From Planctomycetota bacterium (lineage in GTDB: Bacteria > Planctomycetota > UBA1135 > UBA2386), in contig JAEUHR010000042.1 in assembly GCA_016794425.1 (NCBI GenBank), positions 208,749 through 272,748 on the forward strand: a stretch of DNA of 64,000 bases, read 5' to 3'. The translations under genes were made by a program, and so were the position numbers. Position 1 is the stretch's first letter. Every line of letters begins with the position of its first letter. This document shows positions 1 through 64,000 of this stretch, piece after piece. Under the pieces are notes generated by a model. That model did not search any database and had not been told where the DNA came from. It saw only the letters and a program-made list of their open reading frames with translations.

Positions 1-536
1 TTCACCTCGCGCGGATTGTGGCCGATCATCAAGTCGGTGTGGAAGCTGGTCGCGCCCGGGTAGCCGGGCGCCCGCGGGAAGAACACGCGGAACGTCGGCA
101 CCAGCTGGAAGTGCACCGGTCCGAGCCCCAGGCGCGGACCGACGACCTCGTCGAGCAGCCGGCGGTAGAGCGCGTGGAACGCGGCGGGCATCTCGTAGAG
201 GGCGCGGGCGGCACCACTCTGCTGCGAGACGTCCATCTGCTGGTGTTCCGGCGCGATCAGTTCGTGCAGGATCTCGAGCCGGTCGCCGCGGGCCGTCAGC
301 GCGCGCCGGTCGAGCAGCCCCGCGGCCGCCAGCGTGTCGCCGACGATGCGGCGGAAGTCGAACGCGCGCGCGTCGTAGCGCAGCACCGTGCGTCCGGTCG
401 GCCAGCGCTGCTGCAGCGGCGACGTGCGCGCGAGGTCGGCGCGGAACTCGGCAGCGAAGCCGGGCTCCGTGTAGTGCACGTAGTCCGGCGTGTAGGTCAG
501 GTCGGGACGGGAAGCGGCGAGCGTGGCGTTCGACAT
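1..536 (-). CDS. Partial Fe(II)/2-oxoglutarate-type oxygenase (C-terminus off the window)
   Basis: This gene reads leftwards from the ATG at 536 and leaves the window at base 1, so only about the first 178 residues are visible. Close to the cut the translation contains His-Thr-Asp followed by MIGHNP. That H-x-D pair supplies two of the three iron ligands in phytanoyl-CoA/2-oxoglutarate dioxygenase folds; the distal His and the Arg would lie outside. A conserved-looking HFQLVPTFRVFFPRAPG stretch precedes it. Its start overlaps the end of the upstream glycosyltransferase by 40 bases on the same strand, so it is probably the third gene of the operon that starts at 4656. Hydroxylation or oxidation of a glycan or small molecule is an inference from the neighbours. 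The ORF is clear; the family call rests on one motif. Confidence 0.55.
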   Translation of the reverse strand, partial: MSNATLAASRPDLTYTPDYVHYTEPGFAAEFRADLARTSPLQQRWPTGRTVLRYDARAFDFRRIVGDTLAAAGLLDRRALTARGDRLEILHELIAPEHQQMDVSQQSGAARALYEMPAAFHALYRRLLDEVVGPRLGLGPVHFQLVPTFRVFFPRAPGYPGATSFHTDLMIGHNPREV

Positions 537-3500
537 GGCGTGGTTCCGATGGCGGACGGGAGGTCTGCGGGCAGCGCGGCGAGCTGGCGCGCGAGCGCTT
601 CGGCGTACGGATCGCGGCCGCGTGCGGCTTCGAGCACGGCGCGGGCGCCGGGCGATCCGGTCGCGGTGAGCAGGCGGGACAGTGCGAGCGGCGCCGCGAG
701 CAGGTTCGGCACCGCGGCGGTGCAGGCCTCGAGCAGGCGCTGCGCCGTGGTCAGGTCACCGTGCAGCAGCGCGGTGCCGTAGAACTGCTCGAGCTGACGC
801 ACGTCCTGCAGCGTGCGCTCGTCGAGGATGCCGAGCCGCGCGTGGCTCTGCGCCTCGTCGCCCAGCGCCGGCGCGAACAGCACCGCCGGCAGCGGGGGCG
901 GCCGGCGCGCGGCGCGCACGGTGTGCGTCGCTCCGTTCCGCGGCGCGGTGGCGAGCAGCGTGTGCAGCTGGTGCACGGTCAGCGTGCGCGCGGCGCCGCG
1001 CCAGAAGCGGTGCTCGACGTCGGCCCCGGCGTCGGCCGCGAAACCGCCGTGCACGTCGTGCAGGCTGCGGCGCCAGACCGCGTGCAGGCCGATCACCTCG
1101 CGCGCCAGCAACCGGTGTGGCGCGAACGGCGGCCAGCAGTGCACCGCCGTGCACGCCGACGGATCGAACTGCGCCGTCGCGGTGGCGGTCCAGCCGTCGT
1201 TGCCGTAGGCGACGTCGGCGGCGTGTTCGTCGAGCGCTTCGACCAGGAGCACCAGTGCGTCGGGCCGCAGCCGGTCGCCGGCGCAGGCGATGGTCAGGAA
1301 CGGCGCCGTCGCGCGGCTCCGGCACGCCTCGAGGCGCGCCGCATGGTCGGCACCGGGGGCGACCGGCACCGGCAGCAGCGCCGCGAAGTTGGCCGCGAAC
1401 GCGTCGATCGGATCGGCTGCCCAGCGCGTGCCGGCCGGTCGCGCGACCAGCACTTCGAGCCGATGCGCGTCGGCCTGGCCGGCGAGGTCGGTCAGCAGCG
1501 TCGCCAGTTCGGCGGCGACGTCGGCGTGTGGCACCAGCACCGCGACCAGCGCCGAGGTGGCGGCCTGCGGCGGTGGCGCGGCGGCGGCGGCGGCCGGGGC
1601 GGCGCGGCGTTCGGTCGCGAACAGGGAGAGCACCGTGTGCGCGGTGTCCAGCGTGTCGGCCTCGAGCCGCTGCAGCGCCAGGTCGGGCGCCGCGTCGGGT
1701 TCGAGGTCCCGCAGCAGCCGCGCCGCGGTCGGGAACTCGCACGAGCCGTGCGCCAGCTCCTGCAGCAGCGCCAGCGCCCGCGTGCGGCCGGCTGCGCCGC
1801 CGCGGGCCAGCAGCGCGCGCGCGAGGTCCAGACGTTGCCGCGCGAAGCCGGGGTGCAGCGCCACTGCGGCCTCGTGGTGGGCAATCGTGCCGGTCTTGCG
1901 CGCGACGTAGCCGGCGAGGCAGGCGAGCTGCAGCCGCGCGAGGTCGCGCGTGGCCACCGGCTGCCCCTTCGCCGCCGCCAGCACGAGGTCGAGGTAGGTG
2001 CGGTAGTCGAACCACTCGCCGTGGTAGTCGAACGGCATCACGTCGTGGTCGGGTGCCACCGACCAGCCGTCGGGGCCGCGTTCGATCGCCTCGTGGGCGA
2101 GCTGCAGCGCCTCGAGCCGGTCGGCCGCCGTGCCGTGGTGCAGCAGCGTCCGCACGCGTACGAAACGCGGTGCCAGCGCGTCGGGGAACAGGCGCTCGCA
2201 GCGTTCCAGCAGCCGGACCGCGTCGTCGTAGAGCGCACGCTCGACCGGCGTGGCCTGGCCGCGCTGCTGGTAGAACAGGAACTCGCACAGCAGTTCGCGC
2301 GCGAGGTCCAGCAGCGTCGCCACGGTCGGCCGCCGCCCGACGACGCGGCCGAGCTGCCGGAAGTTCGCCTGCATCGTGCGGCGGCGGGCCGCCGGCGCCG
2401 CCGGCAGCCAGGTGCGCGACACCGACACGCGTTTCTGGCACCAGTCGCGGGTGTCGCGGTGCTGGCGCATGGCGCGCGGCGCGGCGGCGCGGAAGGTCAG
2501 GAAGCGCAGGTACTGCGACGCGACGCACGGCATCGCGAACTGGGCGCGCACGGCGGCGGCGCCGCGCCGGGCGGCGCGTTCGTGGTGCGGCCAGTCGGCG
2601 AGGATCGCGCGCAGCGCCTGCGCGAACGGCTGCGTCGTCGGTCCGTACGGCACCACGCCGTGGTCGAGGCCGGCGAACAGCCGCAGCGACGATTCCTCCT
2701 GCACGGCGACCGCGCAGCCCATCGCCAGCGCCTCGAGGCCACGCGTCGGCATCGCGCCGGGGCGGCGCACGAACGTGAACGACGCCTTGCTGGCCGCCAG
2801 CAGCGTGCGGTAGGCGAGCGGGCCGGTGAAGCCCTTCACGACGCGCAGGTCGATGTCGGGCAGCGACAGCAGTTCGTGCAGCAGCGCCGCCTTGTCCGGG
2901 TGGTAGGGGTCCAGCATCGTGCCGGACACGAAGCAGTCGACGTGGCGCGCACCGGTCGGCACCGGCGGCAGATCCCCCGGCAGGCCGAAGACCTTCGGGA
3001 ACGACACGACCTGTGCCCCGCACAGCCCCTGCACGGAGAGCCACTCGGTGCGGTCGGTCACGCACAGCTCGTCGTAGAGGTGCAGCCACGGCAACAGCGT
3101 CTGCGCGTGCAGGTCGTGGTCGGCCATGTGGCCGAAGATCGGGCACGGCAGCCGCTGCAGGTCGGGCGGCACGTGCTGCCACTCGACCATCGCCGCGAGG
3201 TAGAAGTCCGGCGCGAAGCCGTCGTCGAGGAACTGCGCGACCGACGCGTAGGGGTGGTTCGGCAGGTCGCTCTGGTGGTAGCCGACGTTGCGCAGCTCGA
3301 ACATCGGCTCGAGCCTGGCGCCGCCGAGCAGGTCGGTCGGCGTGTTGGCGAGCCACGGCAATTGCGTCAGCACCCGGATGCGCGGCCGGTCCAGCAGTTC
3401 GCGCAGGCGGACGGCGTGTGGCAGCGACAGCGGCGCCAGCAGTCGGCGCGCGGTCGGCAGGTCGCCGTGGACCCAGTGTGCGCCGGCGCGGTGCAGCTGC

Positions 3501-3691
3501 GGTTCCTCGCCGGGGAAACTGGCCAGCGCCGCGAACGCGGCCGGGTCGCCGCGCAGCAGCGCCAGTGCCGCATGGTGCTGCCACGTCGACGCGTCGCCGT
3601 GCTGCGCGGCCCCGGCGTAGTCGCCGGCCGCGAACACGGCTGCGGTCCAGGCGCGCGCATCGGCGCCGGCCGCCGGCCGCAGCGAGTTCAT
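497..3691 (-). CDS. Large two-domain glycosyltransferase (CgeB-like GT + TPR + GT2-like)
   Basis: About 1064 residues. Residues ~60-410 look like a CgeB-type glycosyltransferase: a DFYLAAMVEW segment, a VDCFVSGTMLDPYHPDK strand, and a C-terminal donor-binding part with GLEALAMGCAVAVQEE. The middle (~430-720) is Ala/Leu-rich helical repeat resembling TPRs. Residues ~730-890 resemble a degraded GT2 fold (LVAVLVPHADVAAEL, then YGNDGW), and the last ~100 residues are again helical repeat. The ATG at 3691 overlaps the stop of the methyltransferase gene in an ATGA, which fixes this start even though the frame stays open further upstream. With a methyltransferase before it and an oxygenase after it, the enzyme probably builds or decorates a surface glycan or glycoprotein. 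Whether the GT2-like part is active is uncertain. Confidence 0.72.
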   Translation of the reverse strand: MNSLRPAAGADARAWTAAVFAAGDYAGAAQHGDASTWQHHAALALLRGDPAAFAALASFPGEEPQLHRAGAHWVHGDLPTARRLLAPLSLPHAVRLRELLDRPRIRVLTQLPWLANTPTDLLGGARLEPMFELRNVGYHQSDLPNHPYASVAQFLDDGFAPDFYLAAMVEWQHVPPDLQRLPCPIFGHMADHDLHAQTLLPWLHLYDELCVTDRTEWLSVQGLCGAQVVSFPKVFGLPGDLPPVPTGARHVDCFVSGTMLDPYHPDKAALLHELLSLPDIDLRVVKGFTGPLAYRTLLAASKASFTFVRRPGAMPTRGLEALAMGCAVAVQEESSLRLFAGLDHGVVPYGPTTQPFAQALRAILADWPHHERAARRGAAAVRAQFAMPCVASQYLRFLTFRAAAPRAMRQHRDTRDWCQKRVSVSRTWLPAAPAARRRTMQANFRQLGRVVGRRPTVATLLDLARELLCEFLFYQQRGQATPVERALYDDAVRLLERCERLFPDALAPRFVRVRTLLHHGTAADRLEALQLAHEAIERGPDGWSVAPDHDVMPFDYHGEWFDYRTYLDLVLAAAKGQPVATRDLARLQLACLAGYVARKTGTIAHHEAAVALHPGFARQRLDLARALLARGGAAGRTRALALLQELAHGSCEFPTAARLLRDLEPDAAPDLALQRLEADTLDTAHTVLSLFATERRAAPAAAAAAPPPQAATSALVAVLVPHADVAAELATLLTDLAGQADAHRLEVLVARPAGTRWAADPIDAFAANFAALLPVPVAPGADHAARLEACRSRATAPFLTIACAGDRLRPDALVLLVEALDEHAADVAYGNDGWTATATAQFDPSACTAVHCWPPFAPHRLLAREVIGLHAVWRRSLHDVHGGFAADAGADVEHRFWRGAARTLTVHQLHTLLATAPRNGATHTVRAARRPPPLPAVLFAPALGDEAQSHARLGILDERTLQDVRQLEQFYGTALLHGDLTTAQRLLEACTAAVPNLLAAPLALSRLLTATGSPGARAVLEAARGRDPYAEALARQLAALPADLPSAIGTTPCRTPRSPLPVPT

Positions 3692-4656
3692 CGCCGGCCT
3701 CCGGCAGCGCGCGGCCGCCAGACGACCAGGCTGTAACCCTCGTGGTGGAACGAGCCGAAGCCGGTCCGGCGGACGTCGAGCAGTTCGATGCGCCGTTCGG
3801 CGTCGAGCTGCTGCAGCCGCGGCAGGAAGCCCTCGAGGTAGCCGCGGCGGCGGTGGTAGCGGCGCGCCACATAGTCGAACAGCGTGTGCTCGTCGTACAG
3901 CTCGAGGATCGGTTCGATGTGCAGGCAGATCGCCGGCTGCTGCGCCAGCAGGTAGTCGACGAACGGACCGTGCGCGCCGCCGATCTGCTCGAGCGCGGCC
4001 GAGGTCAGCACGCCGGTGCCCGGTGGCAACGTGAAGCCGGCGTCGGGCGCGAACATGTCGAACCGCCGGCCGTGGATCGGGTGGCCGATGCGTTCGCCGA
4101 GCCGGTCGAGGATCTGCTGCGACGACTCGGCCCAGTCGAGACCCCACAGCGACAGCTGCGGCAGCAGTCCGGCCAGCAGCGCGAGGCTCGTGCCGGTGCC
4201 GCAGCCGAACTCGGCGACGCCGTCGAGGCCGCGGAACCAGCGCGCGAAACACTGTTGCCGCAGCGCCGTGTAGACGCCGTACTCGAACGCCGGGTCGGCG
4301 ACCCGCAGGTACTGGCCCTGCAGCCGCAGCACGTGGTGCCGGTTGTACTTCGGCATCAGCGCCGTGAGCGAGCCGTCGCCGGCGGCGTACTCGCGCAGGT
4401 TCTCGCGCCAGCCGCGTTCCCAGTCGGCGGCGCGGTGCGGGCCCGAGCGGGCCAGCTCGGGCTGCTCGGCGGCGCGCAGTGCGCGCAGCAGTTCGGCCTC
4501 GCGCTCGGCGCCGTGCAGCACCTCACCGACCAGCGGTTGCGCCGCCAACGCGGCGCGGCAACCCGGCGTCAGGTCCGCGATCGGAACGCCGAGCATCGCC
4601 GCGAACCGGGTCGCGTCGACGGCGGTCGCCAAAGCCCCTCGAGCTCCTGCCTGCAT
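3688..4656 (-). CDS. Class I SAM-dependent methyltransferase
   Basis: 322 residues. The C-terminal two thirds form a Rossmann-type methyltransferase. Motif I is VAEFGCGTGTSLALL at about residues 147-161 (E/D-x-G-x-G-x-G), followed by LWGLDWAESS, where the acidic residue would bind the SAM ribose, and FDMFAPD. The N-terminal ~110 residues are helical and may bind the substrate. A late segment (HIEPILELYDEHTLFDYVA) resembles putative sugar O-methyltransferase families, but this is weak. It is the first gene of a leftward operon; its stop overlaps the start of the large glycosyltransferase by four bases. About 100 bases separate it from the divergent sulfotransferase. The substrate cannot be read from the sequence; a sugar or sugar-modified polymer fits the neighbours. 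Confidence 0.75.
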   Translation of the reverse strand: MQAGARGALATAVDATRFAAMLGVPIADLTPGCRAALAAQPLVGEVLHGAEREAELLRALRAAEQPELARSGPHRAADWERGWRENLREYAAGDGSLTALMPKYNRHHVLRLQGQYLRVADPAFEYGVYTALRQQCFARWFRGLDGVAEFGCGTGTSLALLAGLLPQLSLWGLDWAESSQQILDRLGERIGHPIHGRRFDMFAPDAGFTLPPGTGVLTSAALEQIGGAHGPFVDYLLAQQPAICLHIEPILELYDEHTLFDYVARRYHRRRGYLEGFLPRLQQLDAERRIELLDVRRTGFGSFHHEGYSLVVWRPRAAGGRR

Positions 4657-4760
4657 GCACCGGGCATCGGGCGGCGGTGGCTGCGGACTTGATCCACGGT
4701 CGGGCCGAGACGCCGGTCGCGTCGGCGGTTCCGGCTCAATGCGCAGCGGCGCGCGGGCCG

Positions 4761-5597
4761 ATGCAGGCCAGGATGGCGGCGAATGCGACGATCTCCTGCG
4801 CGGCAGCGCCGGTGCTGCACGTCAGCTACGTGAAGTCCGGCAGTTACCTGCTGTGGCGCGCGTTCGACCTGCTGTTCCGCGCCGCGGGGCAGAAGCGCAG
4901 CTTCGTGCAGAACCACCCGATCCAGGCGCGGCGCCACGACTGGCCCGAGTTCTCGATCGAGCAGTTCGACATCGACCAGGTGCTGGTGCAGGACGAGGGC
5001 GTGCACTGGCAGGTCGAGATGCAGCACGTCGAGCCGATCCACGACCTCGACGCCTACCTGGCCGCGTGCAGCCACGTCTGGACGCACTCGTTCCTGTGCG
5101 AACGCAGCTGGGAGGTCTACCCGCGCTTCCCGCGCGTCTGCTACATCGTGCGCGACCCGCGCGATGCGCTGGTGTCGATGGCGCACTTCGCGCGGACGCC
5201 GTTCATGCGCCGCTACCATCCGCACCGCGCCGCCTCGCCGGAGGAATACGTCGCGCTCGAGCTCGACGCGTTCCTCGGCGACTGGTGCCGCCACGCCGGC
5301 GAACACTGGCGCGCGCGGCGCGCGCTCGGCATCGAGGTCCTGCGCTACGAGGACTTCGTCGCCGACGTGCCGGCGATGCTGCGACGGCTCTGCGCCTGGG
5401 TCGGTCTGCCGCTCGACAGCGCGGCGATCGCGCGCGTCGCCGACGAACTCGATCCGGCGCGCATGCGGGCGCAGAGCCCGCAGCACGTGCGGCAGGGCAA
5501 GCAGGGGGGCTTCGGCGAACTGCTGACCGCGGCGCAGCAGGCCCGCGCGCTCGAACTCTGCGCCGAGACGATGCGCCGCTTCGGCTACCAGGTCTGA
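4761..5597 (+). CDS. Sulfotransferase family protein
   Basis: About 278 residues. Both PAPS-binding signatures are present: VSYVKSGSYLLWR near the N-terminus (the 5'-phosphosulfate loop, usually PKSGTTWL) and VCYIVRDPRDALVSM in the middle (the 3'-phosphate loop with the Arg and Ser/Asp expected there). The C-terminal RQGKQGGFGE replaces the RKGxxGDW motif of cytosolic sulfotransferases. It should transfer sulfate from PAPS to a hydroxyl, plausibly on a glycan given the divergent glycosyltransferase and methyltransferase. The frame is open further left, but the ATG at 4761 puts the PAPS loop at the usual distance from the N-terminus; ATG 4773 is an alternative. The LamG gene follows 8 bases downstream. 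Confidence 0.78.
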   Translation: MQARMAANATISCAAAPVLHVSYVKSGSYLLWRAFDLLFRAAGQKRSFVQNHPIQARRHDWPEFSIEQFDIDQVLVQDEGVHWQVEMQHVEPIHDLDAYLAACSHVWTHSFLCERSWEVYPRFPRVCYIVRDPRDALVSMAHFARTPFMRRYHPHRAASPEEYVALELDAFLGDWCRHAGEHWRARRALGIEVLRYEDFVADVPAMLRRLCAWVGLPLDSAAIARVADELDPARMRAQSPQHVRQGKQGGFGELLTAAQQARALELCAETMRRFGYQV

Positions 5598-5605
5598 GAC
5601 CGACG

Positions 5606-6514
5606 ATGCACCCCGACACCCCGATCGACCGTGGTCTGACCGTGCACCTCGACGCGGCGGACGTCCTCAGCTACGCCGGCACCGGCATGATCTGGCGCGA
5701 CCTGAAGGGCAACTTCGACGGCGAGCTGCCCGGTTGCGCGAGCAACGAACGCGCCGATCCGCACTGGACCGGCCGCAGCTTCCGCTTCGGCGGCCAGAAC
5801 TTCGTGCGGCTGCTCGGCAGTCAGCGCGGGTTCTTCAAGACGTTCGCGCGGGCCGGCGCGCGCTACACGATCGACTGCTGCTTCACGACCGGCGCGCGGA
5901 TCGACAATCCGCACTTCCTGCTCGCCGACGCGGCGCACGGCAACCCGCTGGGTGGCTCCGGCTTCAGCTTCTACTGCTTCAACTTCGAGAACCGCAACCT
6001 GCGGCTCAGCGTGCAGAACCAGGGCCGCACGGCGCTGACGCGCGCCGTGCACGTCACGCACCCGGCCGCCGTGCCGGTGCTGCGCACGCAGCGCGCGGCG
6101 GTGGCGATCGACGATGCGGCCGGCACCGGCGTCGTCTGCCTGGACGACGACCAGTTCGCGTTCGACGGCCGCTACGTCGAGCCGGCGACGCAGGATTCGC
6201 CGTACTACGTGCACATCGGCGCGCCCGGCAACATCGAGTACAACGCCGGGGCGCGCATCGAGCGCCACGTCAGCGAACTGGAGCACCGGATCGACGCGTT
6301 CGAGCAGCGCATGCTGATTCCGTACGGACGCATGCGGCTGCACCCGGGCTTCGAGCTGCACGCGATGCTGGTCTACGACCGGGCGCTGACGCCGGACGAA
6401 CTGCGGCACAACCAGCGCTACTTCGCGGCGCGCTATTTCCCGGGCGGCGCGCGCAGCGTGGTGGTGCCGGCGGCGCCGCGCGACTGCTACGGCAACCTGG
6501 TGCCGATGCGCTGA
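5606..6514 (+). CDS. LamG/concanavalin A-like domain protein
   Basis: 302 residues that form essentially one concanavalin A-like (LamG) fold. It opens with the typical LTVHLDAADVLSYAGTGMI...WRDLKGN phrase, continues with FRFGGQNFVRL and YTIDCCFTTG, and closes with LVYDRALTPDELRHNQRYF, the usual last strand of these domains. I see no signal peptide or membrane segment, which is odd for a domain normally found outside the cell. It lies 8 bases after the sulfotransferase and is probably cotranscribed with it. Carbohydrate binding or recognition of the sulfotransferase substrate is possible, but nothing in the sequence proves it. The domain call is solid; the role is unknown. Confidence 0.75.
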   Translation: MHPDTPIDRGLTVHLDAADVLSYAGTGMIWRDLKGNFDGELPGCASNERADPHWTGRSFRFGGQNFVRLLGSQRGFFKTFARAGARYTIDCCFTTGARIDNPHFLLADAAHGNPLGGSGFSFYCFNFENRNLRLSVQNQGRTALTRAVHVTHPAAVPVLRTQRAAVAIDDAAGTGVVCLDDDQFAFDGRYVEPATQDSPYYVHIGAPGNIEYNAGARIERHVSELEHRIDAFEQRMLIPYGRMRLHPGFELHAMLVYDRALTPDELRHNQRYFAARYFPGGARSVVVPAAPRDCYGNLVPMR

Positions 6515-6558
6515 CCGGCTGCAGGGCGGTCGGGCATGGCGGCGCGGCCGCGGCCGGG

Positions 6559-6564
6559 TATCGT
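6559..6564 (+). promoter_or_regulatory. -10-like box TATCGT just before the PPC gene
   Basis: TATCGT (TAnnnT) ends 8 bases before the ATG at 6573, so transcription would begin at or next to the start codon. No Shine-Dalgarno sequence is visible. It belongs to a set of similarly placed boxes in this window; no clear -35 is seen. Confidence 0.35.
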
Positions 6565-6572
6565 GCCGGCCC

Positions 6573-7835
6573 ATGCTGCGTTCCGCCGTGCTCGCCTCGC
6601 TGCTGCTGCCCACGCTGACCGCCCAGCGCACCGCCGAGGGCGCGGAGCCGAACAGCACCACGCTGCTGGCGACCGTGCTGCCGTGCGGGGCCCAGGGCGA
6701 GGGTTCGCTCGCGACCGCGGTCGACGCCGACTGGTGGCGCCTCACGCTGACGGTGCCGACCGAACTGTTCGTCGAGACGATGCCGGGTGCCGGCACGCAG
6801 GTCGGCGACACGGTGCTGCTGCTGCTCGACGCCGGCGGCGCGCCGCTGCGCAGCAACGACGACGGGATCGCCTGCGGCCTCTATTCGCAGCTCCACGTCG
6901 CCGAACTGGCGGCCGGGACCTGGTACCTCGCCGTCGCGGGCGGTGCGGCCGCGGTCGCCGGCGGCAGCTACCAGCTCGACGTGCGCTGCGGTCCGCTGGT
7001 GCCGAGCACCAGCGCCACGCTGGTGGTCGAGGGGCCGGAGAACAACGACCCGCGCAGCGGCGGCACGCCGACCGCCGTGCTCAGCGACGCGCGGATCACC
7101 GGCTCGCTGTCGTCGACCGGCACCGGCGGTGACTGGGACTTCTATCGCTTCCTGCTGCTGCAGCCGACGCTGGTGCGCGTGCGCGTCGACGCGACCGCGA
7201 CGCACCCGACGACGCCGCGCACCGACGATCCGGTGCTGCAGCTCTACGCCGACGGCGCGCCGCCCGTGCTGCTGGCGTCGGCGGTCGTCGGCAGCGACTA
7301 CGGTGCCTACGACGCCGAACTGGTCGCGCGGCTGCCCGCCGGCATCTACCAGGTCGCCGTGCGCGGCTTCGCCGACAGCCCCGCCGGCAGCTACTACCTG
7401 GACCTGCGCCGTGTGGTCGCGGCCAGCGCCAGCACGAACCCCGGCGGCTGCGGCGGTCGCACGCTCGATCTGCCGCGCACCGATGTCGGCCCGGGCGCGC
7501 CGCTGGCGCTCGAGCGGCCGGTGATCGGTCGTACCTACACGCTGCTCGGCAGCGGCCTCGGCAGCAACGGCGTCGTCGTGCACGCGTTCGGCGTCACGCC
7601 GGTGCTGGTCGACCTGACCGCGTTCGGTGCGCCGGGCTGCTTCCTCGACGTGGTGTGGATCGATCTGCCGTTCCTGCTCGCCGACGCGGCCGGCAACGCG
7701 GTGGTCGCGTTGGTGCTCGCCGAGGACCCATCGCTGCTCGGCGTGCCGCTGGTGAACCAGCTCGGGGTGCTGGACTTCTCGAACCCACTCGGCATCACGA
7801 CCAGCAACAGCGTCGCGGCCGTGATGGGTCACTGA
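6573..7835 (+). CDS. Secreted protein with two PPC-like domains
   Basis: 420 residues with a short N-terminal signal peptide (LRSAVLASLLLPTLTAQ, cut after Ala-Gln or nearby). Two bacterial pre-peptidase C-terminal (PPC)-type beta domains follow. The first spans ~residues 25-140 (VDADWWRLTL...GTWYLAVAGG). The second spans ~165-285 (GGDWDFYRFLL...IYQVAVRGF...SYYLDL). The last ~110 residues are a separate beta-rich module with GAPGCFLDV and FSNPLGITTSNS; I recall a similar ending from other secreted planctomycete proteins but cannot verify this. No catalytic domain is attached, so it is probably a structural or binding exoprotein. The 3' end overlaps the convergent histidine kinase gene by 7 bases. 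Confidence 0.7.
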   Translation: MLRSAVLASLLLPTLTAQRTAEGAEPNSTTLLATVLPCGAQGEGSLATAVDADWWRLTLTVPTELFVETMPGAGTQVGDTVLLLLDAGGAPLRSNDDGIACGLYSQLHVAELAAGTWYLAVAGGAAAVAGGSYQLDVRCGPLVPSTSATLVVEGPENNDPRSGGTPTAVLSDARITGSLSSTGTGGDWDFYRFLLLQPTLVRVRVDATATHPTTPRTDDPVLQLYADGAPPVLLASAVVGSDYGAYDAELVARLPAGIYQVAVRGFADSPAGSYYLDLRRVVAASASTNPGGCGGRTLDLPRTDVGPGAPLALERPVIGRTYTLLGSGLGSNGVVVHAFGVTPVLVDLTAFGAPGCFLDVVWIDLPFLLADAAGNAVVALVLAEDPSLLGVPLVNQLGVLDFSNPLGITTSNSVAAVMGH

Positions 7836-9376
7836 GCGTCGGGCGGCGCTGCCGGCAGCTCGATGCGGAACAGCGCGCCGCCCTCGGGCGCGGCGTCGAC
7901 GCCGATCGTGCCGTCGTGCGCGTGCACGATGCGGTGCACGATCGCGAGGCCGAGGCCGGTGCCCTTGCCGGGGGGCTTCGTGGTGAAGAACGGCTCGAAC
8001 AGCCGTTCGCGGTGATCCTCGGCGATGCCGGGGCCCTGGTCGGCGACCTCGAGCACGACGCGGCCGTCCCGCTCGAGCGCGGTCACGCGGATGCGGCTGC
8101 CCTTCGGGCTCGCGTCGAGCGCGTTGCGCAGCAGGTTGAACAGCACCTGCCGCCACTCGGCGGCGTCACCGAGGATCGCCGGGCCGCGGTTCGGCGCGTC
8201 GAGCGAGAGCTGCACGCCGGCGTCGGCGAGCTGGTGGTGGAACATCGGCGCGACCTCGTGCACCTCGGTGCCGAGCCAGACCACGCCGCGGCGGGTTTCG
8301 CCCTGGTGCGCGAAGCGCAGCAGGCGGCTCGTGATGTCGCGCGCCCGCAGTGCTTCCTTCTGCAGGATCTGCAGGTACTCGCGCACGCGCGCGTCGCCGC
8401 CGGCCGCGCCGGGGTCGCGCAGCAGGCCTTGCGCGCACGCGGCGATGCTGGCGAGCGGGTTGTTGATCTCGTGCGCGATGCCGGCCGCGAGCGTGCCGAG
8501 CTGGGCCAGTCGGGCGGTGCGCAGCAGCTCGCGCGTGCGCTGCACGACGCGCTGTTCGAGATCGCGGCGGCTCTCGGTCAGCTGCGTCGCCATGGTCGTG
8601 AAGGTCGTCGCGAGGTCGCCGAGTTCGTCGTCGTGGCGCGGTCGCAGCGCCACACGTTCGCCGCGGCCGAGCGCGAGCGTGCCGGCGCGCAGGTCGCGCA
8701 CCGGCAGCATCACGCGGCGGTGCAGCAGCCAGCCGAGACCGCCGATCGTCGCCAGGCTGGCGAGGCCGAGCAGCAGCATGAAGCGGCTCAGCTGTTCGCT
8801 GCGCCGGTCGAGCACGTCGCCGATCGCGCGGCTCTCCTCTTCGACTGCGTGCGCCAGCACGGTCGCGCTGTGCACCGCCAGCCGCAGCGGTTCGGCCAGT
8901 TCGCCGATCGCATGGTCGCCGTCGAGTGCCGTGTCGATCGTGCGCAGGCTGCGCTCGATGCGGTTCTGCAGCGGTTGCTCTTCGGCGGTGTGCTCGACGT
9001 CCGACGGGTCGTCGGCGACGTGGAAGCGCGCCAGCGTGTCGCTGGCACCGCGCAGGTGATGGTGCAAGTCCGCGAACACCAGTTCGTGGCTCGTGCGCCG
9101 TGCTTCGGGAACCGCCTCGACCCACTGCTCGAGGCCGCGCAGATCGTCGAGCAGCGAGCGGGTCAGCGCGACTTCGCGCAGTTCCTCGAACATGCGCTGC
9201 AGGTCGGCGCGCACCGCGCTGGCGTCGAGGAACACGAGCCACAGGCCGGCGCCGACGACCAGGCAGAGCGGCGCGAACGCCAGCGCCAGGATCGTGTGCA
9301 GCGATCCGGCGCGCCAGCGGCGGTCAGCGCGCACGGTGGCGACGCCAGACGAGGTCGAGGCCGAGGGTGACGTCAT
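7829..9376 (-). CDS. Membrane sensor histidine kinase (HAMP-HisKA-HATPase)
   Basis: 515 residues. An N-terminal membrane helix (LALAFAPLCLVVGAGLWLVF) leads to a helical periplasmic sensor of about 150 residues. A second helix (LLLGLASLATIGGLGWLL), a HAMP linker and a HisKA domain with H-box IAHEINNPLASI follow; the phospho-His is residue 302. The HATPase domain has an N-box (LLRNALDAS) and G-boxes (VADQGPGI, GKGTGLGLAIV). The E-I-N-N-P form of the H-box is the type usually paired with NtrC-family regulators. The start overlaps the YceI-like gene by 53 bases; GTG 9334 would cut this to 11, so the start is uncertain. It is last in the leftward operon of the phenolic-lipid locus, and the sigma-54 regulator at 17377-18756 is its likely partner (inference). 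Confidence 0.88.
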   Translation of the reverse strand: MTSPSASTSSGVATVRADRRWRAGSLHTILALAFAPLCLVVGAGLWLVFLDASAVRADLQRMFEELREVALTRSLLDDLRGLEQWVEAVPEARRTSHELVFADLHHHLRGASDTLARFHVADDPSDVEHTAEEQPLQNRIERSLRTIDTALDGDHAIGELAEPLRLAVHSATVLAHAVEEESRAIGDVLDRRSEQLSRFMLLLGLASLATIGGLGWLLHRRVMLPVRDLRAGTLALGRGERVALRPRHDDELGDLATTFTTMATQLTESRRDLEQRVVQRTRELLRTARLAQLGTLAAGIAHEINNPLASIAACAQGLLRDPGAAGGDARVREYLQILQKEALRARDITSRLLRFAHQGETRRGVVWLGTEVHEVAPMFHHQLADAGVQLSLDAPNRGPAILGDAAEWRQVLFNLLRNALDASPKGSRIRVTALERDGRVVLEVADQGPGIAEDHRERLFEPFFTTKPPGKGTGLGLAIVHRIVHAHDGTIGVDAAPEGGALFRIELPAAPPDAQ

Positions 9377-10001
9377 GGGCGTTCGTTCCGAAGCCGAGCC
9401 AGCCGCGAGCCGGCAGGCCGTAGGTCTCGCGCGGCACGGTGCCGTGGCCCTGCAGCCGCAGCGGCTGCCCGGGCAACGCCACCTGCCAGAGTTCCATCGG
9501 TTGCCGGACCACGCGGCCGTCGAGCCGCAGCGAACCGAGCCACAGCCGCGCGGTCACGCCGGGCAGGTTGGTGGTCGTCGCGGCGAGCTGCGTCGCCCGG
9601 TAGGCGATCTCGCTGCCGCGGTGCACGCCGAGTTCGTGCCACAGGTCGAGGCCGGCGCCGCTGGCGTCGACCGGCGCCAGCGAGCCGAGTTCGAGGTCGA
9701 GCTCGAGTTCGCGCTCGGCGCCGCCGCGGCGCACGCGCAGGCGACCGCTGGCGCGCTGGCAGACCGCGAGCTGGCGACCCGCGGCATCCTCGACCAGGAA
9801 GCGCACGACCGAGCGCGCGGGATCGAGCTCGTAGTCGGCGTCCTGCGTCGACTCGGCGGGCACCTGCAGCGCCGGCAGGGCGACGGCGCGGGCGGTGGGC
9901 GTCGGTGCGGGCGGCGGCAGCGTGCCGGGGCGCCACCAGAACAGCAGCGCCGCGATCGCGATCGGGCCACACACGCGCAGGTCGAGCAGGTGGCGGTTCA
10001 T
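9324..10001 (-). CDS. YceI-like lipid-binding protein, membrane-anchored
   Basis: 225 residues. It starts with a hydrophobic segment (VCGPIAIAALLFWW) that acts as signal or anchor, followed by a Pro-rich linker. The rest follows the YceI lipocalin-like pattern in weakened form: YELDPARSVVRFLVED at the start of the barrel, an RLWLGSLRLDG strand in the middle and TVPRETYGLPARGWLGF plus DVTLGLDLVW at the end. YceI proteins bind polyisoprenoid or other long-chain amphipathic lipids in their barrel. Its ATG overlaps the stop of the FAD oxidoreductase gene by four bases (ATGA). A second, clearer YceI protein is encoded in the divergent operon. A role in carrying the lipid product is inferred. Confidence 0.6.
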   Translation of the reverse strand: MNRHLLDLRVCGPIAIAALLFWWRPGTLPPPAPTPTARAVALPALQVPAESTQDADYELDPARSVVRFLVEDAAGRQLAVCQRASGRLRVRRGGAERELELDLELGSLAPVDASGAGLDLWHELGVHRGSEIAYRATQLAATTTNLPGVTARLWLGSLRLDGRVVRQPMELWQVALPGQPLRLQGHGTVPRETYGLPARGWLGFGTNAHDVTLGLDLVWRRHRAR

Positions 10002-11230
10002 GCGACGGGTTCCGGGGTCGCGGCATGGAACGAGCGCCAGAAGGACGGTCGCAGCAGGTCGCGCGGGTGGATCGCGTCGCCGGTCAGCGTGACCACGAGG
10101 TCGGCCAGCAGCGGCCACCGATCGGCGGCGTGCAGGAAGGGCCGCACCAGCCACGGGTGGCGCAGCGCGCGCTGCAGCAGCGCCGAGGCGCGGAGCCGCG
10201 GCGTGACTTCGCGGTGGCGGGCCGCGACGTAGCCGGCCAGCGCCGCCGCCTCGCGGTCGGGGTGGTGCAGCGCGGTCGCCAGCGCGTCGCCCAGCGCACG
10301 TGCGCCGAACAGTGCGAAGTAGATGCCCTCGCCGGTCAGCGGGTCGACATAGCCGCAGGCGTCGCCGACCAGCGCCGCGCCGGCGAACGTCTGGCGCGTC
10401 GTCGTGTGGGCCAGCGGGCCGATGCCGCGCCACGGCGTCGTGCGCCGCGCCGGGCGCAGGCGTTCGCCGAACGCCGGCGCGCGGTCGAGGTGGTCGGCGA
10501 CGAAGCCGTCCCAGTCCGGCGCCGCGCGGTCGCGCAGCGTCGTGCGCGGCACGACCAGGTTGACGCTGAACAGGTCGGCGTCGACCGTCGTCGCGGCGAA
10601 GAACCCGCCCGGGAACAGGTGCACCTCGGCGCACGGCCGCGCCGCGACGCCGTCGAAGTGCGCGACCAGCGCGAACTGGTCGAGCCACGGCGTCTGCCGC
10701 TGCACGCCGAGGCGGCGTGCGGTGCGCGAGTGCACGCCGTCGGCGCCGACGACCCAGCGCGCGCGGCACTCGACGACGGCGCCGCCTTCGGTGCGCAGCA
10801 CGGCGCCGTGCACGCGCCCGTTGGCGTCCCGCAGCAGGTCCTGCAGTTCGTGGCGCGGCAGGAACGTCGCCCCGGCGCGGCTGGCGGCGTCGACCAGCGC
10901 CGCGTCGAACCGGCTGCGCCGCACGCCGAAGCCGCTGCCGGCCGTCGCCGCGTGGGCGCCGACGGCGCGGAAGCGGCCCAGCGCGCGGGCGCCGTAGCCG
11001 TGCAGGTGCATGCCGCGCACCAGCCGCGGGCCGAGGTCCCGGAGCGGCGCCTGCAGCCCGAGCGCGTCCAGGTACGGGGCGCACTCGGGGCTCAGGAACT
11101 CGCCGCACGGCTTGTCGCGCGGGAACGCCTTCTTGTCGGCCAGCAGCACGCCGAAGCCGTCCTGCGCCAGGCGCTGCGCCAGCGCGCTGCCGGCGGGACC
11201 GGCGCCGAGCACGAGCACGTCACACTGCAT
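9998..11230 (-). CDS. FAD-dependent oxidoreductase (geranylgeranyl reductase/aromatic hydroxylase type)
   Basis: 410 residues. The N-terminus is a dinucleotide-binding fold: VLVLGAGPAGSALAQRLAQ (GxGxxG) with the acidic residue of strand 2 in LLADKKAFPRDKPCGEFLSP, a phrase typical of geranylgeranyl-reductase-like flavoproteins. The second FAD motif WVVGADGVHSRTARRLG and the third GAALVGDACGYVDPLTGEGI (GD motif) are both present. The enzyme could hydroxylate an aromatic ring or reduce isoprenoid double bonds. Next to a type III polyketide synthase and two methyltransferases, ring hydroxylation of an alkylresorcinol, as in Streptomyces srsC, is the most attractive reading but is inference. It overlaps the exporter gene before it by 11 bases and the YceI-like gene after it by 4. 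Confidence 0.82.
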   Translation of the reverse strand: MQCDVLVLGAGPAGSALAQRLAQDGFGVLLADKKAFPRDKPCGEFLSPECAPYLDALGLQAPLRDLGPRLVRGMHLHGYGARALGRFRAVGAHAATAGSGFGVRRSRFDAALVDAASRAGATFLPRHELQDLLRDANGRVHGAVLRTEGGAVVECRARWVVGADGVHSRTARRLGVQRQTPWLDQFALVAHFDGVAARPCAEVHLFPGGFFAATTVDADLFSVNLVVPRTTLRDRAAPDWDGFVADHLDRAPAFGERLRPARRTTPWRGIGPLAHTTTRQTFAGAALVGDACGYVDPLTGEGIYFALFGARALGDALATALHHPDREAAALAGYVAARHREVTPRLRASALLQRALRHPWLVRPFLHAADRWPLLADLVVTLTGDAIHPRDLLRPSFWRSFHAATPEPVA

Positions 11231-13172
11231 CGTCGACCTCCGGCGCCGGCTGCAGGGCCAGCGGCAGCAGCACGATGGTGCCGAACAGCGCGGCCGCGAT
11301 CGTGCTGGCCGCCAGCAGCGAGAACTCGACCGTGGTCGCGAGCCGGCTGGTCGCGGTGACCAGGAAGCCGAGCACCAGCAGCGCGCTCGACAACACCATG
11401 CCGCGGCCGCATCGCTGCAGCGCCGCGGCGGTCGCGGCGGCCCGGTCCAGCCGGCGCCGTTCGCTGCGGTAGTGGTGCAGCAGGTGCAGCGTGTTGTCGA
11501 CGATCAGGCCGAGCATCGTGCAGGCGATCATCGCGGTCGCGACCGACACCGGCCGGTCGAGCCACGCGATCGCGCCGTAGATCCACAGGCACGGCAGCAC
11601 GTTCGGCAGCATGCCGAGCAGGCCGAGCCGCAGCGAACGTAGGCCGATGCAGAGTCCGGCGGCCAGCAGCAGCAGCGTCCACCACAGGCTGCCGAGCAGA
11701 CCGCGCAACAACGCCGCCGAATCGCGCGCGATCTGCACCGCGGGGCCGGCGGCGACGAGGCCGTCGAGGCCCATCACGGTCGCGGCGCGTTCGATGCCGT
11801 CGAACAGCGGTTCGCGCACGGCCGAGCCGGACGGCCGCAGCAGCAGCGGCGCCGCCAGCTGGCCTTCGTCGCCGCGCAGCACCGGCCCGGCGAGACCGGC
11901 CAGGCCCGGCTGCGTCTGGATCGCGGCGAGGAACGCCAGCAGCCGCGACGGGTCGGTACCGGGCGACCGCGCCGGCACCAGCAGGTGGAACACTTCGACG
12001 CCGCCGAGCCGCGCCGCCAGTTCGTCGTGGTCGGCGCGCACCGGGTCGCTGGCCGGCAGCATCGTCAGCGGGTCGTTGTCGGCGTGCAGCAGAGGCAGGC
12101 CGGCGGCGGCGAGGCTGGTCAGCGCGGCGGCCAGCACCAGCAGCGGGCCGCGGTGCCGCGCGCAGCGCTGCGGCCAGCGCGCCAGCACGCCGGTGGCCGC
12201 CGCCGGCACGCGGGCGTGGCGCGCGGCGAACGGCAACCAAGCCGGCAGCAGCGCGAACGTGAACACGTGCACCAGCGCGACGCCGAACGCCGCGTGGACG
12301 CCGAAGTCGACCACGGCCGGCACCGGGCTCGTCGCCAGCGACAGCAGGCCGACCATCGTCGTCGCGGTGGCCAGCAGCGCCGGTTGCTTCTGTTCGGCAG
12401 CGGCGAAGTCCGCGGCGGCGCGCGGGTCGAGGCCGTCGCGGCGGCCGCGGCGCCACGCTTCGACGAAGTGCACGCTGGCTGCCACGCCGATCGTCAGCAG
12501 CACCGGATCGAGCAGGGCCGCGACCGGGTCGAGCGGGCGGCCGCGCAGCGCGATCAGACCGCCGGTCCAGGTGATGCCGGCGAGCGCCGGCAGCAGCGCC
12601 GCGGCGGCGACGCCGAGGTGGCGGTAGACCGCGCCGGCCGCGAGCAGCAGAGCGACGACCAGCCACGGCACGATGTGGCGCCGTTCCGCCGCCACGCGCG
12701 CGGCGATCTTCGCCTCGATCAGCGGCAGCCCGGTGGCCAGCACGCGCACCGTCGGCGGCGCGCCGGCGCGTGCGGCAGCGACCACCGCGCCGGCCAGCCC
12801 GCCCGGATCGTCGCCGGCCAGCGAGGCGGCCCACAGCACGAGGCCCGGTTCGGGCGACGGCAGCGCGCGGCACGCGGTGACGCCCGGCAACGACGCGATG
12901 CGTTCCCGGGTGTGTTCGAGCGCGTTGGCGTCGAGCGGCAGCATCGGCAGGCTGCCCGGTACCGCGAACGCCAGCAGCACCACGTGGTCGTCACCGACGA
13001 CCTCGGCCAGCGCGGCGCGGTTCCGGGCGTCGGTGCCGTCCGGGATCTTCAGCGCCCGGTTCGAGGCGTCGACCGACTGCCCGGTCTGGAACGCGAACAG
13101 CACCGCCGTCGCCGGCAGGAACAGCGCGAGCCACGCCGCGAGGCCGAGCCAGCTACGGGAAGCGCGCTGCAT
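11220..13172 (-). CDS. MMPL/RND-family exporter
   Basis: About 650 residues with the two-fold repeat of RND/MMPL transporters. Each half has one membrane helix (LGLAAWLALFLPATAVLF; GPLLVLAAALTSLAAAG), a periplasmic domain, then a cluster of five helices (for example WLVVALLLAAGAVYRHLG and TLLLLAAGLCIGLRSL). The second cluster contains MIACTMLGLIVDNTLHLLHH, where Asp sits at the usual proton-relay position. It is shorter than HpnN-type hopanoid exporters and has no hopanoid genes nearby. It opens the leftward operon, so it probably moves the lipid made by the type III PKS across the inner membrane. The frame is open to 13310, but ATG 13172 begins directly before the first helix. Function by family is good; the substrate is inferred. 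Confidence 0.8.
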   Translation of the reverse strand: MQRASRSWLGLAAWLALFLPATAVLFAFQTGQSVDASNRALKIPDGTDARNRAALAEVVGDDHVVLLAFAVPGSLPMLPLDANALEHTRERIASLPGVTACRALPSPEPGLVLWAASLAGDDPGGLAGAVVAAARAGAPPTVRVLATGLPLIEAKIAARVAAERRHIVPWLVVALLLAAGAVYRHLGVAAAALLPALAGITWTGGLIALRGRPLDPVAALLDPVLLTIGVAASVHFVEAWRRGRRDGLDPRAAADFAAAEQKQPALLATATTMVGLLSLATSPVPAVVDFGVHAAFGVALVHVFTFALLPAWLPFAARHARVPAAATGVLARWPQRCARHRGPLLVLAAALTSLAAAGLPLLHADNDPLTMLPASDPVRADHDELAARLGGVEVFHLLVPARSPGTDPSRLLAFLAAIQTQPGLAGLAGPVLRGDEGQLAAPLLLRPSGSAVREPLFDGIERAATVMGLDGLVAAGPAVQIARDSAALLRGLLGSLWWTLLLLAAGLCIGLRSLRLGLLGMLPNVLPCLWIYGAIAWLDRPVSVATAMIACTMLGLIVDNTLHLLHHYRSERRRLDRAAATAAALQRCGRGMVLSSALLVLGFLVTATSRLATTVEFSLLAASTIAAALFGTIVLLPLALQPAPEVDDAV

Positions 13173-13256
13173 GGAGTCGGAGGGCGGGAGCACAACACAT
13201 GCCGACCGCGGACGCAGGGGCGTCCCCGGCGGCACGGTGGTGCGTGGGCCGGGAAC

Positions 13257-13271
13257 GTGCACTTCCTGCAC
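13257..13271. promoter_or_regulatory. Inverted repeat in the divergent promoter region (possible activator site)
   Basis: GTGCA, a 5-base spacer CTTCC, then TGCAC: a perfect dyad in the 179-base gap between the divergent exporter and YceI operons, 54-68 bases upstream of the -24/-12-like element. It could bind the sigma-54 regulator encoded at the end of the locus. A five-base half-site is short, so chance is not excluded. Confidence 0.25.
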
Positions 13272-13324
13272 GGTCGTTGCAAGAGTTGCCCGGTATGGCG
13301 GCGATGGCACCGGCCGCTGGAACG

Positions 13325-13344
13325 GGGCACGTGCGTTGCATACT
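13325..13344 (+). promoter_or_regulatory. Candidate sigma-54 promoter overlapping a -10-like box, YceI-PKS operon
   Basis: GGGCAC, five bases, then TTGCA (13325-13340) matches the sigma-54 consensus TGGCAC-N5-TTGCA at every position but the first, with the required 10 bases between GG and GC. The predicted start is about 13351, one base before the ATG. The overlapping CATACT (13339-13344) could instead be a sigma-70 -10 box ending 7 bases before the ATG. Either reading gives a leaderless or nearly leaderless mRNA. Confidence 0.4.
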
Positions 13345-13351
13345 GCCCGCC

Positions 13352-14473
13352 ATGACGCAGAAGCTGCTGCAGTGGATGGGCGTCGCCTTCGTGCTGCTGC
13401 TGGTCGGCGGGGCGGCGTTCGCGCTGACGGTCGTCAAGGACCGTGTGCGCGTGGTCGTCGCCGCCGATGCGGCCGAGGCCGGGCCCGATCCGGTCGCGCT
13501 GGTGCGGGACGACGTCGGCGTGCTGGCGCGCGACGTCGCCGAACTGCGCACGGCGCTCGGCACCAACTTCGAACGGCTGGGCGCCGCGCTCGAAGAGCGG
13601 GCCGAGGCGCGGCATGCCGACGTGCAGGCGTTGGCGCGCGAACTCGCGGCGGCGCGGCAGCAACTGGCGGCGCAGGCCGCCGCGGCGCAGCGCAGCGAGC
13701 AGCAGCTGGCGCAGCTCGGCGCCCGTCTGGCCGCGGCCGAGAGCGCGGCGGTGCAGTCGGTCGCGGTGCCGGCCGAGTCGGTGCCGGCCGAGTCGGTGCC
13801 GGCCGCGTCGGCGCCGGTGGTGCCGGCCCCGATCGAGCCCGCGCCGGCCGAACCGGTCGCGGTGGCGCCGCCGCCGGCGAAGGCGAAGGGCTTCCTGTCG
13901 TTCTCACTGCCGCAGGGCGGGTTCGCGTTCGACCGCGAGCAGAGCTGGCAGATCGTGCCGGAGCTGAGCCGCGTCGGCTTCGACGCCAAGAGCACGCTGC
14001 ACGACTTCAGCGGCGTCACGTCGAAGGTCAGCGGCCGCTTCACGGCCGACTTCGACGACCCCGCCGGTGGCTGGCGCGGTGAGGTCGCCTGCGAGGCGGC
14101 GACGCTGGCGACCGGCGTCGACGGCCGCGACACCAACCTGCGCGAGCACCTCGACACCACGAACCACCCGCAGATCCGGTTCACGATCGCGCGCTTCGTG
14201 CCCGCCGCCGACGGCATCGACCGGGACGAGCAGACGGTCGCCGGCGAGGTGCAGGGCACGATGACGATCCGCGGCAAGTCGCGCGAGCTGCGCCTGCCGG
14301 TGCGGATCGAGATCGATCCGAGCCGCCGCGCGGTCGTGACCGGCCAGGTGCGGCTCAAACTGTCCGACTACGAAGTGCCGGTGCCGAGCCAGCTCGGTGT
14401 GATCAACATGCAGGACGAGGTCGTCGTCTGGGTCGCGCTGCGCGCCCGGCTCGTCGCGGGGGACGGCAAGTGA
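13352..14473 (+). CDS. YceI-domain lipid-binding protein with coiled-coil anchor
   Basis: 373 residues. An N-terminal membrane helix (MGVAFVLLLVGGAAFALTVV) is followed by a long Ala/Glu/Arg-rich coiled coil (~residues 40-130). A Pro/Ala/Val linker with a repeated VPAES motif comes next. A clear YceI barrel (~175-370) follows: QIVPELSRVGFDAKSTLHDF, TGVDGRDTNLREHLDTTNHP with the R-D-x-x-L-R signature, and GTMTIRGKSRELRLPV. YceI barrels bind long-chain isoprenoids, quinones and similar lipids. The anchor and coiled coil would hold the barrel away from the inner membrane, fitting a periplasmic lipid carrier. It opens the operon that ends in the type III PKS and overlaps the next gene by four bases. 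Confidence 0.85.
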   Translation: MTQKLLQWMGVAFVLLLVGGAAFALTVVKDRVRVVVAADAAEAGPDPVALVRDDVGVLARDVAELRTALGTNFERLGAALEERAEARHADVQALARELAAARQQLAAQAAAAQRSEQQLAQLGARLAAAESAAVQSVAVPAESVPAESVPAASAPVVPAPIEPAPAEPVAVAPPPAKAKGFLSFSLPQGGFAFDREQSWQIVPELSRVGFDAKSTLHDFSGVTSKVSGRFTADFDDPAGGWRGEVACEAATLATGVDGRDTNLREHLDTTNHPQIRFTIARFVPAADGIDRDEQTVAGEVQGTMTIRGKSRELRLPVRIEIDPSRRAVVTGQVRLKLSDYEVPVPSQLGVINMQDEVVVWVALRARLVAGDGK

Positions 14474-14898
14474 AGCGCCGCCTGCGCGCGTGCGTACTCG
14501 TGGCCACGGCCCTCGGCTGCAGCGGCTGCATCGCCTCCAACGTCGTCGCCACCGGCGACCGCATGGTGCAGCAGCCGCTCGAGCAGCTGCCGTTCGCGCC
14601 GGCGCCGGGGCTGCAGCTCGACGGGCTCTACGAGTCGGTCGCGATCACCGGCGACGCGGCGGTCTCGCTGCGCCGGATCTGGTACCTGTTCCGTGCCGAC
14701 GGCAGCTACACCGCGGCGGCGCTGGTCGAAGGCGAACGCGGCGCCTCGTTCCAGACGCTCGACGGCAGCTGGGCCAGCACCGCGGCGGGCTTGTCGCTGG
14801 ACGGCGCCGAGCCGGTGCCGCTCGAGCAGGCCGAGCAACACCTGCGGCTGTCGGCGCCGACCGGCGTGGTCGTGCTGCGGCGGAGCGCGGCGCAGTGA
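14470..14898 (+). CDS. Small lipoprotein of the phenolic-lipid operon
   Basis: 142 residues with a lipoprotein signal: basic MKRRLR, a hydrophobic run, then LGCSGC; lipidation could fall on Cys17 or Cys20. The mature part is a small beta-rich domain (LYESVAITGDAAVSL, WYLFRADGSYTAAALV, FQTLDGSWAS). That resembles small lipocalin-like domains that report how a value departs from default, but I cannot name a family. It starts with ATG in an ATGA overlap with the YceI gene, and its own stop overlaps the methyltransferase GTG. A role in handling the lipid product at the envelope is inferred from position only. Confidence 0.65.
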   Translation: MKRRLRACVLVATALGCSGCIASNVVATGDRMVQQPLEQLPFAPAPGLQLDGLYESVAITGDAAVSLRRIWYLFRADGSYTAAALVEGERGASFQTLDGSWASTAAGLSLDGAEPVPLEQAEQHLRLSAPTGVVVLRRSAAQ

Positions 14899-15593
14899 GC
14901 GAAGGGCCGCACGACCTGTTCGACCGCGAGGGCTGGTGGGACCCCGCCTGCCGCGCGTTCGCGTCGCTGCGCGCCGTCACCACGTTCCGGCTCCAACTGC
15001 TGCAGCGCTGGCTGCCCGGCGACTGGCGCGGCCGCGTGGTCGTCGACCTCGGCTGCGGCGGCGGCCTGCTGGCGGTGCCGTTGGCCCGCGCCGGCGCGAC
15101 GGTGCTCGGCGTCGACCTCGCCCGGCGCGCGCTGCGCGAAGGCCGCGCCTGCGGCGCGCCGGGGTTCCTGCCGCTGGCGGGCGACCTGCTGCGGTCGCCG
15201 ATCGGCGCCGGCCGGGCCGACGTGGTGCTGCTGGCCGACGTGGTCGAACACGTGCCCGAACCGGCGCTGGCCGTGCGCGAGGCCGCGCGGCTGTTGCGGC
15301 AGGGCGGCCGGCTGTTCGTCAACACGATCGACCGCACGGCGCGGTCGCGGCTGCTGGCGATCACGCTGGCCGAGGGCCTCGGCTACGTGCCGCGCGGCAC
15401 GCACGACTGGCGGCGGTTCGTGCGGCCGCAGGAACTCGATGCGATGGCGAACGCCGCCGGCCTGCGCCGGCTGGCGCGCGCCGGTGAGGCGCCGCGTCTG
15501 TGGCGCACGCTGCGGTCGCGCACCGTGACGCTGCGCGAGAGCCGGTGGATCACGGCGGGCTACGCCGCACTCTACGAACGGGTGGGAGCATGA
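14895..15593 (+). CDS. UbiG-like SAM-dependent O-methyltransferase
   Basis: 232 residues from the GTG at 14895, chosen because it overlaps the lipoprotein stop as GTGA, the usual junction here. Motif I is VVVDLGCGGGLLAVPLA, the ribose-binding acidic residue is in VLGVDLARRAL, and motif II/III is ADVVLLADVVEHVPEP followed by LLRQGGRLFVNTIDRT. This arrangement closely follows UbiG/3-demethylubiquinone O-methyltransferases; the late segment with GTHDWRRFVRPQEL also matches them. It probably methylates a phenolic hydroxyl of the type III PKS product. Together with the next gene it gives the operon two unrelated methyltransferases. Confidence 0.82.
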   Translation: MSEGPHDLFDREGWWDPACRAFASLRAVTTFRLQLLQRWLPGDWRGRVVVDLGCGGGLLAVPLARAGATVLGVDLARRALREGRACGAPGFLPLAGDLLRSPIGAGRADVVLLADVVEHVPEPALAVREAARLLRQGGRLFVNTIDRTARSRLLAITLAEGLGYVPRGTHDWRRFVRPQELDAMANAAGLRRLARAGEAPRLWRTLRSRTVTLRESRWITAGYAALYERVGA

Positions 15594-16327
15594 CGAACGG
15601 GCGGCGCATTCTGCGGGCGGTGGCCATGGGCCTCGCCTGCCACGGGACTTTCGCACTGGCGGTCGGCTCGATGGCCTGGTCGCTGCTGCACGGCCTGCAG
15701 CAGGGCCTCGGCCGGGTGCCCGGCGGCTTCGGGCCGCTGGCGAATCTGCTGCTGGTGCTGCAGTTCCCGCTGCTGCACTCGTTCCTGCTGTCGGCGCGCG
15801 GCCGGCCCTGGCTGCAGCGGCTGTCGCCGGTCGGCCACGGCCGCACGCTGGCGCCGACGACCTACGTGCTGCTGGGTTCGCTGCAGCTCTTGCTGACGTT
15901 CTGGGCCTGGACGCCGTCCGGCGTCGTGTGGCACGAGCCGCACGGGGCCACCGGCACCGCGCAGTACGCGCTGTTCGTCGGCGCCTGGCTGTTCCTGGTC
16001 AAGGCGCTGCACGACGCCGGGCTCGGCGTGCAGTCCGGCGCGGTCGGCTGGTGGGCGCTGCTGCGCGATCGGCCGGTCGCCTACGGCGGCATGCCGACCG
16101 CCGGGCTGTTCGCGGCCTGCCGGCAGCCGATCTACCTCGGCTTCGCGCTGGTGCTGTGGACGGCGCCGGTGTGGTCCCTGGACTGGCTGCTGCTGACCGC
16201 GCCGTGGACTGTCTACTGCGTCGTCGGCCCGCGCTGGAAGGAACAGCGCTGGGAACGCCTGTTCGGCGAACGCTTCCGCGCCTACCGGGCTACCGTGCCG
16301 TATCTGCTGCCGAGGTTCCGCCGTTGA
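15590..16327 (+). CDS. Integral-membrane ICMT-like methyltransferase
   Basis: 245 residues with about five hydrophobic helices (for example ANLLLVLQFPLLHSFLL, YVLLGSLQLLLTFWAW, WSLDWLLLTAPWTVYCVV). The C-terminus has the isoprenylcysteine-carboxyl-methyltransferase-like signature CRQPIYLGFALVLW (normally R-x-P-x-Y-x-G) and KEQRWERLFGERFRAYRATVPYLLP, the E-x-x-L-x-x-x-F-G-x-x-[FY]-x-x-Y pattern. Such enzymes pair with type III PKSs in known clusters, for example bpsB beside bpsA in Bacillus subtilis, where they methylate alkylpyrones or phenolic lipids. ATG 15590 overlaps the UbiG-like stop (ATGA), and its stop overlaps the TTG of the PKS gene. Membrane methylation of the alkyl-aromatic product is the likely role. 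Confidence 0.8.
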   Translation: MTNGRRILRAVAMGLACHGTFALAVGSMAWSLLHGLQQGLGRVPGGFGPLANLLLVLQFPLLHSFLLSARGRPWLQRLSPVGHGRTLAPTTYVLLGSLQLLLTFWAWTPSGVVWHEPHGATGTAQYALFVGAWLFLVKALHDAGLGVQSGAVGWWALLRDRPVAYGGMPTAGLFAACRQPIYLGFALVLWTAPVWSLDWLLLTAPWTVYCVVGPRWKEQRWERLFGERFRAYRATVPYLLPRFRR

Positions 16328-17373
16328 AGATCGCCGCTGTCGCCACTGCCTTCCCCGAACACTGGTACGACCAGCGCACGCTGACCGAGTACCTGGTCGC
16401 CGCGTTCGGCGGCGAGTCGCGGCTCGCCGAGCGGCTGCGGTCGCTGCACGCGAACACCGGCATCGACGGCCGCCACCTGGCGCTGCCGCTCGAGGCCTAC
16501 GGCGACCTCGCCGACTTCACGGCCGCGAACGCGGCCTGGTTGCGCGCTGCGGTCGACCTCGGCGAACGGGCGATCCGCGCCGCACTGGACCGCGCCGGCC
16601 TGACGCCGGACAGCGTCGACGCGATCGTGTTCTCGACCGTGACCGGGCTCGCGAGCCCGTCGGTCGACGCGCGGCTGGTCGACCGCCTCGGCCTGCGCCC
16701 CGACGTCAAGCGGATGCCGCTGTTCGGCCTCGGCTGCGTCGCCGGTGCCGCGGCCGTGTCGCGCGCCGCCGACTACGTGCGCGGCCACCCGGACGCGGTC
16801 GTCGTGGTGCTGACCGTCGAACTGTGTTCGCTGACGTTCCAGCGCGGCGACCGCTCGGTCGCCAACCTGATCAGCACCGGCCTGTTCGGTGACGGCGCCG
16901 CCGCGGCGGTGGTGGTCGGCCGCGAGCGCCGGACCGCGGGCCCCGAAGTGGTCGCGACGCGGTCGGTGTTCTACCCGGAGACCGAGCACGTGATGGGCTG
17001 GGACATCGGCGCGCACGGCTTCCGCATCGTGCTGTCGGCCGAGGTGCCGACCGTGGCGCGCGAACGCGTGCCCGCCGACGTCGACGCGTTCCTCGGCGAC
17101 CTCGGTCGCCGGCGCCAGGACATCGCGCGCTGGATCGCGCATCCCGGCGGGCCGAAGGTGCTGCAGGCGCTGCAGGACGGCCTCGGGCTGCCGCGCGAGG
17201 CGTTGCGCTGCAGCTGGGAGGCGCTGCAGCGGGCCGGCAACCTGTCGAGCGCGTCGGTGCTGATGATCCTCGAGGCGACGCTGCGCACCAACGCCGGCGC
17301 ACCGGGCGACCTCGGCCTGATGCTGGCGATGGGGCCGGGCTTCTGCAGCGAGCTGCTGCTGCTGCGCTGGTGA
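16324..17373 (+). CDS. Type III polyketide synthase (chalcone synthase-like)
   Basis: 349 residues from a TTG start at 16324 that overlaps the preceding stop as TTGA; without it the gene would have no start near the family N-terminus (KIAAVATAFPEHWYDQ). The catalytic triad is visible: Cys138 in LFGLGCVAGAAAV, His273 in WIAHPGGPKVL and Asn306 in AGNLSSASVL. The LFGDGAAAAVVVG and AMGPGFCSELLL segments match the chalcone-synthase fold, the latter replacing the GFGPG loop. Bacterial members extend long acyl starters with malonyl-CoA to alkylresorcinols or alkylpyrones. Its operon partners (methyltransferases, FAD enzyme, exporter) fit a phenolic-lipid pathway. It ends 3 bases before the convergent regulator gene. 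Confidence 0.92.
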   Translation: MKIAAVATAFPEHWYDQRTLTEYLVAAFGGESRLAERLRSLHANTGIDGRHLALPLEAYGDLADFTAANAAWLRAAVDLGERAIRAALDRAGLTPDSVDAIVFSTVTGLASPSVDARLVDRLGLRPDVKRMPLFGLGCVAGAAAVSRAADYVRGHPDAVVVVLTVELCSLTFQRGDRSVANLISTGLFGDGAAAAVVVGRERRTAGPEVVATRSVFYPETEHVMGWDIGAHGFRIVLSAEVPTVARERVPADVDAFLGDLGRRRQDIARWIAHPGGPKVLQALQDGLGLPREALRCSWEALQRAGNLSSASVLMILEATLRTNAGAPGDLGLMLAMGPGFCSELLLLRW

Positions 17374-17376
17374 ACC

Positions 17377-18756
17377 TCAGCCGGTCGGCGGCGGCTCGCC
17401 GGCCGCGGCGTTGAGCTTGTTGTAGAGCGTCTTCAGCGCGATGCCGAGCGTCTGCGCGGCCTTGGTCTTGTTGCCGTCGCAGCGCTGCATCGCGGCCTGG
17501 ATCGCCAGCCGCTCGAGTTCGCCGAGGTCCAGCGTCGGCAGCGTGGCGCTGGCCGCCGCCGGCCGGGCGCTGCCGAACGCGAGGTCGTCGACGTCGCTGG
17601 CACGCACCAGCGGACCGTCGGCCAGCACGCCGAGCCGCACGATCGCGTTCTCGAGTTCGCGCACGTTGCCGGGCCACGGGTGCGCCGCGAGCCGTGCCAG
17701 CGCCGCCGGCTCGAAGCGCAACTCGCGCCCGGCGCGGCGCGCCTCGCGCTGCAGGAACGCCTCGGCCAGCGGGCCCACGTCCTCGGGCCGCTCGCGCAGC
17801 GGCGGCACGTGCAGTTCCAGCACCGCGAGCCGGTAGAACAGGTCCTCGCGGAACGCGCCCTGCTGCACGCGTTCGCGCAGGTCGCGGTGCGTCGCGGCGA
17901 CGATCCGCACCGACACCTGCCGCACGCTGTCGCTGCCCACCGGCCGGATCTCGCCGAACTGCACCGCGCGCAGCAGCGCCGGCTGCACGTCGAGCGGCAG
18001 TTCGCCGACTTCGTCGAGGAACAGCGTGCCGCCGTCGGCCGCCTCGAACAGGCCGGGTCGCTTCTGGTCGGCGCCGGTGAACGCGCCGCGCACGTGGCCG
18101 AACAGCTCGCTCTCGACCAGCTGGCGCGGGATCGCGCCGCAGTGCACGACGACGAACGGTTGCCGGTGCCGCGGCGACGCGGCGTGCAGCCGCCGCGCGA
18201 CCAGTTCCTTGCCCGAGCCGCTCTCGCCGGTCACCAGCACCGGCTGCTCGGCCGCGGCGATGCGCGCGATCTGGCCGTCGAGCCGCCGCGCGGCCTGGCT
18301 GGTCGGCGCGGCTACCGGCGCACCGACCTCGGCGTGCGCGGTCGCGAGCCGCAGGCGGTCGTTCTCGCGCCGCAGGCGGCCGTGTTCGCCGGCGCGCTGG
18401 GCGGCCTGTTCGAGCACGTCGAGTTCGACCGGTTTGGTCAGGAAGTCGAACGCGCCGGCCTGCATCGCCTGCACGGCCAGCGACACGGTGCCGTGGCCGG
18501 TGCAGACAATCACCGGCAGGTCGCGGTCGTGCGCGACGATCTGGCCGAGCACCTCGATACCGGGTTTGCCGGGCAGGTGCAGGTCGAGCAGCACGACGTC
18601 GGGCTCGTGGCGCTGCACCTGCGCGATCACACCGTCGCCGGACCCGTGCGGGACCACGTCCCAGCCCATGCGCGTCAGTTCGGTGCGGAACACCGTGCGC
18701 AGGCTCGCATCGTCTTCGACCAGCAGCAGCCGGCCGCGCCGCGTCGGCGTCGTCAC
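17377..18756 (-). CDS. Sigma-54-dependent response regulator, NtrC family
   Basis: 459 residues from a GTG at 18756 that overlaps the ThuA-DUF1080 stop (GTGA). An N-terminal receiver has the acidic pair in LLLVEDD, phospho-Asp58 in VVLLDLHLPG and the Lys of FLTKPVE. The AAA+ domain follows with Walker A TGESGSGKELVARR, the sigma-54 contact loop GAFTGA and Walker B GGTLFLDEVGELP. A Fis-type helix-turn-helix closes it (GNKTKAAQTLGIALKTLYNKL). It should activate sigma-54 promoters when phosphorylated. The NtrC-type kinase at 7829-9376 brackets the same lipid locus from the other side and is the likely partner, though the two genes are 8 kb apart. The candidate sigma-54 element at 13325 lies between them. 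Confidence 0.93.
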   Translation of the reverse strand: MTTPTRRGRLLLVEDDASLRTVFRTELTRMGWDVVPHGSGDGVIAQVQRHEPDVVLLDLHLPGKPGIEVLGQIVAHDRDLPVIVCTGHGTVSLAVQAMQAGAFDFLTKPVELDVLEQAAQRAGEHGRLRRENDRLRLATAHAEVGAPVAAPTSQAARRLDGQIARIAAAEQPVLVTGESGSGKELVARRLHAASPRHRQPFVVVHCGAIPRQLVESELFGHVRGAFTGADQKRPGLFEAADGGTLFLDEVGELPLDVQPALLRAVQFGEIRPVGSDSVRQVSVRIVAATHRDLRERVQQGAFREDLFYRLAVLELHVPPLRERPEDVGPLAEAFLQREARRAGRELRFEPAALARLAAHPWPGNVRELENAIVRLGVLADGPLVRASDVDDLAFGSARPAAASATLPTLDLGELERLAIQAAMQRCDGNKTKAAQTLGIALKTLYNKLNAAAGEPPPTG

Positions 18757-20126
18757 AGGCGCCTCACGCGCAGGTTGCGGTAGGCGACCTCGTCGCCGTG
18801 GTCCTGCAGCGCGATCCGGCCGCGGCCACTGCGGCCGAACGGCCAGTCGCGGAACTTGCTGCCGGCGACGAGGGCCTGCCACTCCGGCCCGGCACACGGC
18901 ACGTCGACGACCAGGCTGCCGTTGAGCCAGTGCTGCACGCGGCCCGCGGCGACGACGATGCGGCCGTCGTTCCAGCTGCCGGCGGGGCGCAGCGGCGGCG
19001 TGGCCGGCGCCGCGAGGTCGTACAGCGCCGCGGTGCCGTGCTTCGGGTCGGGCGTCGCCGTCAGGTCGTCGAGCACCTGGTACTCGGGGCCGGTCATGTA
19101 GCCGTGGTCCGCCGACTCCAGCACGTGCCACAACACGCCGCTGTTGGCGCCTGGCGCGACGCGGAACGCGAACCGGAAGTCGAACTCGGCGTACTCGTCG
19201 ACGCTGACCAGGTCGCCGCCGCCGCCGCCGGCCGTGTGCACGATCGCCGCGTCGCGCGCGACCCAGCCGGTGGCGGGCAGGCCGGTGCCGCGGTAGCTGC
19301 GCCAGTGCCGCAGCGACCGGCCGTCGAACAGCGACTCGAAGCCTTCGGCGCGTTCGAGCGGCGACAGCAGGTTCAGCGGTTCGGGCGCCAGCGTCACGGC
19401 GCCGGTCGCGGCCCACTCGGAGCCGCGCGCGACCAGCCGCCGCAGCTGCGGGTCGAGCCAGGTCGCGCGCGTCGCCGGCACGCCGGTCCAGACGTGGCCG
19501 AGCGGCGTGTGGAACACGCGGCCGCGGCCGAACGTGCCGGCCAGCGCCATCGGTTCGTGGCGGCCGGTGCCGCCGGTGCGCGGGTCGCTGAACGCACTGA
19601 GCAGCACGCGGTGGTCGGCGCCCGGTGCGGGCACCAGGCGATGGTAGAGCTCGTCGGCGTGCAGCCGCAGGTCCGCCATGCCGGCCGTGATCGCGTGGTG
19701 GTGGTCGACGACGACGACGTCGAACGGGTGGTAGGTGCCGTGGCCGGAGCCGTCGCGCCACAACAGGCCGACCATGCGTTCGTAGTCGGCCCAGCCCGGG
19801 AACGCGTTGTTCGCCGCGTGCAGTACGCTGACGCCGGCGCCGGCGTCGACGGCGCGCACGAACGCCGCCTCGGCCGCGTCGCCCCAGCGCGGGCCGTTGT
19901 AGTCCAGCACGAACAGCTGCACCGACGCGAGGTCGGTGCGGGCCAGGAACGACGCCGGGTCGGCTTCGACGCGGACCTCGAAGCGCCCGGTCTCGGCGAG
20001 CGCCGCGGCGATCTCCGGCGCGGTCCACTGCCACTCGTGGTTGTTGGCACCGGTCAGCAGCACGGTCCGGATCGGCGCCGGCGGTGGGGCCTGCGGCAGG
20101 GCGGCCAGCAGCGTGGCGAGCAACAT
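18753..20126 (-). CDS. ThuA-like + DUF1080 (3-keto-disaccharide hydrolase type) secreted fusion
   Basis: 457 residues. A short hydrophobic N-terminus (LLATLLAALPQAPPP) looks like a signal peptide. Residues ~18-255 are a ThuA-like domain (VLLTGANNHEWQW, VLDYNGPRWGDAAEAAFV, FHTPLGHVW). Residues ~265-457 are a DUF1080 domain (FESLFDGRSLRHWRSYRG, EFDFRFAFRVAPGANSGVLW, WNDGRIVVAAGRVQHWLNG, FGRSGRGRIALQDHG). These domains act on oxidised (3-keto) sugars and are abundant in Planctomycetota. Export to the periplasm or surface for sugar-polymer breakdown fits. It is cotranscribed with the sigma-54 regulator downstream through a GTGA overlap. It diverges from the PBP4-type gene with 65 bases between. 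Confidence 0.87.
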   Translation of the reverse strand: MLLATLLAALPQAPPPAPIRTVLLTGANNHEWQWTAPEIAAALAETGRFEVRVEADPASFLARTDLASVQLFVLDYNGPRWGDAAEAAFVRAVDAGAGVSVLHAANNAFPGWADYERMVGLLWRDGSGHGTYHPFDVVVVDHHHAITAGMADLRLHADELYHRLVPAPGADHRVLLSAFSDPRTGGTGRHEPMALAGTFGRGRVFHTPLGHVWTGVPATRATWLDPQLRRLVARGSEWAATGAVTLAPEPLNLLSPLERAEGFESLFDGRSLRHWRSYRGTGLPATGWVARDAAIVHTAGGGGGDLVSVDEYAEFDFRFAFRVAPGANSGVLWHVLESADHGYMTGPEYQVLDDLTATPDPKHGTAALYDLAAPATPPLRPAGSWNDGRIVVAAGRVQHWLNGSLVVDVPCAGPEWQALVAGSKFRDWPFGRSGRGRIALQDHGDEVAYRNLRVRRL

Positions 20127-20133
20127 GCCGCGG

Positions 20134-20139
20134 ACGGTA
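20134..20139 (-). promoter_or_regulatory. -10-like box before the ThuA-DUF1080 gene
   Basis: On the minus strand TACCGT (TAnnnT) ends 7 bases before the ATG at 20126, so the transcript would start at or beside the start codon. No Shine-Dalgarno is visible. No clear -35. Confidence 0.35.
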
Positions 20140-20162
20140 GCACCGGCGCCGCGCGCTGGCGA

Positions 20163-20185
20163 TGGCGGGCCGATTGCGGTATCCC
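20163..20185 (+). promoter_or_regulatory. -10-like box with overlapping -24/-12-like motif before the PBP4 gene
   Basis: TATCCC (20180-20185) ends 6 bases before the ATG at 20192. Overlapping it, TGGCGG-N5-TTGCG (20163-20178) keeps the GG and GC of a sigma-54 promoter with correct 10-base spacing. A housekeeping cell-wall gene is a less likely sigma-54 target, so the -10 reading is favoured. Confidence 0.3.
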
Positions 20186-20191
20186 ACTGCG

Positions 20192-21595
20192 ATGCGGTGG
20201 TGGGGCTCGATCGCTTCGTTCCTGTTCGTCGCGTGGCTGCCGAACGCCGGTCTCGGCGCGCAGAGCTGCGCCGACCTCGTCGCGGCCGCCGAGGCGCTCG
20301 GCGCGCGCACCGGCGTCGCGGTCTGCGACGATGCCGGCCGCGTCTGGTACGGGCACCGCATCGGTGAGCCGTTCGCGCCGGCCAGCAACCAGAAGCTGCT
20401 GACTGCCGCGGCGGTGCTGTCGGGCCTCGGCGCCGAGCACCGCTTCACGACGCGCTTCTGGCTGCGCGGCGGTCGCCTCGTCGTCGAGGCCAGCGGCGAC
20501 CCGAACTGGATCCACGACTCCGAACACGCGCCCGAACGCGTGTTCGCGGTCGTCGCCGTGGCCCTGCAGCGGGCCGGCGTCACGGCGGTGGCCGGCATCG
20601 ACCTCGACGCCGGGACCTTCACCGGGCCGACCCGGCCGGCGGGCTGGCCGCGCGACCAGCACTACACCTACTACTGCGCGCCGACCGGGCCGTTCGTGCT
20701 CGAGCAGGGCACGTTCGTGTTGGCGATCGACGCCGACGCCGGCGCCACCGCGGCGCACATAGGCCTCGTGGCACCGCCGGCCGGACTGCCGGTCGAGGGC
20801 TCGATCGCCGTCGTCGATCGCGCCAAGGGTGCGGTCTACGGCGCGGTCGACCTCGGCAGCGCGATCCAGGTGCGCGGCAAGTTCCACCGCAAGTCGCCGC
20901 CGGTGACGATCCGCACCGCGATGCAGGATCCGACCGGCTGGTACCTGGCGACGCTGCGGCAGGTGCTGACCTCCGCCGGCGTGCGCGTCGACGCCGGCGC
21001 CGCCGCGGCGGTGCCCGATCGCCTCGTGCACGAGTACGCGAGCCCGCTGCGGCCGGCCCTGCAGCGCATGCTCGAGGACTCGTCGAACTTCGACGCCGAG
21101 CAGTGTCTGCGTGTGCTCGGCGCGAAGCTGGTCGGCGACGGCAGCCTGGCCGGCGGCCTGGCGGCGCTGCGGCGGCAGCTGCAGGCGCAGCTCGGCACGG
21201 TGCCCGACGGCGTCGTGCTGACCGACGGCTCGGGCCTGTCCAGCGACAACCGCATCACACCGGGCGTGGTCGCCGCGGCGCTGCTGACCACGTCGGCGGC
21301 GCCGGGCGGCGGCATGCTGTTCGAATGCCTGCCGGTGGCCGGACGCAGCGGCACGCTGGCGGACCGGTTCGTCGGCAGCCCGCTGGTCGGCCGCGTGCGC
21401 GCCAAGACCGGCTGGATCCGCGGCGCGTCGGCACTGTCCGGCGTCGTCGACGGCGCCGACGGCGCGCGGCGCTGGTTCGCGATCCTGATGAACTACGACC
21501 CGGCGCGCGGCGGCCTGAACAAGGAGCTGAAGGCGCTGCAGGAACGGCTGGTCGCCGCGATCGCGGCGCTGGCCGCGCCGGGGCCGCAGCGATGA
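20192..21595 (+). CDS. dacB: D-alanyl-D-alanine carboxypeptidase/endopeptidase (PBP4 class)
   Basis: 467 residues with an N-terminal signal peptide ending near LGAQS. The three active-site motifs of serine PBPs are present: SxxK as ASNQK (Ser65), SxN as EDSSNFDAEQ and KTG as AKTGWIRG. Between the first two lies a ~200-residue insert, the hallmark of PBP4/DacB, with the typical ASGDPNW and VLTDGSGLSSDNRITP segments. It trims and hydrolyses peptidoglycan cross-links in the periplasm, so this bacterium has a PBP-modelled peptidoglycan. ATG 20192 is preferred over an upstream GTG because it directly begins the signal peptide. It overlaps the inositol-phosphatase gene by four bases (ATGA). Confidence 0.9.
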   Translation: MRWWGSIASFLFVAWLPNAGLGAQSCADLVAAAEALGARTGVAVCDDAGRVWYGHRIGEPFAPASNQKLLTAAAVLSGLGAEHRFTTRFWLRGGRLVVEASGDPNWIHDSEHAPERVFAVVAVALQRAGVTAVAGIDLDAGTFTGPTRPAGWPRDQHYTYYCAPTGPFVLEQGTFVLAIDADAGATAAHIGLVAPPAGLPVEGSIAVVDRAKGAVYGAVDLGSAIQVRGKFHRKSPPVTIRTAMQDPTGWYLATLRQVLTSAGVRVDAGAAAAVPDRLVHEYASPLRPALQRMLEDSSNFDAEQCLRVLGAKLVGDGSLAGGLAALRRQLQAQLGTVPDGVVLTDGSGLSSDNRITPGVVAAALLTTSAAPGGGMLFECLPVAGRSGTLADRFVGSPLVGRVRAKTGWIRGASALSGVVDGADGARRWFAILMNYDPARGGLNKELKALQERLVAAIAALAAPGPQR

Positions 21596-22446
21596 CGGCA
21601 CCGGCCGTGGACCTGCTGCAGGCGGCGGCCGTCGCCGAACGGCTCGCGCGCGACGCCGGCACGGTGCTGCTGCAGCAGCGGGACGCGCTGCGCGGCACGG
21701 CCGAGTCGAAGGGCCGCCGGCGCGAACTGGTGACCGCCGCCGACCGCGCGGCCGAGCACGTCGTCGTCGGCGGCCTGCTGGCGGCGTTCCCGGACCACGC
21801 GATGCTGGCCGAGGAGGGCGTGCTGACGCCGACCGGCCAGGCGAGCCGGCGCGCCGACTGGACCTGGATCGTCGACCCGCTCGACGGCACGACCAACTTC
21901 GTGCACGGGCTGCCGTTCTTCGCGGTCGCGATCGCGCTGGCGCACCGCGGCACGCCGGTGCTCGGCATCGTGCACGCGCCGGCGCTCGGCGAGACCTTCG
22001 TCGGCATCCGCGGCCACGGCGCGCGGCGCCGGTTCGCCGACGGCCGCGACCAGCTGCTGGCGGTGTCGCGCACCACCGAACTGGCCGATGCGCTGCTGGC
22101 GACCGGCTTCTCGTACAACCGCAACGAGCCGGGCCGCGACGACAACGCCGGGCGGCTCGCGCGCGTGCTGCCGCTGTGCCGCGACCTGCGGCGGCTCGGC
22201 TCGGCCGAGCTCGATCTGTGCCTCGTCGCGGCCGGCGTCTACGACGGCTACTGGGAGATGTACCTGGCACCCTACGACGTCGCGGCCGGCGCCGTGCTGG
22301 TGCGCGAGGCCGGCGGCCGCGTGACCGACCTCGACGGCGGCGACGGCTGGTTGTTCGGCGGTCAGGTGCTCGCCACCAACGGGCCGTTGCACGCGGCGCT
22401 GCTGGCGAAGGTCGGCGGCGCGGCGCCGGGTGGCGGCGCCACCTGA
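21592..22446 (+). CDS. Inositol monophosphatase-family phosphatase
   Basis: 284 residues. All metal-binding motifs of the IMPase/FBPase superfamily are seen: the acidic AEEG segment, WIVDPLDGTTNFVHG (motif A) and WEMYLAPYDVAAG (motif B), plus LGSAELDLCLVAAG between them. It is a cytosolic Mg2+-dependent phosphatase acting on inositol-1-phosphate, a related sugar phosphate or histidinol phosphate; the substrate cannot be decided from motifs. It follows the PBP4 gene with an ATGA overlap, a pairing without an obvious metabolic reason. The gene ends 13 bases before the convergent carboxypeptidase-regulatory-like gene. A short GC-only dyad at 22429-22443 lies over its end. Confidence 0.88.
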   Translation: MTAPAVDLLQAAAVAERLARDAGTVLLQQRDALRGTAESKGRRRELVTAADRAAEHVVVGGLLAAFPDHAMLAEEGVLTPTGQASRRADWTWIVDPLDGTTNFVHGLPFFAVAIALAHRGTPVLGIVHAPALGETFVGIRGHGARRRFADGRDQLLAVSRTTELADALLATGFSYNRNEPGRDDNAGRLARVLPLCRDLRRLGSAELDLCLVAAGVYDGYWEMYLAPYDVAAGAVLVREAGGRVTDLDGGDGWLFGGQVLATNGPLHAALLAKVGGAAPGGGAT

Positions 22447-22459
22447 ACCGGCCCGGCAG

Positions 22460-25153
22460 TCAGCGGCGGGCGCGTTGTTCGGCCGCGGCGCGGTGGCTGG
22501 CGTCGACGTTGTTGCAGGCCTCCTGCACGGCCGCGGCGTCGACCGCGATGCGGACCGGCAGCAGCGACGCCGCGTCGACCTGTAGCTCGTGCACGCCGAG
22601 CGACACCGACGCCTGCGGCGACCGTTCGTCGGTCGCGTGCACCCGCAGCACGACCTCGTAGCGGCCGCTGCGCATCAGCGGCACCTCGACCGTGTCGTAG
22701 CGCTCGAGCCAGGCGCCGCTGCTGCGGCCGAGGTCCCAGCGCGCGAACGCGAACCGCTCGCCGGTGGTCTGGTCGATGCCGCCGAGCGACTCCGGATAGC
22801 CGGTCGGCTCGGTCAGGATCGCCGACACGCGCACGCGCCGCTCGGGGCCGCACAGCGCGCGGGCGCCCGGCAGCTCCAGCAGGGCCGGCCGCAGCGCGGT
22901 CAGGAAAACGTCGTGGTCACCGGGGCCGAACGTGCGCTGCTGCGGCGCGAAACCGCGGCCGAAGAACAGCAGCTCGGCCTGCGGGCTCGGCGTGATCAGT
23001 TCGGCGCGGCCCTTCTGCCAGCGGAAGCCGGCCTCGGCCGTGGTGCCGTCGGGCAGCGCGAGCCGCGCCTGGATCGGGCCTTCGAACGCGACCGGCCGGC
23101 CGGCCGCGTCGACTGCGCGCAGGCGGTAGCGGAACAGCGCCTGGCGCAGGTCGAGTTCCTGCAGCCGCGGGTCGCGGTTGTCGCCCGGCTGCACGAACAC
23201 GTCGCCGACGACCACGATCGGCTCGGCGACGTTGCGCACCGTCAGCACGGCGTCGTAGCGGCCGGCGTGCAGCGGCTGCACCGTGAAGCGACCGCCGCGG
23301 CGCCGGCGCAGCGGCACCGAGACCGACTGCTGCTCGCGCAGCGCCTCGTCGAACGGCTGCAGCCGCAGCGTGACCGCCTCGTCGGCGAGCCACTCCGGCA
23401 GCAGCGCGCGGCCGTGCACGACGCCGATGCGCTCGAGCCGCAGCTCCATCTGCTGGCCGCCGGTGTGCAGCGGCTGCACGGCGGCGAAGTGGCGCGGACT
23501 GCCGGCCCGCAGCCGCAGCTCGCCCGGCGGCAGGTCGCCGTGCAGCGCGAACCGGCCGGCGTCGTCGGTGCGGCCGTCGAGGTCCGGCAGCCCTGGCCAG
23601 GGGTCGCCGCGCCGGCGTTCGGGCCGATGCGCCTGCACCTGCACCTCGGCGCCCACGATCGGCGCGCCGAGGTCGTCGAGCACGACGCCGCCGACCAGCG
23701 GCGGCAGTTCGCCGAGCACCAGGTCGCCGAGCTCGATGCGGCGGCCGTGCGCCAGTTCGGGCAGCGAGCAGCTCGCGCCGAGCGGCGCGGCGGGCTCACC
23801 GTCGGCCGGTGCCACGCGCAGGTGCAGCCGGAACGGCGGCGCTTCGTCGCGGCGCGCCAGCACGACGTCGAAACGGCCGTCGCGCAGCGTGAACACGTCG
23901 ACCACGGCGAGGTCGCGTTCGCCGTGCCAGACCGAGGCGCGCAGCCGCCCGGGGCCGAACGGCGTGCCGTCGGCGCGCAGGCACCGGCCGGCCAACAGCA
24001 CCTGGCGCTCGCTGAGCGGCAGTTCGACGCGCACGTTGGCGCCGTCGCCGGGGGGCGTGCGCACACCGATCGCGATGCCGCGGCGGTCGTTCGCGAAGTG
24101 GACGCTGGCCTGCAGCTCGGCGCCGCCGGCGACCGGCTCGAGCCGGATCGACTGCGCCCCCGGCGGCTTCGGCGCGTGGCGCAGCAGCAGGTTGGCCCCG
24201 TACTGGAACGGCAGCGAGGTGTCGACCGCCGCGCTCGACTTGACCGCGACCCACGCCGGCGACAGCAGCGGCGTGCCGCGATGGTCGGTCACCACCAACT
24301 CGATGCTCGCGAGCGCGGGCAGGCGCAGCACCACCGGCTCGCGCGGCGCGGGACGCCCGTCAAACTCGACGCAGACCGGCACCGGGCCCGGCAGCTGTGC
24401 CAGCGCGGCGAAGCGCTCGACCGCCGGGTCGGCCGCGCGGCGGTGCAGCTGGAAGTGCGGGATCACGACCTTGCCGGCGGCGTCGCTGGTGCCGGTACAG
24501 GCCCGGTGCGGCTCGTCCTTGCCGAGCGCCTGCAGCACGCACACTGGCACGCCCTCGGCTGGCCGGTCGTCGGTGCGCCGCACGTGGAGTTCGAGCGACT
24601 CGTCGGGCTGCAGCAGCAACGTCACCGAGTCGCGGCGGTGTTGCAGCACCGCGAACGCGAACTCGCCATCGGCGCGGGCCGCGACCAGCAACGTGCCGGG
24701 CGCGGCCGGCAACGGGGCGATCCCGTCGGCGTCGGTGCGCACGCGCTGGCCCCAGAGTTCGGGCCACTGCTCGCGCGGCGGCGGCGTCTGGCCGCTGAGC
24801 CGGTCGGCCCGGTCGGCCTCGTCGACGAACAGCACCTCGGCGTCGGCGACCGGCTGCGGCGGGTCGCCGCGCACGACCAGCGCGCGGCGCGGGCTCGCGG
24901 TGCCGGGTTCGGCCGCCGTCGTGCGGTCGTCCTCGGCGTCGGTCGCCGATCCGGTGGCGTCGGAGGTCGCGTCCTGCGCCGCGGCGTCGTCCCAGCGCGG
25001 GCCACCGGCCGCCGGGTTCGCGGGGTCGGGACGGCTCGTCGCCGTCGGCGTCGTGTCGGGGTCCGCCGGCGGCGGCGGCTCGGCGCTGCCCAGCCACCAC
25101 AGACCGGCCAGACCGGTGCCGAGCGCCAGCACGAGCAGCAGCAGCCACCGCAT
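22460..25153 (-). CDS. Large anchored envelope protein with carboxypeptidase-regulatory-like beta domains
   Basis: 897 residues. One N-terminal membrane helix (WLLLLVLALGTGLAGLWWLG) is followed by ~70 residues rich in Pro, Thr, Asp and Ala that look disordered. The remainder is a chain of beta domains of the carboxypeptidase-regulatory/Cna-B kind. Repeating phrases include PVADAEVLFVDE, TLLVAARADGEFAF, GVVLDDLGAPIVGAEV, GRTDDAGRFALHGDLPPGELRLRAG and RYDAVLTVRNV. No enzyme motif is visible. Large proteins of this build are common in planctomycetes, and the role is unknown. It is transcribed away from the exopolysaccharide operon, sharing a 205-base gap with it. Confidence 0.68.
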   Translation of the reverse strand: MRWLLLLVLALGTGLAGLWWLGSAEPPPPADPDTTPTATSRPDPANPAAGGPRWDDAAAQDATSDATGSATDAEDDRTTAAEPGTASPRRALVVRGDPPQPVADAEVLFVDEADRADRLSGQTPPPREQWPELWGQRVRTDADGIAPLPAAPGTLLVAARADGEFAFAVLQHRRDSVTLLLQPDESLELHVRRTDDRPAEGVPVCVLQALGKDEPHRACTGTSDAAGKVVIPHFQLHRRAADPAVERFAALAQLPGPVPVCVEFDGRPAPREPVVLRLPALASIELVVTDHRGTPLLSPAWVAVKSSAAVDTSLPFQYGANLLLRHAPKPPGAQSIRLEPVAGGAELQASVHFANDRRGIAIGVRTPPGDGANVRVELPLSERQVLLAGRCLRADGTPFGPGRLRASVWHGERDLAVVDVFTLRDGRFDVVLARRDEAPPFRLHLRVAPADGEPAAPLGASCSLPELAHGRRIELGDLVLGELPPLVGGVVLDDLGAPIVGAEVQVQAHRPERRRGDPWPGLPDLDGRTDDAGRFALHGDLPPGELRLRAGSPRHFAAVQPLHTGGQQMELRLERIGVVHGRALLPEWLADEAVTLRLQPFDEALREQQSVSVPLRRRRGGRFTVQPLHAGRYDAVLTVRNVAEPIVVVGDVFVQPGDNRDPRLQELDLRQALFRYRLRAVDAAGRPVAFEGPIQARLALPDGTTAEAGFRWQKGRAELITPSPQAELLFFGRGFAPQQRTFGPGDHDVFLTALRPALLELPGARALCGPERRVRVSAILTEPTGYPESLGGIDQTTGERFAFARWDLGRSSGAWLERYDTVEVPLMRSGRYEVVLRVHATDERSPQASVSLGVHELQVDAASLLPVRIAVDAAAVQEACNNVDASHRAAAEQRARR

Positions 25154-25159
25154 GGCGCA

Positions 25160-25165
25160 GTTCTA
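25160..25165 (-). promoter_or_regulatory. -10-like box before the 897-residue envelope protein
   Basis: On the minus strand TAGAAC ends 6 bases before the ATG at 25153, the same close placement as at several other first genes here. No -35 was recognised. Confidence 0.3.
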
Positions 25166-25297
25166 CGGGCTCGACCGCCGGCTGCGAAGCGCGGCCCGGC
25201 CGCGGCGCGGGTTTCTGCGGCGCCGGTGTGCCGTTCGCCGCGCAAAGGTCGCCGTGCCGGAACTGCCGATGAGGCCGGGGATCGGGGCGCGCCGGCA

Positions 25298-25325
25298 TTG
25301 CGACGGCGGGCGCCGCTCCTACGAT
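25298..25325 (+). promoter_or_regulatory. Sigma-70-type promoter of the exopolysaccharide operon
   Basis: TTGCGA (25298-25303), a 16-base spacer and TACGAT (25320-25325), each matching the consensus hexamer at 4 of 6 positions. The start would be near 25332. A GAGG ribosome-binding site at 25345-25348 stands 10 bases before the GTG at 25359. Confidence 0.5.
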
Positions 25326-25358
25326 GCGGCCTCGACTGCTTTGCGAGGCAAACCCGAC

Positions 25359-26177
25359 GTGATCCCCGTGCCCAGTTCCCTCTTCGTCCGGCTGCGCCTG
25401 TGCCTGTTGGCGATGCTGGCCGGTCTCGCGGCCTGCGGCAGCTACGAGGAGGTCCGCATCCGCCAGTTGCAGCACGAGAAGGGCTTCGGCACGCGCGCCA
25501 ACGGCGAGGCGACGCGCGAGAACTACGTCAGCGGCCTCGACTCGATCCAGTTCCTGCTGCCGCCCGAAGCGCTGGTGCAGGACGGCGCCGAACGCATGGT
25601 CGAACTGACCGTGCCGCAGCCGGTCGGCATCGACGGCACCGTGTTCATCCCGTACGTCGGGCCGGTCTACGTGCTCGGCAAGACCGAAGCCGAACTCGCG
25701 GCGCTGGTGCGCGCGCAGCTGCGCACGGTGCTGACGTTCGACGTGCCGCTGCAGGCGCGCATCATCGGCAACAACAAGTTCTTCTACGCGATCGGCGAGG
25801 TCGGCCGGCAGGGCCCGGTGCCGATGATCCCGGACCTGACGCTGTTCGACGCGATGTTCACCGCCCGGTGGACCGCGTTGGCCAACCTCGGCCGCGTCTA
25901 CGTGATCCGGCCCGACGCCGAGAACCCGCTGGTCATCGACGTGAACTTCCGCGAGATGCTGGTCACCGGCCTGACGAAGCCCAACATCGAGATGCGCGAA
26001 CGCGACATCCTCTACGTGCCGCCGACGTTCCTCGGCCTGATCGCGCGGCTCCTGCAACGCGTGCTCGAGCCGGTCGGCCTCGCCGTGCGCACGATGCTCG
26101 GTGTCGCGCAGTTCCGCGCCGCCTACGACGTCGTGTCGGGCCGGGAAGACGACAACGCCTTCTTCTTCCGCTTCTGA
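25359..26177 (+). CDS. Polysaccharide export outer-membrane lipoprotein (Wza-like)
   Basis: 272 residues from GTG 25359, supported by a GAGG 10 bases upstream; GTG 25368 is an alternative. The N-terminus is a lipoprotein signal with a perfect lipobox LAAC, lipidating Cys26. A polysaccharide-export (Poly_export) domain follows (ELTVPQPVGIDGTVFIPYVGPVY and VLGKTEAELAALV). An SLBB-like region comes next (QARIIGNNKFFYAIGEVGRQG, PDLTLFDAMF), then a C-terminal extension. It should form the outer-membrane channel for the polysaccharide. It is the first gene of the exosortase-type operon and is followed 33 bases later by the chain-length protein. Confidence 0.87.
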   Translation: MIPVPSSLFVRLRLCLLAMLAGLAACGSYEEVRIRQLQHEKGFGTRANGEATRENYVSGLDSIQFLLPPEALVQDGAERMVELTVPQPVGIDGTVFIPYVGPVYVLGKTEAELAALVRAQLRTVLTFDVPLQARIIGNNKFFYAIGEVGRQGPVPMIPDLTLFDAMFTARWTALANLGRVYVIRPDAENPLVIDVNFREMLVTGLTKPNIEMRERDILYVPPTFLGLIARLLQRVLEPVGLAVRTMLGVAQFRAAYDVVSGREDDNAFFFRF

Positions 26178-26210
26178 CGTGGCGCGCATGATCCCGCACC
26201 GAGGCCGGCG

Positions 26211-27824
26211 ATGACGCAGCTCGAGGTCCCGCAGATCTCGCTGCAGCGCTACCTCGACCTGCTGAAGCGACGGCGCTGGCAGGTGATCCCGGTGTCGCTG
26301 ATCGGCCTCGTCGTCGGCGGCCTGGTCGCGTTCTTCATTCCGCGCTACTACGTCGCCGACACGCTGGTCGTGCACCAGATGGTGCCCGGCAAGGCCGACC
26401 CGAAGAACCCCGAGGACCCGTTCCGCGCGATCGTCGACAGCGCCGAGCTGACCATGAAGCTGGCGGTCGGCGAGACGATGCGCGAGCTGCGCTGGCCCGA
26501 GGCGCTGGTCGCCGATCCGTCGCTGCGCACGCGCAACGAACGCGTCGTGCGCGATGCGCTGCGCGTGTTCGACATCAACCGCGGCGACAAGGACCGGCGC
26601 TTCGCGCAGATCCAGGTCATCTACCGCGACCTCGATGGCCAGCGCGCCGCCGACTTCCTGAACAAGCTGGTGCCGACCTGGGTCGCCGCGCAGCTGCGCG
26701 AGTTCCGCGAGCCGGCCGAGGCCGAGCAGCGCGAAGCAGCCGATGCGGTGCAGAACCACCGCCGGCTCTACGAGCTGCTGCTGCAGGAGCGGCGCCAGCT
26801 CGCGGTCGAATACCTGTTCGATCCGAGCAACCCGCTGCAGTTCCTGCAGCAGATGCAGAAGGCCGAGGAACAGCGCGTGCTGCGCGAGCTGCGCGACACC
26901 CGGGACCAGAAGCAGCGCGAGGTCGAGGCGCTGCGGTTGATGGTCGACGTCGACCGCCAGGCACTGGCGCTCATGGAAGCGCGCGTCGCACCGGATCCGG
27001 AGCTGCTGCTCGCCGAAGCCAAGAAGACGCCCGAGGGCACGGTGCTGACCGCGGCGCTGGAGCGCTACCGGAAGTCGCTGCGCAACTTCCACCCCGGCAC
27101 GGCCGAACACCGGCAGGCGCTGCTCGGCATCGAGCAGACCGAGCTGCTGCTGCGCGAGCTCGTCGGTGGCGCCGTCGACCCCGACGGCCGCATGGTGAAC
27201 CCCGCGCACACGGCGCTGCAGGCGAAGGTCGAACAGGCGGCGAGCCAGCTGGCGGCGCAGGAGGCCGAACTCGGTGCGCTCGAGGCGCAGCTCGCGGCCG
27301 AGAGCGAAGGGGTGCTGCGCCGCGCGCAGGGCCTGATCGAGTACGAGCGCAAGTCGGCGCAGTTCGACCAGACGCGGCGCGACCTCGCCGACGCCGAGCA
27401 GCGCCTGCGCGACGCCAACGCGGTCGTCGCGTCGCTCGGCAAGCAGCAGACCGTGCAGCAGGTCGGCGCGGCGCAGCCGCCGCCGCGGCCGACCGAGCCG
27501 AACATCCTGGTCGTGGCGCTGCTCGGCTGCGTGCTCGGACTCGGCGCCGCGATCGGCCTGATCCTGCTGCTCGACGTCGTGCAGGGCACGTTCAAGACCA
27601 TCGACGACGTCGAGCGCGGGCTGCCGGTGCCGGTGCTCGGCGGCATGAGCCACCTCGAGACCACGGCCGAGCGCGACCAGAACGTGCGCCGCCGCCGCCG
27701 CGCCTCGCTGATCGCCGCGACGATGGTGGCGCTGGTGGTGATCGTCGTGACGATCTTCTACGTCGATCCGACGCGGCTGCACCCGGCGGTGCGCGACCTG
27801 CTGGCGATGCTGCTGGGGAACTGA
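26211..27824 (+). CDS. Polysaccharide chain-length/co-polymerase protein (Wzz/GumC type)
   Basis: 537 residues. An N-terminal cytoplasmic stub (SLQRYLDLLKRRRWQVIPV) leads to a first membrane helix (LIGLVVGGLVAFFI). A long periplasmic coiled-coil region follows, with heptad-like Glu/Gln/Arg/Ala stretches such as QASQLAAQEAELGALEAQL. Two further hydrophobic stretches come near the C-terminus (LVVALLGCVLGLGAAIGLILL; IAATMVALVVIVVTIFYV), with VERGLPVPVLGGM between them, typical of exosortase-linked family members. No tyrosine-kinase domain is fused. It should pair with the Wza-like exporter across the envelope and control polymer length. The O-ligase gene starts 6 bases after it. Confidence 0.85.
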   Translation: MTQLEVPQISLQRYLDLLKRRRWQVIPVSLIGLVVGGLVAFFIPRYYVADTLVVHQMVPGKADPKNPEDPFRAIVDSAELTMKLAVGETMRELRWPEALVADPSLRTRNERVVRDALRVFDINRGDKDRRFAQIQVIYRDLDGQRAADFLNKLVPTWVAAQLREFREPAEAEQREAADAVQNHRRLYELLLQERRQLAVEYLFDPSNPLQFLQQMQKAEEQRVLRELRDTRDQKQREVEALRLMVDVDRQALALMEARVAPDPELLLAEAKKTPEGTVLTAALERYRKSLRNFHPGTAEHRQALLGIEQTELLLRELVGGAVDPDGRMVNPAHTALQAKVEQAASQLAAQEAELGALEAQLAAESEGVLRRAQGLIEYERKSAQFDQTRRDLADAEQRLRDANAVVASLGKQQTVQQVGAAQPPPRPTEPNILVVALLGCVLGLGAAIGLILLLDVVQGTFKTIDDVERGLPVPVLGGMSHLETTAERDQNVRRRRRASLIAATMVALVVIVVTIFYVDPTRLHPAVRDLLAMLLGN

Positions 27825-27830
27825 GCGCGG

Positions 27831-29210
27831 ATGCGCGACCTGCTCGTCTTCGCCGTCGTGCTGCTGACGCTGCCGACCAGCTTCCAGCGGCCGTTCGTCG
27901 GCCTGCTGGTGTTCAGCTGGCTCGCCTACATGCGGCCGCAGGACCTGTGCTGGGGCTTCGCGCGCACGATGCGGCTGTCGTTCTTCGTCGGCATCGCGAT
28001 GGTCGCCGGCTGGTGGGCGCGCGAACAGGGCCAGCGGCGGTTCACGCACTGGGACTTCCGCTCGCGCATGATGGTCCTGCTCGCAGTGCTGATCTCGATC
28101 AGCTACCTGTTCGCCTACGAGCACAGCGAGTACACGAACCGCTACTACTTCGAGTACCTGAAGATCGTGCTGATCGCGCTGTTCACGGTCGGTCAGGTCG
28201 ACACGCAGCAGCGGCTGCGCGTGATGTTGTGGACGATCGCGCTGTCGCTCGGCTTCTTCGGCATCAAGGGCGGCCTGTTCGGCGTGCTCAGCGGCGGCGC
28301 CCGCATCATGCGCGGTCCCGGCGGCATGCTCGAGGACAACAACGACTTCGCGTTGGCCCTGGTGATGAACGTGCCGCTGCTGTGGTACCTGGGCATCAGC
28401 GAACGCGGTCTGCCGGTGCTGAAGCGCGCGACCCAGGTGGCGGTGTTCCTGACCGTCGTCACGGTCGTGCTGACGCACAGCCGCGGCGGTTTCCTGGCGC
28501 TGTGCGCGACCGCATTGTGGATCGCGTGGCGCTCCGGCAAGCTGTTCCGCGCCGCGCTGGCGCTCGGCGTCTGTGGCCTGTTGTTCCTGACGCTGGCGCC
28601 GGACCACGTGCTGGAACGGCTGGGGAGCATCAACGACAAGACCGAGTCGTCGCGCAACGCGCGCTTCATCGCCTGGGCGACCGCGTTCCGGATGATCGAG
28701 GGCAACCCGGTGTTCGGCGTCGGCATGCGCAACTTCCAGTCGCGCTTCCTCGACTACTCGATCGTGCCGCCGAACGAGGGTTCGCCGACCTACGTCGCGC
28801 ACAACAGCTACCTGCAGATCTGGGCCGAGAGCGGCTCGCTGGCGTTCGTCGTCTACCTGCTGCTGCTGGGTTCGGTGTTCCTCGTCTGCCGCAAGGTGTT
28901 CCGCATCGGTCGCGCGCGGCTCGACCTGGCCTGGGCCGCCGACTACGCGCGCATGATGGAGGCCACGACGGTCGGCTTCCTGGTCGGCGCGTTCTTCCTG
29001 AACCGCGGCCACTTCGACCTGATCTACCACTGGCTGGCGCTGGTCACCTGCCTCGCGGGCGTCGCGTTCGCGGCCTGGCGCCGCGCCCCGGTCGGCACCA
29101 CGGCGCCGGTAGGCAGCCGCACCGTCGAGGTGCGGCGCCGCCCCGTCGGCAGCGTCGTGCCGGCCGCGGCGGGCACGGTGGTCTGGCAGCGACCGCGGCG
29201 GTGGCGCTGA
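27831..29210 (+). CDS. O-antigen ligase/polymerase-like membrane protein, exosortase-associated
   Basis: 459 residues with about eleven hydrophobic helices. The N-terminus (LLTLPTSFQRPFVGLLVFSWLAYMRPQDLCW) and the middle (GIKGGLFGVLSGGARIMRGPGG, DNNDFALALVMNVPLLWYL) match the putative O-glycosylation ligase of exosortase loci. The large periplasmic loop contains GNPVFGVGMRNFQSRFL and AHNSYLQIWAESG; the His there is the one conserved in WaaL/Wzy proteins. It would polymerise or transfer the lipid-linked glycan in the inner membrane. The stop overlaps the next ATG by one base. The Arg/Pro/Val-rich C-terminal tail is cytoplasmic and unusual. Confidence 0.82.
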   Translation: MRDLLVFAVVLLTLPTSFQRPFVGLLVFSWLAYMRPQDLCWGFARTMRLSFFVGIAMVAGWWAREQGQRRFTHWDFRSRMMVLLAVLISISYLFAYEHSEYTNRYYFEYLKIVLIALFTVGQVDTQQRLRVMLWTIALSLGFFGIKGGLFGVLSGGARIMRGPGGMLEDNNDFALALVMNVPLLWYLGISERGLPVLKRATQVAVFLTVVTVVLTHSRGGFLALCATALWIAWRSGKLFRAALALGVCGLLFLTLAPDHVLERLGSINDKTESSRNARFIAWATAFRMIEGNPVFGVGMRNFQSRFLDYSIVPPNEGSPTYVAHNSYLQIWAESGSLAFVVYLLLLGSVFLVCRKVFRIGRARLDLAWAADYARMMEATTVGFLVGAFFLNRGHFDLIYHWLALVTCLAGVAFAAWRRAPVGTTAPVGSRTVEVRRRPVGSVVPAAAGTVVWQRPRRWR

Positions 29211-31063
29211 TGTGCGGCATCGCCGGTCTGTTCGCGGCCTCGCCGCGGCACCCGATCGACCCGGCGTTGGCGGCGGCGATGGGCCACCGCTTGCAGCACC
29301 GCGGGCCCGACGGCAGCGGCCTGCGCGCTGGCCCCGGCTATGCGCTGGCGCACCGGCGGCTGGCGATCGTCGACATCGCCACCGGCGCGCAGCCGATGGG
29401 CAGCGACGACGGCCGGCTGTGGGTGACGTTCAACGGCGAGATCTACAACCACCTCGAGCTGCGGGCCGAACTCGAACGGCAGGGCGCCGTGTTCCGCACC
29501 CGCAGCGACACCGAGGTGCTGCTGCACGGCTGGCGCGCCTGGGGCACGGACCTGGCGTCGCGGCTGCGCGGTATGTTCGCGTTCGCGATCGTCGACGAGG
29601 CCCGGCACGAGCTCTACGCGGCGCGCGATCGGCTCGGCAAGAAGCCGTTCCACTGGCAGCTGCGCGACGGCGTGTTCGCGTTCGCCAGCGAACTGAAGGC
29701 GCTGCACGAACTCGGCGGGCCGCGGCGTCTGCGTGCCGACGCGATCGGCTGGTTCCTGGCGCTGCGCTACGTGCCGGATCCGGCGACGGTGTTCGCCTCG
29801 GTGCACAAGCTGCCGCCGGCGCACTGGTGCCGCGTGCGCGACGGTGTGGTCTCGCTGCAGCGCTACTGGCGGCTCGATTTCACGCCGGACCCGGCGCCGC
29901 GCGAACAGCACGAACAGCGCGTGCTGGCGCTGCTCGACGAGGCGGTGCGGATCCGGCTGATGGGCGAGGTGCCGCTGGCGCCGTTCCTGTCGGGCGGCAT
30001 CGACAGCTACGCGATCGTCGATTCGATGACGCGCACGCTGGGCCGCGGCGTGCAGGCCTGCACGATCGGTTTCGACGACCCGCACTTCGACGAACGACCG
30101 GCCGCGCGCGAGTCGGCCGCCGCCTGCGGCGCGCAGCTGCACGAGGAAGTGCTGACCGCGGCGCAGCTGCTGGAACTCGACTGGTACGCGGCGACCTACG
30201 ACGAGCCGTTCAGCGACAGCAGTGCGGTGCCGACCTGGCACGTCAGCCGGCTGGCGCGGCGCCACGTCACGGTCGCGTTGTCCGGCGACGGCGGCGACGA
30301 GGGCTTCGGCGGCTACCGGCGCTACCTGTTCGACGCGCGCGAACACCGGGCGCGGCGGTGGCTGCCGCGGCCGCTGTGGCGGCTGCTCGGCGCCGCCTAC
30401 CCGAAGGCCGACTGGCTGCCGCGGCCGCTGCGTGCGCGGCGCACGCTGCAGAACCTCGGCCGCACGCCGGCCGAGGCCTACGCGCGCTCGGTCAGTGCGC
30501 ACCTGCCCGGGGAAGTGCTCGCGGTGCTGCGGCCCGAACACCACGCCGCGGTCGGCGATCCGCACGCGCCGCTGCTGCAGGCCTACGAAGCCGCCGACGC
30601 CGTGCATCCGCTGCACCGCGCGGTCGCGACCGACCTCGCGACGTGGCTGCCCGGCGACATCCTGGTCAAGGCCGACCGCGCGTCGATGGCCGTCGCGCTC
30701 GAACTGCGCGCGCCGTTCCTCGACCACGAACTGCTGCAGGCAGCGGCGCGGATCCCGCCGGCGTGGCAGCTCGAAGGCGGTCGCACCAAGGCGTTCCTGC
30801 GCCGCGCACTGGCGGCGCGCCTCGCCCCGGCGGCGTTGCAGCGCAAGAAACAGGGCTTCTCGGTGCCGCTGCGCGAATGGTGCCGCGGGCCGATCGGCCT
30901 TGCCGTCGAGCAGGCGCTCGACTGTGCGCGGCTCGGCGAGTGGATCGAACCGGCGTCCGTGCGGCGGTTGTTGCAGCGGCACCGCGCCGGCACCGGCGAC
31001 CACGGCGAGATGTTGTGGGCCGTGCTGGTGCTGCAGCGCTTCCTGCAGCGGTGGGGGCGATGA
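29210..31063 (+). CDS. Asparagine synthase (glutamine-hydrolysing), exosortase-locus type
   Basis: 617 residues. Met is followed by Cys2, the glutaminase nucleophile (CGIAGLFAASP). The class II amidotransferase half includes HRLQHRGPDGSG, LAHRRLAIVD and FNGEIYNHLELR. The synthetase half has the PP-loop FLSGGIDSYAIVDSM and VALSGDGGDEGFGGYRRYL, with the C-terminal LRAPFLDHELL and RKKQGFSVPLREW. The length matches family members (~600-650) found beside exosortases, where the enzyme probably amidates a sugar carboxylate during polysaccharide synthesis rather than making free asparagine. It starts right after the ligase and overlaps the first glycosyltransferase by four bases. Confidence 0.9.
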   Translation: MCGIAGLFAASPRHPIDPALAAAMGHRLQHRGPDGSGLRAGPGYALAHRRLAIVDIATGAQPMGSDDGRLWVTFNGEIYNHLELRAELERQGAVFRTRSDTEVLLHGWRAWGTDLASRLRGMFAFAIVDEARHELYAARDRLGKKPFHWQLRDGVFAFASELKALHELGGPRRLRADAIGWFLALRYVPDPATVFASVHKLPPAHWCRVRDGVVSLQRYWRLDFTPDPAPREQHEQRVLALLDEAVRIRLMGEVPLAPFLSGGIDSYAIVDSMTRTLGRGVQACTIGFDDPHFDERPAARESAAACGAQLHEEVLTAAQLLELDWYAATYDEPFSDSSAVPTWHVSRLARRHVTVALSGDGGDEGFGGYRRYLFDAREHRARRWLPRPLWRLLGAAYPKADWLPRPLRARRTLQNLGRTPAEAYARSVSAHLPGEVLAVLRPEHHAAVGDPHAPLLQAYEAADAVHPLHRAVATDLATWLPGDILVKADRASMAVALELRAPFLDHELLQAAARIPPAWQLEGGRTKAFLRRALAARLAPAALQRKKQGFSVPLREWCRGPIGLAVEQALDCARLGEWIEPASVRRLLQRHRAGTGDHGEMLWAVLVLQRFLQRWGR

Positions 31064-32244
31064 AGCGCATCGTCACGTTCACGAACCTGTTCCCGAGTTC
31101 GGCGATGCCGACGCACGGGCTGTTCGTGCACGAACGCATGCGGCGCGTCGCCGCGGCCAGCGGCCTCGACTGGCTGGTCGTCAGTCCGGTGCCGGAGGTC
31201 GCGTGGCTGTTGCGCCACGGCAGCTGGCGGCGCTGGGCCGCGGTGCCGCGCGACGAGGTCTGGGCCGGTGTGCGCGTGCTGCACCCGCGCTACCGGCACT
31301 GGCCCGGTCTGTCGCAGCGGCGGCAGGCGGCGGCGATGGCGGCCGGTGCGCGCGCCGCCGTCGCGGCGCTGGCGCGCGAGGGCCCGATCGTGCTCGACGC
31401 CCACTACCTGTGGCCCGACGGCGTAGCCGCGGCGCGGCTGGCGCAGGAACTCGGCGTGCCGTTCCTGCTGACCGCGCGCGGCAGCGACCTGAACGTGATC
31501 GCCGCCGACCGGCCGATCGCCGCGCAGATCCGCGCCGCCGCCGAACGCGCGGCCGGCTGCTTCGCGGTCAGTCGCGCGTTGTGCGAGCGGTTCGCCGCCG
31601 TCACCGGTCTGCCGCGCGAACGCATCGTCGAGGTCCGCAACGGCGTCGACCTCGACCGCTTCCGGCCCGGCGACCGCAGCGCGGCACGGGCCGAGCTCGG
31701 GCTGCCGGCGGCCGGGCGCATCGTGCTCGGGGTCGGCCGTCTGGTGCCCGGCAAGGGCTTCGATCTGGCGGTGCGCGCGCTGCCGACGCTGCCGGCCGAC
31801 GTCACGCTGGTGCTGGTCGGCGACGGACCCGAGCGCGCGGCGCTGCAGGCCGCGGGCGGCGCGCGGCTGCGCTGCCTCGGCGCGCTGCCGCCGGCCGGCA
31901 CCGCCGCGGCCTACCGCGCCGCCGACGTGCTGGTGCTGCCGAGCGAACGCGAAGGCTGGCCCAACGTCGTCACCGAGGCGCTGGCCAGCGGGCTGCGCGT
32001 CGTCGCCACGCGCGTCGGCGGCATCCCGCAGATCCTCGGCGACCACGAGCCGGTCGACCCGCGGCTCGGCGCGCTGGTGCCGCCGCGCGACGGCGCCGCG
32101 CTGGCCGCCGCGCTGGCCGGGGTGCTCGCGACCGCGCCGGACCCGGCGTTCGTGCGCACGTTCGCGATGCGCTACGGCTGGGACGAGCCGGTGCGGTTCT
32201 TGGCCTCGCGTTGCCGCGCGCTGCTCGGCGAGGAGGCGGCATGA
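31060..32244 (+). CDS. GT4-family glycosyltransferase
   Basis: 394 residues with the GT-B fold of group 1 transferases. The N-terminal half contains FTNLFPSSAMPTHGLFVHERM, typical of exosortase-locus GT4s, and LLTARGSDLNVIA. The C-terminal half has the hinge VRNGVDLDRFRPGD, GVGRLVPGKGFDLAVRAL, the diphosphate/donor-binding Arg-Lys region and the E-x7-E element in LPSEREGWPNVVTEALASG. It probably adds one sugar to the lipid-linked repeat unit on the cytoplasmic face. Both ends overlap neighbours by four bases (ATGA), so it is translated with the operon. The sugar cannot be predicted. Confidence 0.88.
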   Translation: MKRIVTFTNLFPSSAMPTHGLFVHERMRRVAAASGLDWLVVSPVPEVAWLLRHGSWRRWAAVPRDEVWAGVRVLHPRYRHWPGLSQRRQAAAMAAGARAAVAALAREGPIVLDAHYLWPDGVAAARLAQELGVPFLLTARGSDLNVIAADRPIAAQIRAAAERAAGCFAVSRALCERFAAVTGLPRERIVEVRNGVDLDRFRPGDRSAARAELGLPAAGRIVLGVGRLVPGKGFDLAVRALPTLPADVTLVLVGDGPERAALQAAGGARLRCLGALPPAGTAAAYRAADVLVLPSEREGWPNVVTEALASGLRVVATRVGGIPQILGDHEPVDPRLGALVPPRDGAALAAALAGVLATAPDPAFVRTFAMRYGWDEPVRFLASRCRALLGEEAA

Positions 32245-33431
32245 ACGGTCCGTACCGGATCCTCTACCACCACCGCATCCGGTCCGACGACGGCCAGGCG
32301 GTGCACGTCCGCGAACTGATCGGCGCGCTGCGCGAGCAGGGCCACACCGTGCACGAGTGCGCGTTGGTGCCGAAGAGCGCCGGCGGGCGGTCGGCCGCAC
32401 GCGACGCGGCGCCGCGCGGTCTCTGGCAGCGGCTGCGGCTGCCGCGCGCGGCGACCGAAGTGCTCGAGATCCTCTACGATCGCGCCGGCCGGCGGCGGCT
32501 CGCGCAGGCGGCGCGCGAGCTGCGGCCGCACTTCGTCTACGAACGCCATGCCCTGCACTGCCGGTCCGGCCTCGACGTCGCGCGCGCGTTCGGCGTGCCG
32601 CTGCTGCTCGAGGTCAATTCGCCGATGGTCACCGAGATGCAGCGGCTCGGCAGCCTGTGCTTCCCGGCGCGGGCCCGCGCCACCGAGCGCGCGGTGCTCG
32701 CCGGGGCCGACGCGGTGCTGGCGGTGACCGCGGTGCTCGGTGGCATGCTGGTGCAGGCCGGCGCACGGCGCGAACGGCTGCACGTGGTCGGCAACGGCGC
32801 CGACCCGCGCCGCTACGGTGCCGACGCGCGGGCGGCCGCCGCGGCGGTGCGGGCGCGGCTCGGCCTCGACGACGGCGCGTTCGTGCTGGGCTTCGTCGGC
32901 TACGCGCGGCCCTGGCACCGCCTCGACCTGCTGCTGGACGTGCTGGGCCGGCCGGGCTTCGGCGCGGTCGTGTTGCTGCTGATGGGGCGCGGGCCGGCGA
33001 TCGAACCGCTGCTGGCCGCGGCCGCGGCGCGCGGGCTCGGCGCGCGCGTGCGGGCGCTGGGCGACGTGCCGGCCGAACTGCTGCCGGCGCACGTGCTGGC
33101 GTGTGACGGCGCGCTGATTCCCGCGATCAACGAGTACGCGTCGCCGCTGAAGCTGTTCGACTCGCTGGCGGCCGGTGTGCCGACGCTGGCGCCGGACCAG
33201 CCGAACCTGCGCGAAACCGTGCGCGACGGCGACAGCGCGCTGCTGTTCACGCCCGGTTCGGCCGACGACCTGGCGCGCCAGCTCGGCCGGCTGGTGCACG
33301 ATCGCACCTTCGCGCGCGCGCTCGGCGCGGCCGGCCGCGCCGCACTGGACGCGCACGAGTGGACCTGGGCCGGCAACGCAGCCCGCGTGGCGGCGATCTA
33401 CGCGGCGCTGGCCGCGGCGGTGCCCCGGTGA
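32241..33431 (+). CDS. GT4-family glycosyltransferase
   Basis: 396 residues, GT-B fold. The N-terminal YHHRIRSDDGQAVHVRELIGAL is a Gly/His-rich acceptor loop and LLLEVNSPMVTEM the domain end. The donor half carries VVGNGADPRRYGADA, LGFVGYARPWHRLDLLL, and EYASPLKLFDSLAAGVPTL, where a glutamate pair with the Pro-Leu-Lys stretch replaces the usual EGxGxxxLEAMA motif. This variant is common among exosortase-linked GT4 proteins. It adds a second sugar to the repeat unit. Start ATG 32241 sits in an ATGA overlap, and the stop overlaps the GTG of the exosortase gene. Only two glycosyltransferases occur in the operon, so others must be encoded elsewhere unless the repeat is very short. Confidence 0.87.
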   Translation: MNGPYRILYHHRIRSDDGQAVHVRELIGALREQGHTVHECALVPKSAGGRSAARDAAPRGLWQRLRLPRAATEVLEILYDRAGRRRLAQAARELRPHFVYERHALHCRSGLDVARAFGVPLLLEVNSPMVTEMQRLGSLCFPARARATERAVLAGADAVLAVTAVLGGMLVQAGARRERLHVVGNGADPRRYGADARAAAAAVRARLGLDDGAFVLGFVGYARPWHRLDLLLDVLGRPGFGAVVLLLMGRGPAIEPLLAAAAARGLGARVRALGDVPAELLPAHVLACDGALIPAINEYASPLKLFDSLAAGVPTLAPDQPNLRETVRDGDSALLFTPGSADDLARQLGRLVHDRTFARALGAAGRAALDAHEWTWAGNAARVAAIYAALAAAVPR

Positions 33432-34945
33432 ACGTGGTGCTGGCCGTGCTGCTGCCGCTGCTGGTCGCCTACACGCCGACGCTGCTGTGGTGCATCGACC
33501 GCTGGAATGCGCCGACGCAGTACTTCGCCCACTGCTGGCTGGTGCCGCCGCTGGCGGCGTGGCTCGCCTACAGCCGGCGCCGGCAGTGGGGGGCGGTGCC
33601 GCGGCGCTGCGACCCGCGCGGGCTCTGGCTCCTGGTGCCGGGTCTGGTGCTGCACCTGGCCGGGGCGCTGCTGATGGTCGACTCGTGGTCGGCGGCGAGT
33701 CTGTGCCTGTCGGTGCCCGGCGCGGCGTGGTTCGCACTCGGCCGCGAACGGCTGCGCGGCTCGTGGCCGATCGTCTGGCTGGTGCTGTTCGTGGTGCCGC
33801 TGCCGATGTACGTCGAGGGCCGGCTCGCGTTCGTGCTGAAGGAAGTCGCGGTCGAAGGCGGCACCCGGCTGGCGAACCTGGTCGGCGCCGCGGTGCAGCG
33901 CAGCGGCGATCTGCTGCGGCCGGCCGGTGTCGACGGCGCGCTCTACGTCGCCGACGCGTGCGGCGGGCTGCGCTCGCTGCTGGCGATGGTGACGCTGGCC
34001 TACTGCCTCGCGTTCTTCGTCGGCCAGCCGCGCTGGCCGCGCCGGCTCGGCCTGCTGCTGGCCGCGGCGCCGGTCGCGGTCGCCGCCAACGTGGTGCGCA
34101 TCGCGGTGCTGTGCCTGCTGGCGCGCTGGTTCGGCGTACCGTTCGCGGAGGGCACCGGCCACACGCTGGCGAACGGCGCCGAGTGGCTCGCCGACCTGGT
34201 CGTGCTGCTGGCGCTCGATCGCTGGTGGTCGCGGCGGCCGGTGGCGACGGCGGCCCCGACCGTGGTGGCTGGCGTGGCGCCGTCGCTGCGCCCGGCCGGG
34301 ACGCTGCGCTGGGCGGCGCTCGGCCTGTGGTGCGCGGCGGTGCCGCTCGGCGGGCTGGCGGCGTTCCGGCCGGCCGCGGTCGGCGGCGCGCGCGCCGAGC
34401 AGCTGCCGGCGTGGCTCGCGGGCCACGTGCTGGTGCCGCGCAGCGAGGCGGCCGAGCAGCGCTTCCGGCAGAACCTGCCGCGCTACCGCGAGCTGCTGGG
34501 CACCGACGACTTCGTCTGGCGGCACTACCGCGGCGAGGACGGCCGCTGGCTCAGCGCGGTCGCGCTGTTCCACGACACGAACTGGAAGAGCGTGCACCCG
34601 CCGCGGATCTGCATCGAGGGCAGCAACATGGACATCGAAGCCGACACCGTGGAGCCGGCGGCGTGGCTCGGCGATGGCGCCAGCGTCAGCCGGATCGTCG
34701 CGCGGCGGCGCGACACCGGCCGCCGGTTCGTGACGCTGAGCGTGTTCGGCACGCGCGACTGGCTGTCCGGCAGCTATTCGGAGTTCACCTGGCACCACCT
34801 GCCGCTGGCGCTGCTGCGGCGGAACCAGTCGGGCTTCCTGCTGCGCATCGAGGCCGCGCTCGGCGACGACGCCGCGGCGGCGGAACGCAGCTGCCGCGAG
34901 TTCCTGGCCGCGCTGGTGCCGGCCGCGCGCGAGGTGCTGCGATGA
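33428..34945 (+). CDS. Exosortase fused to an EpsI domain
   Basis: 505 residues from GTG 33428 (GTGA overlap). The first ~290 residues have about eight membrane helices and the exosortase catalytic residues: Cys178 in ADACGGLRSL, Arg224 in ANVVRIAVL and His245 in GTGHTLANG. After one more helix (LGLWCAAVPLGGLAAF), residues ~330-505 form a periplasmic EpsI-like (DUF3485) domain with NWKSVHPPRICIEGSNMDIE. Exosortases are transpeptidase-like enzymes that cut PEP-CTERM-type C-terminal signals and pass proteins toward the surface. A fused EpsI part is known from some exosortase classes. No PEP-CTERM substrate is encoded in this window, so its targets lie elsewhere. Confidence 0.9.
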   Translation: MNVVLAVLLPLLVAYTPTLLWCIDRWNAPTQYFAHCWLVPPLAAWLAYSRRRQWGAVPRRCDPRGLWLLVPGLVLHLAGALLMVDSWSAASLCLSVPGAAWFALGRERLRGSWPIVWLVLFVVPLPMYVEGRLAFVLKEVAVEGGTRLANLVGAAVQRSGDLLRPAGVDGALYVADACGGLRSLLAMVTLAYCLAFFVGQPRWPRRLGLLLAAAPVAVAANVVRIAVLCLLARWFGVPFAEGTGHTLANGAEWLADLVVLLALDRWWSRRPVATAAPTVVAGVAPSLRPAGTLRWAALGLWCAAVPLGGLAAFRPAAVGGARAEQLPAWLAGHVLVPRSEAAEQRFRQNLPRYRELLGTDDFVWRHYRGEDGRWLSAVALFHDTNWKSVHPPRICIEGSNMDIEADTVEPAAWLGDGASVSRIVARRRDTGRRFVTLSVFGTRDWLSGSYSEFTWHHLPLALLRRNQSGFLLRIEAALGDDAAAAERSCREFLAALVPAAREVLR

Positions 34946-35829
34946 CCGTCGTGCACGCGTTGTCGGTCGACGTCGAGGACTGGTTCCAGGTGCTGAACAT
35001 GGCGCACGTGATCGACCGCGCCGACTGGGAACGGCTCGAGCTGCGCTGCGGCGACGCGACCAAGCGGCTGCTGGATCTGTTCGCGCGGCGCGGCCAGACC
35101 GCGACGTTCTTCTTCCTCGGTTGGATCGCCGAACGCCTGCCGAAGCTGCCGGCCGAGGTCGCGGCCGCCGGTCACGAGGTCGGCAGCCACGGCTACGACC
35201 ACCGGCTGCTGCCCGAGCTGGGCCGCGAGGGCTTCGCGCAGGACCTGGCGCGCACGTCGACGATCCTGCGCGACCTCACGGGCCGCCAACCGACCGCGTT
35301 CCGCGCCTGCACCTGGTCGGTGACGCGGCGCACGCCGTGGGCCGTCGACGAGCTGGTGCGCGCCGGCTTCACGATCGACAGTTCGATCCAGCCGATCCGG
35401 CACCCGGACTACGGCGTGCCGGCGGCGCCGAAGCACGCCTACCGGCTGCTCGGCAGCGCCGGCGAACTGCTCGAACTGCCGCCGCTGGTGTGGCGCGTGC
35501 TCGGGCGCACCGTGCCGGTCGGCGGCGGCGGCTGGTTGCGGTTGTTCCCGCTCGGCTTCCTGCGCGCGGGGCTGCGGCAGAAGGAACGCGCCGGCGAACC
35601 TGGCTGCGTCTACCTGCACCCGTGGGAAGTCGACCCGGACCAGCCGCGGCAGGCGCTCGGCGGCCTGCGTGGGTTCCGGCACTACGTGAACCTGCGCCAG
35701 ACCGAGCGCAAGCTGGACCGGCTGCTGCAGCAGTTCCGCTTCGGCAGCCTCGCGACCGCGATCGCTCAGCGCGGCGACAGCTGGCGCGCGAAGCTGCCGG
35801 CGTTGCGCGCCAGCGAGCTGCTCGGGTAG
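34942..35829 (+). CDS. Polysaccharide deacetylase, exosortase-locus family
   Basis: 295 residues. The NodB-type fold is clear: ALSVDVEDWFQV (catalytic Asp pair), TATFFFLGWIAERLP, EVGSHGYDHRLLPEL (metal-binding His residues) and FRACTWSVT. The C-terminal third (LELPPLVWRVLGRTVPVGGGGWLRLFP and YLHPWEVDPDQPR, with FRHYVNL) is the DUF3473 extension found in deacetylases of PEP-CTERM/exosortase loci. It probably removes N-acetyl groups from the polymer or its precursor. It ends the operon. Its last 64 bases overlap the convergent TPR gene in antiparallel reading, which is long for this window. Confidence 0.9.
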   Translation: MTVVHALSVDVEDWFQVLNMAHVIDRADWERLELRCGDATKRLLDLFARRGQTATFFFLGWIAERLPKLPAEVAAAGHEVGSHGYDHRLLPELGREGFAQDLARTSTILRDLTGRQPTAFRACTWSVTRRTPWAVDELVRAGFTIDSSIQPIRHPDYGVPAAPKHAYRLLGSAGELLELPPLVWRVLGRTVPVGGGGWLRLFPLGFLRAGLRQKERAGEPGCVYLHPWEVDPDQPRQALGGLRGFRHYVNLRQTERKLDRLLQQFRFGSLATAIAQRGDSWRAKLPALRASELLG

Positions 35830-38800
35830 TCGGCCGCGAGCTGCAGGAACAACTCGCGCGCCCGGGTGCCGCCGTCGGCCGCCTTGCTCTGCAGGTGGGC
35901 CAGCGCCAGCGCGTAGAGGTGCAGGCCGTCGGCGCGTGGTTCGGTGCGCAGCAGGAACGGCAGGGCCACGTCGGGCTCGCCGAGCCGCAGCCGCACGAGG
36001 CCCTGGGCCAGCGCGCCGTCCGGGCTCGCCAGCAGCGCCGGTGGCAGCGACTCGAAGCAGCGCTGGTCGCCGGCGCGCAGTTCGCCGGCGGCACCGACCA
36101 GGATCAGGAACTGCAGCATCGCTGCCGGTGCATCGGCGTGCGCCAGCACGCGGCGCAGGTCGTCGAGGCCGGCCTCGGCGCGCTGCAGCTGCGCCAGCAC
36201 GGCGGCGCGCTGCAGCCACAGCGGCAGGCTCGTCGGGTGGCGGCGCAGCGCCGCCTCGAGGTCGTCGCGCGTCGGCGCCGGGCCCGCAGTGGCCAGCAGG
36301 TGGTCGACCGAGCGGGCGAGCCACCGCGCGTCGTCGCGACCGGTCGCGGTGCGCTCGATCTGGGCCAGCAGCAGGGCGCGCGCGGCGGTCGCATCGGGCT
36401 GCAGGTCGGGGAACGTCGGCCCGTGGCGCAACAGGAAGTCGACCAGGCTGCCGAACGCGCCGTGCCGCGCGACGTGCTCGCGTACCCGGCCATAGACGTC
36501 GGCGGCGGCGGCGCCGCGCGCGGCCACCACGGCGTCGGCGCGCGCCGCGCACTGTTCCGCCCACGCGCCGTGCAGCGCGGCCGGAATCGCCGGCAGCGCC
36601 TGGTCCAGCACCTGCCAGGCCTCGTACGGGTCGGCCAGCCGGGCCACCGCGGCCAGGTCGGCGGCGTCGCGGATCGCGCGCTGCGGCAGCAGCAGCCACA
36701 GGCGTCGCCGCGTGTCGGCTGCCATCTCGGCGAGGCCGGTGCGGTCCAGCGCGGCGATCAGGCGCTGCAGGCCGAACACGGTCGCCGGCGTCGAACCGCC
36801 GAAGTCGCCGGTCGTCACCGCGGCGCAGACGGCCTCGTCGAGTGCTGGCGCCAGGCGGTGGGTCGGATCGGTCGCCGCGCGCGCGAGTTCGCGCCACAGC
36901 AGCGGACCCGGCGCGCTGGCCCGCACGGCGAGGTGCAGCGTCTCGGCGGCGGCGTGGTCACCGACCGCCAGCTGGGCGCGCGCCAGCAGCAACTGCAGCG
37001 TCGGCGTCGGCGCGGCAGCCTCGGGCAGGCCGCGCAGGCGCACCAGGGCTTCGGCGCCGAGGTCGTCGTCGTGCAGCAGCGCCAGCGCTTCGAGGCGGGC
37101 CTCGGTCGCGGCTGCGTCGCCGGGCGGCCACGCGCAGCGGCTCGGCATGCCGAACGCCGCCGCCGTCGCCTGCGGCAGCAGGTCGGCCGGATCCTCGATC
37201 AGCGCGGCCGCCAGCACGATCGCCGCGCGCTGCAGGTCGCCGAGCCGGGCCGCCAGCGCGGCATCGGTCGGCGCCGGCACCAGCGCGTGCACCTGCAGCG
37301 CTCGCTCGGTGCGTCCGGCCGCCAGCAGCAGGCGCGCGAGGTCTTCGGCGGTGTCGGCGCCGTCGGCGAACGCCAGCGCCGCGGTCCAATAGTCTTCCGC
37401 CAGCCGTGGCTGGCCGCAGCGCAGCGCCAGCCGGCCGGCCAGCGCGAACGCGGCGCCGGTGCGACCGTTCGGCGCGGCGATCGCGAGCGCCCGACGTTGC
37501 AGTTCCAGCGCGGTCTGCGGATGGCTCGCGGCCAGCAGGGCCGCGGTCGCCTGCAGCGGCGCCGCGTCGTCGGCATGGCGCAGGTCGGTCCGCGCGAGCA
37601 TCATCGTGACCTGCGGCAGCAGCGACGCATCGTCGCGGAAGCCACTGGCGACCTCGATCCAGGCGGTCACGGCGGCGGTCAGGTCGGCACGCACCGCGGG
37701 CGGCAGCCCGTCGATCTCGCCGAGCACGCCATCGAGCAGGCGCCGCGCTTCGACCACTTCGCCGCGGCGCGCGAGCGCGCGCGAGGCCAGCAGCCGCAGT
37801 TCGGGCGGGGCCGGGTGCTCGGCCTGGCCGGGGCGCGCGAACTGCGCTGCCGACGCCGGATCGTCGGCCAGCGCGGCGCGCAGGATCTCGGTGCGCAGCG
37901 CCGCGTCGGGCGCGCACAGCGGCATCGCCGTCGCCAGCAGCTCGACGGTCGGCAGGCCGGCCGCCCGCTGCGCGCGCAGCGCCAGGTGCGCGGTGGCCGC
38001 GTCGGCCGGGAACAGCACCAGCAGGCGTTGCACCTCCTGCGCCGCGTCCGCGGCCTGGCCGGCGCCGAGCAGGGCTTCGACCGCGAGGCGGCGCGGCAGC
38101 GTCCAGTGCGGGAACGCGTCGATCGCGGCTTGCGCACTGCCGCGCGCGATGCCCCAGCGTTTGCGTGCGAGAGCGGCTTGCGCGCACAGCACGTGCTGCA
38201 GCGGCACCGACGTCTCGGCGGCGATGCGGCCGGTGCGCAGGCACTGCGCCAGCAGTGCTTCGCCGTCCTGGCCGGTGCGTTCGCCTTCGGCGCGCACCGC
38301 CGCGAGCTTCAGGTCGAACAGTTCGGCGTCGTGCGGCGCCAGCGCCTCCGCCTCGGCCAGCACCGCCAGCGCCGCCGCCGGGCGGCGCTGTTCGAGCAGG
38401 TAGCGGGCGAAGCGCAAGCGCGGCACCAGGTTGCGCGGGCGGGCTTCCTGCCAGTCCGCGAACACGGCCAGGATCTCGGCGTCGGTCGAGCCGAGCTTCG
38501 GCATCAGGTCGAGCCGCAGCGACATCGCGATGTCGACCAGATCGGGCCAGGTGGGCGGCAGCGACTCGTCGAGCAGGAGCCGTGTCACGTGGCGCAGGTT
38601 GACTTCGCCGTTCTTGACGTCGATCGGCGAGTCCTGGCCGACCTGGCCGAGGTAGTGCATCAGCCCGGCGGACAGGTGCAGCTGCTTGGGGATGCGCAGC
38701 CCGGCCTGGTGCAGCAGACCGAGCGCGCCGAGCGTGCGGCGCGGGATGTTCGCGTCGCCGAGGCGCCAACCCGCGATCGACCGCGCCAGCATCAGGTCGG

Positions 38801-39785
38801 GCGCCGCGGCACCGAGCACGCCGGCGTCGAGGCGCGGTTGCAGCTGCTGACCCGGCAGGAAGCGGTCCGACAGCGCGACCGCCGCCGCATCGGCGCCGCG
38901 CTGCATCAGCGTCAGGGCGCCGACCAGTCCGGCCGCGGCGTTGCCGGCGTCGTGCGGTCGGCGCCGGTGGATCTCGCAGGCGACCAGCGCGTCGTCGACG
39001 CGGCCGGACGCCGCCAGTGCTTCGGCCCAGGTGACCACGGCCGTGCCAGGGGCACCGCCGGCTTCGAGGCTCGTGCGGCAGAACGCCAGCGCTTCCTGCA
39101 CCTCGTCGCGGCGGGCCACGAGGTCGCGTTCGACGCCGGGCCAGGTCGCGGCCAGCCGCGTGTCGAGCGCGTACAGCGCCGCCAGCCGGGCGAGGCTCTG
39201 TCCGACCTCGGCGTCGCCGTCGGGTCGGTGGATGTAGGTCGCGAACGCCGCCAGCGCCGCGGCCTGCTGCTCGGGTCCGGCATCGCGTTCGATCGTCGTG
39301 CGCAGCGCGGCAACCGTGTCACGGCACGCGGCCAGGCAGGCGGCGCCGGCGAGTTCGAGGCCGCGCGCATCGTCGGGGTGTGCCGCCGCGAACGAACGCG
39401 CGGCCTGCCGCGCCGCGGCCACGTCGCCGACCTCGATCTGCAGCTGGATGCGCTCGAGCTGCAGCTCGCGGTCGTCGCCGTCGCGATCCTGCAGCAGCTT
39501 GTCGACGTCGAGCAGGGCGCCGCGCGGGTTCTCGAGCGCCGTCTGCGCTGCCAGCCGCAGGCGCAGCAGCCGTTCGCGCAGCGCCGGGTCCCGCTGCACG
39601 CGCGGGCTGCGTTCGGCGAGATCGAGCCGGGCGATCGCGGTCGCGTGGGCGCCGCCCTGCGCCAGGCGTTCGGCTTCGTCGAGCATCTCGCCGGCGTCGT
39701 GGATGCCGGCCGTTGCGTAGGCGACGATGCCGGCGAGCGCCAGCAGCGTGGCGACGAGCAGGAGCTGGAAGCTGCGGCGGAGCAT
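35766..39785 (-). CDS. Very large TPR-repeat protein with N-terminal membrane anchor
   Basis: About 1339 residues. One N-terminal helix (LLLVATLLALAGIVAYATAG) anchors it; everything after is helical repeat, mostly TPR-like units rich in Ala, Leu and Arg (for example GGAHATAIARLDLAERSP, ADAAQEVQRLLVLFPAD, AARALLLAQIERTATGR). No catalytic motif is visible. The chain would face the periplasm and serve as a scaffold. PEP-CTERM/exosortase loci often carry a large TPR lipoprotein (PrsT type), which is the nearest match in context, but this one is larger and lacks a lipobox. The frame is open past 39785; ATG 39785 is chosen because it starts the anchor and has TATAAC 13 bases upstream. Confidence 0.75.
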   Translation of the reverse strand: MLRRSFQLLLVATLLALAGIVAYATAGIHDAGEMLDEAERLAQGGAHATAIARLDLAERSPRVQRDPALRERLLRLRLAAQTALENPRGALLDVDKLLQDRDGDDRELQLERIQLQIEVGDVAAARQAARSFAAAHPDDARGLELAGAACLAACRDTVAALRTTIERDAGPEQQAAALAAFATYIHRPDGDAEVGQSLARLAALYALDTRLAATWPGVERDLVARRDEVQEALAFCRTSLEAGGAPGTAVVTWAEALAASGRVDDALVACEIHRRRPHDAGNAAAGLVGALTLMQRGADAAAVALSDRFLPGQQLQPRLDAGVLGAAAPDLMLARSIAGWRLGDANIPRRTLGALGLLHQAGLRIPKQLHLSAGLMHYLGQVGQDSPIDVKNGEVNLRHVTRLLLDESLPPTWPDLVDIAMSLRLDLMPKLGSTDAEILAVFADWQEARPRNLVPRLRFARYLLEQRRPAAALAVLAEAEALAPHDAELFDLKLAAVRAEGERTGQDGEALLAQCLRTGRIAAETSVPLQHVLCAQAALARKRWGIARGSAQAAIDAFPHWTLPRRLAVEALLGAGQAADAAQEVQRLLVLFPADAATAHLALRAQRAAGLPTVELLATAMPLCAPDAALRTEILRAALADDPASAAQFARPGQAEHPAPPELRLLASRALARRGEVVEARRLLDGVLGEIDGLPPAVRADLTAAVTAWIEVASGFRDDASLLPQVTMMLARTDLRHADDAAPLQATAALLAASHPQTALELQRRALAIAAPNGRTGAAFALAGRLALRCGQPRLAEDYWTAALAFADGADTAEDLARLLLAAGRTERALQVHALVPAPTDAALAARLGDLQRAAIVLAAALIEDPADLLPQATAAAFGMPSRCAWPPGDAAATEARLEALALLHDDDLGAEALVRLRGLPEAAAPTPTLQLLLARAQLAVGDHAAAETLHLAVRASAPGPLLWRELARAATDPTHRLAPALDEAVCAAVTTGDFGGSTPATVFGLQRLIAALDRTGLAEMAADTRRRLWLLLPQRAIRDAADLAAVARLADPYEAWQVLDQALPAIPAALHGAWAEQCAARADAVVAARGAAAADVYGRVREHVARHGAFGSLVDFLLRHGPTFPDLQPDATAARALLLAQIERTATGRDDARWLARSVDHLLATAGPAPTRDDLEAALRRHPTSLPLWLQRAAVLAQLQRAEAGLDDLRRVLAHADAPAAMLQFLILVGAAGELRAGDQRCFESLPPALLASPDGALAQGLVRLRLGEPDVALPFLLRTEPRADGLHLYALALAHLQSKAADGGTRARELFLQLAADYPSSSLARNAGSFARQLSPR

Positions 39786-39798
39786 GCGGGACGGCGTC

Positions 39799-39804
39799 GT
39801 TATA
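39799..39804 (-). promoter_or_regulatory. -10 box TATAAC before the TPR gene
   Basis: TATAAC on the minus strand (5 of 6 consensus) lies 13 bases before the ATG at 39785, giving a leader of about 6 bases. No -35 hexamer is recognisable. It stands in the 52-base gap after the sigma-54 regulator gene. Confidence 0.45.
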
Positions 39805-39837
39805 TCGGGCGCCGCCGGGGCGGCGAGCGCGATCCGC

Positions 39838-41205
39838 TCAGTGGATCCCGTACTTGCGCAGCTTGTGGAACAGCGTGCTGCGGTTGACGCCGAGCGCGCG
39901 CGCGGCGTGTTCGCGGTTGCCGGCGCAGTGCTGCAGCGCCCGCTGGATCGCCTGCCGTTCGGCCTCGGCCAGCGCGTCGCGCAGCGGCAGCACGGGGCCT
40001 GGTGCGGCGCCACTCGGCACCGGCGCGCCGGCGGTGCGGCCGGGCAGCAGCGCCGGCAGGTCCGGCAGGTCGATCGTCGCGCCGGAGCCGAGCACGACCG
40101 CGCGTTCGATCACGTTCTCGAGCTGGCGCACGTTGCCGGGCCACGGTGCCGCGACCAGCGCCGCCATCGCCGCGTCGGTGAAGCGCAGCGGCGGCCGGCC
40201 GTGCTCGGCGGCGAACCGGCGCAGGAAGTGCTGCGCCAGCGCTGGCACGTCGCTGCTGCGGGCGCGCAGCGGCGGCATCTCGACCGTCACGACGTTGATG
40301 CGGTAGAACAGGTCCTCGCGGAACTCGCCGGCCGCGACCGCCGCCTCGAGGTCGCGGTTGGTCGCCAGCACGATGCGCACGTCGACCGGGAGCGTGCGCG
40401 TGTCACCGACGCGTTCGACCAGCCGGTCCTGCACGACGCGCAGCAGCTTGATCTGGAACGCCGGCGAACTGGTGCCGATCTCGTCGAGGAAGATCGTGCC
40501 GCCCTGCGCCGCCTCGAACTTGCCCGCCTTGTCGCGCACGGCGCCGGTGAACGCTCCCTTGACGTGGCCGAACAGTTCCGACTCGAGCAGGCTCTCCGGC
40601 AGCGCGCCGCAGTTGACCTCGACGAACGGGCCGTTGCGGCGGCCGCTCAGCGCATGCAGCGCGCGCGCCAGCACGGTCTTGCCGGTGCCGGACTCGCCGG
40701 TCACCAGCACCGTGGTGCGCGTGTCGGCGACCGCCTTGACGGTCTTGAAGATCGCCTGCATGCGCGGGTCGCTGCCGACCAGGTTGTCGAGCCGCAGCCG
40801 GTCGTCGAGCGCGTCGCGCAGCGCGTGGTTCTCGCGCTGCAGGGCCGTCTTCTCGAGCGCGCGGTCGACCGCGACCAGCACCTGGTCCGGCGCGAACGGC
40901 TTGCCGAGGAAGTCGGCGGCGCCGTGCTGCATCGCCTGCACGGCGTCCTGCACCGAACCGAACGCCGACAGCAGCACGACCGCGGTCTCGGCGCGCAGCG
41001 CGCGCACCTCCTGCAACAGGCGCAGCCCGCCGCCGCCCGGCAGCGCGAGGTCGCACAGCACCAGGTCGACGTCGCCGTCCGCCACCGGCTCGAGCGCCTG
41101 CTGCACGTCGGCGGCGGCGTCGAGCTCGAAGCCGCGGTCGGTCAGCAGCGCGCGCAGATCGGCCTGGGTGCGCGGATCGGGATCGGCGAGCAGGATCTTG
41201 GTCAT
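39838..41205 (-). CDS. Sigma-54-dependent response regulator, NtrC family
   Basis: 455 residues from ATG 41205. The receiver has ILLADPDPRTQ, phospho-Asp52 in LVLCDLALPGGGG and the Lys in FLGKPFAPD. The AAA+ domain has Walker A TGESGTGKTVLARA, GAFTGA in GHVKGAFTGAVRDK and Walker B GGTIFLDEIGTSSP. A Fis-type HTH (GNREHAARALGVNRSTLFHKL) ends it. The first acidic pair is A-D-P-D instead of D-D, a small departure. No histidine kinase is adjacent, so its partner is unknown. It lies between the exopolysaccharide locus and the divergent Bat operon. PEP-CTERM/exosortase loci often include such a regulator (PrsR), so control of polysaccharide genes is a fair guess. Confidence 0.92.
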   Translation of the reverse strand: MTKILLADPDPRTQADLRALLTDRGFELDAAADVQQALEPVADGDVDLVLCDLALPGGGGLRLLQEVRALRAETAVVLLSAFGSVQDAVQAMQHGAADFLGKPFAPDQVLVAVDRALEKTALQRENHALRDALDDRLRLDNLVGSDPRMQAIFKTVKAVADTRTTVLVTGESGTGKTVLARALHALSGRRNGPFVEVNCGALPESLLESELFGHVKGAFTGAVRDKAGKFEAAQGGTIFLDEIGTSSPAFQIKLLRVVQDRLVERVGDTRTLPVDVRIVLATNRDLEAAVAAGEFREDLFYRINVVTVEMPPLRARSSDVPALAQHFLRRFAAEHGRPPLRFTDAAMAALVAAPWPGNVRQLENVIERAVVLGSGATIDLPDLPALLPGRTAGAPVPSGAAPGPVLPLRDALAEAERQAIQRALQHCAGNREHAARALGVNRSTLFHKLRKYGIH

Positions 41206-41295
41206 CGGGCGTGGTGTCGCACCGGCGCGACACCGTCGCGGCCCGGCGACTGCGTCGTCATCGGCAGACGGTGGCGCGGTGCTGGAGGCCGCCGC

Positions 41296-41301
41296 TAACC
41301 T
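41296..41301 (+). promoter_or_regulatory. -10-like box before the DUF58-Bat operon
   Basis: TAACCT (TAnnnT) ends 7 bases before the GTG at 41309, so the six-gene operon would have a leaderless transcript. This spacing, the same as at other first genes, is the main reason for preferring GTG 41309 over the in-frame GTG at 41279. Confidence 0.35.
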
Positions 41302-41308
41302 GCCGCCG

Positions 41309-42214
41309 GTGGGCGACGCCGCGCTGTCCGAACTGCTGGCCGAGGTCCGGCGCATCGAGGTGCAGAGCCACCGGCTCGTCACCGACGTGCTGTCGGGCGG
41401 CTACCGCACGACGTTCCGCGGCCATGGCGTCGAGTTCGCCGAGGTGCGCGAGTTCGTCGAAGGTGACGACCTGCGCACCGTCGACTGGAACGTCACCGCG
41501 CGGATCGGCCGGCCGTTCGTGAAACGCTTCGTCGAGGAGCGCGAGCACACGCTGGTGTTCGTGCTCGACGCCTCGCCGGCGCTCGACGCCGGGCTCGGCG
41601 TGTGGTCGCTGCGCCAGCTGGCGGCGCGGTTCTGCGCCTGCCTCGGCCTCGCCGCGATCGCCAACGAGGACCGCCTCGGCCTCGTCGCCGGCAGCGACAC
41701 CGTCGAGCGCTTCGTGCCGCCGCGCAAGGGCGCGCAGCACGTGCTGCGCATCGTCCGCGACTGCCTCGTGCTGCGCGGCCGCACCGCCGCGGTGGACCTC
41801 GGCGCGCTGGTCGCGCACGCGGGCCGCATGCTGCGCCGCCGCAGCGTGCTGTTCGTGCTGTCCGACTTCGCGCGGCCCGGCGGCGAACGCGAACTCGCGC
41901 TCGGCAACCGGCGCCACGACCTGGTCGCGGTGCGGCTGGTGCCGCTCGAACACACGGCGCCGCCGCGGGCGCTGCTGCGCGTGCGCGATCCGCTGGCCGG
42001 CGGTGCCGCCGTCGTCGACTTCGCCAGCGACCGGGTCCGCAGCGCGTGGCTCGGCCGCGTCGCCGCGTGGCGCGCGGCGTGGGAGGACCGCTTCGCGCGC
42101 GCCGGCATCGACTGCATCGACCTCGCGGTGCCGCCGGTGCCGGACCTCGCCGCGATCGCGCGGCCGCTGCAGGCGTTCTTCCACCGGCGCGAACAGCGCG
42201 AGGCGAAGCGGTGA
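41309..42214 (+). CDS. DUF58 protein (MoxR/Bat-associated, vWA-like)
   Basis: 301 residues from GTG 41309. The DUF58 signature is clear: SHRLVTDVLSGGYRTTFRGHG, EFAEVREFVEGDDLRTVDWN and the Arg-rich VTARIGRPFVKRFVEERE. The domain continues as a von Willebrand A-like fold (TLVFVLDASPALDAG with a partial metal site, and SVLFVLSDFARPGG). DUF58 proteins are cytosolic and normally work with a MoxR AAA+ ATPase and the Bat membrane proteins. This is the first gene of a six-gene operon and overlaps the next by four bases. moxR, normally directly upstream, is absent; a sigma-54 regulator faces away instead. Confidence 0.88.
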   Translation: MGDAALSELLAEVRRIEVQSHRLVTDVLSGGYRTTFRGHGVEFAEVREFVEGDDLRTVDWNVTARIGRPFVKRFVEEREHTLVFVLDASPALDAGLGVWSLRQLAARFCACLGLAAIANEDRLGLVAGSDTVERFVPPRKGAQHVLRIVRDCLVLRGRTAAVDLGALVAHAGRMLRRRSVLFVLSDFARPGGERELALGNRRHDLVAVRLVPLEHTAPPRALLRVRDPLAGGAAVVDFASDRVRSAWLGRVAAWRAAWEDRFARAGIDCIDLAVPPVPDLAAIARPLQAFFHRREQREAKR

Positions 42215-43050
42215 TCGCCGCCGCCTTCGGCGCCGCGGCGCTGGCCGTCTGCGCCACCGCGCTGTCGGCGCAGGCGCAGCTGCTCTGGGTGCTGCCGGAC
42301 CGCGGCGTCGCGGTCGGCGAGCCGTTCGCGGCCGAGTTCGAGTGCGTGTGGCCTGCCGGCGCGCTGCCGGCGCCGCTCGACGGCGCGGCACTGGCGCCGC
42401 TCGAGGTCCGGTTCGAGCCGGCACCGGCCGGTGGTCGACAACGCCTGCGGGCGGTGGCGTGGGCCAGCGGTGACATCGTGCTGCCGCCGATGGTCTGTCG
42501 CGCCACGGCCGCGGACGGCGGTCCGCTGCAGCAGTCGGTCGCGGTGCCGCCGCTGCGCGTGCGGTCCGTGCTGCCGACGCCGGACCCCGGGGTCGAGTGG
42601 CCGGAGCTGTTCGCCGCCAGCTCGCGGCGCCGGCCGTCGTGGCCGTGGTGGGGGCTCGCGCTGCTGCTCTTGCTGGGTGGGTTCGTCGCGCTGCGGCGGC
42701 GCCGCGTCGCGCCGGTTGCCGCGGCCGCGCCGTCGGCGGCGGCGCGCGCGCTCGCCGAGCTGGCGGCGCTGGTGCCGCCGGCGGCCGGCGCCGACGGTGC
42801 CGCGGTGCTGGCGTTCTACACGGCGCTCGCGGCGACCGTGCGCAGCCATGCGGGGCGGCACGGGCGCGCACCCGCCGCGACGCGCACGACGACGGAGCTG
42901 ATGGCTTGCGTGGGCACGGGCAGGGCCGAGCTGCGCCGGTGCCTCGAGTGCTGCGACGCGGTGAAGTTCGCCGCTGCCGCCCCGGGAGCCGATGCGCACG
43001 CGGCGGCGCTGGCCGCTGCGAGGGCCTACGTGCAGGAGGACAGCGCGTGA
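42211..43050 (+). CDS. Membrane protein of the Bat operon (BatD-like N-part, DUF4381-like C-part)
   Basis: 279 residues from GTG 42211 (GTGA overlap). A signal peptide (AFGAAALAVCATALSAQ) precedes a ~110-residue periplasmic beta domain (LLWVLPDRGVAVGEPFAAEF). It then has one membrane helix (WWGLALLLLLGGFVAL), Arg-rich just after it, and a cytosolic helical tail with AVLAFYTALAATVRSHAG and ELMACVG. The arrangement resembles the DUF4381/BatD-type proteins between DUF58 and BatA in other bacteria. I do not assign a gene symbol. Its position within a tightly overlapping operon indicates that it acts with the vWA proteins. Confidence 0.62.
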   Translation: MIAAAFGAAALAVCATALSAQAQLLWVLPDRGVAVGEPFAAEFECVWPAGALPAPLDGAALAPLEVRFEPAPAGGRQRLRAVAWASGDIVLPPMVCRATAADGGPLQQSVAVPPLRVRSVLPTPDPGVEWPELFAASSRRRPSWPWWGLALLLLLGGFVALRRRRVAPVAAAAPSAAARALAELAALVPPAAGADGAAVLAFYTALAATVRSHAGRHGRAPAATRTTTELMACVGTGRAELRRCLECCDAVKFAAAAPGADAHAAALAAARAYVQEDSA

Positions 43051-43997
43051 CCGACACGCACTGGCTCGCGCCGGCCTGGTTCGCGGCGCTCGTCGTGCCG
43101 GCGCTGGTCGCGCTGTGGCGCCGGCGCGGCCGCACGGCGCTGGCCTGGTGCCTGCCCGGCGATGGCGCGCCGCTCGCGCGCGGCTGGCGCAGCCGTTGCG
43201 CCTGGCTGCCATCGGCGCTGGCCCTGCTCGGTGCCGCCTGTGCGATCGCGGCGCTGGCGCGGCCGGTGCGGTTCGTGCCGGCGCCGCCCGAACGGCTGGC
43301 GCACAGCGTCGTCGTGTGCCTCGATCGCAGTTCGTCGATGGCGGTCAGCGACCTGGCGCCGGGACAGACTCGGCTCGCGGTCGCGCGCGACCTGGCGCGG
43401 CAGTTCGCCGCGGCGCGGGCCGAGGATCGCCTCGGCTGCGTTGCGTTCGCGCGCTACCCGGACCTGGTCTGTCCACCGACGCTCGACCACGCGGCGTTCG
43501 GCGACCTGCTGGCCGGCGTCGACCTGGTCGCCGCCGAGGGGCCGGAGGACGCGACCGGCATCGGCACCGCGGTGGCGATGGCGGCCGAAGTGCTGGCGCG
43601 GACGCCGCCGACCGGGCGCGTCGTCGTGCTGCTGACCGACGGCGAGGAGAACGTCGCCACGCGCGCGCAGCCGGACGAGATCGCGCCGCAGCACGCGGCG
43701 CAGTGGTGCGCCCAGCTCGGCGTGCGCGTCTATGCGGTCGCCGTCGGCGCCGATCCGGACCGCGACACGAGCCCGGTCGCGGCGCTGGCGCAGACGACCG
43801 GCGGCCGCTTCTTCGTCGCGGCGACCGCAGCCGCCCTGCGCGAGGTCGGCGACGCGATCGCTTCGCTGGAGCCGGCCCGGTTCGCGCCGCCGCAGCGGCT
43901 CGTGCAGGAACGGTTCGCGCCGTGGCTCGTGGTGGCGCTGCTGGCGTTGTTCGCGGCGCACGTGCTGCAGCGCACGGTCTGGCGGGTGGTGCCGTGA
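43047..43997 (+). CDS. batA: BatA-like membrane vWA protein
   Basis: 316 residues from GTG 43047. Two N-terminal hydrophobic helices (WFAALVVPALVALW; LALLGAACAIAALARP) precede a von Willebrand A domain with the MIDAS motif VVCLDRSSSMAVSD (D-x-S-x-S), the Thr of the second loop region and VVVLLTDGEENV (Asp of loop 3). A last helix near the C-terminus (FAPWLVVALLALFAAHVL) makes the usual BatA topology. These proteins bind metal and act together with BatB in the inner membrane; in Bacteroides and others they support stress tolerance. Both ends overlap neighbours by four bases. Confidence 0.86.
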   Translation: MTDTHWLAPAWFAALVVPALVALWRRRGRTALAWCLPGDGAPLARGWRSRCAWLPSALALLGAACAIAALARPVRFVPAPPERLAHSVVVCLDRSSSMAVSDLAPGQTRLAVARDLARQFAAARAEDRLGCVAFARYPDLVCPPTLDHAAFGDLLAGVDLVAAEGPEDATGIGTAVAMAAEVLARTPPTGRVVVLLTDGEENVATRAQPDEIAPQHAAQWCAQLGVRVYAVAVGADPDRDTSPVAALAQTTGGRFFVAATAAALREVGDAIASLEPARFAPPQRLVQERFAPWLVVALLALFAAHVLQRTVWRVVP

Positions 43998-44980
43998 CGG
44001 CGTTCACGCTGCTCGCCGCCGGCGCGTGGCCGGGGCTCGTGCTGCTGGCCCTGGCCATCGGCTTGGGCGCCTGGTGTTCGCGCCGCGCGGCGCAGCGCAC
44101 GGCAGCAGCCCTCGGCCCGCGTGCCACCGCGCTGGTCGGCCGGCCGGCGTGGCCGCGGCTGCGCGCCGCGTGTGCGCTGCTGGCAGCCGCGGCCGCCGGC
44201 ATCGCGGGCCTGCAGCCGGCTTGGGGTGTCGCCGCCGGCGGGGCACCGGTCGCCGACGTCGTACTGTGCCTCGATCTGTCGCGGTCGATGGCCGCGCGCG
44301 ACGTCGCGCCGACGCGGCTCGGTGCCGCGCAGCAGGCGATCGAACGGCTCGCCGCGGCGGCGCCGGCGCTGCGGCTCGGGCTCGTCGTGTTCGCCGGCAG
44401 CGCGCGCCTCGCGGTGCCGCTGACCGGCGACACGGCCGCGGTCGCGACGCTGGTCGCCACGCTGGCGCCCGGCGATGCCGGCGGCGGCGGCTCCGCCGGC
44501 GGCGCCGCGATCGAGGTCGCCGCGGCGGCGCTCGCGCGCGCCGGCGCGGCCGGCGGCTGCATCGTCGTGCTCGGCGACGGCGAGGACTTCGGCGCCGGGG
44601 CCGCCGCGGCCGCGGCGCGGGCCCGTGCGCAGGGCGCGGTGGTGTTCGGACTCGGCTTCGGCAGCGAGGCCGGCAGCAAGATCGTCGTGCCGCTGGCCAG
44701 CGGCGAGGTGTTCCTGCGCGACGCGGCGGGCCGCGACGTCGTGACGCGGCTCGACCTCGCCGGCCTCGCGGCCGTTGCGCGCGCCGGCGGCGGCCACGCC
44801 GAACGTGCCACCGGCGCCGACGCGCTGCTGGCACTGCACGACGCGGCGCTGGCAGAGCGGGCGACCGCGCAGGCGCTGGCCGCCGGCCGCGCCGCACCGG
44901 CGCCGCGCTTCGGCTGGTTCTTGTGCGCCGCCTGCCTGTTCTGGATGCTGCGGATGTGCCTGCCGGAGCGACGTCGATGA
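43994..44980 (+). CDS. batB: BatB-like membrane vWA protein
   Basis: 328 residues from GTG 43994 (GTGA). Same plan as its neighbour: two N-terminal helices (WPGLVLLALAIGLGAW; LRAACALLAAAAAGIAGL), a vWA domain with MIDAS VVLCLDLSRSMAARD and CIVVLGDGEDFGAG, and a C-terminal helix (WFLCAACLFWMLRMCL). The segment KIVVPLASGEVFLRDAAGRDV is the BatB-typical beta insertion before the last helix. BatA and BatB probably form a heteromeric vWA unit. The gene overlaps BatC by ATGA. Confidence 0.85.
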   Translation: MTAFTLLAAGAWPGLVLLALAIGLGAWCSRRAAQRTAAALGPRATALVGRPAWPRLRAACALLAAAAAGIAGLQPAWGVAAGGAPVADVVLCLDLSRSMAARDVAPTRLGAAQQAIERLAAAAPALRLGLVVFAGSARLAVPLTGDTAAVATLVATLAPGDAGGGGSAGGAAIEVAAAALARAGAAGGCIVVLGDGEDFGAGAAAAAARARAQGAVVFGLGFGSEAGSKIVVPLASGEVFLRDAAGRDVVTRLDLAGLAAVARAGGGHAERATGADALLALHDAALAERATAQALAAGRAAPAPRFGWFLCAACLFWMLRMCLPERRR

Positions 44981-45684
44981 AGCGGTGGCCAGTCTGCGTG
45001 CTGGGCCTGGTCGCCTCGCTGGCGGCCCAGGACGGGGCGCTGGCCGACTACCGCGCCGGTCGCTTCGCGGCCGCGCACGCGGCGTTGGCGGCAGCGCTCG
45101 CCGAGCGCGGCGCCGCGGCGCCACCGGAGCTGCGCGCGAACACCGCGCTGGCGGCGCTGCGGCTGCTGCGCGAGGGGGATGCCGAAGCGGCGGCGCGACC
45201 GCTGCTCGCCGCCGCCGAGCCCGAGTGGCGCGCGCGCGGCGAACAGCTGCTCGGCTTCGCGGCCTGGCTGCGCACCGACCGCGCGGTCGCCGCGGCGCGG
45301 CTGCCGGACGCCGAACCGATGGCGTGGGAGCTGGCGGTGCGCAGCGCCGAGGCCGCATGGCAGCACTGGCGCCGGGCGGCCGCGGCGCTGCCCGCCGAGG
45401 TGGCGATGGTGCGCAACGTCGAACGCGCCTGGCAGCGGCTCACCGAGGTGCGCGCCGCGCGCGACGCGGCCACGGCGCGCACGCAGCAGGAACCGGCGCC
45501 ACCGCCGCCCGAGCCCGCCGCGGCCGAACCTCCGGCGCCGGCGCCGGCCGAGGTCGCGACCGCGCCGCTGTCCGCCGCCGAACTGCAGCGGCTGCGCGAA
45601 CGGTTGCTGCAGAAGCAGCGCGAGAAGCAGCGGCTGCGCCTCGTGCCGCCGACCGACGCCGTGGTCGGGGAGCGCACGTGGTGA
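44977..45684 (+). CDS. batC: BatC-like periplasmic TPR protein
   Basis: 235 residues. A signal peptide (VCVLGLVASLAAQDG) precedes TPR-like helices (YRAGRFAAAHAALAAALAE, ANTALAALRLLREGDAEAAA). A Pro/Glu/Ala linker and a basic C-terminal helix (ELQRLRERLLQKQREKQRLR) complete it. Position between BatB and BatD, size and signal fit BatC, a periplasmic TPR partner of BatA/B. The basic tail may touch another Bat protein or the membrane. ATG 44977 overlaps the BatB stop; its own stop overlaps the GTG of BatD. Confidence 0.75.
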   Translation: MKRWPVCVLGLVASLAAQDGALADYRAGRFAAAHAALAAALAERGAAAPPELRANTALAALRLLREGDAEAAARPLLAAAEPEWRARGEQLLGFAAWLRTDRAVAAARLPDAEPMAWELAVRSAEAAWQHWRRAAAALPAEVAMVRNVERAWQRLTEVRAARDAATARTQQEPAPPPPEPAAAEPPAPAPAEVATAPLSAAELQRLRERLLQKQREKQRLRLVPPTDAVVGERTW

Positions 45685-47042
45685 GGTTGCTGCTGTGCTC
45701 CGCGCTGGTCCTGGCCGCCGCACTGCGGGCGCAGGAACCGCCGCCGGCGCCGGTGCCGGAGCCGGAGCGCGCGTTCGTCGAGGTCGAGATCGCGCCGCGC
45801 GAGCCGTGGCTGCAGCAGCCGTGCGAGCTGACGATCCGCATCGGCGTCGACGCGGCCTGGTTCGCGGCCCACGCGGTGCCGCTGTTCCGCCAGCAGCTCG
45901 ACCGGCCGTTCGTGCTCGACGTGCCGTGGCTGCTCGGCGCCGCCGACCGCGCGGTCACGCTGCTGCCGCCGGCCGCCGATGCCGCGACCGAACGCATCGC
46001 GCTCGGCGACCGCGTGGTGCCCGCGAGCCGCGCCGGCACGCGCACCACGGACGGCCGCGCCTTCGATCTGCTCGAAGTGCGCTGCCGCTGGGTGCCGCTC
46101 GCCGACGGGACGTCGCCGATCGCGCCGGTCGAACTGCGTTACGCCCACGCGTCGCGGTTCGAGGACGACTTCCTGCGCGGCCGCCAGCCGATCGACCGGC
46201 GCGAGCACAGCGTGCGGTCGGCGCCCGACCAGCTGCGCGTGCGGCCGCTGCCGATCGACGGCCGGCCGGCCGGGTTCGCCGGCGCGGTCGGCGAGTTCAC
46301 GCTGCAGGCGCGCACCGCCGCGACCGCGGTCGCGGTCGGCGACTCGTTCGAGGTCGAACTCGAACTCGGCGGCCGCGGCAACTTCGAACGGCTGGCGCCG
46401 CCGCCACCGCCGCCGTTGTCCGGCTTCCACGTGCAGGGCGTGCGCGACCGGCGCGGCGCCAGCGGGCGCACGTTCGTGCTCGACGTGCTGGCGCTGCGTG
46501 AGGGCGCCACCGCGGTGCCGCCGATCGAGGTGGCGACGTTCTCACCGGCGGCCGGCCGCTACGTCGTGCTGGCCAGCGTCGCGCTGCCGCTGCGCGTCGG
46601 GCCGCCGGCGCCGGGCACCGTGCTGCCGCCGGCGGTGCAGGCGCTGGTCGACGCCGACGCGGCCGCGACGGCGTCGAACCCGTGGGGGCGGCGCGGCGTG
46701 CTCGTGGTGGCGATCGTGGCCGCGCTGCTGCTGCGCCGCAACCGGCAGCGCCGGTGGCGCGCGCGCGCGCAGTGGACGGCCGCCGTGCGCGATCTCGAAC
46801 AGGCCGGTGGCGCGGTAGCGCGGCTGGCTGCATTCGAACGGCTGCTGGCGTTGCGCGCCGGCGCCGCCGCGTGGGGCGACGCGGCGGCGGGCTGGTCGGC
46901 GCTGGCTGCAGCAGGGGTGCCGGAGCCGGTGCTGGCGCGGGTCCGGCAGCTGCACGCGGCGCTCGACGCCGCGCGCTTTGGCGGCGTGGCACCGGCCGCA
47001 GCCGAGGTCGCCGAGGTCGCGCGCGCTCTGACCGTAGCCTGA
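45681..47042 (+). CDS. batD: BatD-like membrane protein (oxygen-tolerance family)
   Basis: 453 residues from GTG 45681 (GTGA; GTG 45678 also possible). A signal peptide (LLLCSALVLAAALRAQ) precedes two immunoglobulin-like beta domains (VEVEIAPREPWLQQPCELTI; GEFTLQARTAATAVAVGDSF with FERLAPPPPPPLSGFHVQ). One membrane helix (VLVVAIVAALLLR) and a cytosolic helical tail follow. The second domain's VGDSFEVELELGGRGN phrase is the BatD hallmark. It closes the DUF58-BatABCD operon. The tRNA-Leu gene follows 24 bases later on the other strand. Confidence 0.82.
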   Translation: MRLLLCSALVLAAALRAQEPPPAPVPEPERAFVEVEIAPREPWLQQPCELTIRIGVDAAWFAAHAVPLFRQQLDRPFVLDVPWLLGAADRAVTLLPPAADAATERIALGDRVVPASRAGTRTTDGRAFDLLEVRCRWVPLADGTSPIAPVELRYAHASRFEDDFLRGRQPIDRREHSVRSAPDQLRVRPLPIDGRPAGFAGAVGEFTLQARTAATAVAVGDSFEVELELGGRGNFERLAPPPPPPLSGFHVQGVRDRRGASGRTFVLDVLALREGATAVPPIEVATFSPAAGRYVVLASVALPLRVGPPAPGTVLPPAVQALVDADAAATASNPWGRRGVLVVAIVAALLLRRNRQRRWRARAQWTAAVRDLEQAGGAVARLAAFERLLALRAGAAAWGDAAAGWSALAAAGVPEPVLARVRQLHAALDAARFGGVAPAAAEVAEVARALTVA

Positions 47043-47066
47043 CGGCGACGGCGACGGCGGGCGAGG

Positions 47067-47154
47067 TGGTGCGGGGAGAGGGACTCGAACCCTCACGGCC
47101 GTTGCCGGCCTGCGGCTTTTAAGGCCGCTGCGTCTGCCGTTCCGCCATCCCCGC
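47067..47154 (-). tRNA. tRNA-Leu(UAA)
   Basis: 88 bases including an encoded 3' CCA. The acceptor stem GCGGGGA pairs with TCCCCGC and A73 is the discriminator. The anticodon stem GCGGC/GCCGC encloses loop CTTAAAA, giving anticodon UAA (47119-47121). A long variable arm (GGCCG GCAA CGGCC) and T-arm GAGGG TTCGAGT CCCTC confirm a class II leucine tRNA. It lies opposite to and just after the Bat operon. Confidence 0.96.
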
Positions 47155-47183
47155 CGGCGCGGCCCGGTTGCGCGCGGGCCGGC

Positions 47184-47212
47184 AGTGTGGCCGGCAGCGC
47201 GGTGGGGCGCAA
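47184..47212 (-). promoter_or_regulatory. Weak candidate promoter of tRNA-Leu
   Basis: On the minus strand TTGCGC (47207-47212), a 17-base spacer and CACACT (47184-47189); each box matches only 3 of 6 consensus positions. The start would fall about 23 bases before the tRNA. Confidence 0.25.
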
Positions 47213-47341
47213 GCAGCCGGGAATCGTGACCACGCGGGCGGTGGCAAGGGCGCAAAGGCGCAGAATGGCTGGCCGTTCGGCGCCCGACGTACGTAGGGGG
47301 CCGCAAGCCCCGCACCTCGTCCTGCACCCGCGCCTCCCGTC

Positions 47342-49288
47342 ATGGTCTGCGCTGCGCCATCCGCCGCCTTCCTTTCGTTCCCGATTCCACCGCACCTCGC
47401 GCAGCCGCTGCGTCGGGCTCGGCGCGGCCTGCTGCTGCCGCTGCTGCTGGCCGCCGTCGGCGGGCTGCTGCCGGCGCAAGTGGTCCGCGTCGCCAACCAC
47501 TCGCTGGCCGGCTTCGACGGCTGGGTGCGCACGACGGTCGACACGCCGCTGCCGTTCGCGGCCGGCACGGTCGGCGGCTCCAGCTACGTGCGCGGGCGGC
47601 CGCTCGGGCTCGATGCCTGGGTCGTCGACGTGCACGTGTCGCTGGCGCCGTACGAACGGCGCACGATCGACCTCGGCGCCGCGGTGGCCGCGCCGGTGCC
47701 GACCGTGATGGCTCCGACCGATCCGGTGGCGCACTTCGGCGGCGCGTTGACCGTCGACGGCGTGCCGCTGTTCTACGACCTGCCGCGCGTCGACGGCGCC
47801 GCGCTGACGGTGCGCGGCCACGTGCGCACGAGCCCGATGCTGCACACGGAAGTCTGGCTGCGCTGGTATCCGGACCAGCCCGGCATCGTCTACGGCGAGG
47901 CGCTGGTGACCGCGTCGAACGCCGGTCTGCCCGACCTGGCGGCCGCGGTGCCGGCCACCGGGCTGCGGCTCGCGTGGGGCGACGGCATGGTGCACGTGCC
48001 GGGCGCGGGCTGGGGCGAACCGCTGGTGCCGGCGGGCACGACCTTCGCCGATGGCCAGGCGCGCGCGGTGCCGTTCGTGGCGCTCTGGTGGCGCCACTTC
48101 GCGACGCTCGAACACTGGTCGCAGGCCTACGCGGCGGTCGGCCTGCACGCGTGTGCGGCCGGCATCGACCGGCTGTGGCCCGGCGGCATGCCGGCGCAGG
48201 CGCCCGGCTTCGATGCGGTGGCATGGAGCTACGCGCACTTCGGCGAGTCGCTGCGGCGGCTGCACACGTGGGAACCCGGCGCGATCGGGCCGAACGCCAA
48301 CTCCGCCGACACCGGCGCGCAGTGGGACCAGGTGTTCGTCTGCGGTGAGTACGCGGAGCCGGACGGCATCGGCGCCGAAGTGGTCGCCTACCTCGGCGCG
48401 CTGAAGCTCGCGGCGCGGCCGTGCCACCACCGCGAACCGGACGGGCGGCAGGCCGATCCGCAGGACCATCCGCAGTGCGTGTTCTGGAGCGGGCGGCCGC
48501 ACTGGCACACCGGCGTGTCGCCGGACCAGCTCGGCAAGACCGGCACGGTGACGATCGAAGCGACGAACGGCTGGATGGGGCCCGACCGCGAGCACTGGCT
48601 CTACAACACCGTCGCCGCCGCCGCGCGCCTCACGGGTTCACCGTTGCTGCAGCGCGAACTGGAGCAGCAGGCGCGGCTGTTCCTGTTCGGCGAGACGGTG
48701 ACGCCCGGCTGGTCGACCAGCGGCGCCGACGCGGCGCGCAGCGTCGGCTGGGCCGGCATCCTGGTCACGCACTTGTGGCGCAACCTCGAGGACCGGGTGC
48801 TGGCGCAGCGCGTCGCGCAGCGGTGGCTCGACCGCGTCGACCTGGTCTATCTGCCGCAGCTCTGGAACCAGCCGTACGACGTCTGGGACGTGCGCATCGA
48901 CGATCCGCGGCTGGGGCCCGGCGCCTGGTGGATGGCGTGGCAGCAGAGCATCGGCGCGTTCGGCCTCGACCTCGCCTGCGAGCAGCTCGGCCACGCGCAG
49001 GGTCGCGTGCTGGCGCGCAAGGCGGCGCTCGCGTGCCTCGACCACAACTGGATCCAGCAGGGCACGCAGTGGCACGGCGTCGGCAACCTGATGTTCCCGC
49101 CGCCGGCGCCGGCCTTCTACGACGGCATCACCTGGCCCGAACCGTGGTTCGAGACCACGTGGGACCTCCCGGCGCTGGCCGTGGTGCGCCGGCAGGTGCC
49201 CGGCCACGCGAAGGCGAACGCGGTCTGGACGCAGGTGATGGGGGATCTCGGTCCGCAGCGCCGTTCGTGGCTGCCGCCCGGTAGCTGA
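47342..49288 (+). CDS. Secreted protein of unknown function
   Basis: 648 residues. An Arg-rich stretch and hydrophobic run (RRARRGLLLPLLLAAVGGLLPAQ) act as a rather late signal peptide, so the true start may lie within the first 25 residues. The mature N-terminal ~200 residues are beta-rich (VTIDVHVS-like strands such as VVDVHVSLAPYERRTIDLG). The rest is rich in Trp and helices (ALWWRHFATLEHWSQAYAA, EHWLYNTVAAAARLTGS, GWAGILVTHLWRNLEDRVL). That makes an alpha/alpha-toroid fold of glycan lyases or hydrolases conceivable, but I see no catalytic motif I can name. It is flanked by the two tRNA genes and stands alone. Three copies of a 16-base repeat begin over its stop codon. Confidence 0.6.
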   Translation: MVCAAPSAAFLSFPIPPHLAQPLRRARRGLLLPLLLAAVGGLLPAQVVRVANHSLAGFDGWVRTTVDTPLPFAAGTVGGSSYVRGRPLGLDAWVVDVHVSLAPYERRTIDLGAAVAAPVPTVMAPTDPVAHFGGALTVDGVPLFYDLPRVDGAALTVRGHVRTSPMLHTEVWLRWYPDQPGIVYGEALVTASNAGLPDLAAAVPATGLRLAWGDGMVHVPGAGWGEPLVPAGTTFADGQARAVPFVALWWRHFATLEHWSQAYAAVGLHACAAGIDRLWPGGMPAQAPGFDAVAWSYAHFGESLRRLHTWEPGAIGPNANSADTGAQWDQVFVCGEYAEPDGIGAEVVAYLGALKLAARPCHHREPDGRQADPQDHPQCVFWSGRPHWHTGVSPDQLGKTGTVTIEATNGWMGPDREHWLYNTVAAAARLTGSPLLQRELEQQARLFLFGETVTPGWSTSGADAARSVGWAGILVTHLWRNLEDRVLAQRVAQRWLDRVDLVYLPQLWNQPYDVWDVRIDDPRLGPGAWWMAWQQSIGAFGLDLACEQLGHAQGRVLARKAALACLDHNWIQQGTQWHGVGNLMFPPPAPAFYDGITWPEPWFETTWDLPALAVVRRQVPGHAKANAVWTQVMGDLGPQRRSWLPPGS

Positions 49289-49327
49289 GGCGTCCGGTAG
49301 CTGAGGCGCACGGTAGCTGAGGCGTTC
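49280..49327 (+). repeat. Three tandem 16-base repeats over the 3' end of the unknown secreted gene
   Basis: GGTAGCTGAGGCG plus three variable bases occurs three times head to tail (49280-49295, 49296-49311, 49312-49327), and a decayed fourth copy GGCAGCGGAGCC follows. The first unit contains the TGA stop of the preceding gene. The region to the tRNA-Cys 3' end (about 110 bases) holds nothing else I recognise. Confidence 0.8.
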
Positions 49328-49439
49328 GGCAGCGGAGCCGGTGCGGGGCGTGCGGCTCGGCGCGCAGTGCGCAGACCGGCGCGCTGGGCAGGTCGTTGCG
49401 ACCGTCGTCGCACCGCCTGCCCCGATCGCGCAGCGTCAC

Positions 49440-49513
49440 TGGAGGTCCCGCCCAGAATCGAACTGGGGTAGACGGATTTGCAATCCGTTGCCTAACCACT
49501 TGGCTACGGGACC
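49440..49513 (-). tRNA. tRNA-Cys(GCA)
   Basis: 74 bases with encoded CCA. The acceptor stem GGTCCCG pairs with CGGGACC and U73 is the discriminator, as expected for cysteine. The anticodon arm ACGGA TTGCAAA TCCGT gives GCA. T-arm CCCAG TTCGATT CTGGG. A convincing promoter lies just upstream. Confidence 0.97.
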
Positions 49514-49527
49514 ACGTGGGGCGGGGG

Positions 49528-49555
49528 AAGCTATCCGCGGCCGCGGCCGGATCAA
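49528..49555 (-). promoter_or_regulatory. Promoter of tRNA-Cys
   Basis: On the minus strand TTGATC (49550-49555), a 16-base spacer and TAGCTT (49528-49533). The start would be near 49521, about 8 bases before the tRNA 5' end, a normal distance for a tRNA gene. Confidence 0.5.
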
Positions 49556-49644
49556 GGCCGATCCTGGCCGCCGCAAAGCATGGCCGTGTGGTGGTGGCGC
49601 CGCGTATGCTGCGCGCCGCGCCGGTGCCCCGGCCGCCCGCCATC

Positions 49645-49887
49645 GTGAAGACCAAGAAGAACATCCACTTCGAGTTCGACCAGGAACTCGTGCGCGAGCC
49701 GCTGCTCTACAAGATCAACCGGTCGTTCGACGTCGTCGTCAACATCCGCGGCGCCTCGGTCACCGACCAGGGCGGCTTCATCGCGCTCGAACTCGAAGGC
49801 GAGGCGGACGAGGTGCAGCGCGTGCTCGACTACCTGCGCGGCGAAGGCGTGCGGCTCGGCGAGGGCCTCGGAGGCCAGGAGCGATGA
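49645..49887 (+). CDS. Small stand-alone NIL-domain protein
   Basis: 80 residues from GTG 49645. It is one NIL domain: KTKKNIHFEFDQELVREPLL, then YKINRSFDVVVNIRGASVTD, GGFIALELEGEADEVQRVLDYL and GEGVRL. NIL domains occur at the C-terminus of methionine-importer ATPases (MetN) and as small free proteins near sulfur-assimilation genes; they bind sulfur amino acids or act as ferredoxin-like partners. The frame is open from 49396 and ATG 49606 exists, but that ATG lies inside a TATGCT -10-like box (49605-49610) and the domain begins at the GTG. It overlaps the gamma-glutamyltransferase gene by ATGA, which fits a sulfur or glutathione link. Confidence 0.72.
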   Translation: MKTKKNIHFEFDQELVREPLLYKINRSFDVVVNIRGASVTDQGGFIALELEGEADEVQRVLDYLRGEGVRLGEGLGGQER

Positions 49888-51578
49888 TCGCCGCCGGCCG
49901 CGCTGCGGCCGTGGTGCTGCTGCTCGGCGGGCTCGGCGCGCCGCCGCGGCCGCTGCCGAACGACCTGGTCGCGCGCGGCAAGGAGGCCGTCGTCGTCACC
50001 GCCGAGCCGCACGCGACGCGCGTCGGCCTCGACGTGCTCGAGCGCGGCGGCAACGCCGTCGACGCGGCGGTCGCGGTGGCGCTGACGTTGGCGGTCACGC
50101 ACCCGCAGGCCGGCAACCTCGGCGGCGGTGCGTTCCTGCTGCTGCGCATGGCGGATGGCCGCACCGCGGCGATCGACTGCCGCGAACGCGCCCCCGCGGC
50201 GGCGCGCGCCGACATGTACCTGCGGCCCGACGGCAGCGTCGACGGCGACCGCGTGCAGTTCGGCGCCACCGCGGCCGGCGTACCCGGCAGCCCGGCCGGC
50301 CTGTTGCTGGCGCTGCGCAAGTACGGCACGCAGAGCCTCGGCGCGGTCGCGGCGCCGGCGATCCGGCTCGCGCGCGAGGGCTTCGCGGTCGACCAGTTCC
50401 TGGCCGAGGACCTCGCTGCCAACGCGGCGCTGCTCGGCCGCTACCCGTCGTCGCGCGCGATCTTCTTCCGCGACGGCGAACCGTTGCGCCAGGGCATGGT
50501 GCTGCTGCAGCGCGACCTCGCCGGCACCCTCGAGCGGTTCGCCAAGGACGGCCTCGAGGGTTTCTACGGCGGCGACACCGCGAAGCTCTTGGTCGAACAG
50601 ATGCAGCGCGACGGCGGCTTCGTCACCGCGGCCGACCTCGCCGGCTACGAAGCGCGGGAACGGCAACCGCTGCAGGGTCGCTACCGCGGTCTCGACGTGC
50701 TCGGCATGCCGCCGCCGTCGTCGGGCGGCGTCGCGCTGCAGCAGATGCTGGCGCTGCTGGAGCCGCACGACCTGCGCGCGCTCGGGTTCGGCGGCAGCGA
50801 CTACGTGCACCTGCTGACCGAGGTGATGCGCCGTGCCTACGCCGACCGCGCCAAGTGGCTCGGCGATCCGGACCACGCCGACGTGCCGCTGACCGGGCTG
50901 CTCGACCCGAAGTACCTCGCCGAGCGCGGTGCGTCGATCCGCCGCGACCAGAAGAGCGACGTCGGCGCCGGCACGCCGCCCGGCGCGCCCGAGAGCGACG
51001 ACACCACGCACTTCTCGATCGTCGACAAGCTCGGCAACGCGGTCGCCTGCACGACGACGATCAACTCGACGTTCGGTTCGGGTCTGGTCGTCGACGGCGC
51101 GGGCTTCCTGCTGAACAACGAGATGGACGACTTCTCGGCCAAGCCCGGCGTGCCGAACCAGTTCGGCCTCGTGGGCGGCAAGCGCAACGCGATCGCGCCC
51201 GGCAAGCGCATGCTGTCGTCGATGACGCCGACGATCGTGCTGCAGGACGACCAGGTGCGCTGGGTGCTCGGCGCGCCGGGCGGCGGCCGCATCATCACCG
51301 CGGTGCTGCAGACCCTGCTGAACGTCGTCGACCACGGCATGGACCTCGAGTACGCGGTGCGCGCGCCGCGTGTCCACCACCAGTGGCTGCCCGACGAGAT
51401 CGTCTGGGAGCGCTTCGCGCTGCCGCCGGACGTGCGCGCGGCGCTGGCGGCCAAGGGCCACGCGTTCGCGCCAGCGCCGCGCGAGATCGCGCGCGTGTTC
51501 GCGATCGAGGTCACGCCGAGCGGTGAACGCATCGGCGTCTGCGACCACCGCAGCGGTGGCAGCGCCGGCGCCTACTGA
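49884..51578 (+). CDS. ggt: Gamma-glutamyltranspeptidase
   Basis: 564 residues. An N-terminal hydrophobic segment (AGRAAAVVLLLGGLGAPP) sends it to the periplasm. The large-subunit part has HATRVGLDVLERGGNAVDAAV and HPQAGNLGGGAFLLL. Self-cleavage would occur before Thr374 in ESDDTTHFSIVDKLGNAVA, the new N-terminal nucleophile. The small subunit has FGSGLVVDGAGFLLNNEMDD, SSMTPTIVL and GAPGGGRIITAV. It hydrolyses or transfers the gamma-glutamyl group of glutathione and similar peptides. ATG 49884 overlaps the NIL gene stop. Ribulose-phosphate epimerase starts 4 bases after its stop. Confidence 0.93.
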   Translation: MIAAGRAAAVVLLLGGLGAPPRPLPNDLVARGKEAVVVTAEPHATRVGLDVLERGGNAVDAAVAVALTLAVTHPQAGNLGGGAFLLLRMADGRTAAIDCRERAPAAARADMYLRPDGSVDGDRVQFGATAAGVPGSPAGLLLALRKYGTQSLGAVAAPAIRLAREGFAVDQFLAEDLAANAALLGRYPSSRAIFFRDGEPLRQGMVLLQRDLAGTLERFAKDGLEGFYGGDTAKLLVEQMQRDGGFVTAADLAGYEARERQPLQGRYRGLDVLGMPPPSSGGVALQQMLALLEPHDLRALGFGGSDYVHLLTEVMRRAYADRAKWLGDPDHADVPLTGLLDPKYLAERGASIRRDQKSDVGAGTPPGAPESDDTTHFSIVDKLGNAVACTTTINSTFGSGLVVDGAGFLLNNEMDDFSAKPGVPNQFGLVGGKRNAIAPGKRMLSSMTPTIVLQDDQVRWVLGAPGGGRIITAVLQTLLNVVDHGMDLEYAVRAPRVHHQWLPDEIVWERFALPPDVRAALAAKGHAFAPAPREIARVFAIEVTPSGERIGVCDHRSGGSAGAY

Positions 51579-51582
51579 CCCC

Positions 51583-52245
51583 ATGCACCCGATCCGCATC
51601 GCGCCGTCGCTGCTCGCCGCCGACTTCGCCCGCCTCGCCGACGAGGTGCGCTCGGTCGAACAGGCCGCGGCCGACTGGCTGCACCTCGACGTCATGGACG
51701 GCCACTTCGTGCCGAACCTGACCTTCGGGCCGGTGGTGACGCAGGCGATCAAGAACGTCGCCACGAAGCCGCTCGACGTGCACCTGATGATCACCGATCC
51801 GTGGCGCTACGCCGATCCGTTCCTCGACGCCGGCGCCGACTGGCTGACGTTCCACGTCGAGGTCGAGTCGAACGGCGACGTGCGGCAGCTGCTGCGGCAC
51901 ATCCGCGCCCGCGGCCGCAAAGCGGGCCTGTCGGTGCAGCCCGACACACCGGTCGCGCGGCTCGCGCCGTACCTGGCCGAGCTGGACCTCGTGCTGGTCA
52001 TGAGCGTGTTCGCCGGCTTCGGCGGGCAGAAGTTCATGCCGGAGGTGCTGCCGAAGGTGCAGGAGCTGCGGCGGCTCGGTTTCGCCGGCGAGGTGTCGAT
52101 GGACGGCGGCATCGGCAGCAGCACGATCGCGTCGAGTGCTGCGGCCGGCACCAACGTGTTCGTCGCCGGCACCGCAGTGTTCGGGGCGCCGGACCGGCGC
52201 GCCCGCATCGCCGAACTGCGCCGCCTCGCCGAGGCCGCGCGATGA
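51583..52245 (+). CDS. rpe: Ribulose-phosphate 3-epimerase
   Basis: 220 residues, the normal length. The TIM-barrel signatures are intact: IAPSLLAADFARLADEV, WLHLDVMDGHFVPNLTFGP (catalytic Asp and metal-binding His), KPLDVHLMITDPWRY (second His) and EVSMDGGI (second catalytic Asp). A small departure is LVMSVFAGFGGQKFMPEVLPKV, where typical proteins have MSVNPGFGGQ. It interconverts ribulose-5-phosphate and xylulose-5-phosphate in the pentose phosphate pathway. ATG 51583 follows the ggt stop closely, so it is probably cotranscribed with it. Confidence 0.95.
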   Translation: MHPIRIAPSLLAADFARLADEVRSVEQAAADWLHLDVMDGHFVPNLTFGPVVTQAIKNVATKPLDVHLMITDPWRYADPFLDAGADWLTFHVEVESNGDVRQLLRHIRARGRKAGLSVQPDTPVARLAPYLAELDLVLVMSVFAGFGGQKFMPEVLPKVQELRRLGFAGEVSMDGGIGSSTIASSAAAGTNVFVAGTAVFGAPDRRARIAELRRLAEAAR

Positions 52246-52280
52246 CGTCGCCGATGCTGGCCCGGCGGTCGCCGCAGGGC

Positions 52281-52286
52281 TAGAGT
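52281..52286 (+). promoter_or_regulatory. -10 box of accD with separate leader and Shine-Dalgarno
   Basis: TAGAGT lies 47 bases before the ATG at 52334, with CTGGCC (52257-52262) a poor -35 at 18 bases. An AGGA at 52321-52324 stands 9 bases before the start, so this gene has a normal leader and ribosome-binding site, unlike the leaderless-type starts elsewhere in the window. Confidence 0.4.
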
Positions 52287-52333
52287 GCCGGCTTCTTCCC
52301 ACGCACGCGTTCCCGCAGACAGGACCGAAACAC

Positions 52334-53272
52334 ATGGCTTGGACCCGCTTCGGCAAGAAGAAGGACATGCCCGGGGGGCTCTGGATCAAGTGCGAGTCCT
52401 GCGGCGCGATGTTGTTCCGCAAGGAATTCGAACAGCGCCTGCGCGTGTGCGCGACCTGCGGCTACCACTTCACGCTGCCGGCCCGCGAGCGCATCGCGCT
52501 GACCGCCGACCCGGGGTCGTTCGCGGAGCTGTGGACCGACCTGCGCGCGCAGGACGTGCTCGAGTTCAACGACCGCGTGCCGTACGCGGAGAAGCTGGTG
52601 CAGACCAAGCAGCGCACCGGCGAATCGGACGCGATGGTCACCGGCACCGCGACGATCAAGGGCATCCCGTGCGCGCTCGGCGTGATGAACTTCCAGTTCC
52701 TCGGCGGCTCGATGGGCATGGTCGTCGGCGAGAAGATCGCGCTCCTGTGCGAACACGCGGCGCAGCAGCGCCTGCCGCTGGTGCTGTTCTCGTGCTCGGG
52801 CGGCGCGCGCATGCACGAAGGCGCCGTGTCGCTGATGCAGATGGCGAAGACCTGCGGCGCGCTGCAGCGCCTGCACGCCGCGGGCCAGCTGTCGATCTCG
52901 GTGATGACGCACCCGACGACCGGCGGCGTCACCGCGTCGTTCGCGTCGGTCTGCGACCTGCTGCTCGCCGAACCCGGCGCGCTGATCGGCTTCGCCGGCC
53001 CGCGCGTGATCGCGACGACGATCAAGAAGGAGCTGCCGAAGGGCTTCCAGCGCTCGGAGTTCCTGCTCGAGAAGGGCCAGCTCGACCGGATCGTGCAGCG
53101 CGCCGCGATGCGCGACGAACTGGCGCGGCTCCTGGCCTACGCGACCGGCCGCGATCCGGTCGCCGCGTTCAAGCCGCTGCCGGTCGCGGTCGAAGCGACG
53201 GCCGAGGTCGCGGCTGCGGTCGCCGAGACCGAGGAACGGCCGAAGAAGAAGCAGAAGGCCAAGAAGGGCTGA
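52334..53272 (+). CDS. accD: Acetyl-CoA carboxylase, carboxyltransferase beta subunit
   Basis: 312 residues. The N-terminal zinc ribbon is complete (Cys20, Cys23, Cys39 and Cys42). The carboxyltransferase domain has the acyl-CoA site segments VMNFQFLGGSMGMVVGEKI, LVLFSCSGGARMHEG and SVMTHPTTGGVTASFA, then IGFAGPRVI. The Lys/Glu-rich C-terminal tail (EERPKKKQKAKKG) is an extension. With AccA it transfers CO2 from carboxybiotin to acetyl-CoA, making malonyl-CoA, the extender also needed by the type III PKS. accA, accB and accC are not in this window. It has its own leader and an AGGA ribosome-binding site. Confidence 0.96.
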   Translation: MAWTRFGKKKDMPGGLWIKCESCGAMLFRKEFEQRLRVCATCGYHFTLPARERIALTADPGSFAELWTDLRAQDVLEFNDRVPYAEKLVQTKQRTGESDAMVTGTATIKGIPCALGVMNFQFLGGSMGMVVGEKIALLCEHAAQQRLPLVLFSCSGGARMHEGAVSLMQMAKTCGALQRLHAAGQLSISVMTHPTTGGVTASFASVCDLLLAEPGALIGFAGPRVIATTIKKELPKGFQRSEFLLEKGQLDRIVQRAAMRDELARLLAYATGRDPVAAFKPLPVAVEATAEVAAAVAETEERPKKKQKAKKG

Positions 53273-53295
53273 CGGCGAGGCCGATCGTGAAGCCG

Positions 53296-54336
53296 ATGCG
53301 TCCCGTGCCGCGCGGCACCCGCGCGGGGTTCTTCGCGGGCCGCTACAAGGTCGTGCCGGAGGACTTCGAGGTCGAAGAAGTGCCGGCCTACGAACCGTGT
53401 GGCCGCGGCGACCATGTCTGGCTGTGGGTCGAGAAGCGCTCGCTGTCGACGCTCGACCTGCTGCACGAGCTGGCCGTGGCGCTCGACCGCGACGAACGCG
53501 AGTTCGGCATCGCCGGCCTCAAGGACGCGCAGGCCGTGAGCCGCCAGTGGGTCAGCCTCGAACACGCCGACGAGGCGCGCTGTGCCGCGGCAGCCGGCGA
53601 ACGCTTCCGCGTGCTGCGCACGAGCCGCCACGGCAACAAGCTGCGCATGGGGCACCTGCACGGCAACCGGTTCGGCATCGTGCTGCGCTCCACCCGGCCC
53701 GAGGACCTGGCGACGGCGCAGGCGGCGCTCGCCGAGCTCGAGCAGCTCGGCGTGCCGAACTACTTCGGCGAACAACGCTTCGGCAAGCGCGGTGCGAACC
53801 TGCAGAAGGGCCTCGACGTGCTGCGCGGCAACGCGCGCGCGTTCGCGGCGCGCATGCCGCGGCGCGTGTTCGGGCTGGTGGTCTCGGCCGTGCAGAGCGA
53901 AGTGTTCAACCGCGTCGTGGCGGCGCGCCGCGACCGCGTGCACGAGCTGCTGCCGGGCGACCTCGCGTTCCTGCACCGGAACGGCGCCGTGTTCCCGGTC
54001 GAGGACCTCGCGCGCGAGCAGCCGCGCGCGGCGCGCTTCGAGCTGTCGCCGACCGGGCCGATGCCGGGGCCGGAGATGCCGGAGCCTGCCGGCGAGCCGC
54101 TGGCGATCGAGCGCGAGGCGCTGGCGGCGCTGGAGCTCGCGCCCGACGCGTTCCACCGGCTGCCGTTCCGGCTGGCGCGCGGCGAACGGCGGCCGCTGCG
54201 CGTGCCGGTCGAGGGCGCTACCGCGTCGGCGCACGACGGTGGCCTGAAGCTCACGTTCACGCTGCCGCGCGGCGCCTATGCGACCGCGGTGCTGCGCGAG
54301 CTGCTGACCGACACGATCTGGTTCGCCGATCGCTGA
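53296..54336 (+). CDS. truD: tRNA pseudouridine(13) synthase
   Basis: 346 residues from ATG 53296; GTG 53287 is an in-frame alternative. The catalytic motif is FGIAGLKDAQAVSRQWVS with Asp77, and the N-terminal YKVVPEDFEVEEV matches the family start. HGNKLRMGHLHGNRFGIVLR, GVPNYFGEQRFGKRG and the late LRELLTDTIWF complete the TruD fold. It converts U13 of tRNA-Glu to pseudouridine. It lies 23 bases after accD and ends 26 bases before the convergent ECF sigma gene; I see no terminator there. Confidence 0.93.
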   Translation: MRPVPRGTRAGFFAGRYKVVPEDFEVEEVPAYEPCGRGDHVWLWVEKRSLSTLDLLHELAVALDRDEREFGIAGLKDAQAVSRQWVSLEHADEARCAAAAGERFRVLRTSRHGNKLRMGHLHGNRFGIVLRSTRPEDLATAQAALAELEQLGVPNYFGEQRFGKRGANLQKGLDVLRGNARAFAARMPRRVFGLVVSAVQSEVFNRVVAARRDRVHELLPGDLAFLHRNGAVFPVEDLAREQPRAARFELSPTGPMPGPEMPEPAGEPLAIEREALAALELAPDAFHRLPFRLARGERRPLRVPVEGATASAHDGGLKLTFTLPRGAYATAVLRELLTDTIWFADR

Positions 54337-54362
54337 CGCGGGCGGGCGCGCCGCGGTCCGGG

Positions 54363-56603
54363 TCAATCGTCTTCGAAGTGGCCGCGGAACTCGACGTCGG
54401 CCGCGCAGCCGTCATGGACCATCAGGCGCGTGCGGCTCTCGTCACCGGGTCGGATCACGGCGCGGCCGGTCCAGTCGAGTTCGAACGGACCCGCTGCCGG
54501 CGTGCCGGCCAGGTCCCGCCCGTCGAGCAGCAGCCGGATCGTGGGGATGCCCTCGGGCTGCGCGTGGACGTGGCCGCGCGCCCGCACCGACGTGACCACG
54601 AACCGCTTGCCGGCCGGCACACAGCCGCCCTCGGCCCAGGCCGCGCCGAACCGCGAAGGCGCCGCGGTGATGGTGATCGGGCCGTCGGCGAAGGACGTCA
54701 GGCCGGCGCGCCCGCGCAGGTCGACATCGATCTGCCGGTTCCGGAACTGGCCGGTCTGTGCCTGCAGCCGGACGCTGGGTTCGCGCAGCACCGGCGGCGG
54801 TGCGACGACCGGCGGCGGGTCGTGGAAGAAACCCGCGTTGGTGCCGCCGAACCGGGCCGGCAGCTCGGTCGCCAGCGGTTCGAGGTGGCCGAACAGCTGC
54901 ACCTCGACCCAGCTCGAGTTCGCGATCTCACACCAGGTGTCGTCCTCGGCGCCGGGCACGATCACGAGCCGGCCGTGCCAGCTGCCCTGGATCGGCGCCT
55001 GGGTCTGGTCGAACTCGGCGAGCATCTCGCCGGCGACGCAGACGCGCAGGCGGCCGGAGCCGTTCGAGTCGCCGACGGCGCCGCCGCGCCACGACACGTC
55101 GGTGACGACGAACTGCCGGTCGCCCGGCACGAAGCCGCCGCGCACGTAGGCCTGGGACCGTTCGTGGCGGTCCGGCGTCACACCGAGCGCCAGCGGCTGT
55201 GCTTCGCGCGAACGCACGTAGCCGTTGGCGCGGCCGGCGAAATCGACGCGGTTCGGATTGCCGCCGCCGGCGCCGTTGCGCAGCTGCAGCAGCACCGGTG
55301 AGCTCGGCGCCGGCCCGGACTGGGCCCGCGCCCGCAGTTCGGCCAGCACGGTCGTCCACGGCCGACCGGTGCCCGGGTCGAGCAGCGAGCCCTGCGCGCG
55401 GCCGCTGCCGTCGGTGCAGTACCAGTCCAGCACGACGCGGCGCCCGGGCGCGTGTTCGCGCACGAACGCGACCGTCGCGAGGTCGCTGTCGGTGTCGAGC
55501 GTGTGCACGAAGTACGCGTGGCCCGCCTGCACCGTCGCGCTGGCGGCGAATGCCAGCGGCGCCGCGGCGACCGGCAAGGCGCCGAAGTCGGCCGGAGCCA
55601 GCACGCCGAGGTCGGCGATCGTGCCCTGGTCGTCGGTGACGGTCGTGCTGTCCAGCTCGTCGCGCGTGAACGCGACGTCCCAGTCGTTGCGCGTGTAGCG
55701 GCAGCCCGGGTCGTCGCGCAGACCCCATTCGAAGCTGAAGGTCGCCAGCTCGTAGTCGCAGTAGTGCGACCACTCGAACAGCTCCGCGCGCGGCAGCAGC
55801 CGCTGCACGACGCGGACCTCGGTGCGGTCGGTCTCGGCGGCTGCGGTCGGCGTGGTCGCGGCGGTGGGCGCGACGGCCGGCGACGCGGCGGCGGGTGGCG
55901 GCGGGGGCACGGCCTCGGTCGCCGTCCGCACCGGCGGCGCCGGCGTCGGCGTAGCGCCGGCGAACAAGAACGTCACCCAGACGGCGGCGACGGCAGCCAG
56001 ACCACCGCCGAGCAGCACCGCACCCGCCGGCACCGTCGTCGGTGCGGCCGCGCCGAGCAGCGGCAGCGCCAGCACCGTCCACCGTTCGCGGTCGCCGTAG
56101 TCGCGGTCGAGCCGCTGCCGCAGCAGTTCGTGCGCGCGGCTCAGCTGCGACCGCACGGTCGCGGCGCTGCGGCCGAGCTGCGCCGCGATCTCGCCGATCG
56201 AGCGCTGCTGTTCGTAGCGCAGCAGCACGACCGGCTGGTACGGCTCGCCGAGCGCCAGGATCGCCGCGGTGACGCGCTGGCGCAGTTCGAGCCGCAGCTG
56301 CGACTGCTCCGGCGACTCGGCGATCGGCTCGCCGGCACCGTGGGCGCGGTCGCGCTGCGCCTGCCGGCGGGCGCGGCGCCAGTTCGACACGGCCAGGTTG
56401 CGCGCGACGCGCGCGAGCCACGGCCGCGGGTCGCGCGGCACGGCACCGGGGCGCTGCAGCGTGCGCAGCCACAGATCCTGGATCGCGTCGTCGACGGCCG
56501 CATCGTCGCGCAGCAGCCCGCGCAGCAGCAGGCGGACGAAGTGCTCGTGGGCGAGCAGGTGGGCGGCCAGGGCGGGGGGTTCCATCGGCGGTCGGGGCGT
56601 CAT
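54363..56603 (-). CDS. ECF sigma factor fused to a transmembrane helix and a large outer domain
   Basis: About 746 residues. Residues ~15-80 are sigma region 2 (HFVRLLLRGLLRDDAAVDDA, IQDLWLRTLQRP, WLARVARNLAVSNWRR). Residues ~105-165 are region 4 (LALGEPYQPVVLLRYEQQRS, IGEIAAQLGRSAATVRSQLS). Residues ~193-215 are one membrane helix (AGAVLLGGGLAAVAAVWVTF). Then come a Pro/Ala/Thr linker and ~500 residues outside. The outer part ends in two similar domains, roughly residues ~535-625 and ~660-746. Each begins GGxVPxxxxFVVTxVxxRG, contains W-x-GR-x-V-I-x-PG, and closes GH-(L/F)-E. The protein could sense the envelope and release or hold its own sigma part. No separate anti-sigma gene is adjacent. 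Start ATG 56603 is one of several (56585, 56612) before region 2. Confidence 0.8.
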   Translation of the reverse strand: MTPRPPMEPPALAAHLLAHEHFVRLLLRGLLRDDAAVDDAIQDLWLRTLQRPGAVPRDPRPWLARVARNLAVSNWRRARRQAQRDRAHGAGEPIAESPEQSQLRLELRQRVTAAILALGEPYQPVVLLRYEQQRSIGEIAAQLGRSAATVRSQLSRAHELLRQRLDRDYGDRERWTVLALPLLGAAAPTTVPAGAVLLGGGLAAVAAVWVTFLFAGATPTPAPPVRTATEAVPPPPPAAASPAVAPTAATTPTAAAETDRTEVRVVQRLLPRAELFEWSHYCDYELATFSFEWGLRDDPGCRYTRNDWDVAFTRDELDSTTVTDDQGTIADLGVLAPADFGALPVAAAPLAFAASATVQAGHAYFVHTLDTDSDLATVAFVREHAPGRRVVLDWYCTDGSGRAQGSLLDPGTGRPWTTVLAELRARAQSGPAPSSPVLLQLRNGAGGGNPNRVDFAGRANGYVRSREAQPLALGVTPDRHERSQAYVRGGFVPGDRQFVVTDVSWRGGAVGDSNGSGRLRVCVAGEMLAEFDQTQAPIQGSWHGRLVIVPGAEDDTWCEIANSSWVEVQLFGHLEPLATELPARFGGTNAGFFHDPPPVVAPPPVLREPSVRLQAQTGQFRNRQIDVDLRGRAGLTSFADGPITITAAPSRFGAAWAEGGCVPAGKRFVVTSVRARGHVHAQPEGIPTIRLLLDGRDLAGTPAAGPFELDWTGRAVIRPGDESRTRLMVHDGCAADVEFRGHFEDD

Positions 56604-56693
56604 CCTCGTCATCGACGGCCGACACGCCACCGGCTTCGCCGGCGCGGCAAGGAAGTCGGGAATCCGCGGCGCGCGGGCCGGCTGCCCGGGCCG

Positions 56694-58445
56694 TCAGCGC
56701 CGCCCGAGCGCGTCGGCGAGGCCCGAACCCCGCTGCGGCCAGCTGCTCAGGCCCTGCTGCAGCAGCGTGGGCGGCGCGCAGACGATGGCGCGGCGGCGGG
56801 CCCGGGTCACGCCGGTGTAGAGCACCGGTGCCTGCCACAGCGGCCCGGGCGCATCCGGCATCGCCAGCAGCACTTCGTCGAACTCGCTGCCCTGCGCCTT
56901 GTGCACGGTCATCGCCCACGCGGTCGTGTGTGCCGGCAGCCGCAGCAGCGACACGTCGCGGCAGCCGGTCGCGGTCGCGAACACCACGCAGCGCTGGCCG
57001 TCGTGCTCGACGACCACGCCGAGGTCGCCGTTCCAGATCTGGTTCTGGTGGTCGTTCTGCGTCACCAGCACCGGCCGGCCGAGATAGAACGGCTCGTCGG
57101 TGCGGTGGCCGTGCCGGTGCAGCAGTGCCTCGACGCGGCGGTTCCACGCGTCGGCGCCGGTTGGGCCGTGGCGCGTCGCGCACAGGATCCGGCAGCGCCA
57201 GAGGTGCGCGAGCGCGGTCGCGGCATCGCCGGCGCCGGCGGCGGCAGCGGCGGCGAGCAGCGCCGCCATGTGCTGCAGCGCCGCCGCCGCGTCGGGTTCG
57301 ACCAGCAGGTCCGCGTGGCCGGCCGCCAGCACGGCCCCGGCCGTGGTCGCGTCGCGCGCCGCCAGCGCGGTCGCGAAGCCACCGATGCCCGGCTGCGCCG
57401 CGAAGCGGTGGTTCTGCCGCAGCGCGACCACGGCGTTGCCGAGCGGTGGCGCCGCCGTGTGCACGGGCAGCTCCATGCCGGTCGCCGCGTGCACGTAGTC
57501 GGCGAGGAGGCGGCCGACGCCACGTTCGGGTTCGGCCGCGCGGCACAGGTCGCCGAGCACCTGGCCGGCGGCGACCGCCGCGAGCTGGTCGCGGTCGCCG
57601 ACCAGCACGAGCCGCGCGTCGGGTCGCAGCGCCTCGCCGAGCTGCGCCAGCAGCGCCGGGTCGACCATCGACGCCTCGTCGACGACGACCACGTCGTACG
57701 GCAACAGGCGGTCGCGGCCGTGCCGGAACGCGTCCTCGAGCGGCAGGTAGCCGAGCAGGCGGTGCAGCGTGCGCGTCGCGATGCCGTCGGCGGCCGCGGC
57801 CAGGTGCGGTTGCTGCTCGGCGCGGGCGCGCAGCGCTTCGCCGAGGCGGGCGGCGGCCTTGCCGGTCGGCGCGCACAGGGCGATCTGCAGCCGCGGTTCG
57901 AGGTGCAGCAGCACCGACAGCAGCTTCGCGACCGTGGTGGTCTTGCCGGTGCCCGGTCCGCCGGTCAGCACGGTGAACGGCCGCGCCACCGCGGCGGCGA
58001 CGGCCGCCAGCTGCCAGTCGACGGTGCCGGCCGGCGGCAGCATGCCGAGGTCGCGCAGCGCGGCGCCGAGCCGCGCGGCGTCGACGCGCGGCGGGCCGTC
58101 GAGCCGCGCCTGCACCAGGGCCAGCACGCGCCGTTCGTCGCGGAAGTGGCGCCGGAAGTAGAGCCGGTCCGCGGCGTCCAGCACCAGCGGCAGCGGCGGC
58201 CCGGCCGCGTCGGTGCCGCACAGGCCGCTGGCGAGCAGGTCGTGCCGCCAGCTCGCCGCGTCCGGGAACGGCGGTTCGCCGTCGCCGCCGGTGCGGTGCT
58301 GCCACTCGGCCAGGGGGATGCAGACGTGGCCGGCCTCACGTTCGCCGTAGAGCAGCCGCACGGTGCGCTGCAGCAACGGCGCGAACGCAGCGGGGGCACG
58401 GCCGGCCAGCAGCGCCGCCAGTTCCGAGGCGAGCAGCACGGTCAT
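56694..58445 (-). CDS. recD: Exodeoxyribonuclease V alpha subunit, RecD helicase
   Basis: 583 residues. A short N-terminal domain precedes the superfamily 1 helicase core: Walker A TVLTGGPGTGKTTTVAKLL with Lys168, motif Ia LCAPTGKAAARL, motif II VVVVDEASMVD, motif III LVLVGDRDQLAAV, VVALRQNHRFAAQPG, and the C-terminal UvrD-like TVHKAQGSEFDEVLL with LYTGVTRARR. It is the fast 5'-3' motor of RecBCD in double-strand-break repair. ATG 58445 overlaps the recB stop (ATGA). It is the last gene of a recC-recB-recD operon. Confidence 0.94.
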   Translation of the reverse strand: MTVLLASELAALLAGRAPAAFAPLLQRTVRLLYGEREAGHVCIPLAEWQHRTGGDGEPPFPDAASWRHDLLASGLCGTDAAGPPLPLVLDAADRLYFRRHFRDERRVLALVQARLDGPPRVDAARLGAALRDLGMLPPAGTVDWQLAAVAAAVARPFTVLTGGPGTGKTTTVAKLLSVLLHLEPRLQIALCAPTGKAAARLGEALRARAEQQPHLAAAADGIATRTLHRLLGYLPLEDAFRHGRDRLLPYDVVVVDEASMVDPALLAQLGEALRPDARLVLVGDRDQLAAVAAGQVLGDLCRAAEPERGVGRLLADYVHAATGMELPVHTAAPPLGNAVVALRQNHRFAAQPGIGGFATALAARDATTAGAVLAAGHADLLVEPDAAAALQHMAALLAAAAAAGAGDAATALAHLWRCRILCATRHGPTGADAWNRRVEALLHRHGHRTDEPFYLGRPVLVTQNDHQNQIWNGDLGVVVEHDGQRCVVFATATGCRDVSLLRLPAHTTAWAMTVHKAQGSEFDEVLLAMPDAPGPLWQAPVLYTGVTRARRRAIVCAPPTLLQQGLSSWPQRGSGLADALGRR

Positions 58446-61400
58446 CGCCCGCCTCCGGCCCAGCGGTCCATCGCCTCGACCAGCGCGCGCGGCACGCGGT
58501 CGAACAGCATGCCGTTGCTGTCGTCGGGCCGCACGCCGCGCAGGAACGCGTAGGCGATGCCGCCCTGATGGCGGTCGTAGTCGTAGCCGGGCAACCGCGC
58601 GCGCAGCTGGCGGTGCAGCGCCAGCACGTAGAGGTGGTACTGCAGCACGTAGTCGCTGTCGACCATCGCGGTCGCCAGCGCGTCCGGGCCGTAGTCGGCG
58701 GCGCGGTCGCCGAGGTGGTTGGACTTCCAGTCGACGATCCAGTGCCGTTCGCCGTGCGTCGCGCACAGGTCGACGAACCCGACCAGGAACCCGTGCAGGG
58801 TCCGCGGCGGCAGCCGGCGCAGGCGGTCGGCGTAGCGCTGCGCCAGCGCGCTGCCGTGCCGCGCGAACGCCGCCGCCAGCGCCTCCAGCGAGCTGCCCGG
58901 CGTCGGCAGCGTGAACTTCCACTCGATCGCCTTCGGTCCGCGGGCCAGTTCGGCGACCGTCGGGCCACCGGCGTGCACGCGGGCCGCCGCGAGGTCCTTC
59001 AGGTTCTGCAGCACGTCGGCGACCGGATCGAGTGCGCCGGTGTGCGCGGCCGGGTCGGCGAGGCCGTAGGCCTGCAGGGTCTGCCGCACCAGCGCCGCCG
59101 CCGCGTCGGTCTGCAGCGCGTCCAGGTCGGCGTGTTCGAGCAGCGTGTGCAGGCACTGGCCGGCGCGGGCGCCGCGCGCGAACGCGAAGATGCCGCGCGC
59201 CGGTGCGGCGCTGATGGTCTGGCTGTGCCTGGCGGCGGGGTCGGCGACGTCGGGGCCCGGTTCGAGCCCGTGTGCGCCGGCCACCAGCGACGAGAAGCTG
59301 TGCAGCGCGCGCGGCGCCAGCAGGCGCTGCGCGGTGCGCGCCGGGCCTAGGGGCGCGACCGGCATCGGCGGCAGCGGTGCCGCGGTCGGCGCGACCGGCA
59401 CCAGGTCGACGCCCATCGTGCCGCCGCTGGCCGCACACAGCTCGTCGAGGCGGGCCCGCAGGTGCGGGAAGCCCTGCTTGGCGCGGTCGCTCCAGGTCGC
59501 GAACCGCTCCGGGTGCTGCGGCAGCTCGAGGTCGACCGGCGGCGGCCACAAGAGCCACGCGAGCGCGCTGCGCGGCGCGTCCTTGCTGCAGGGGCCGACG
59601 TGCACGTAGGTGCGCCGGCGCGCGCGCGTCAGCGCGACGTAGCAGAGCCGCACGTCCTCGGCCTGCCGCGCGACCTCGAGCGCGGCCTTGGCTTCGGTGT
59701 CGAGTTCGAACGCGAGCCGGCGGGCGCCCGGCAGCGGCACGATCGCCGGCGCGCGGTCGCGGCGGGCGTCCCACAGGAACGGGCAGAACACGACCTCGTA
59801 CTGCAGGCCCTTGCTGCCGTGCACGGTCAGGATCTGCACCGCGTCCTCGTCGCTCTCGAGCCGCAGTTCGCGCAGCTGGTAGTCGAGTTCGTCCTTGTGC
59901 CGCCGCTCGTGCAGCAGCCATTCGAGCAGGCCTTCGGCGGACAGCCGCTCGTCGTGTTCGGCCTGGTGCAGCAGCTCGAACAGCTGCCGGTAGTTCGTCA
60001 GCGAGCGCTCGCCGCCGCGCTGCGCCAAGAGGCGCGGCACGACGCCGAGGTCGCCGAGCAGACGTTCGGCCATCGCGACGAAGCCGTGTCGGTGCCAGAG
60101 CCGGCGCCACTCCTCGAGCCGGCGCAGCTCGCCGTCGAACGCTTCGTCGTCGCTCAGCGAGGCGTGCACCCAGGTCGCGTCGCGGCCCCAGAGCCGCGTC
60201 GCCATCGCGCTGCGCGCCAGCGCCAGGTCGCGCGGCTGCACGATCGCGCGCAGCAGCCGTTCGACGTCGACGATCTCGTCGGTGTCGAAGATGTCGCCGG
60301 CCTTGCCGATCGCGGAGACGATGCCGGCGTCGCGCAGGGCCTCCTGCACGCGCACGGCCTGCCGGTTGGTGCGCGTCAGCACCGCGCAGTCGCGCGGCAG
60401 CAGCCGCCGATCGTCGATCCGCGCCGGGCCGGCGAGCAGGCGCGCGACCTCCGCCGCGACGTCGGCGGCGATGCGCGCCTCCGACGGTTCCTTGGTCAGG
60501 TTGGTCGGATCCTCGCCGTCGCTGCTGCCGAGCAGGCGCCAGCGGAACGCCGGCCCCGGATCGCCGTCGAGCGCCAGCGCGCCGGGCGCGGCGCTGGCGT
60601 GTACGACCGGCAGCGTGATGCCCGCGTCGACGAACGCGGTCGCCGGCCCGAACAGGTGCGACACGGCTGCCACCAGCGGCCCGCTGCTGCGGAAGTTCGT
60701 GTCCAGTGTGCCGACCGTCGCCGCGTCCCGGCGCGCCGCGAAGTAGGCGTCGAGGTCGGCACCGCGGAAGCCGTAGATCGACTGCTTCGGGTCGCCGACC
60801 AGGAACAGCGGCCGTTGCGCGAAGCAGGTCGCGAAGATCTCGTACTGCAGCGCGTCGGTGTCCTGGAACTCGTCGATCAGCGCGACTTCGTGGCGCTCGC
60901 GGATCGCCGCCAGCAGCACGTCGCGGCGCGCCGGATCCTGCAGCGCCGCGTGCGCGCGCTGCAGCAGGTCGTCGAACGACAGCACGTGCTGGCGCTGCTT
61001 GTCGCGTGCCAGCCGCTCGTCGAGGTCCTGCAGCAGCTGGGCCCGCAGGTGCACCAGCGCGGCGTCGACTGCGTCGGCGGCCGCGTCGCAGTCGTCGAAG
61101 AACGGGTGTCCGTCCGGCCGCTGCGAGTTCTTCTTCAGGCTCTTGCCGAGCCGGCGGCGGCCCAAGCGCACCACCAGCGGCAGCGCCAGCACCGGCGCCG
61201 TGCGCAGTTGCGCCGCGAACCGCTGCAGTTCGGGCTCGACGTCGGTGCGGTTCTCGAACGGGCAGTCGTCCTTCAACCACTGGAACGACGCGATGCGCGC
61301 GAGGCAGGCCGCGTCGCAGCCGGCGGCGGCCCGCGCGAGCGGCGCCGCGATCGCCGCCGTGTGCGCCGCCGCGTCCGGGTGGTTCGGCTCGAGCGCGATG

Positions 61401-61978
61401 TCGGGGTGCCGGCGCCAGAGCAGCCAGGCGCTGGCCAGCGCCTCCGGCGTCAGCTTGCCGAGCGCCAGCAGCGCGTGCGTCGCGTCCGGTTCGGCGGCGT
61501 AGCGGCGCCGCACCACGTCGGCGGCGGCGCGGTGCAGCAGCGGCAGTGGGTCGACGACGAAGTCGAGCCGGAACGGCTGCCGCGTCTCGAACGCGCTCTC
61601 GTCGAGCAGCCGCTTGCAGAAGCCGTGGATGGTCGCGATCGGCACGCGGTCGAAGTCGTCGAGCGCGGCGCGCGCGCGCGCGGCGGCGTCCGGTCGCTGC
61701 GCGAGCCGGCGCCAGAGCGGGTCTCTGCACGGCGCGCCCTCGGCGGCGGCGAGCACGGTCTGCAGGCCTCGGCGCAGGCGCTGCTTCAGCTCCTCGGTCG
61801 CCGCGACCGTGAACGTGACGACCAGCGCCCGGTCCAGCGACGGGATCCGCTGTTCGAACAGCAGCCGCAGCAGCAGGCCGATGATCGTGTAGGTCTTGCC
61901 GGTGCCGGCGCTGGCTTCCAGCAGCAGCGTGCCGGCGTCCAGCGGCGCGGTCGCGAGGTCGAAGCGGGGGACGTTCAT
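58442..61978 (-). CDS. recB: Exodeoxyribonuclease V beta subunit, RecB helicase-nuclease
   Basis: 1178 residues, full family length. The helicase motifs are in order: Walker A LLLEASAGTGKTYTIIGLLL (Lys28), ALVVTFTVAATEELKQR, TIHGFCKRLL, motif II VALIDEFQDTDALQY, LFLVGDPKQSIYGFRGA, LDTNFRSS, VQILTVHGSKGLQYEVVF and LCYVALTRARRR. The C-terminal RecB nuclease has GQCLHTLLEH, FLVGFVDLCATHG, WIVDWKSN (Asp1083, Lys1085) and VLQYHLYVLALHR. The nuclease looks active. ATG 61978 overlaps the recC stop and directly precedes the family N-terminus, so longer open frames upstream are not used. Confidence 0.95.
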   Translation of the reverse strand: MNVPRFDLATAPLDAGTLLLEASAGTGKTYTIIGLLLRLLFEQRIPSLDRALVVTFTVAATEELKQRLRRGLQTVLAAAEGAPCRDPLWRRLAQRPDAAARARAALDDFDRVPIATIHGFCKRLLDESAFETRQPFRLDFVVDPLPLLHRAAADVVRRRYAAEPDATHALLALGKLTPEALASAWLLWRRHPDIALEPNHPDAAAHTAAIAAPLARAAAGCDAACLARIASFQWLKDDCPFENRTDVEPELQRFAAQLRTAPVLALPLVVRLGRRRLGKSLKKNSQRPDGHPFFDDCDAAADAVDAALVHLRAQLLQDLDERLARDKQRQHVLSFDDLLQRAHAALQDPARRDVLLAAIRERHEVALIDEFQDTDALQYEIFATCFAQRPLFLVGDPKQSIYGFRGADLDAYFAARRDAATVGTLDTNFRSSGPLVAAVSHLFGPATAFVDAGITLPVVHASAAPGALALDGDPGPAFRWRLLGSSDGEDPTNLTKEPSEARIAADVAAEVARLLAGPARIDDRRLLPRDCAVLTRTNRQAVRVQEALRDAGIVSAIGKAGDIFDTDEIVDVERLLRAIVQPRDLALARSAMATRLWGRDATWVHASLSDDEAFDGELRRLEEWRRLWHRHGFVAMAERLLGDLGVVPRLLAQRGGERSLTNYRQLFELLHQAEHDERLSAEGLLEWLLHERRHKDELDYQLRELRLESDEDAVQILTVHGSKGLQYEVVFCPFLWDARRDRAPAIVPLPGARRLAFELDTEAKAALEVARQAEDVRLCYVALTRARRRTYVHVGPCSKDAPRSALAWLLWPPPVDLELPQHPERFATWSDRAKQGFPHLRARLDELCAASGGTMGVDLVPVAPTAAPLPPMPVAPLGPARTAQRLLAPRALHSFSSLVAGAHGLEPGPDVADPAARHSQTISAAPARGIFAFARGARAGQCLHTLLEHADLDALQTDAAAALVRQTLQAYGLADPAAHTGALDPVADVLQNLKDLAAARVHAGGPTVAELARGPKAIEWKFTLPTPGSSLEALAAAFARHGSALAQRYADRLRRLPPRTLHGFLVGFVDLCATHGERHWIVDWKSNHLGDRAADYGPDALATAMVDSDYVLQYHLYVLALHRQLRARLPGYDYDRHQGGIAYAFLRGVRPDDSNGMLFDRVPRALVEAMDRWAGGGR

Positions 61979-64000
61979 GCGTCCTCCGGGTACGCGTGCT
62001 CGAAGTAGGGCGCCCAGATCGCCTGCGCCCACGACGCGAACTCGGGATCGTCGAACGGTTGCCGGCCGCGCTGGCACAACGCGATCGCGTCGTCTTCGCT
62101 GTCGCCCGGCAGACCCCAGTCGGACGTGGACGGCAGCCACTGGCTCAGCGCCGCGCGCAACGCCGCGGCGGTGTCGTGGTCACCCAGCGCCTCGGCGAAC
62201 GCGAACGAGCTCCGCTCGAACAGCGGCAGCGGCCGCGCCAGGCCGCGGCGGTAGCCGTCGACGAACCGCGCCAGCAGCGCGAGCGCCTCGGCGTCGTCGA
62301 TCGGGCGCAGCGTCACGGTCTCGTCCTTCGTGAACAGCAGCGTGCGCGCCGGCAGGCCCGCGGCCCCCTGCGCGCGCGCCGCGTGCATCCAGACGTGCTG
62401 CAGCCAGGCGCGCAGGCGGTACTTCGGCTTGTTGCTGGCGACGTGCACGTGCACGGCGCCGTCCGGCCCGAAGCCCTCGAGCACGCCGGCGATCGCGGTG
62501 CCGTCGAGCACGACCCGCAGCTGCGCGCGGCCGTCGACCGCGAACGGCCGGATCCGGCGCAGGAACTGTTCGGCTTCGTTCGCCAGCGGCGCGAACGCGA
62601 ACGCGCCGAGTCCGCCGACCGGCAGCCGACCGGTGGCGCGCGCCGCTGCCAGCGCGTCGGCCGGCGGCGGTGCACCGCGCTGGGCGGCGCGCACGATCGG
62701 ATCGAGCAGACGCCAGCGTTCGAGCGACGACACCGCGAACGGTTCGGTCTCCAGTTCGTCGTCGGCGTCGCGCGGGAACCGCAGCCGCAGCACGTCGCGC
62801 GTGAAGCAGCGGTTCGGGTGGTGCCAGAAGTCGGCGAGGCGCGCGAACGGCAGCTCGGTGCCCAGCAGGTCCGCCGGCGGCGCGACGGGCGCCGTGACGA
62901 ACGGCGGCAGCGCGGTCGGTTCCTGCGGCGTGCCGGGCGCATCGCCGCGCGCATAGGTGAACAGGCGCCGATCGGCGCCGTTGCGGTAGCGGCGGCTCCA
63001 GGGCTGCAGCGGATGTCGCACCAGCACGAGGTCGCGCGGCGCGGCGCCGCCGGCGACCGTGCAGGTCCGGTCGACCAGATCCAGCAGTTCGGCGATCGCG
63101 ACCGACGGCGCGCACGGGCTGTCGTCCTTCTGCGACCGGCCGACGAACGTCAGGTGCAGCCGCTCGCGCGCCGCCAGCAGCGCGTCGAGGAACAGCTGCC
63201 GGTCGTCGAGCCGCACGCTGCGGTCGCCGGCGCGGCGGCGGCGCGCCAGCAGGTCGAACGGCGGCGGCTGGTCGCGGCGCGGAAACGCCTGGTCGGACAG
63301 GCCGCACAGGTAGACGTGGCGGGCCGGCACCGTGCGCATCGGCTGCATCGCCGCGACCGTGACCGCGCCGCCGAGGAAGCCGCGGCCGGTCGCGGCGCGC
63401 TGCAGCTGGTGCCGCAGCCAGTCGCGCAGCACGATCGGCGACCACGGCTCGCGCAGCACCGCCGCCGCCGCGCCCGCGCGCAGGTCGGCGGTCGCGCGCT
63501 GCAGCCGCTGCAGCGCCTGCTCTTCGTCGGCGTCGGTCGGTTCGTAGAGCGCGGCCGCGACCGCATCGACCAGGTCGGCCCAGTCGGCCGGCGCGTGCGG
63601 CCGCTGCAGCGTCGGCAGGTGGCGGAACAGCGTGCGCAGGAAGTCGAGGCCGCGCTGCAGCAGTTCGTCGCGGCCGGCGGTCGCGTCGGCGGCCGGCAGC
63701 AGGCCCAGCACGAGGTCGTCGGCGGGTCCCGTCGCGACGCCGAGCAGCAGCCGTTCGATGCCCTGCTGCCACGAGTTCTCCTCGAACGCGGGCAGCTGGA
63801 ACTGCCGCGCCCGCGCGGCGCCGTCGATGCCCCAGCGGATGCCGGCGCGCTGGCACCAGTGGCGCAGCACCGGCACCTCGCCGGGCGCCAGCGCGAACCG
63901 CCGCAGCACCGCCGGTTGTTCGAGCAGGTGCAGCACGTCGAACACCTCGAGCCGGCCCTGCGCGAGTTCGAGCACGCTCAGCAGCGACGCGCACAGCGGC
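61975..64000 (-). CDS. recC: Exodeoxyribonuclease V gamma subunit, RecC (N-terminus off the window)
   Basis: About 675 residues of the C-terminal part are visible; the gene continues past base 64000. The visible start (SLLSVLELAQGRLEVFDVLHLLEQPAVLRRF) matches the conserved RecC segment before helicase-like domain 2A. VYLCGLSDQAFPRRD, LFLDALLAARERLHLTFVGR and the inactive nuclease-like C-terminal domain with FARLADFWHHPNRCFTRDVL follow. RecC holds the other two subunits and reads Chi-like sites. It overlaps recB by four bases. No stop or frameshift is seen in the visible part. Confidence 0.9.
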   Translation of the reverse strand, partial: PLCASLLSVLELAQGRLEVFDVLHLLEQPAVLRRFALAPGEVPVLRHWCQRAGIRWGIDGAARARQFQLPAFEENSWQQGIERLLLGVATGPADDLVLGLLPAADATAGRDELLQRGLDFLRTLFRHLPTLQRPHAPADWADLVDAVAAALYEPTDADEEQALQRLQRATADLRAGAAAAVLREPWSPIVLRDWLRHQLQRAATGRGFLGGAVTVAAMQPMRTVPARHVYLCGLSDQAFPRRDQPPPFDLLARRRRAGDRSVRLDDRQLFLDALLAARERLHLTFVGRSQKDDSPCAPSVAIAELLDLVDRTCTVAGGAAPRDLVLVRHPLQPWSRRYRNGADRRLFTYARGDAPGTPQEPTALPPFVTAPVAPPADLLGTELPFARLADFWHHPNRCFTRDVLRLRFPRDADDELETEPFAVSSLERWRLLDPIVRAAQRGAPPPADALAAARATGRLPVGGLGAFAFAPLANEAEQFLRRIRPFAVDGRAQLRVVLDGTAIAGVLEGFGPDGAVHVHVASNKPKYRLRAWLQHVWMHAARAQGAAGLPARTLLFTKDETVTLRPIDDAEALALLARFVDGYRRGLARPLPLFERSSFAFAEALGDHDTAAALRAALSQWLPSTSDWGLPGDSEDDAIALCQRGRQPFDDPEFASWAQAIWAPYFEHAYPEDA

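Follow-up and report, generated by a model that had tools for sequence, protein, structure and literature searches.

We find that the ECF sigma factor encoded on the minus strand at 54363..56603 of the planctomycete DNA analysed here, a stretch of 64,000 nucleotides that we call the window, is joined in one chain to a membrane helix and to an outer part made of two kinds of domain, one copy of S followed by two copies of R. The fusion is shared by seven genomes and, on the sequence comparisons reported below, is a real and conserved one-chain signalling design. We propose that the protein acts as a one-chain transmembrane signal transducer in which the sigma factor is held at the membrane and freed by proteolysis, and we put the probability of this reading at about one half.

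Gene and reading frame

Read from the ATG at 56603 the coding sequence comprises 746 codons and a stop; judging from the spacing of the upstream element and from the relatives, the ATG at 56585 (740 aa) is more likely to be the start. The minus-strand frame is open across the 746 codons, the plus-strand frame of the same interval is broken by an internal stop, and the codon-position G+C in frame (0.77/0.56/0.93) is like that of the surrounding genes. From the N to the C terminus the chain consists of sigma region 2, sigma region 4, a hydrophobic juxtamembrane segment, the helix, a linker rich in Pro, Ala and Thr, S, R and R. A first-pass annotation of the sequence had described a single 746-residue chain with sigma regions 2 and 4 and a membrane helix, and the open frame, Pfam, hydropathy and AlphaFold all bear this out.

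On the same strand, the 5' neighbours form a helicase-nuclease cluster with UvrD and PD-(D/E)XK domains (58442-62140), the last gene of which ends about 90 bases before the sigma-fusion gene. Downstream and convergent lies TruD, followed by genes for a carboxyl-transferase (AccD-like), a ribulose-phosphate epimerase and a gamma-glutamyltranspeptidase. These adjoining genes give no pointer to the function of the sigma-fusion gene, and no recurring neighbour gene was found around it across the loci of the relatives. Also nearby in the window is a plus-strand frame of 648 residues (47342-49288) that has a coding-like composition and no Pfam match.

Sigma part and membrane anchor

Sigma-70 region 2 occupies residues 18-80 (56364..56552, minus strand; PF04542, E 2.1e-8) and region 4 residues 109-157 (56133..56279, minus strand; PF08281, E 1.5e-9), both matches being above cut-off. 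The general model TIGR02937 gives 70.1 bits (cut-off 42.9), and the top Foldseek matches of the sigma part, region 4 included, are ECF sigmas. By these tested features, regions 2 and 4 together with an ECF model over its cut-off, the protein is an ECF (group 4) sigma factor. Two planctomycete sigma subfamily models stay below their curated cut-offs (TIGR02984, 30.3 bits vs 183.75; TIGR02989, 57.2 bits vs 124.55). At E values up to 10 the remaining Pfam matches are weaker helix-turn-helix models on region 4, and none to an anti-sigma, zinc-finger or WD40 domain occurs in the chain; a FecR-like or other anti-sigma domain is likewise absent from the 25 best NCBIfam matches. The 60 residues that follow region 4 contain no Cys or His.

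Region 4 is followed by the hydrophobic juxtamembrane segment (residues 166-195; 56019..56108, minus strand), which reads RLDxxxGxRxxWxxLxxPL in the alignment of seven family members. Next comes the one strong hydrophobic helix of the chain, at residues 196-214 (55962..56018, minus strand; Kyte-Doolittle hydropathy 2.2), where AlphaFold predicts a helix at 201-214. Because the role of a sigma factor is cytoplasmic and the chain has a single helix, the C-terminal part would lie outside. The Pro/Ala/Thr-rich linker (residues 217-264; 55812..55955, minus strand) is unstructured in the full-length model, which was built from 8 sequences and has folded sigma and outer domains and low confidence at 172-264.

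The stretch LDxxxGxRxxW with hydrophobic residues directly after region 4 was also seen in six other ECF proteins (L136, L145, L197, L202, L204 and L210). Its carriers are helix-fused ECFs with differing outer parts, and ECFs free of an extension stop before this segment.

Two unnamed outer domains

Domain S spans residues 266-440 (55284..55808, minus strand) and is defined by a profile of 12 proteins. When it was modelled together with the first R copy (19 sequences) the mean pLDDT was 90. The two R copies, at residues 437-577 (54873..55295, minus strand) and 611-746 (54366..54773, minus strand), were delimited by pair alignment, profile and model. They are 32% identical (blastp E 7e-15 for the pair), profiles of the relatives' first and second copies align over their full length (probability 100, E 2e-51), and the main predicted strands of the two copies follow the same order at a constant offset of 169-171 residues. 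The earlier description of about 500 outer residues ending in a duplicated domain thus holds for the repeats, and agreement among identity, profiles and strand offsets disposes of the concern that the second copy might fail to align; what had been overlooked is S, a separate domain of about 170 residues before the repeats.

The outer domain had been called unnameable, and we arrive at the same result: neither S nor R has a match in Pfam, NCBIfam or PDB sequence searches, and residues 175-746 as a whole gave no credible family in these resources. In its predicted structure R is a beta-sandwich domain. A fold search with S and R gave nothing in the PDB beyond a generic beta-sandwich, with a similar outcome in a viral library, and by fold comparison R weakly resembles generic beta-sandwiches, carbohydrate-binding modules among them. 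On the evidence of these searches S and R are two unnamed domain families.

The fusion in related genomes

Among 154 genomes of the order, 13 match the outer part. Four proteins have sigma, helix, S and two R in one frame (L042, L043, L044 and L045), two show the same fusion but have an extra S, in degenerate form, lying between their R copies (L046 and L047), and in another (L048) the fusion is cut at the helix by a contig end. One of the four, L045 (the same as L151), comes from Planctomycetes bacterium Poly30, on the complete chromosome CP036434.1. Among named genomes, matches came from a scan with an alignment query, a single-protein query having returned none. Within the class, every genome in which R was found has S as well, and R is in tandem in every protein except one cut by a contig end. 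In a sample of 392 genomes from across the phylum, S turned up in 19 and R in 10. No plasmid relatives were found.

The window genome is a draft of 64 contigs, and one may ask whether a sequencing or assembly error has merged what are really two genes, one for the sigma and one for the outer part. Against this, the same fused frame is present in seven separately assembled genomes, the complete chromosome among them, and residues are conserved on both sides of the helix in the family alignment. Since six relatives share the fused order, one of them in a complete chromosome, we reject a sequencing error as the origin of the fusion and regard two separate genes, which the first-pass annotation had named as a result that would undo its reading, as extremely improbable.

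The window's own genome has 108 sigma-70 matches, and 29 of the 30 best-scoring end no more than 28 residues after region 4. At least 15 further proteins (L196-L202, L204, L207, L208, L210-L213 and L215) nevertheless combine a sigma factor with a long outer part, mostly with a detectable helix, and a few more resemble these 15. All ten of the sigma-outer fusions that were scanned carry CarboxypepD_reg (carboxypeptidase-regulatory) repeats. These paralogues are like the window protein in having a sigma part, mostly a detectable helix, and a long outer part, but unlike it in that the outer part is made of CarboxypepD_reg and not of S and R, which are found once only in this genome. Given the number of such fusions and the CarboxypepD_reg repeats in all ten, the general plan is ordinary in this genome and lineage, and the S-R-R outer part is the special feature.

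Domain S on other proteins

S or an S-like domain is found at the outer end of seven other ECF proteins (L129, L135, L136, L142, L144, L145 and L146), although several distant matches are weak. It also occurs on a Ser/Thr kinase (L143, 4694-7483), on a BlaR1-like M56 membrane protein (L053, 5728-7530) whose NCBIfam assignment, at E 1e-18, is far below the curated cut-off, and on a multi-helix protein (L130); another kinase (L140, 3302-5143) has an R-like match. Secreted or lipoprotein-like chains with S are L049, L050, L051, L131, L132 and, from Pyrinomonadaceae, L157. L049:6441-7994, from a related genome, looks secreted: it has S-R-R, an N-terminal stretch resembling a signal sequence and no sigma domain. 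Another unnamed domain of about 150 residues, which we call GYSF, adjoins S in L128, L135, L136 and L143; a relationship between the two was rejected, as their profiles do not match.

In a tree of sigma domains the seven family members group with one S-like ECF (88/92), and L129 with L142 (100/99) and, separately, L136 are placed apart from the family; several deeper forks of this tree are weak. The positions of L129, L142 and L136 suggest that S was joined to ECF sigmas more than once. Its presence on lipoproteins, on kinases and on a protease-like protein as well raises the possibility that S is a shared sensing part. A broader proposal, which we hold only tentatively, is that S could be an outer sensing module, so far overlooked, that Planctomycetota share with at least one member of the Acidobacteriota and that has passed from one to another of ECF sigmas, Ser/Thr kinases and BlaR1-like proteins. 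In the present family it would drive a self-regulating sigma switch in the membrane, built as one chain with no anti-sigma.

A conserved element upstream of the gene

A promoter-like element, CTTGCCGCG-N10-CGGTGGCGTGTC, lies at 56621..56651 on the minus strand and is conserved before four orthologues. Read as TTGCCGCG-N11-GGTGGCGTGT, it precedes the window gene and those of L042, L043 and L044, and more weakly that of L045. With a leave-one-out matrix the site ranks 1st of 127,940 positions in the window (29.6 bits, the next scoring 13.3) and 1st of 23,000-30,000 positions at each of the other four loci. As the element was first spotted by eye in these same sequences, its leave-one-out ranks should be given more weight, even though the sites had been chosen beforehand. 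The adjoining genes differ between genomes, so that the conservation does not come from shared coding sequence. The element is roughly 30-75 bases 5' of the likely starts, and its TTGCCG-N17-GCGTGT spacing is that of a sigma-dependent promoter. The canonical ECF promoter AAC-N15-18-CGT is absent upstream of six of the seven family genes.

An exact match to the element occurs in the window's own genome at the gene's own site only, and the same is true in genome G010. Allowing up to 3 mismatches gave 19 matches in the own genome against 35 for a backward-pattern control, hence no excess; a looser pattern gave 7 against 1, most of the others being inside coding-like frames. With matches beyond the gene at or near control level, this regulon search found no second target. 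The main element is missing from L046 and L047; upstream of these two genes (about 5370 and about 8736, respectively) we noticed by eye a shared CGTAGCG-N11-RGYGGCRTYT of the same spacing. Taken from conservation and position, the upstream element is likely an autoregulatory promoter; it is possibly a site for some other regulator.

How the protein might signal

In the mechanism that we propose, the N-terminal ECF sigma domain would sit in the cytoplasm, anchored by the single helix, and S-R-R would lie outside, where it would bind a ligand from the envelope or the environment. In the resting state the sigma would stay membrane-bound; the hydrophobic juxtamembrane segment, with its LDxxxGxRxxW stretch, might then mask region 4. 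A change in the outer part would expose the chain to regulated proteolysis, first by a cut outside and then by one of RseP type within the membrane. Once free, the sigma would transcribe its targets, among them its own gene, which it would read from the conserved upstream element in positive autoregulation.

That S is found on several signalling outputs, from other ECF sigmas to a kinase and a BlaR1-like protein, supports this transducer reading. So do the two sigma regions and single helix in one frame, the recurrence of the fusion in six relatives, the lack of an anti-sigma domain and of a recurring neighbour, and the conserved upstream element, with its promoter-like spacing and its single exact site in the own genome and in G010. 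The genome also has an RseP-type M50 peptidase; to our knowledge M50 peptidases are near universal, so its presence is not specific. For the sigma-fusion protein we identified no cleavage site, conserved protease site or protease partner. It had been argued from the sequence that a sigma factor tied to the membrane with its own sensor would need no separate anti-sigma. The tie to the outer part in one chain stands, in seven genomes, and the lack of an anti-sigma or zinc-finger domain, of Cys or His after region 4 and of a recurring neighbour fits the idea, under which the outer part would do the sensing and no anti-sigma encoded elsewhere would act on the chain.

One may instead suppose that the sigma acts while tethered and recruits RNA polymerase at the membrane with no cleavage, the outer part altering the state or pairing of the chain. 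ToxR and CadC are membrane-bound one-component regulators of this sort, and the window protein resembles them in being one chain with its DNA-binding part on the inner and a folded part on the outer side of the membrane; the failure to find a protease site or partner points the same way. We consider this rather doubtful, as a sigma factor must accompany RNA polymerase in initiation, which would be harder if tethered, and as the studied membrane-bound ECF, IutY, is released by proteolysis and its truncated sigma is active (PMC8999054).

The occurrence of S in secreted and lipoprotein chains that have no signalling part speaks against a sensor role; the domain may serve for binding instead. On this view S-R-R would bind the envelope or anchor the protein to it, and the sigma would be governed by another protein or by how strongly it is expressed. 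Chains in which S stands alone or with R (L049, L131 and L157) and the weak likeness of R to carbohydrate-binding modules are in line with this, but a mere anchor accounts poorly for the repeated presence of S on membrane signalling proteins as different as the kinase and the BlaR1-like protein, and we think it unlikely. Proteolytic release of a membrane-held sigma is the reading that we prefer, on the analogy of IutY, for which such release has been demonstrated (PMC8999054), and of SCO4117, for which it has been proposed (PMC5826349).

The family offers a compact test case for how membrane-bound sigmas lacking an anti-sigma stay silent, in the form of a single gene that has one candidate promoter element and encodes a lone membrane helix with modular outer domains. 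Of the two unnamed domain families that it defines, one connects membrane signalling proteins of several kinds and could find a place in domain libraries.

Comparison with known systems

Planctomycete ECFs with long C-terminal extensions had been noted as known, which the literature confirms for WD40 types such as ECF57, whose extensions are very long and whose repeats are thought to bind proteins (PMC8999054, PMC8567305); the window protein differs in having no WD40 match. ECF52 (SCO4117 of Streptomyces coelicolor), a group confined to Actinobacteria for which proteolytic release has been proposed, combines an ECF sigma, a zinc finger, a helix, a proline-rich linker and a carbohydrate-binding module (PMC5826349). 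The window protein shares the sigma, helix, proline-rich linker and outer domain in one chain, but no anti-sigma-like zinc finger was found before its helix, and where ECF52 has a named carbohydrate-binding module it shows, beyond the sigma part, nothing that Pfam or NCBIfam recognises. In IutY of Pseudomonas putida (ECF243), which signals in iron uptake, the sigma is fused C-terminally to a membrane-bound anti-sigma part and its release by Prc and RseP has been demonstrated (PMC8999054). The C-terminal fusion to a membrane-bound part is common to both proteins, whereas the FecR-like anti-sigma domain of IutY has no counterpart in ours. What we claim as new is limited to the unnamed outer domains, the absence of an anti-sigma domain and a private upstream element, an earlier mention being possible. 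Because the zinc finger and the anti-sigma domain were tested for and are absent, the window protein falls outside the ECF52 and IutY types, and it may work like them.
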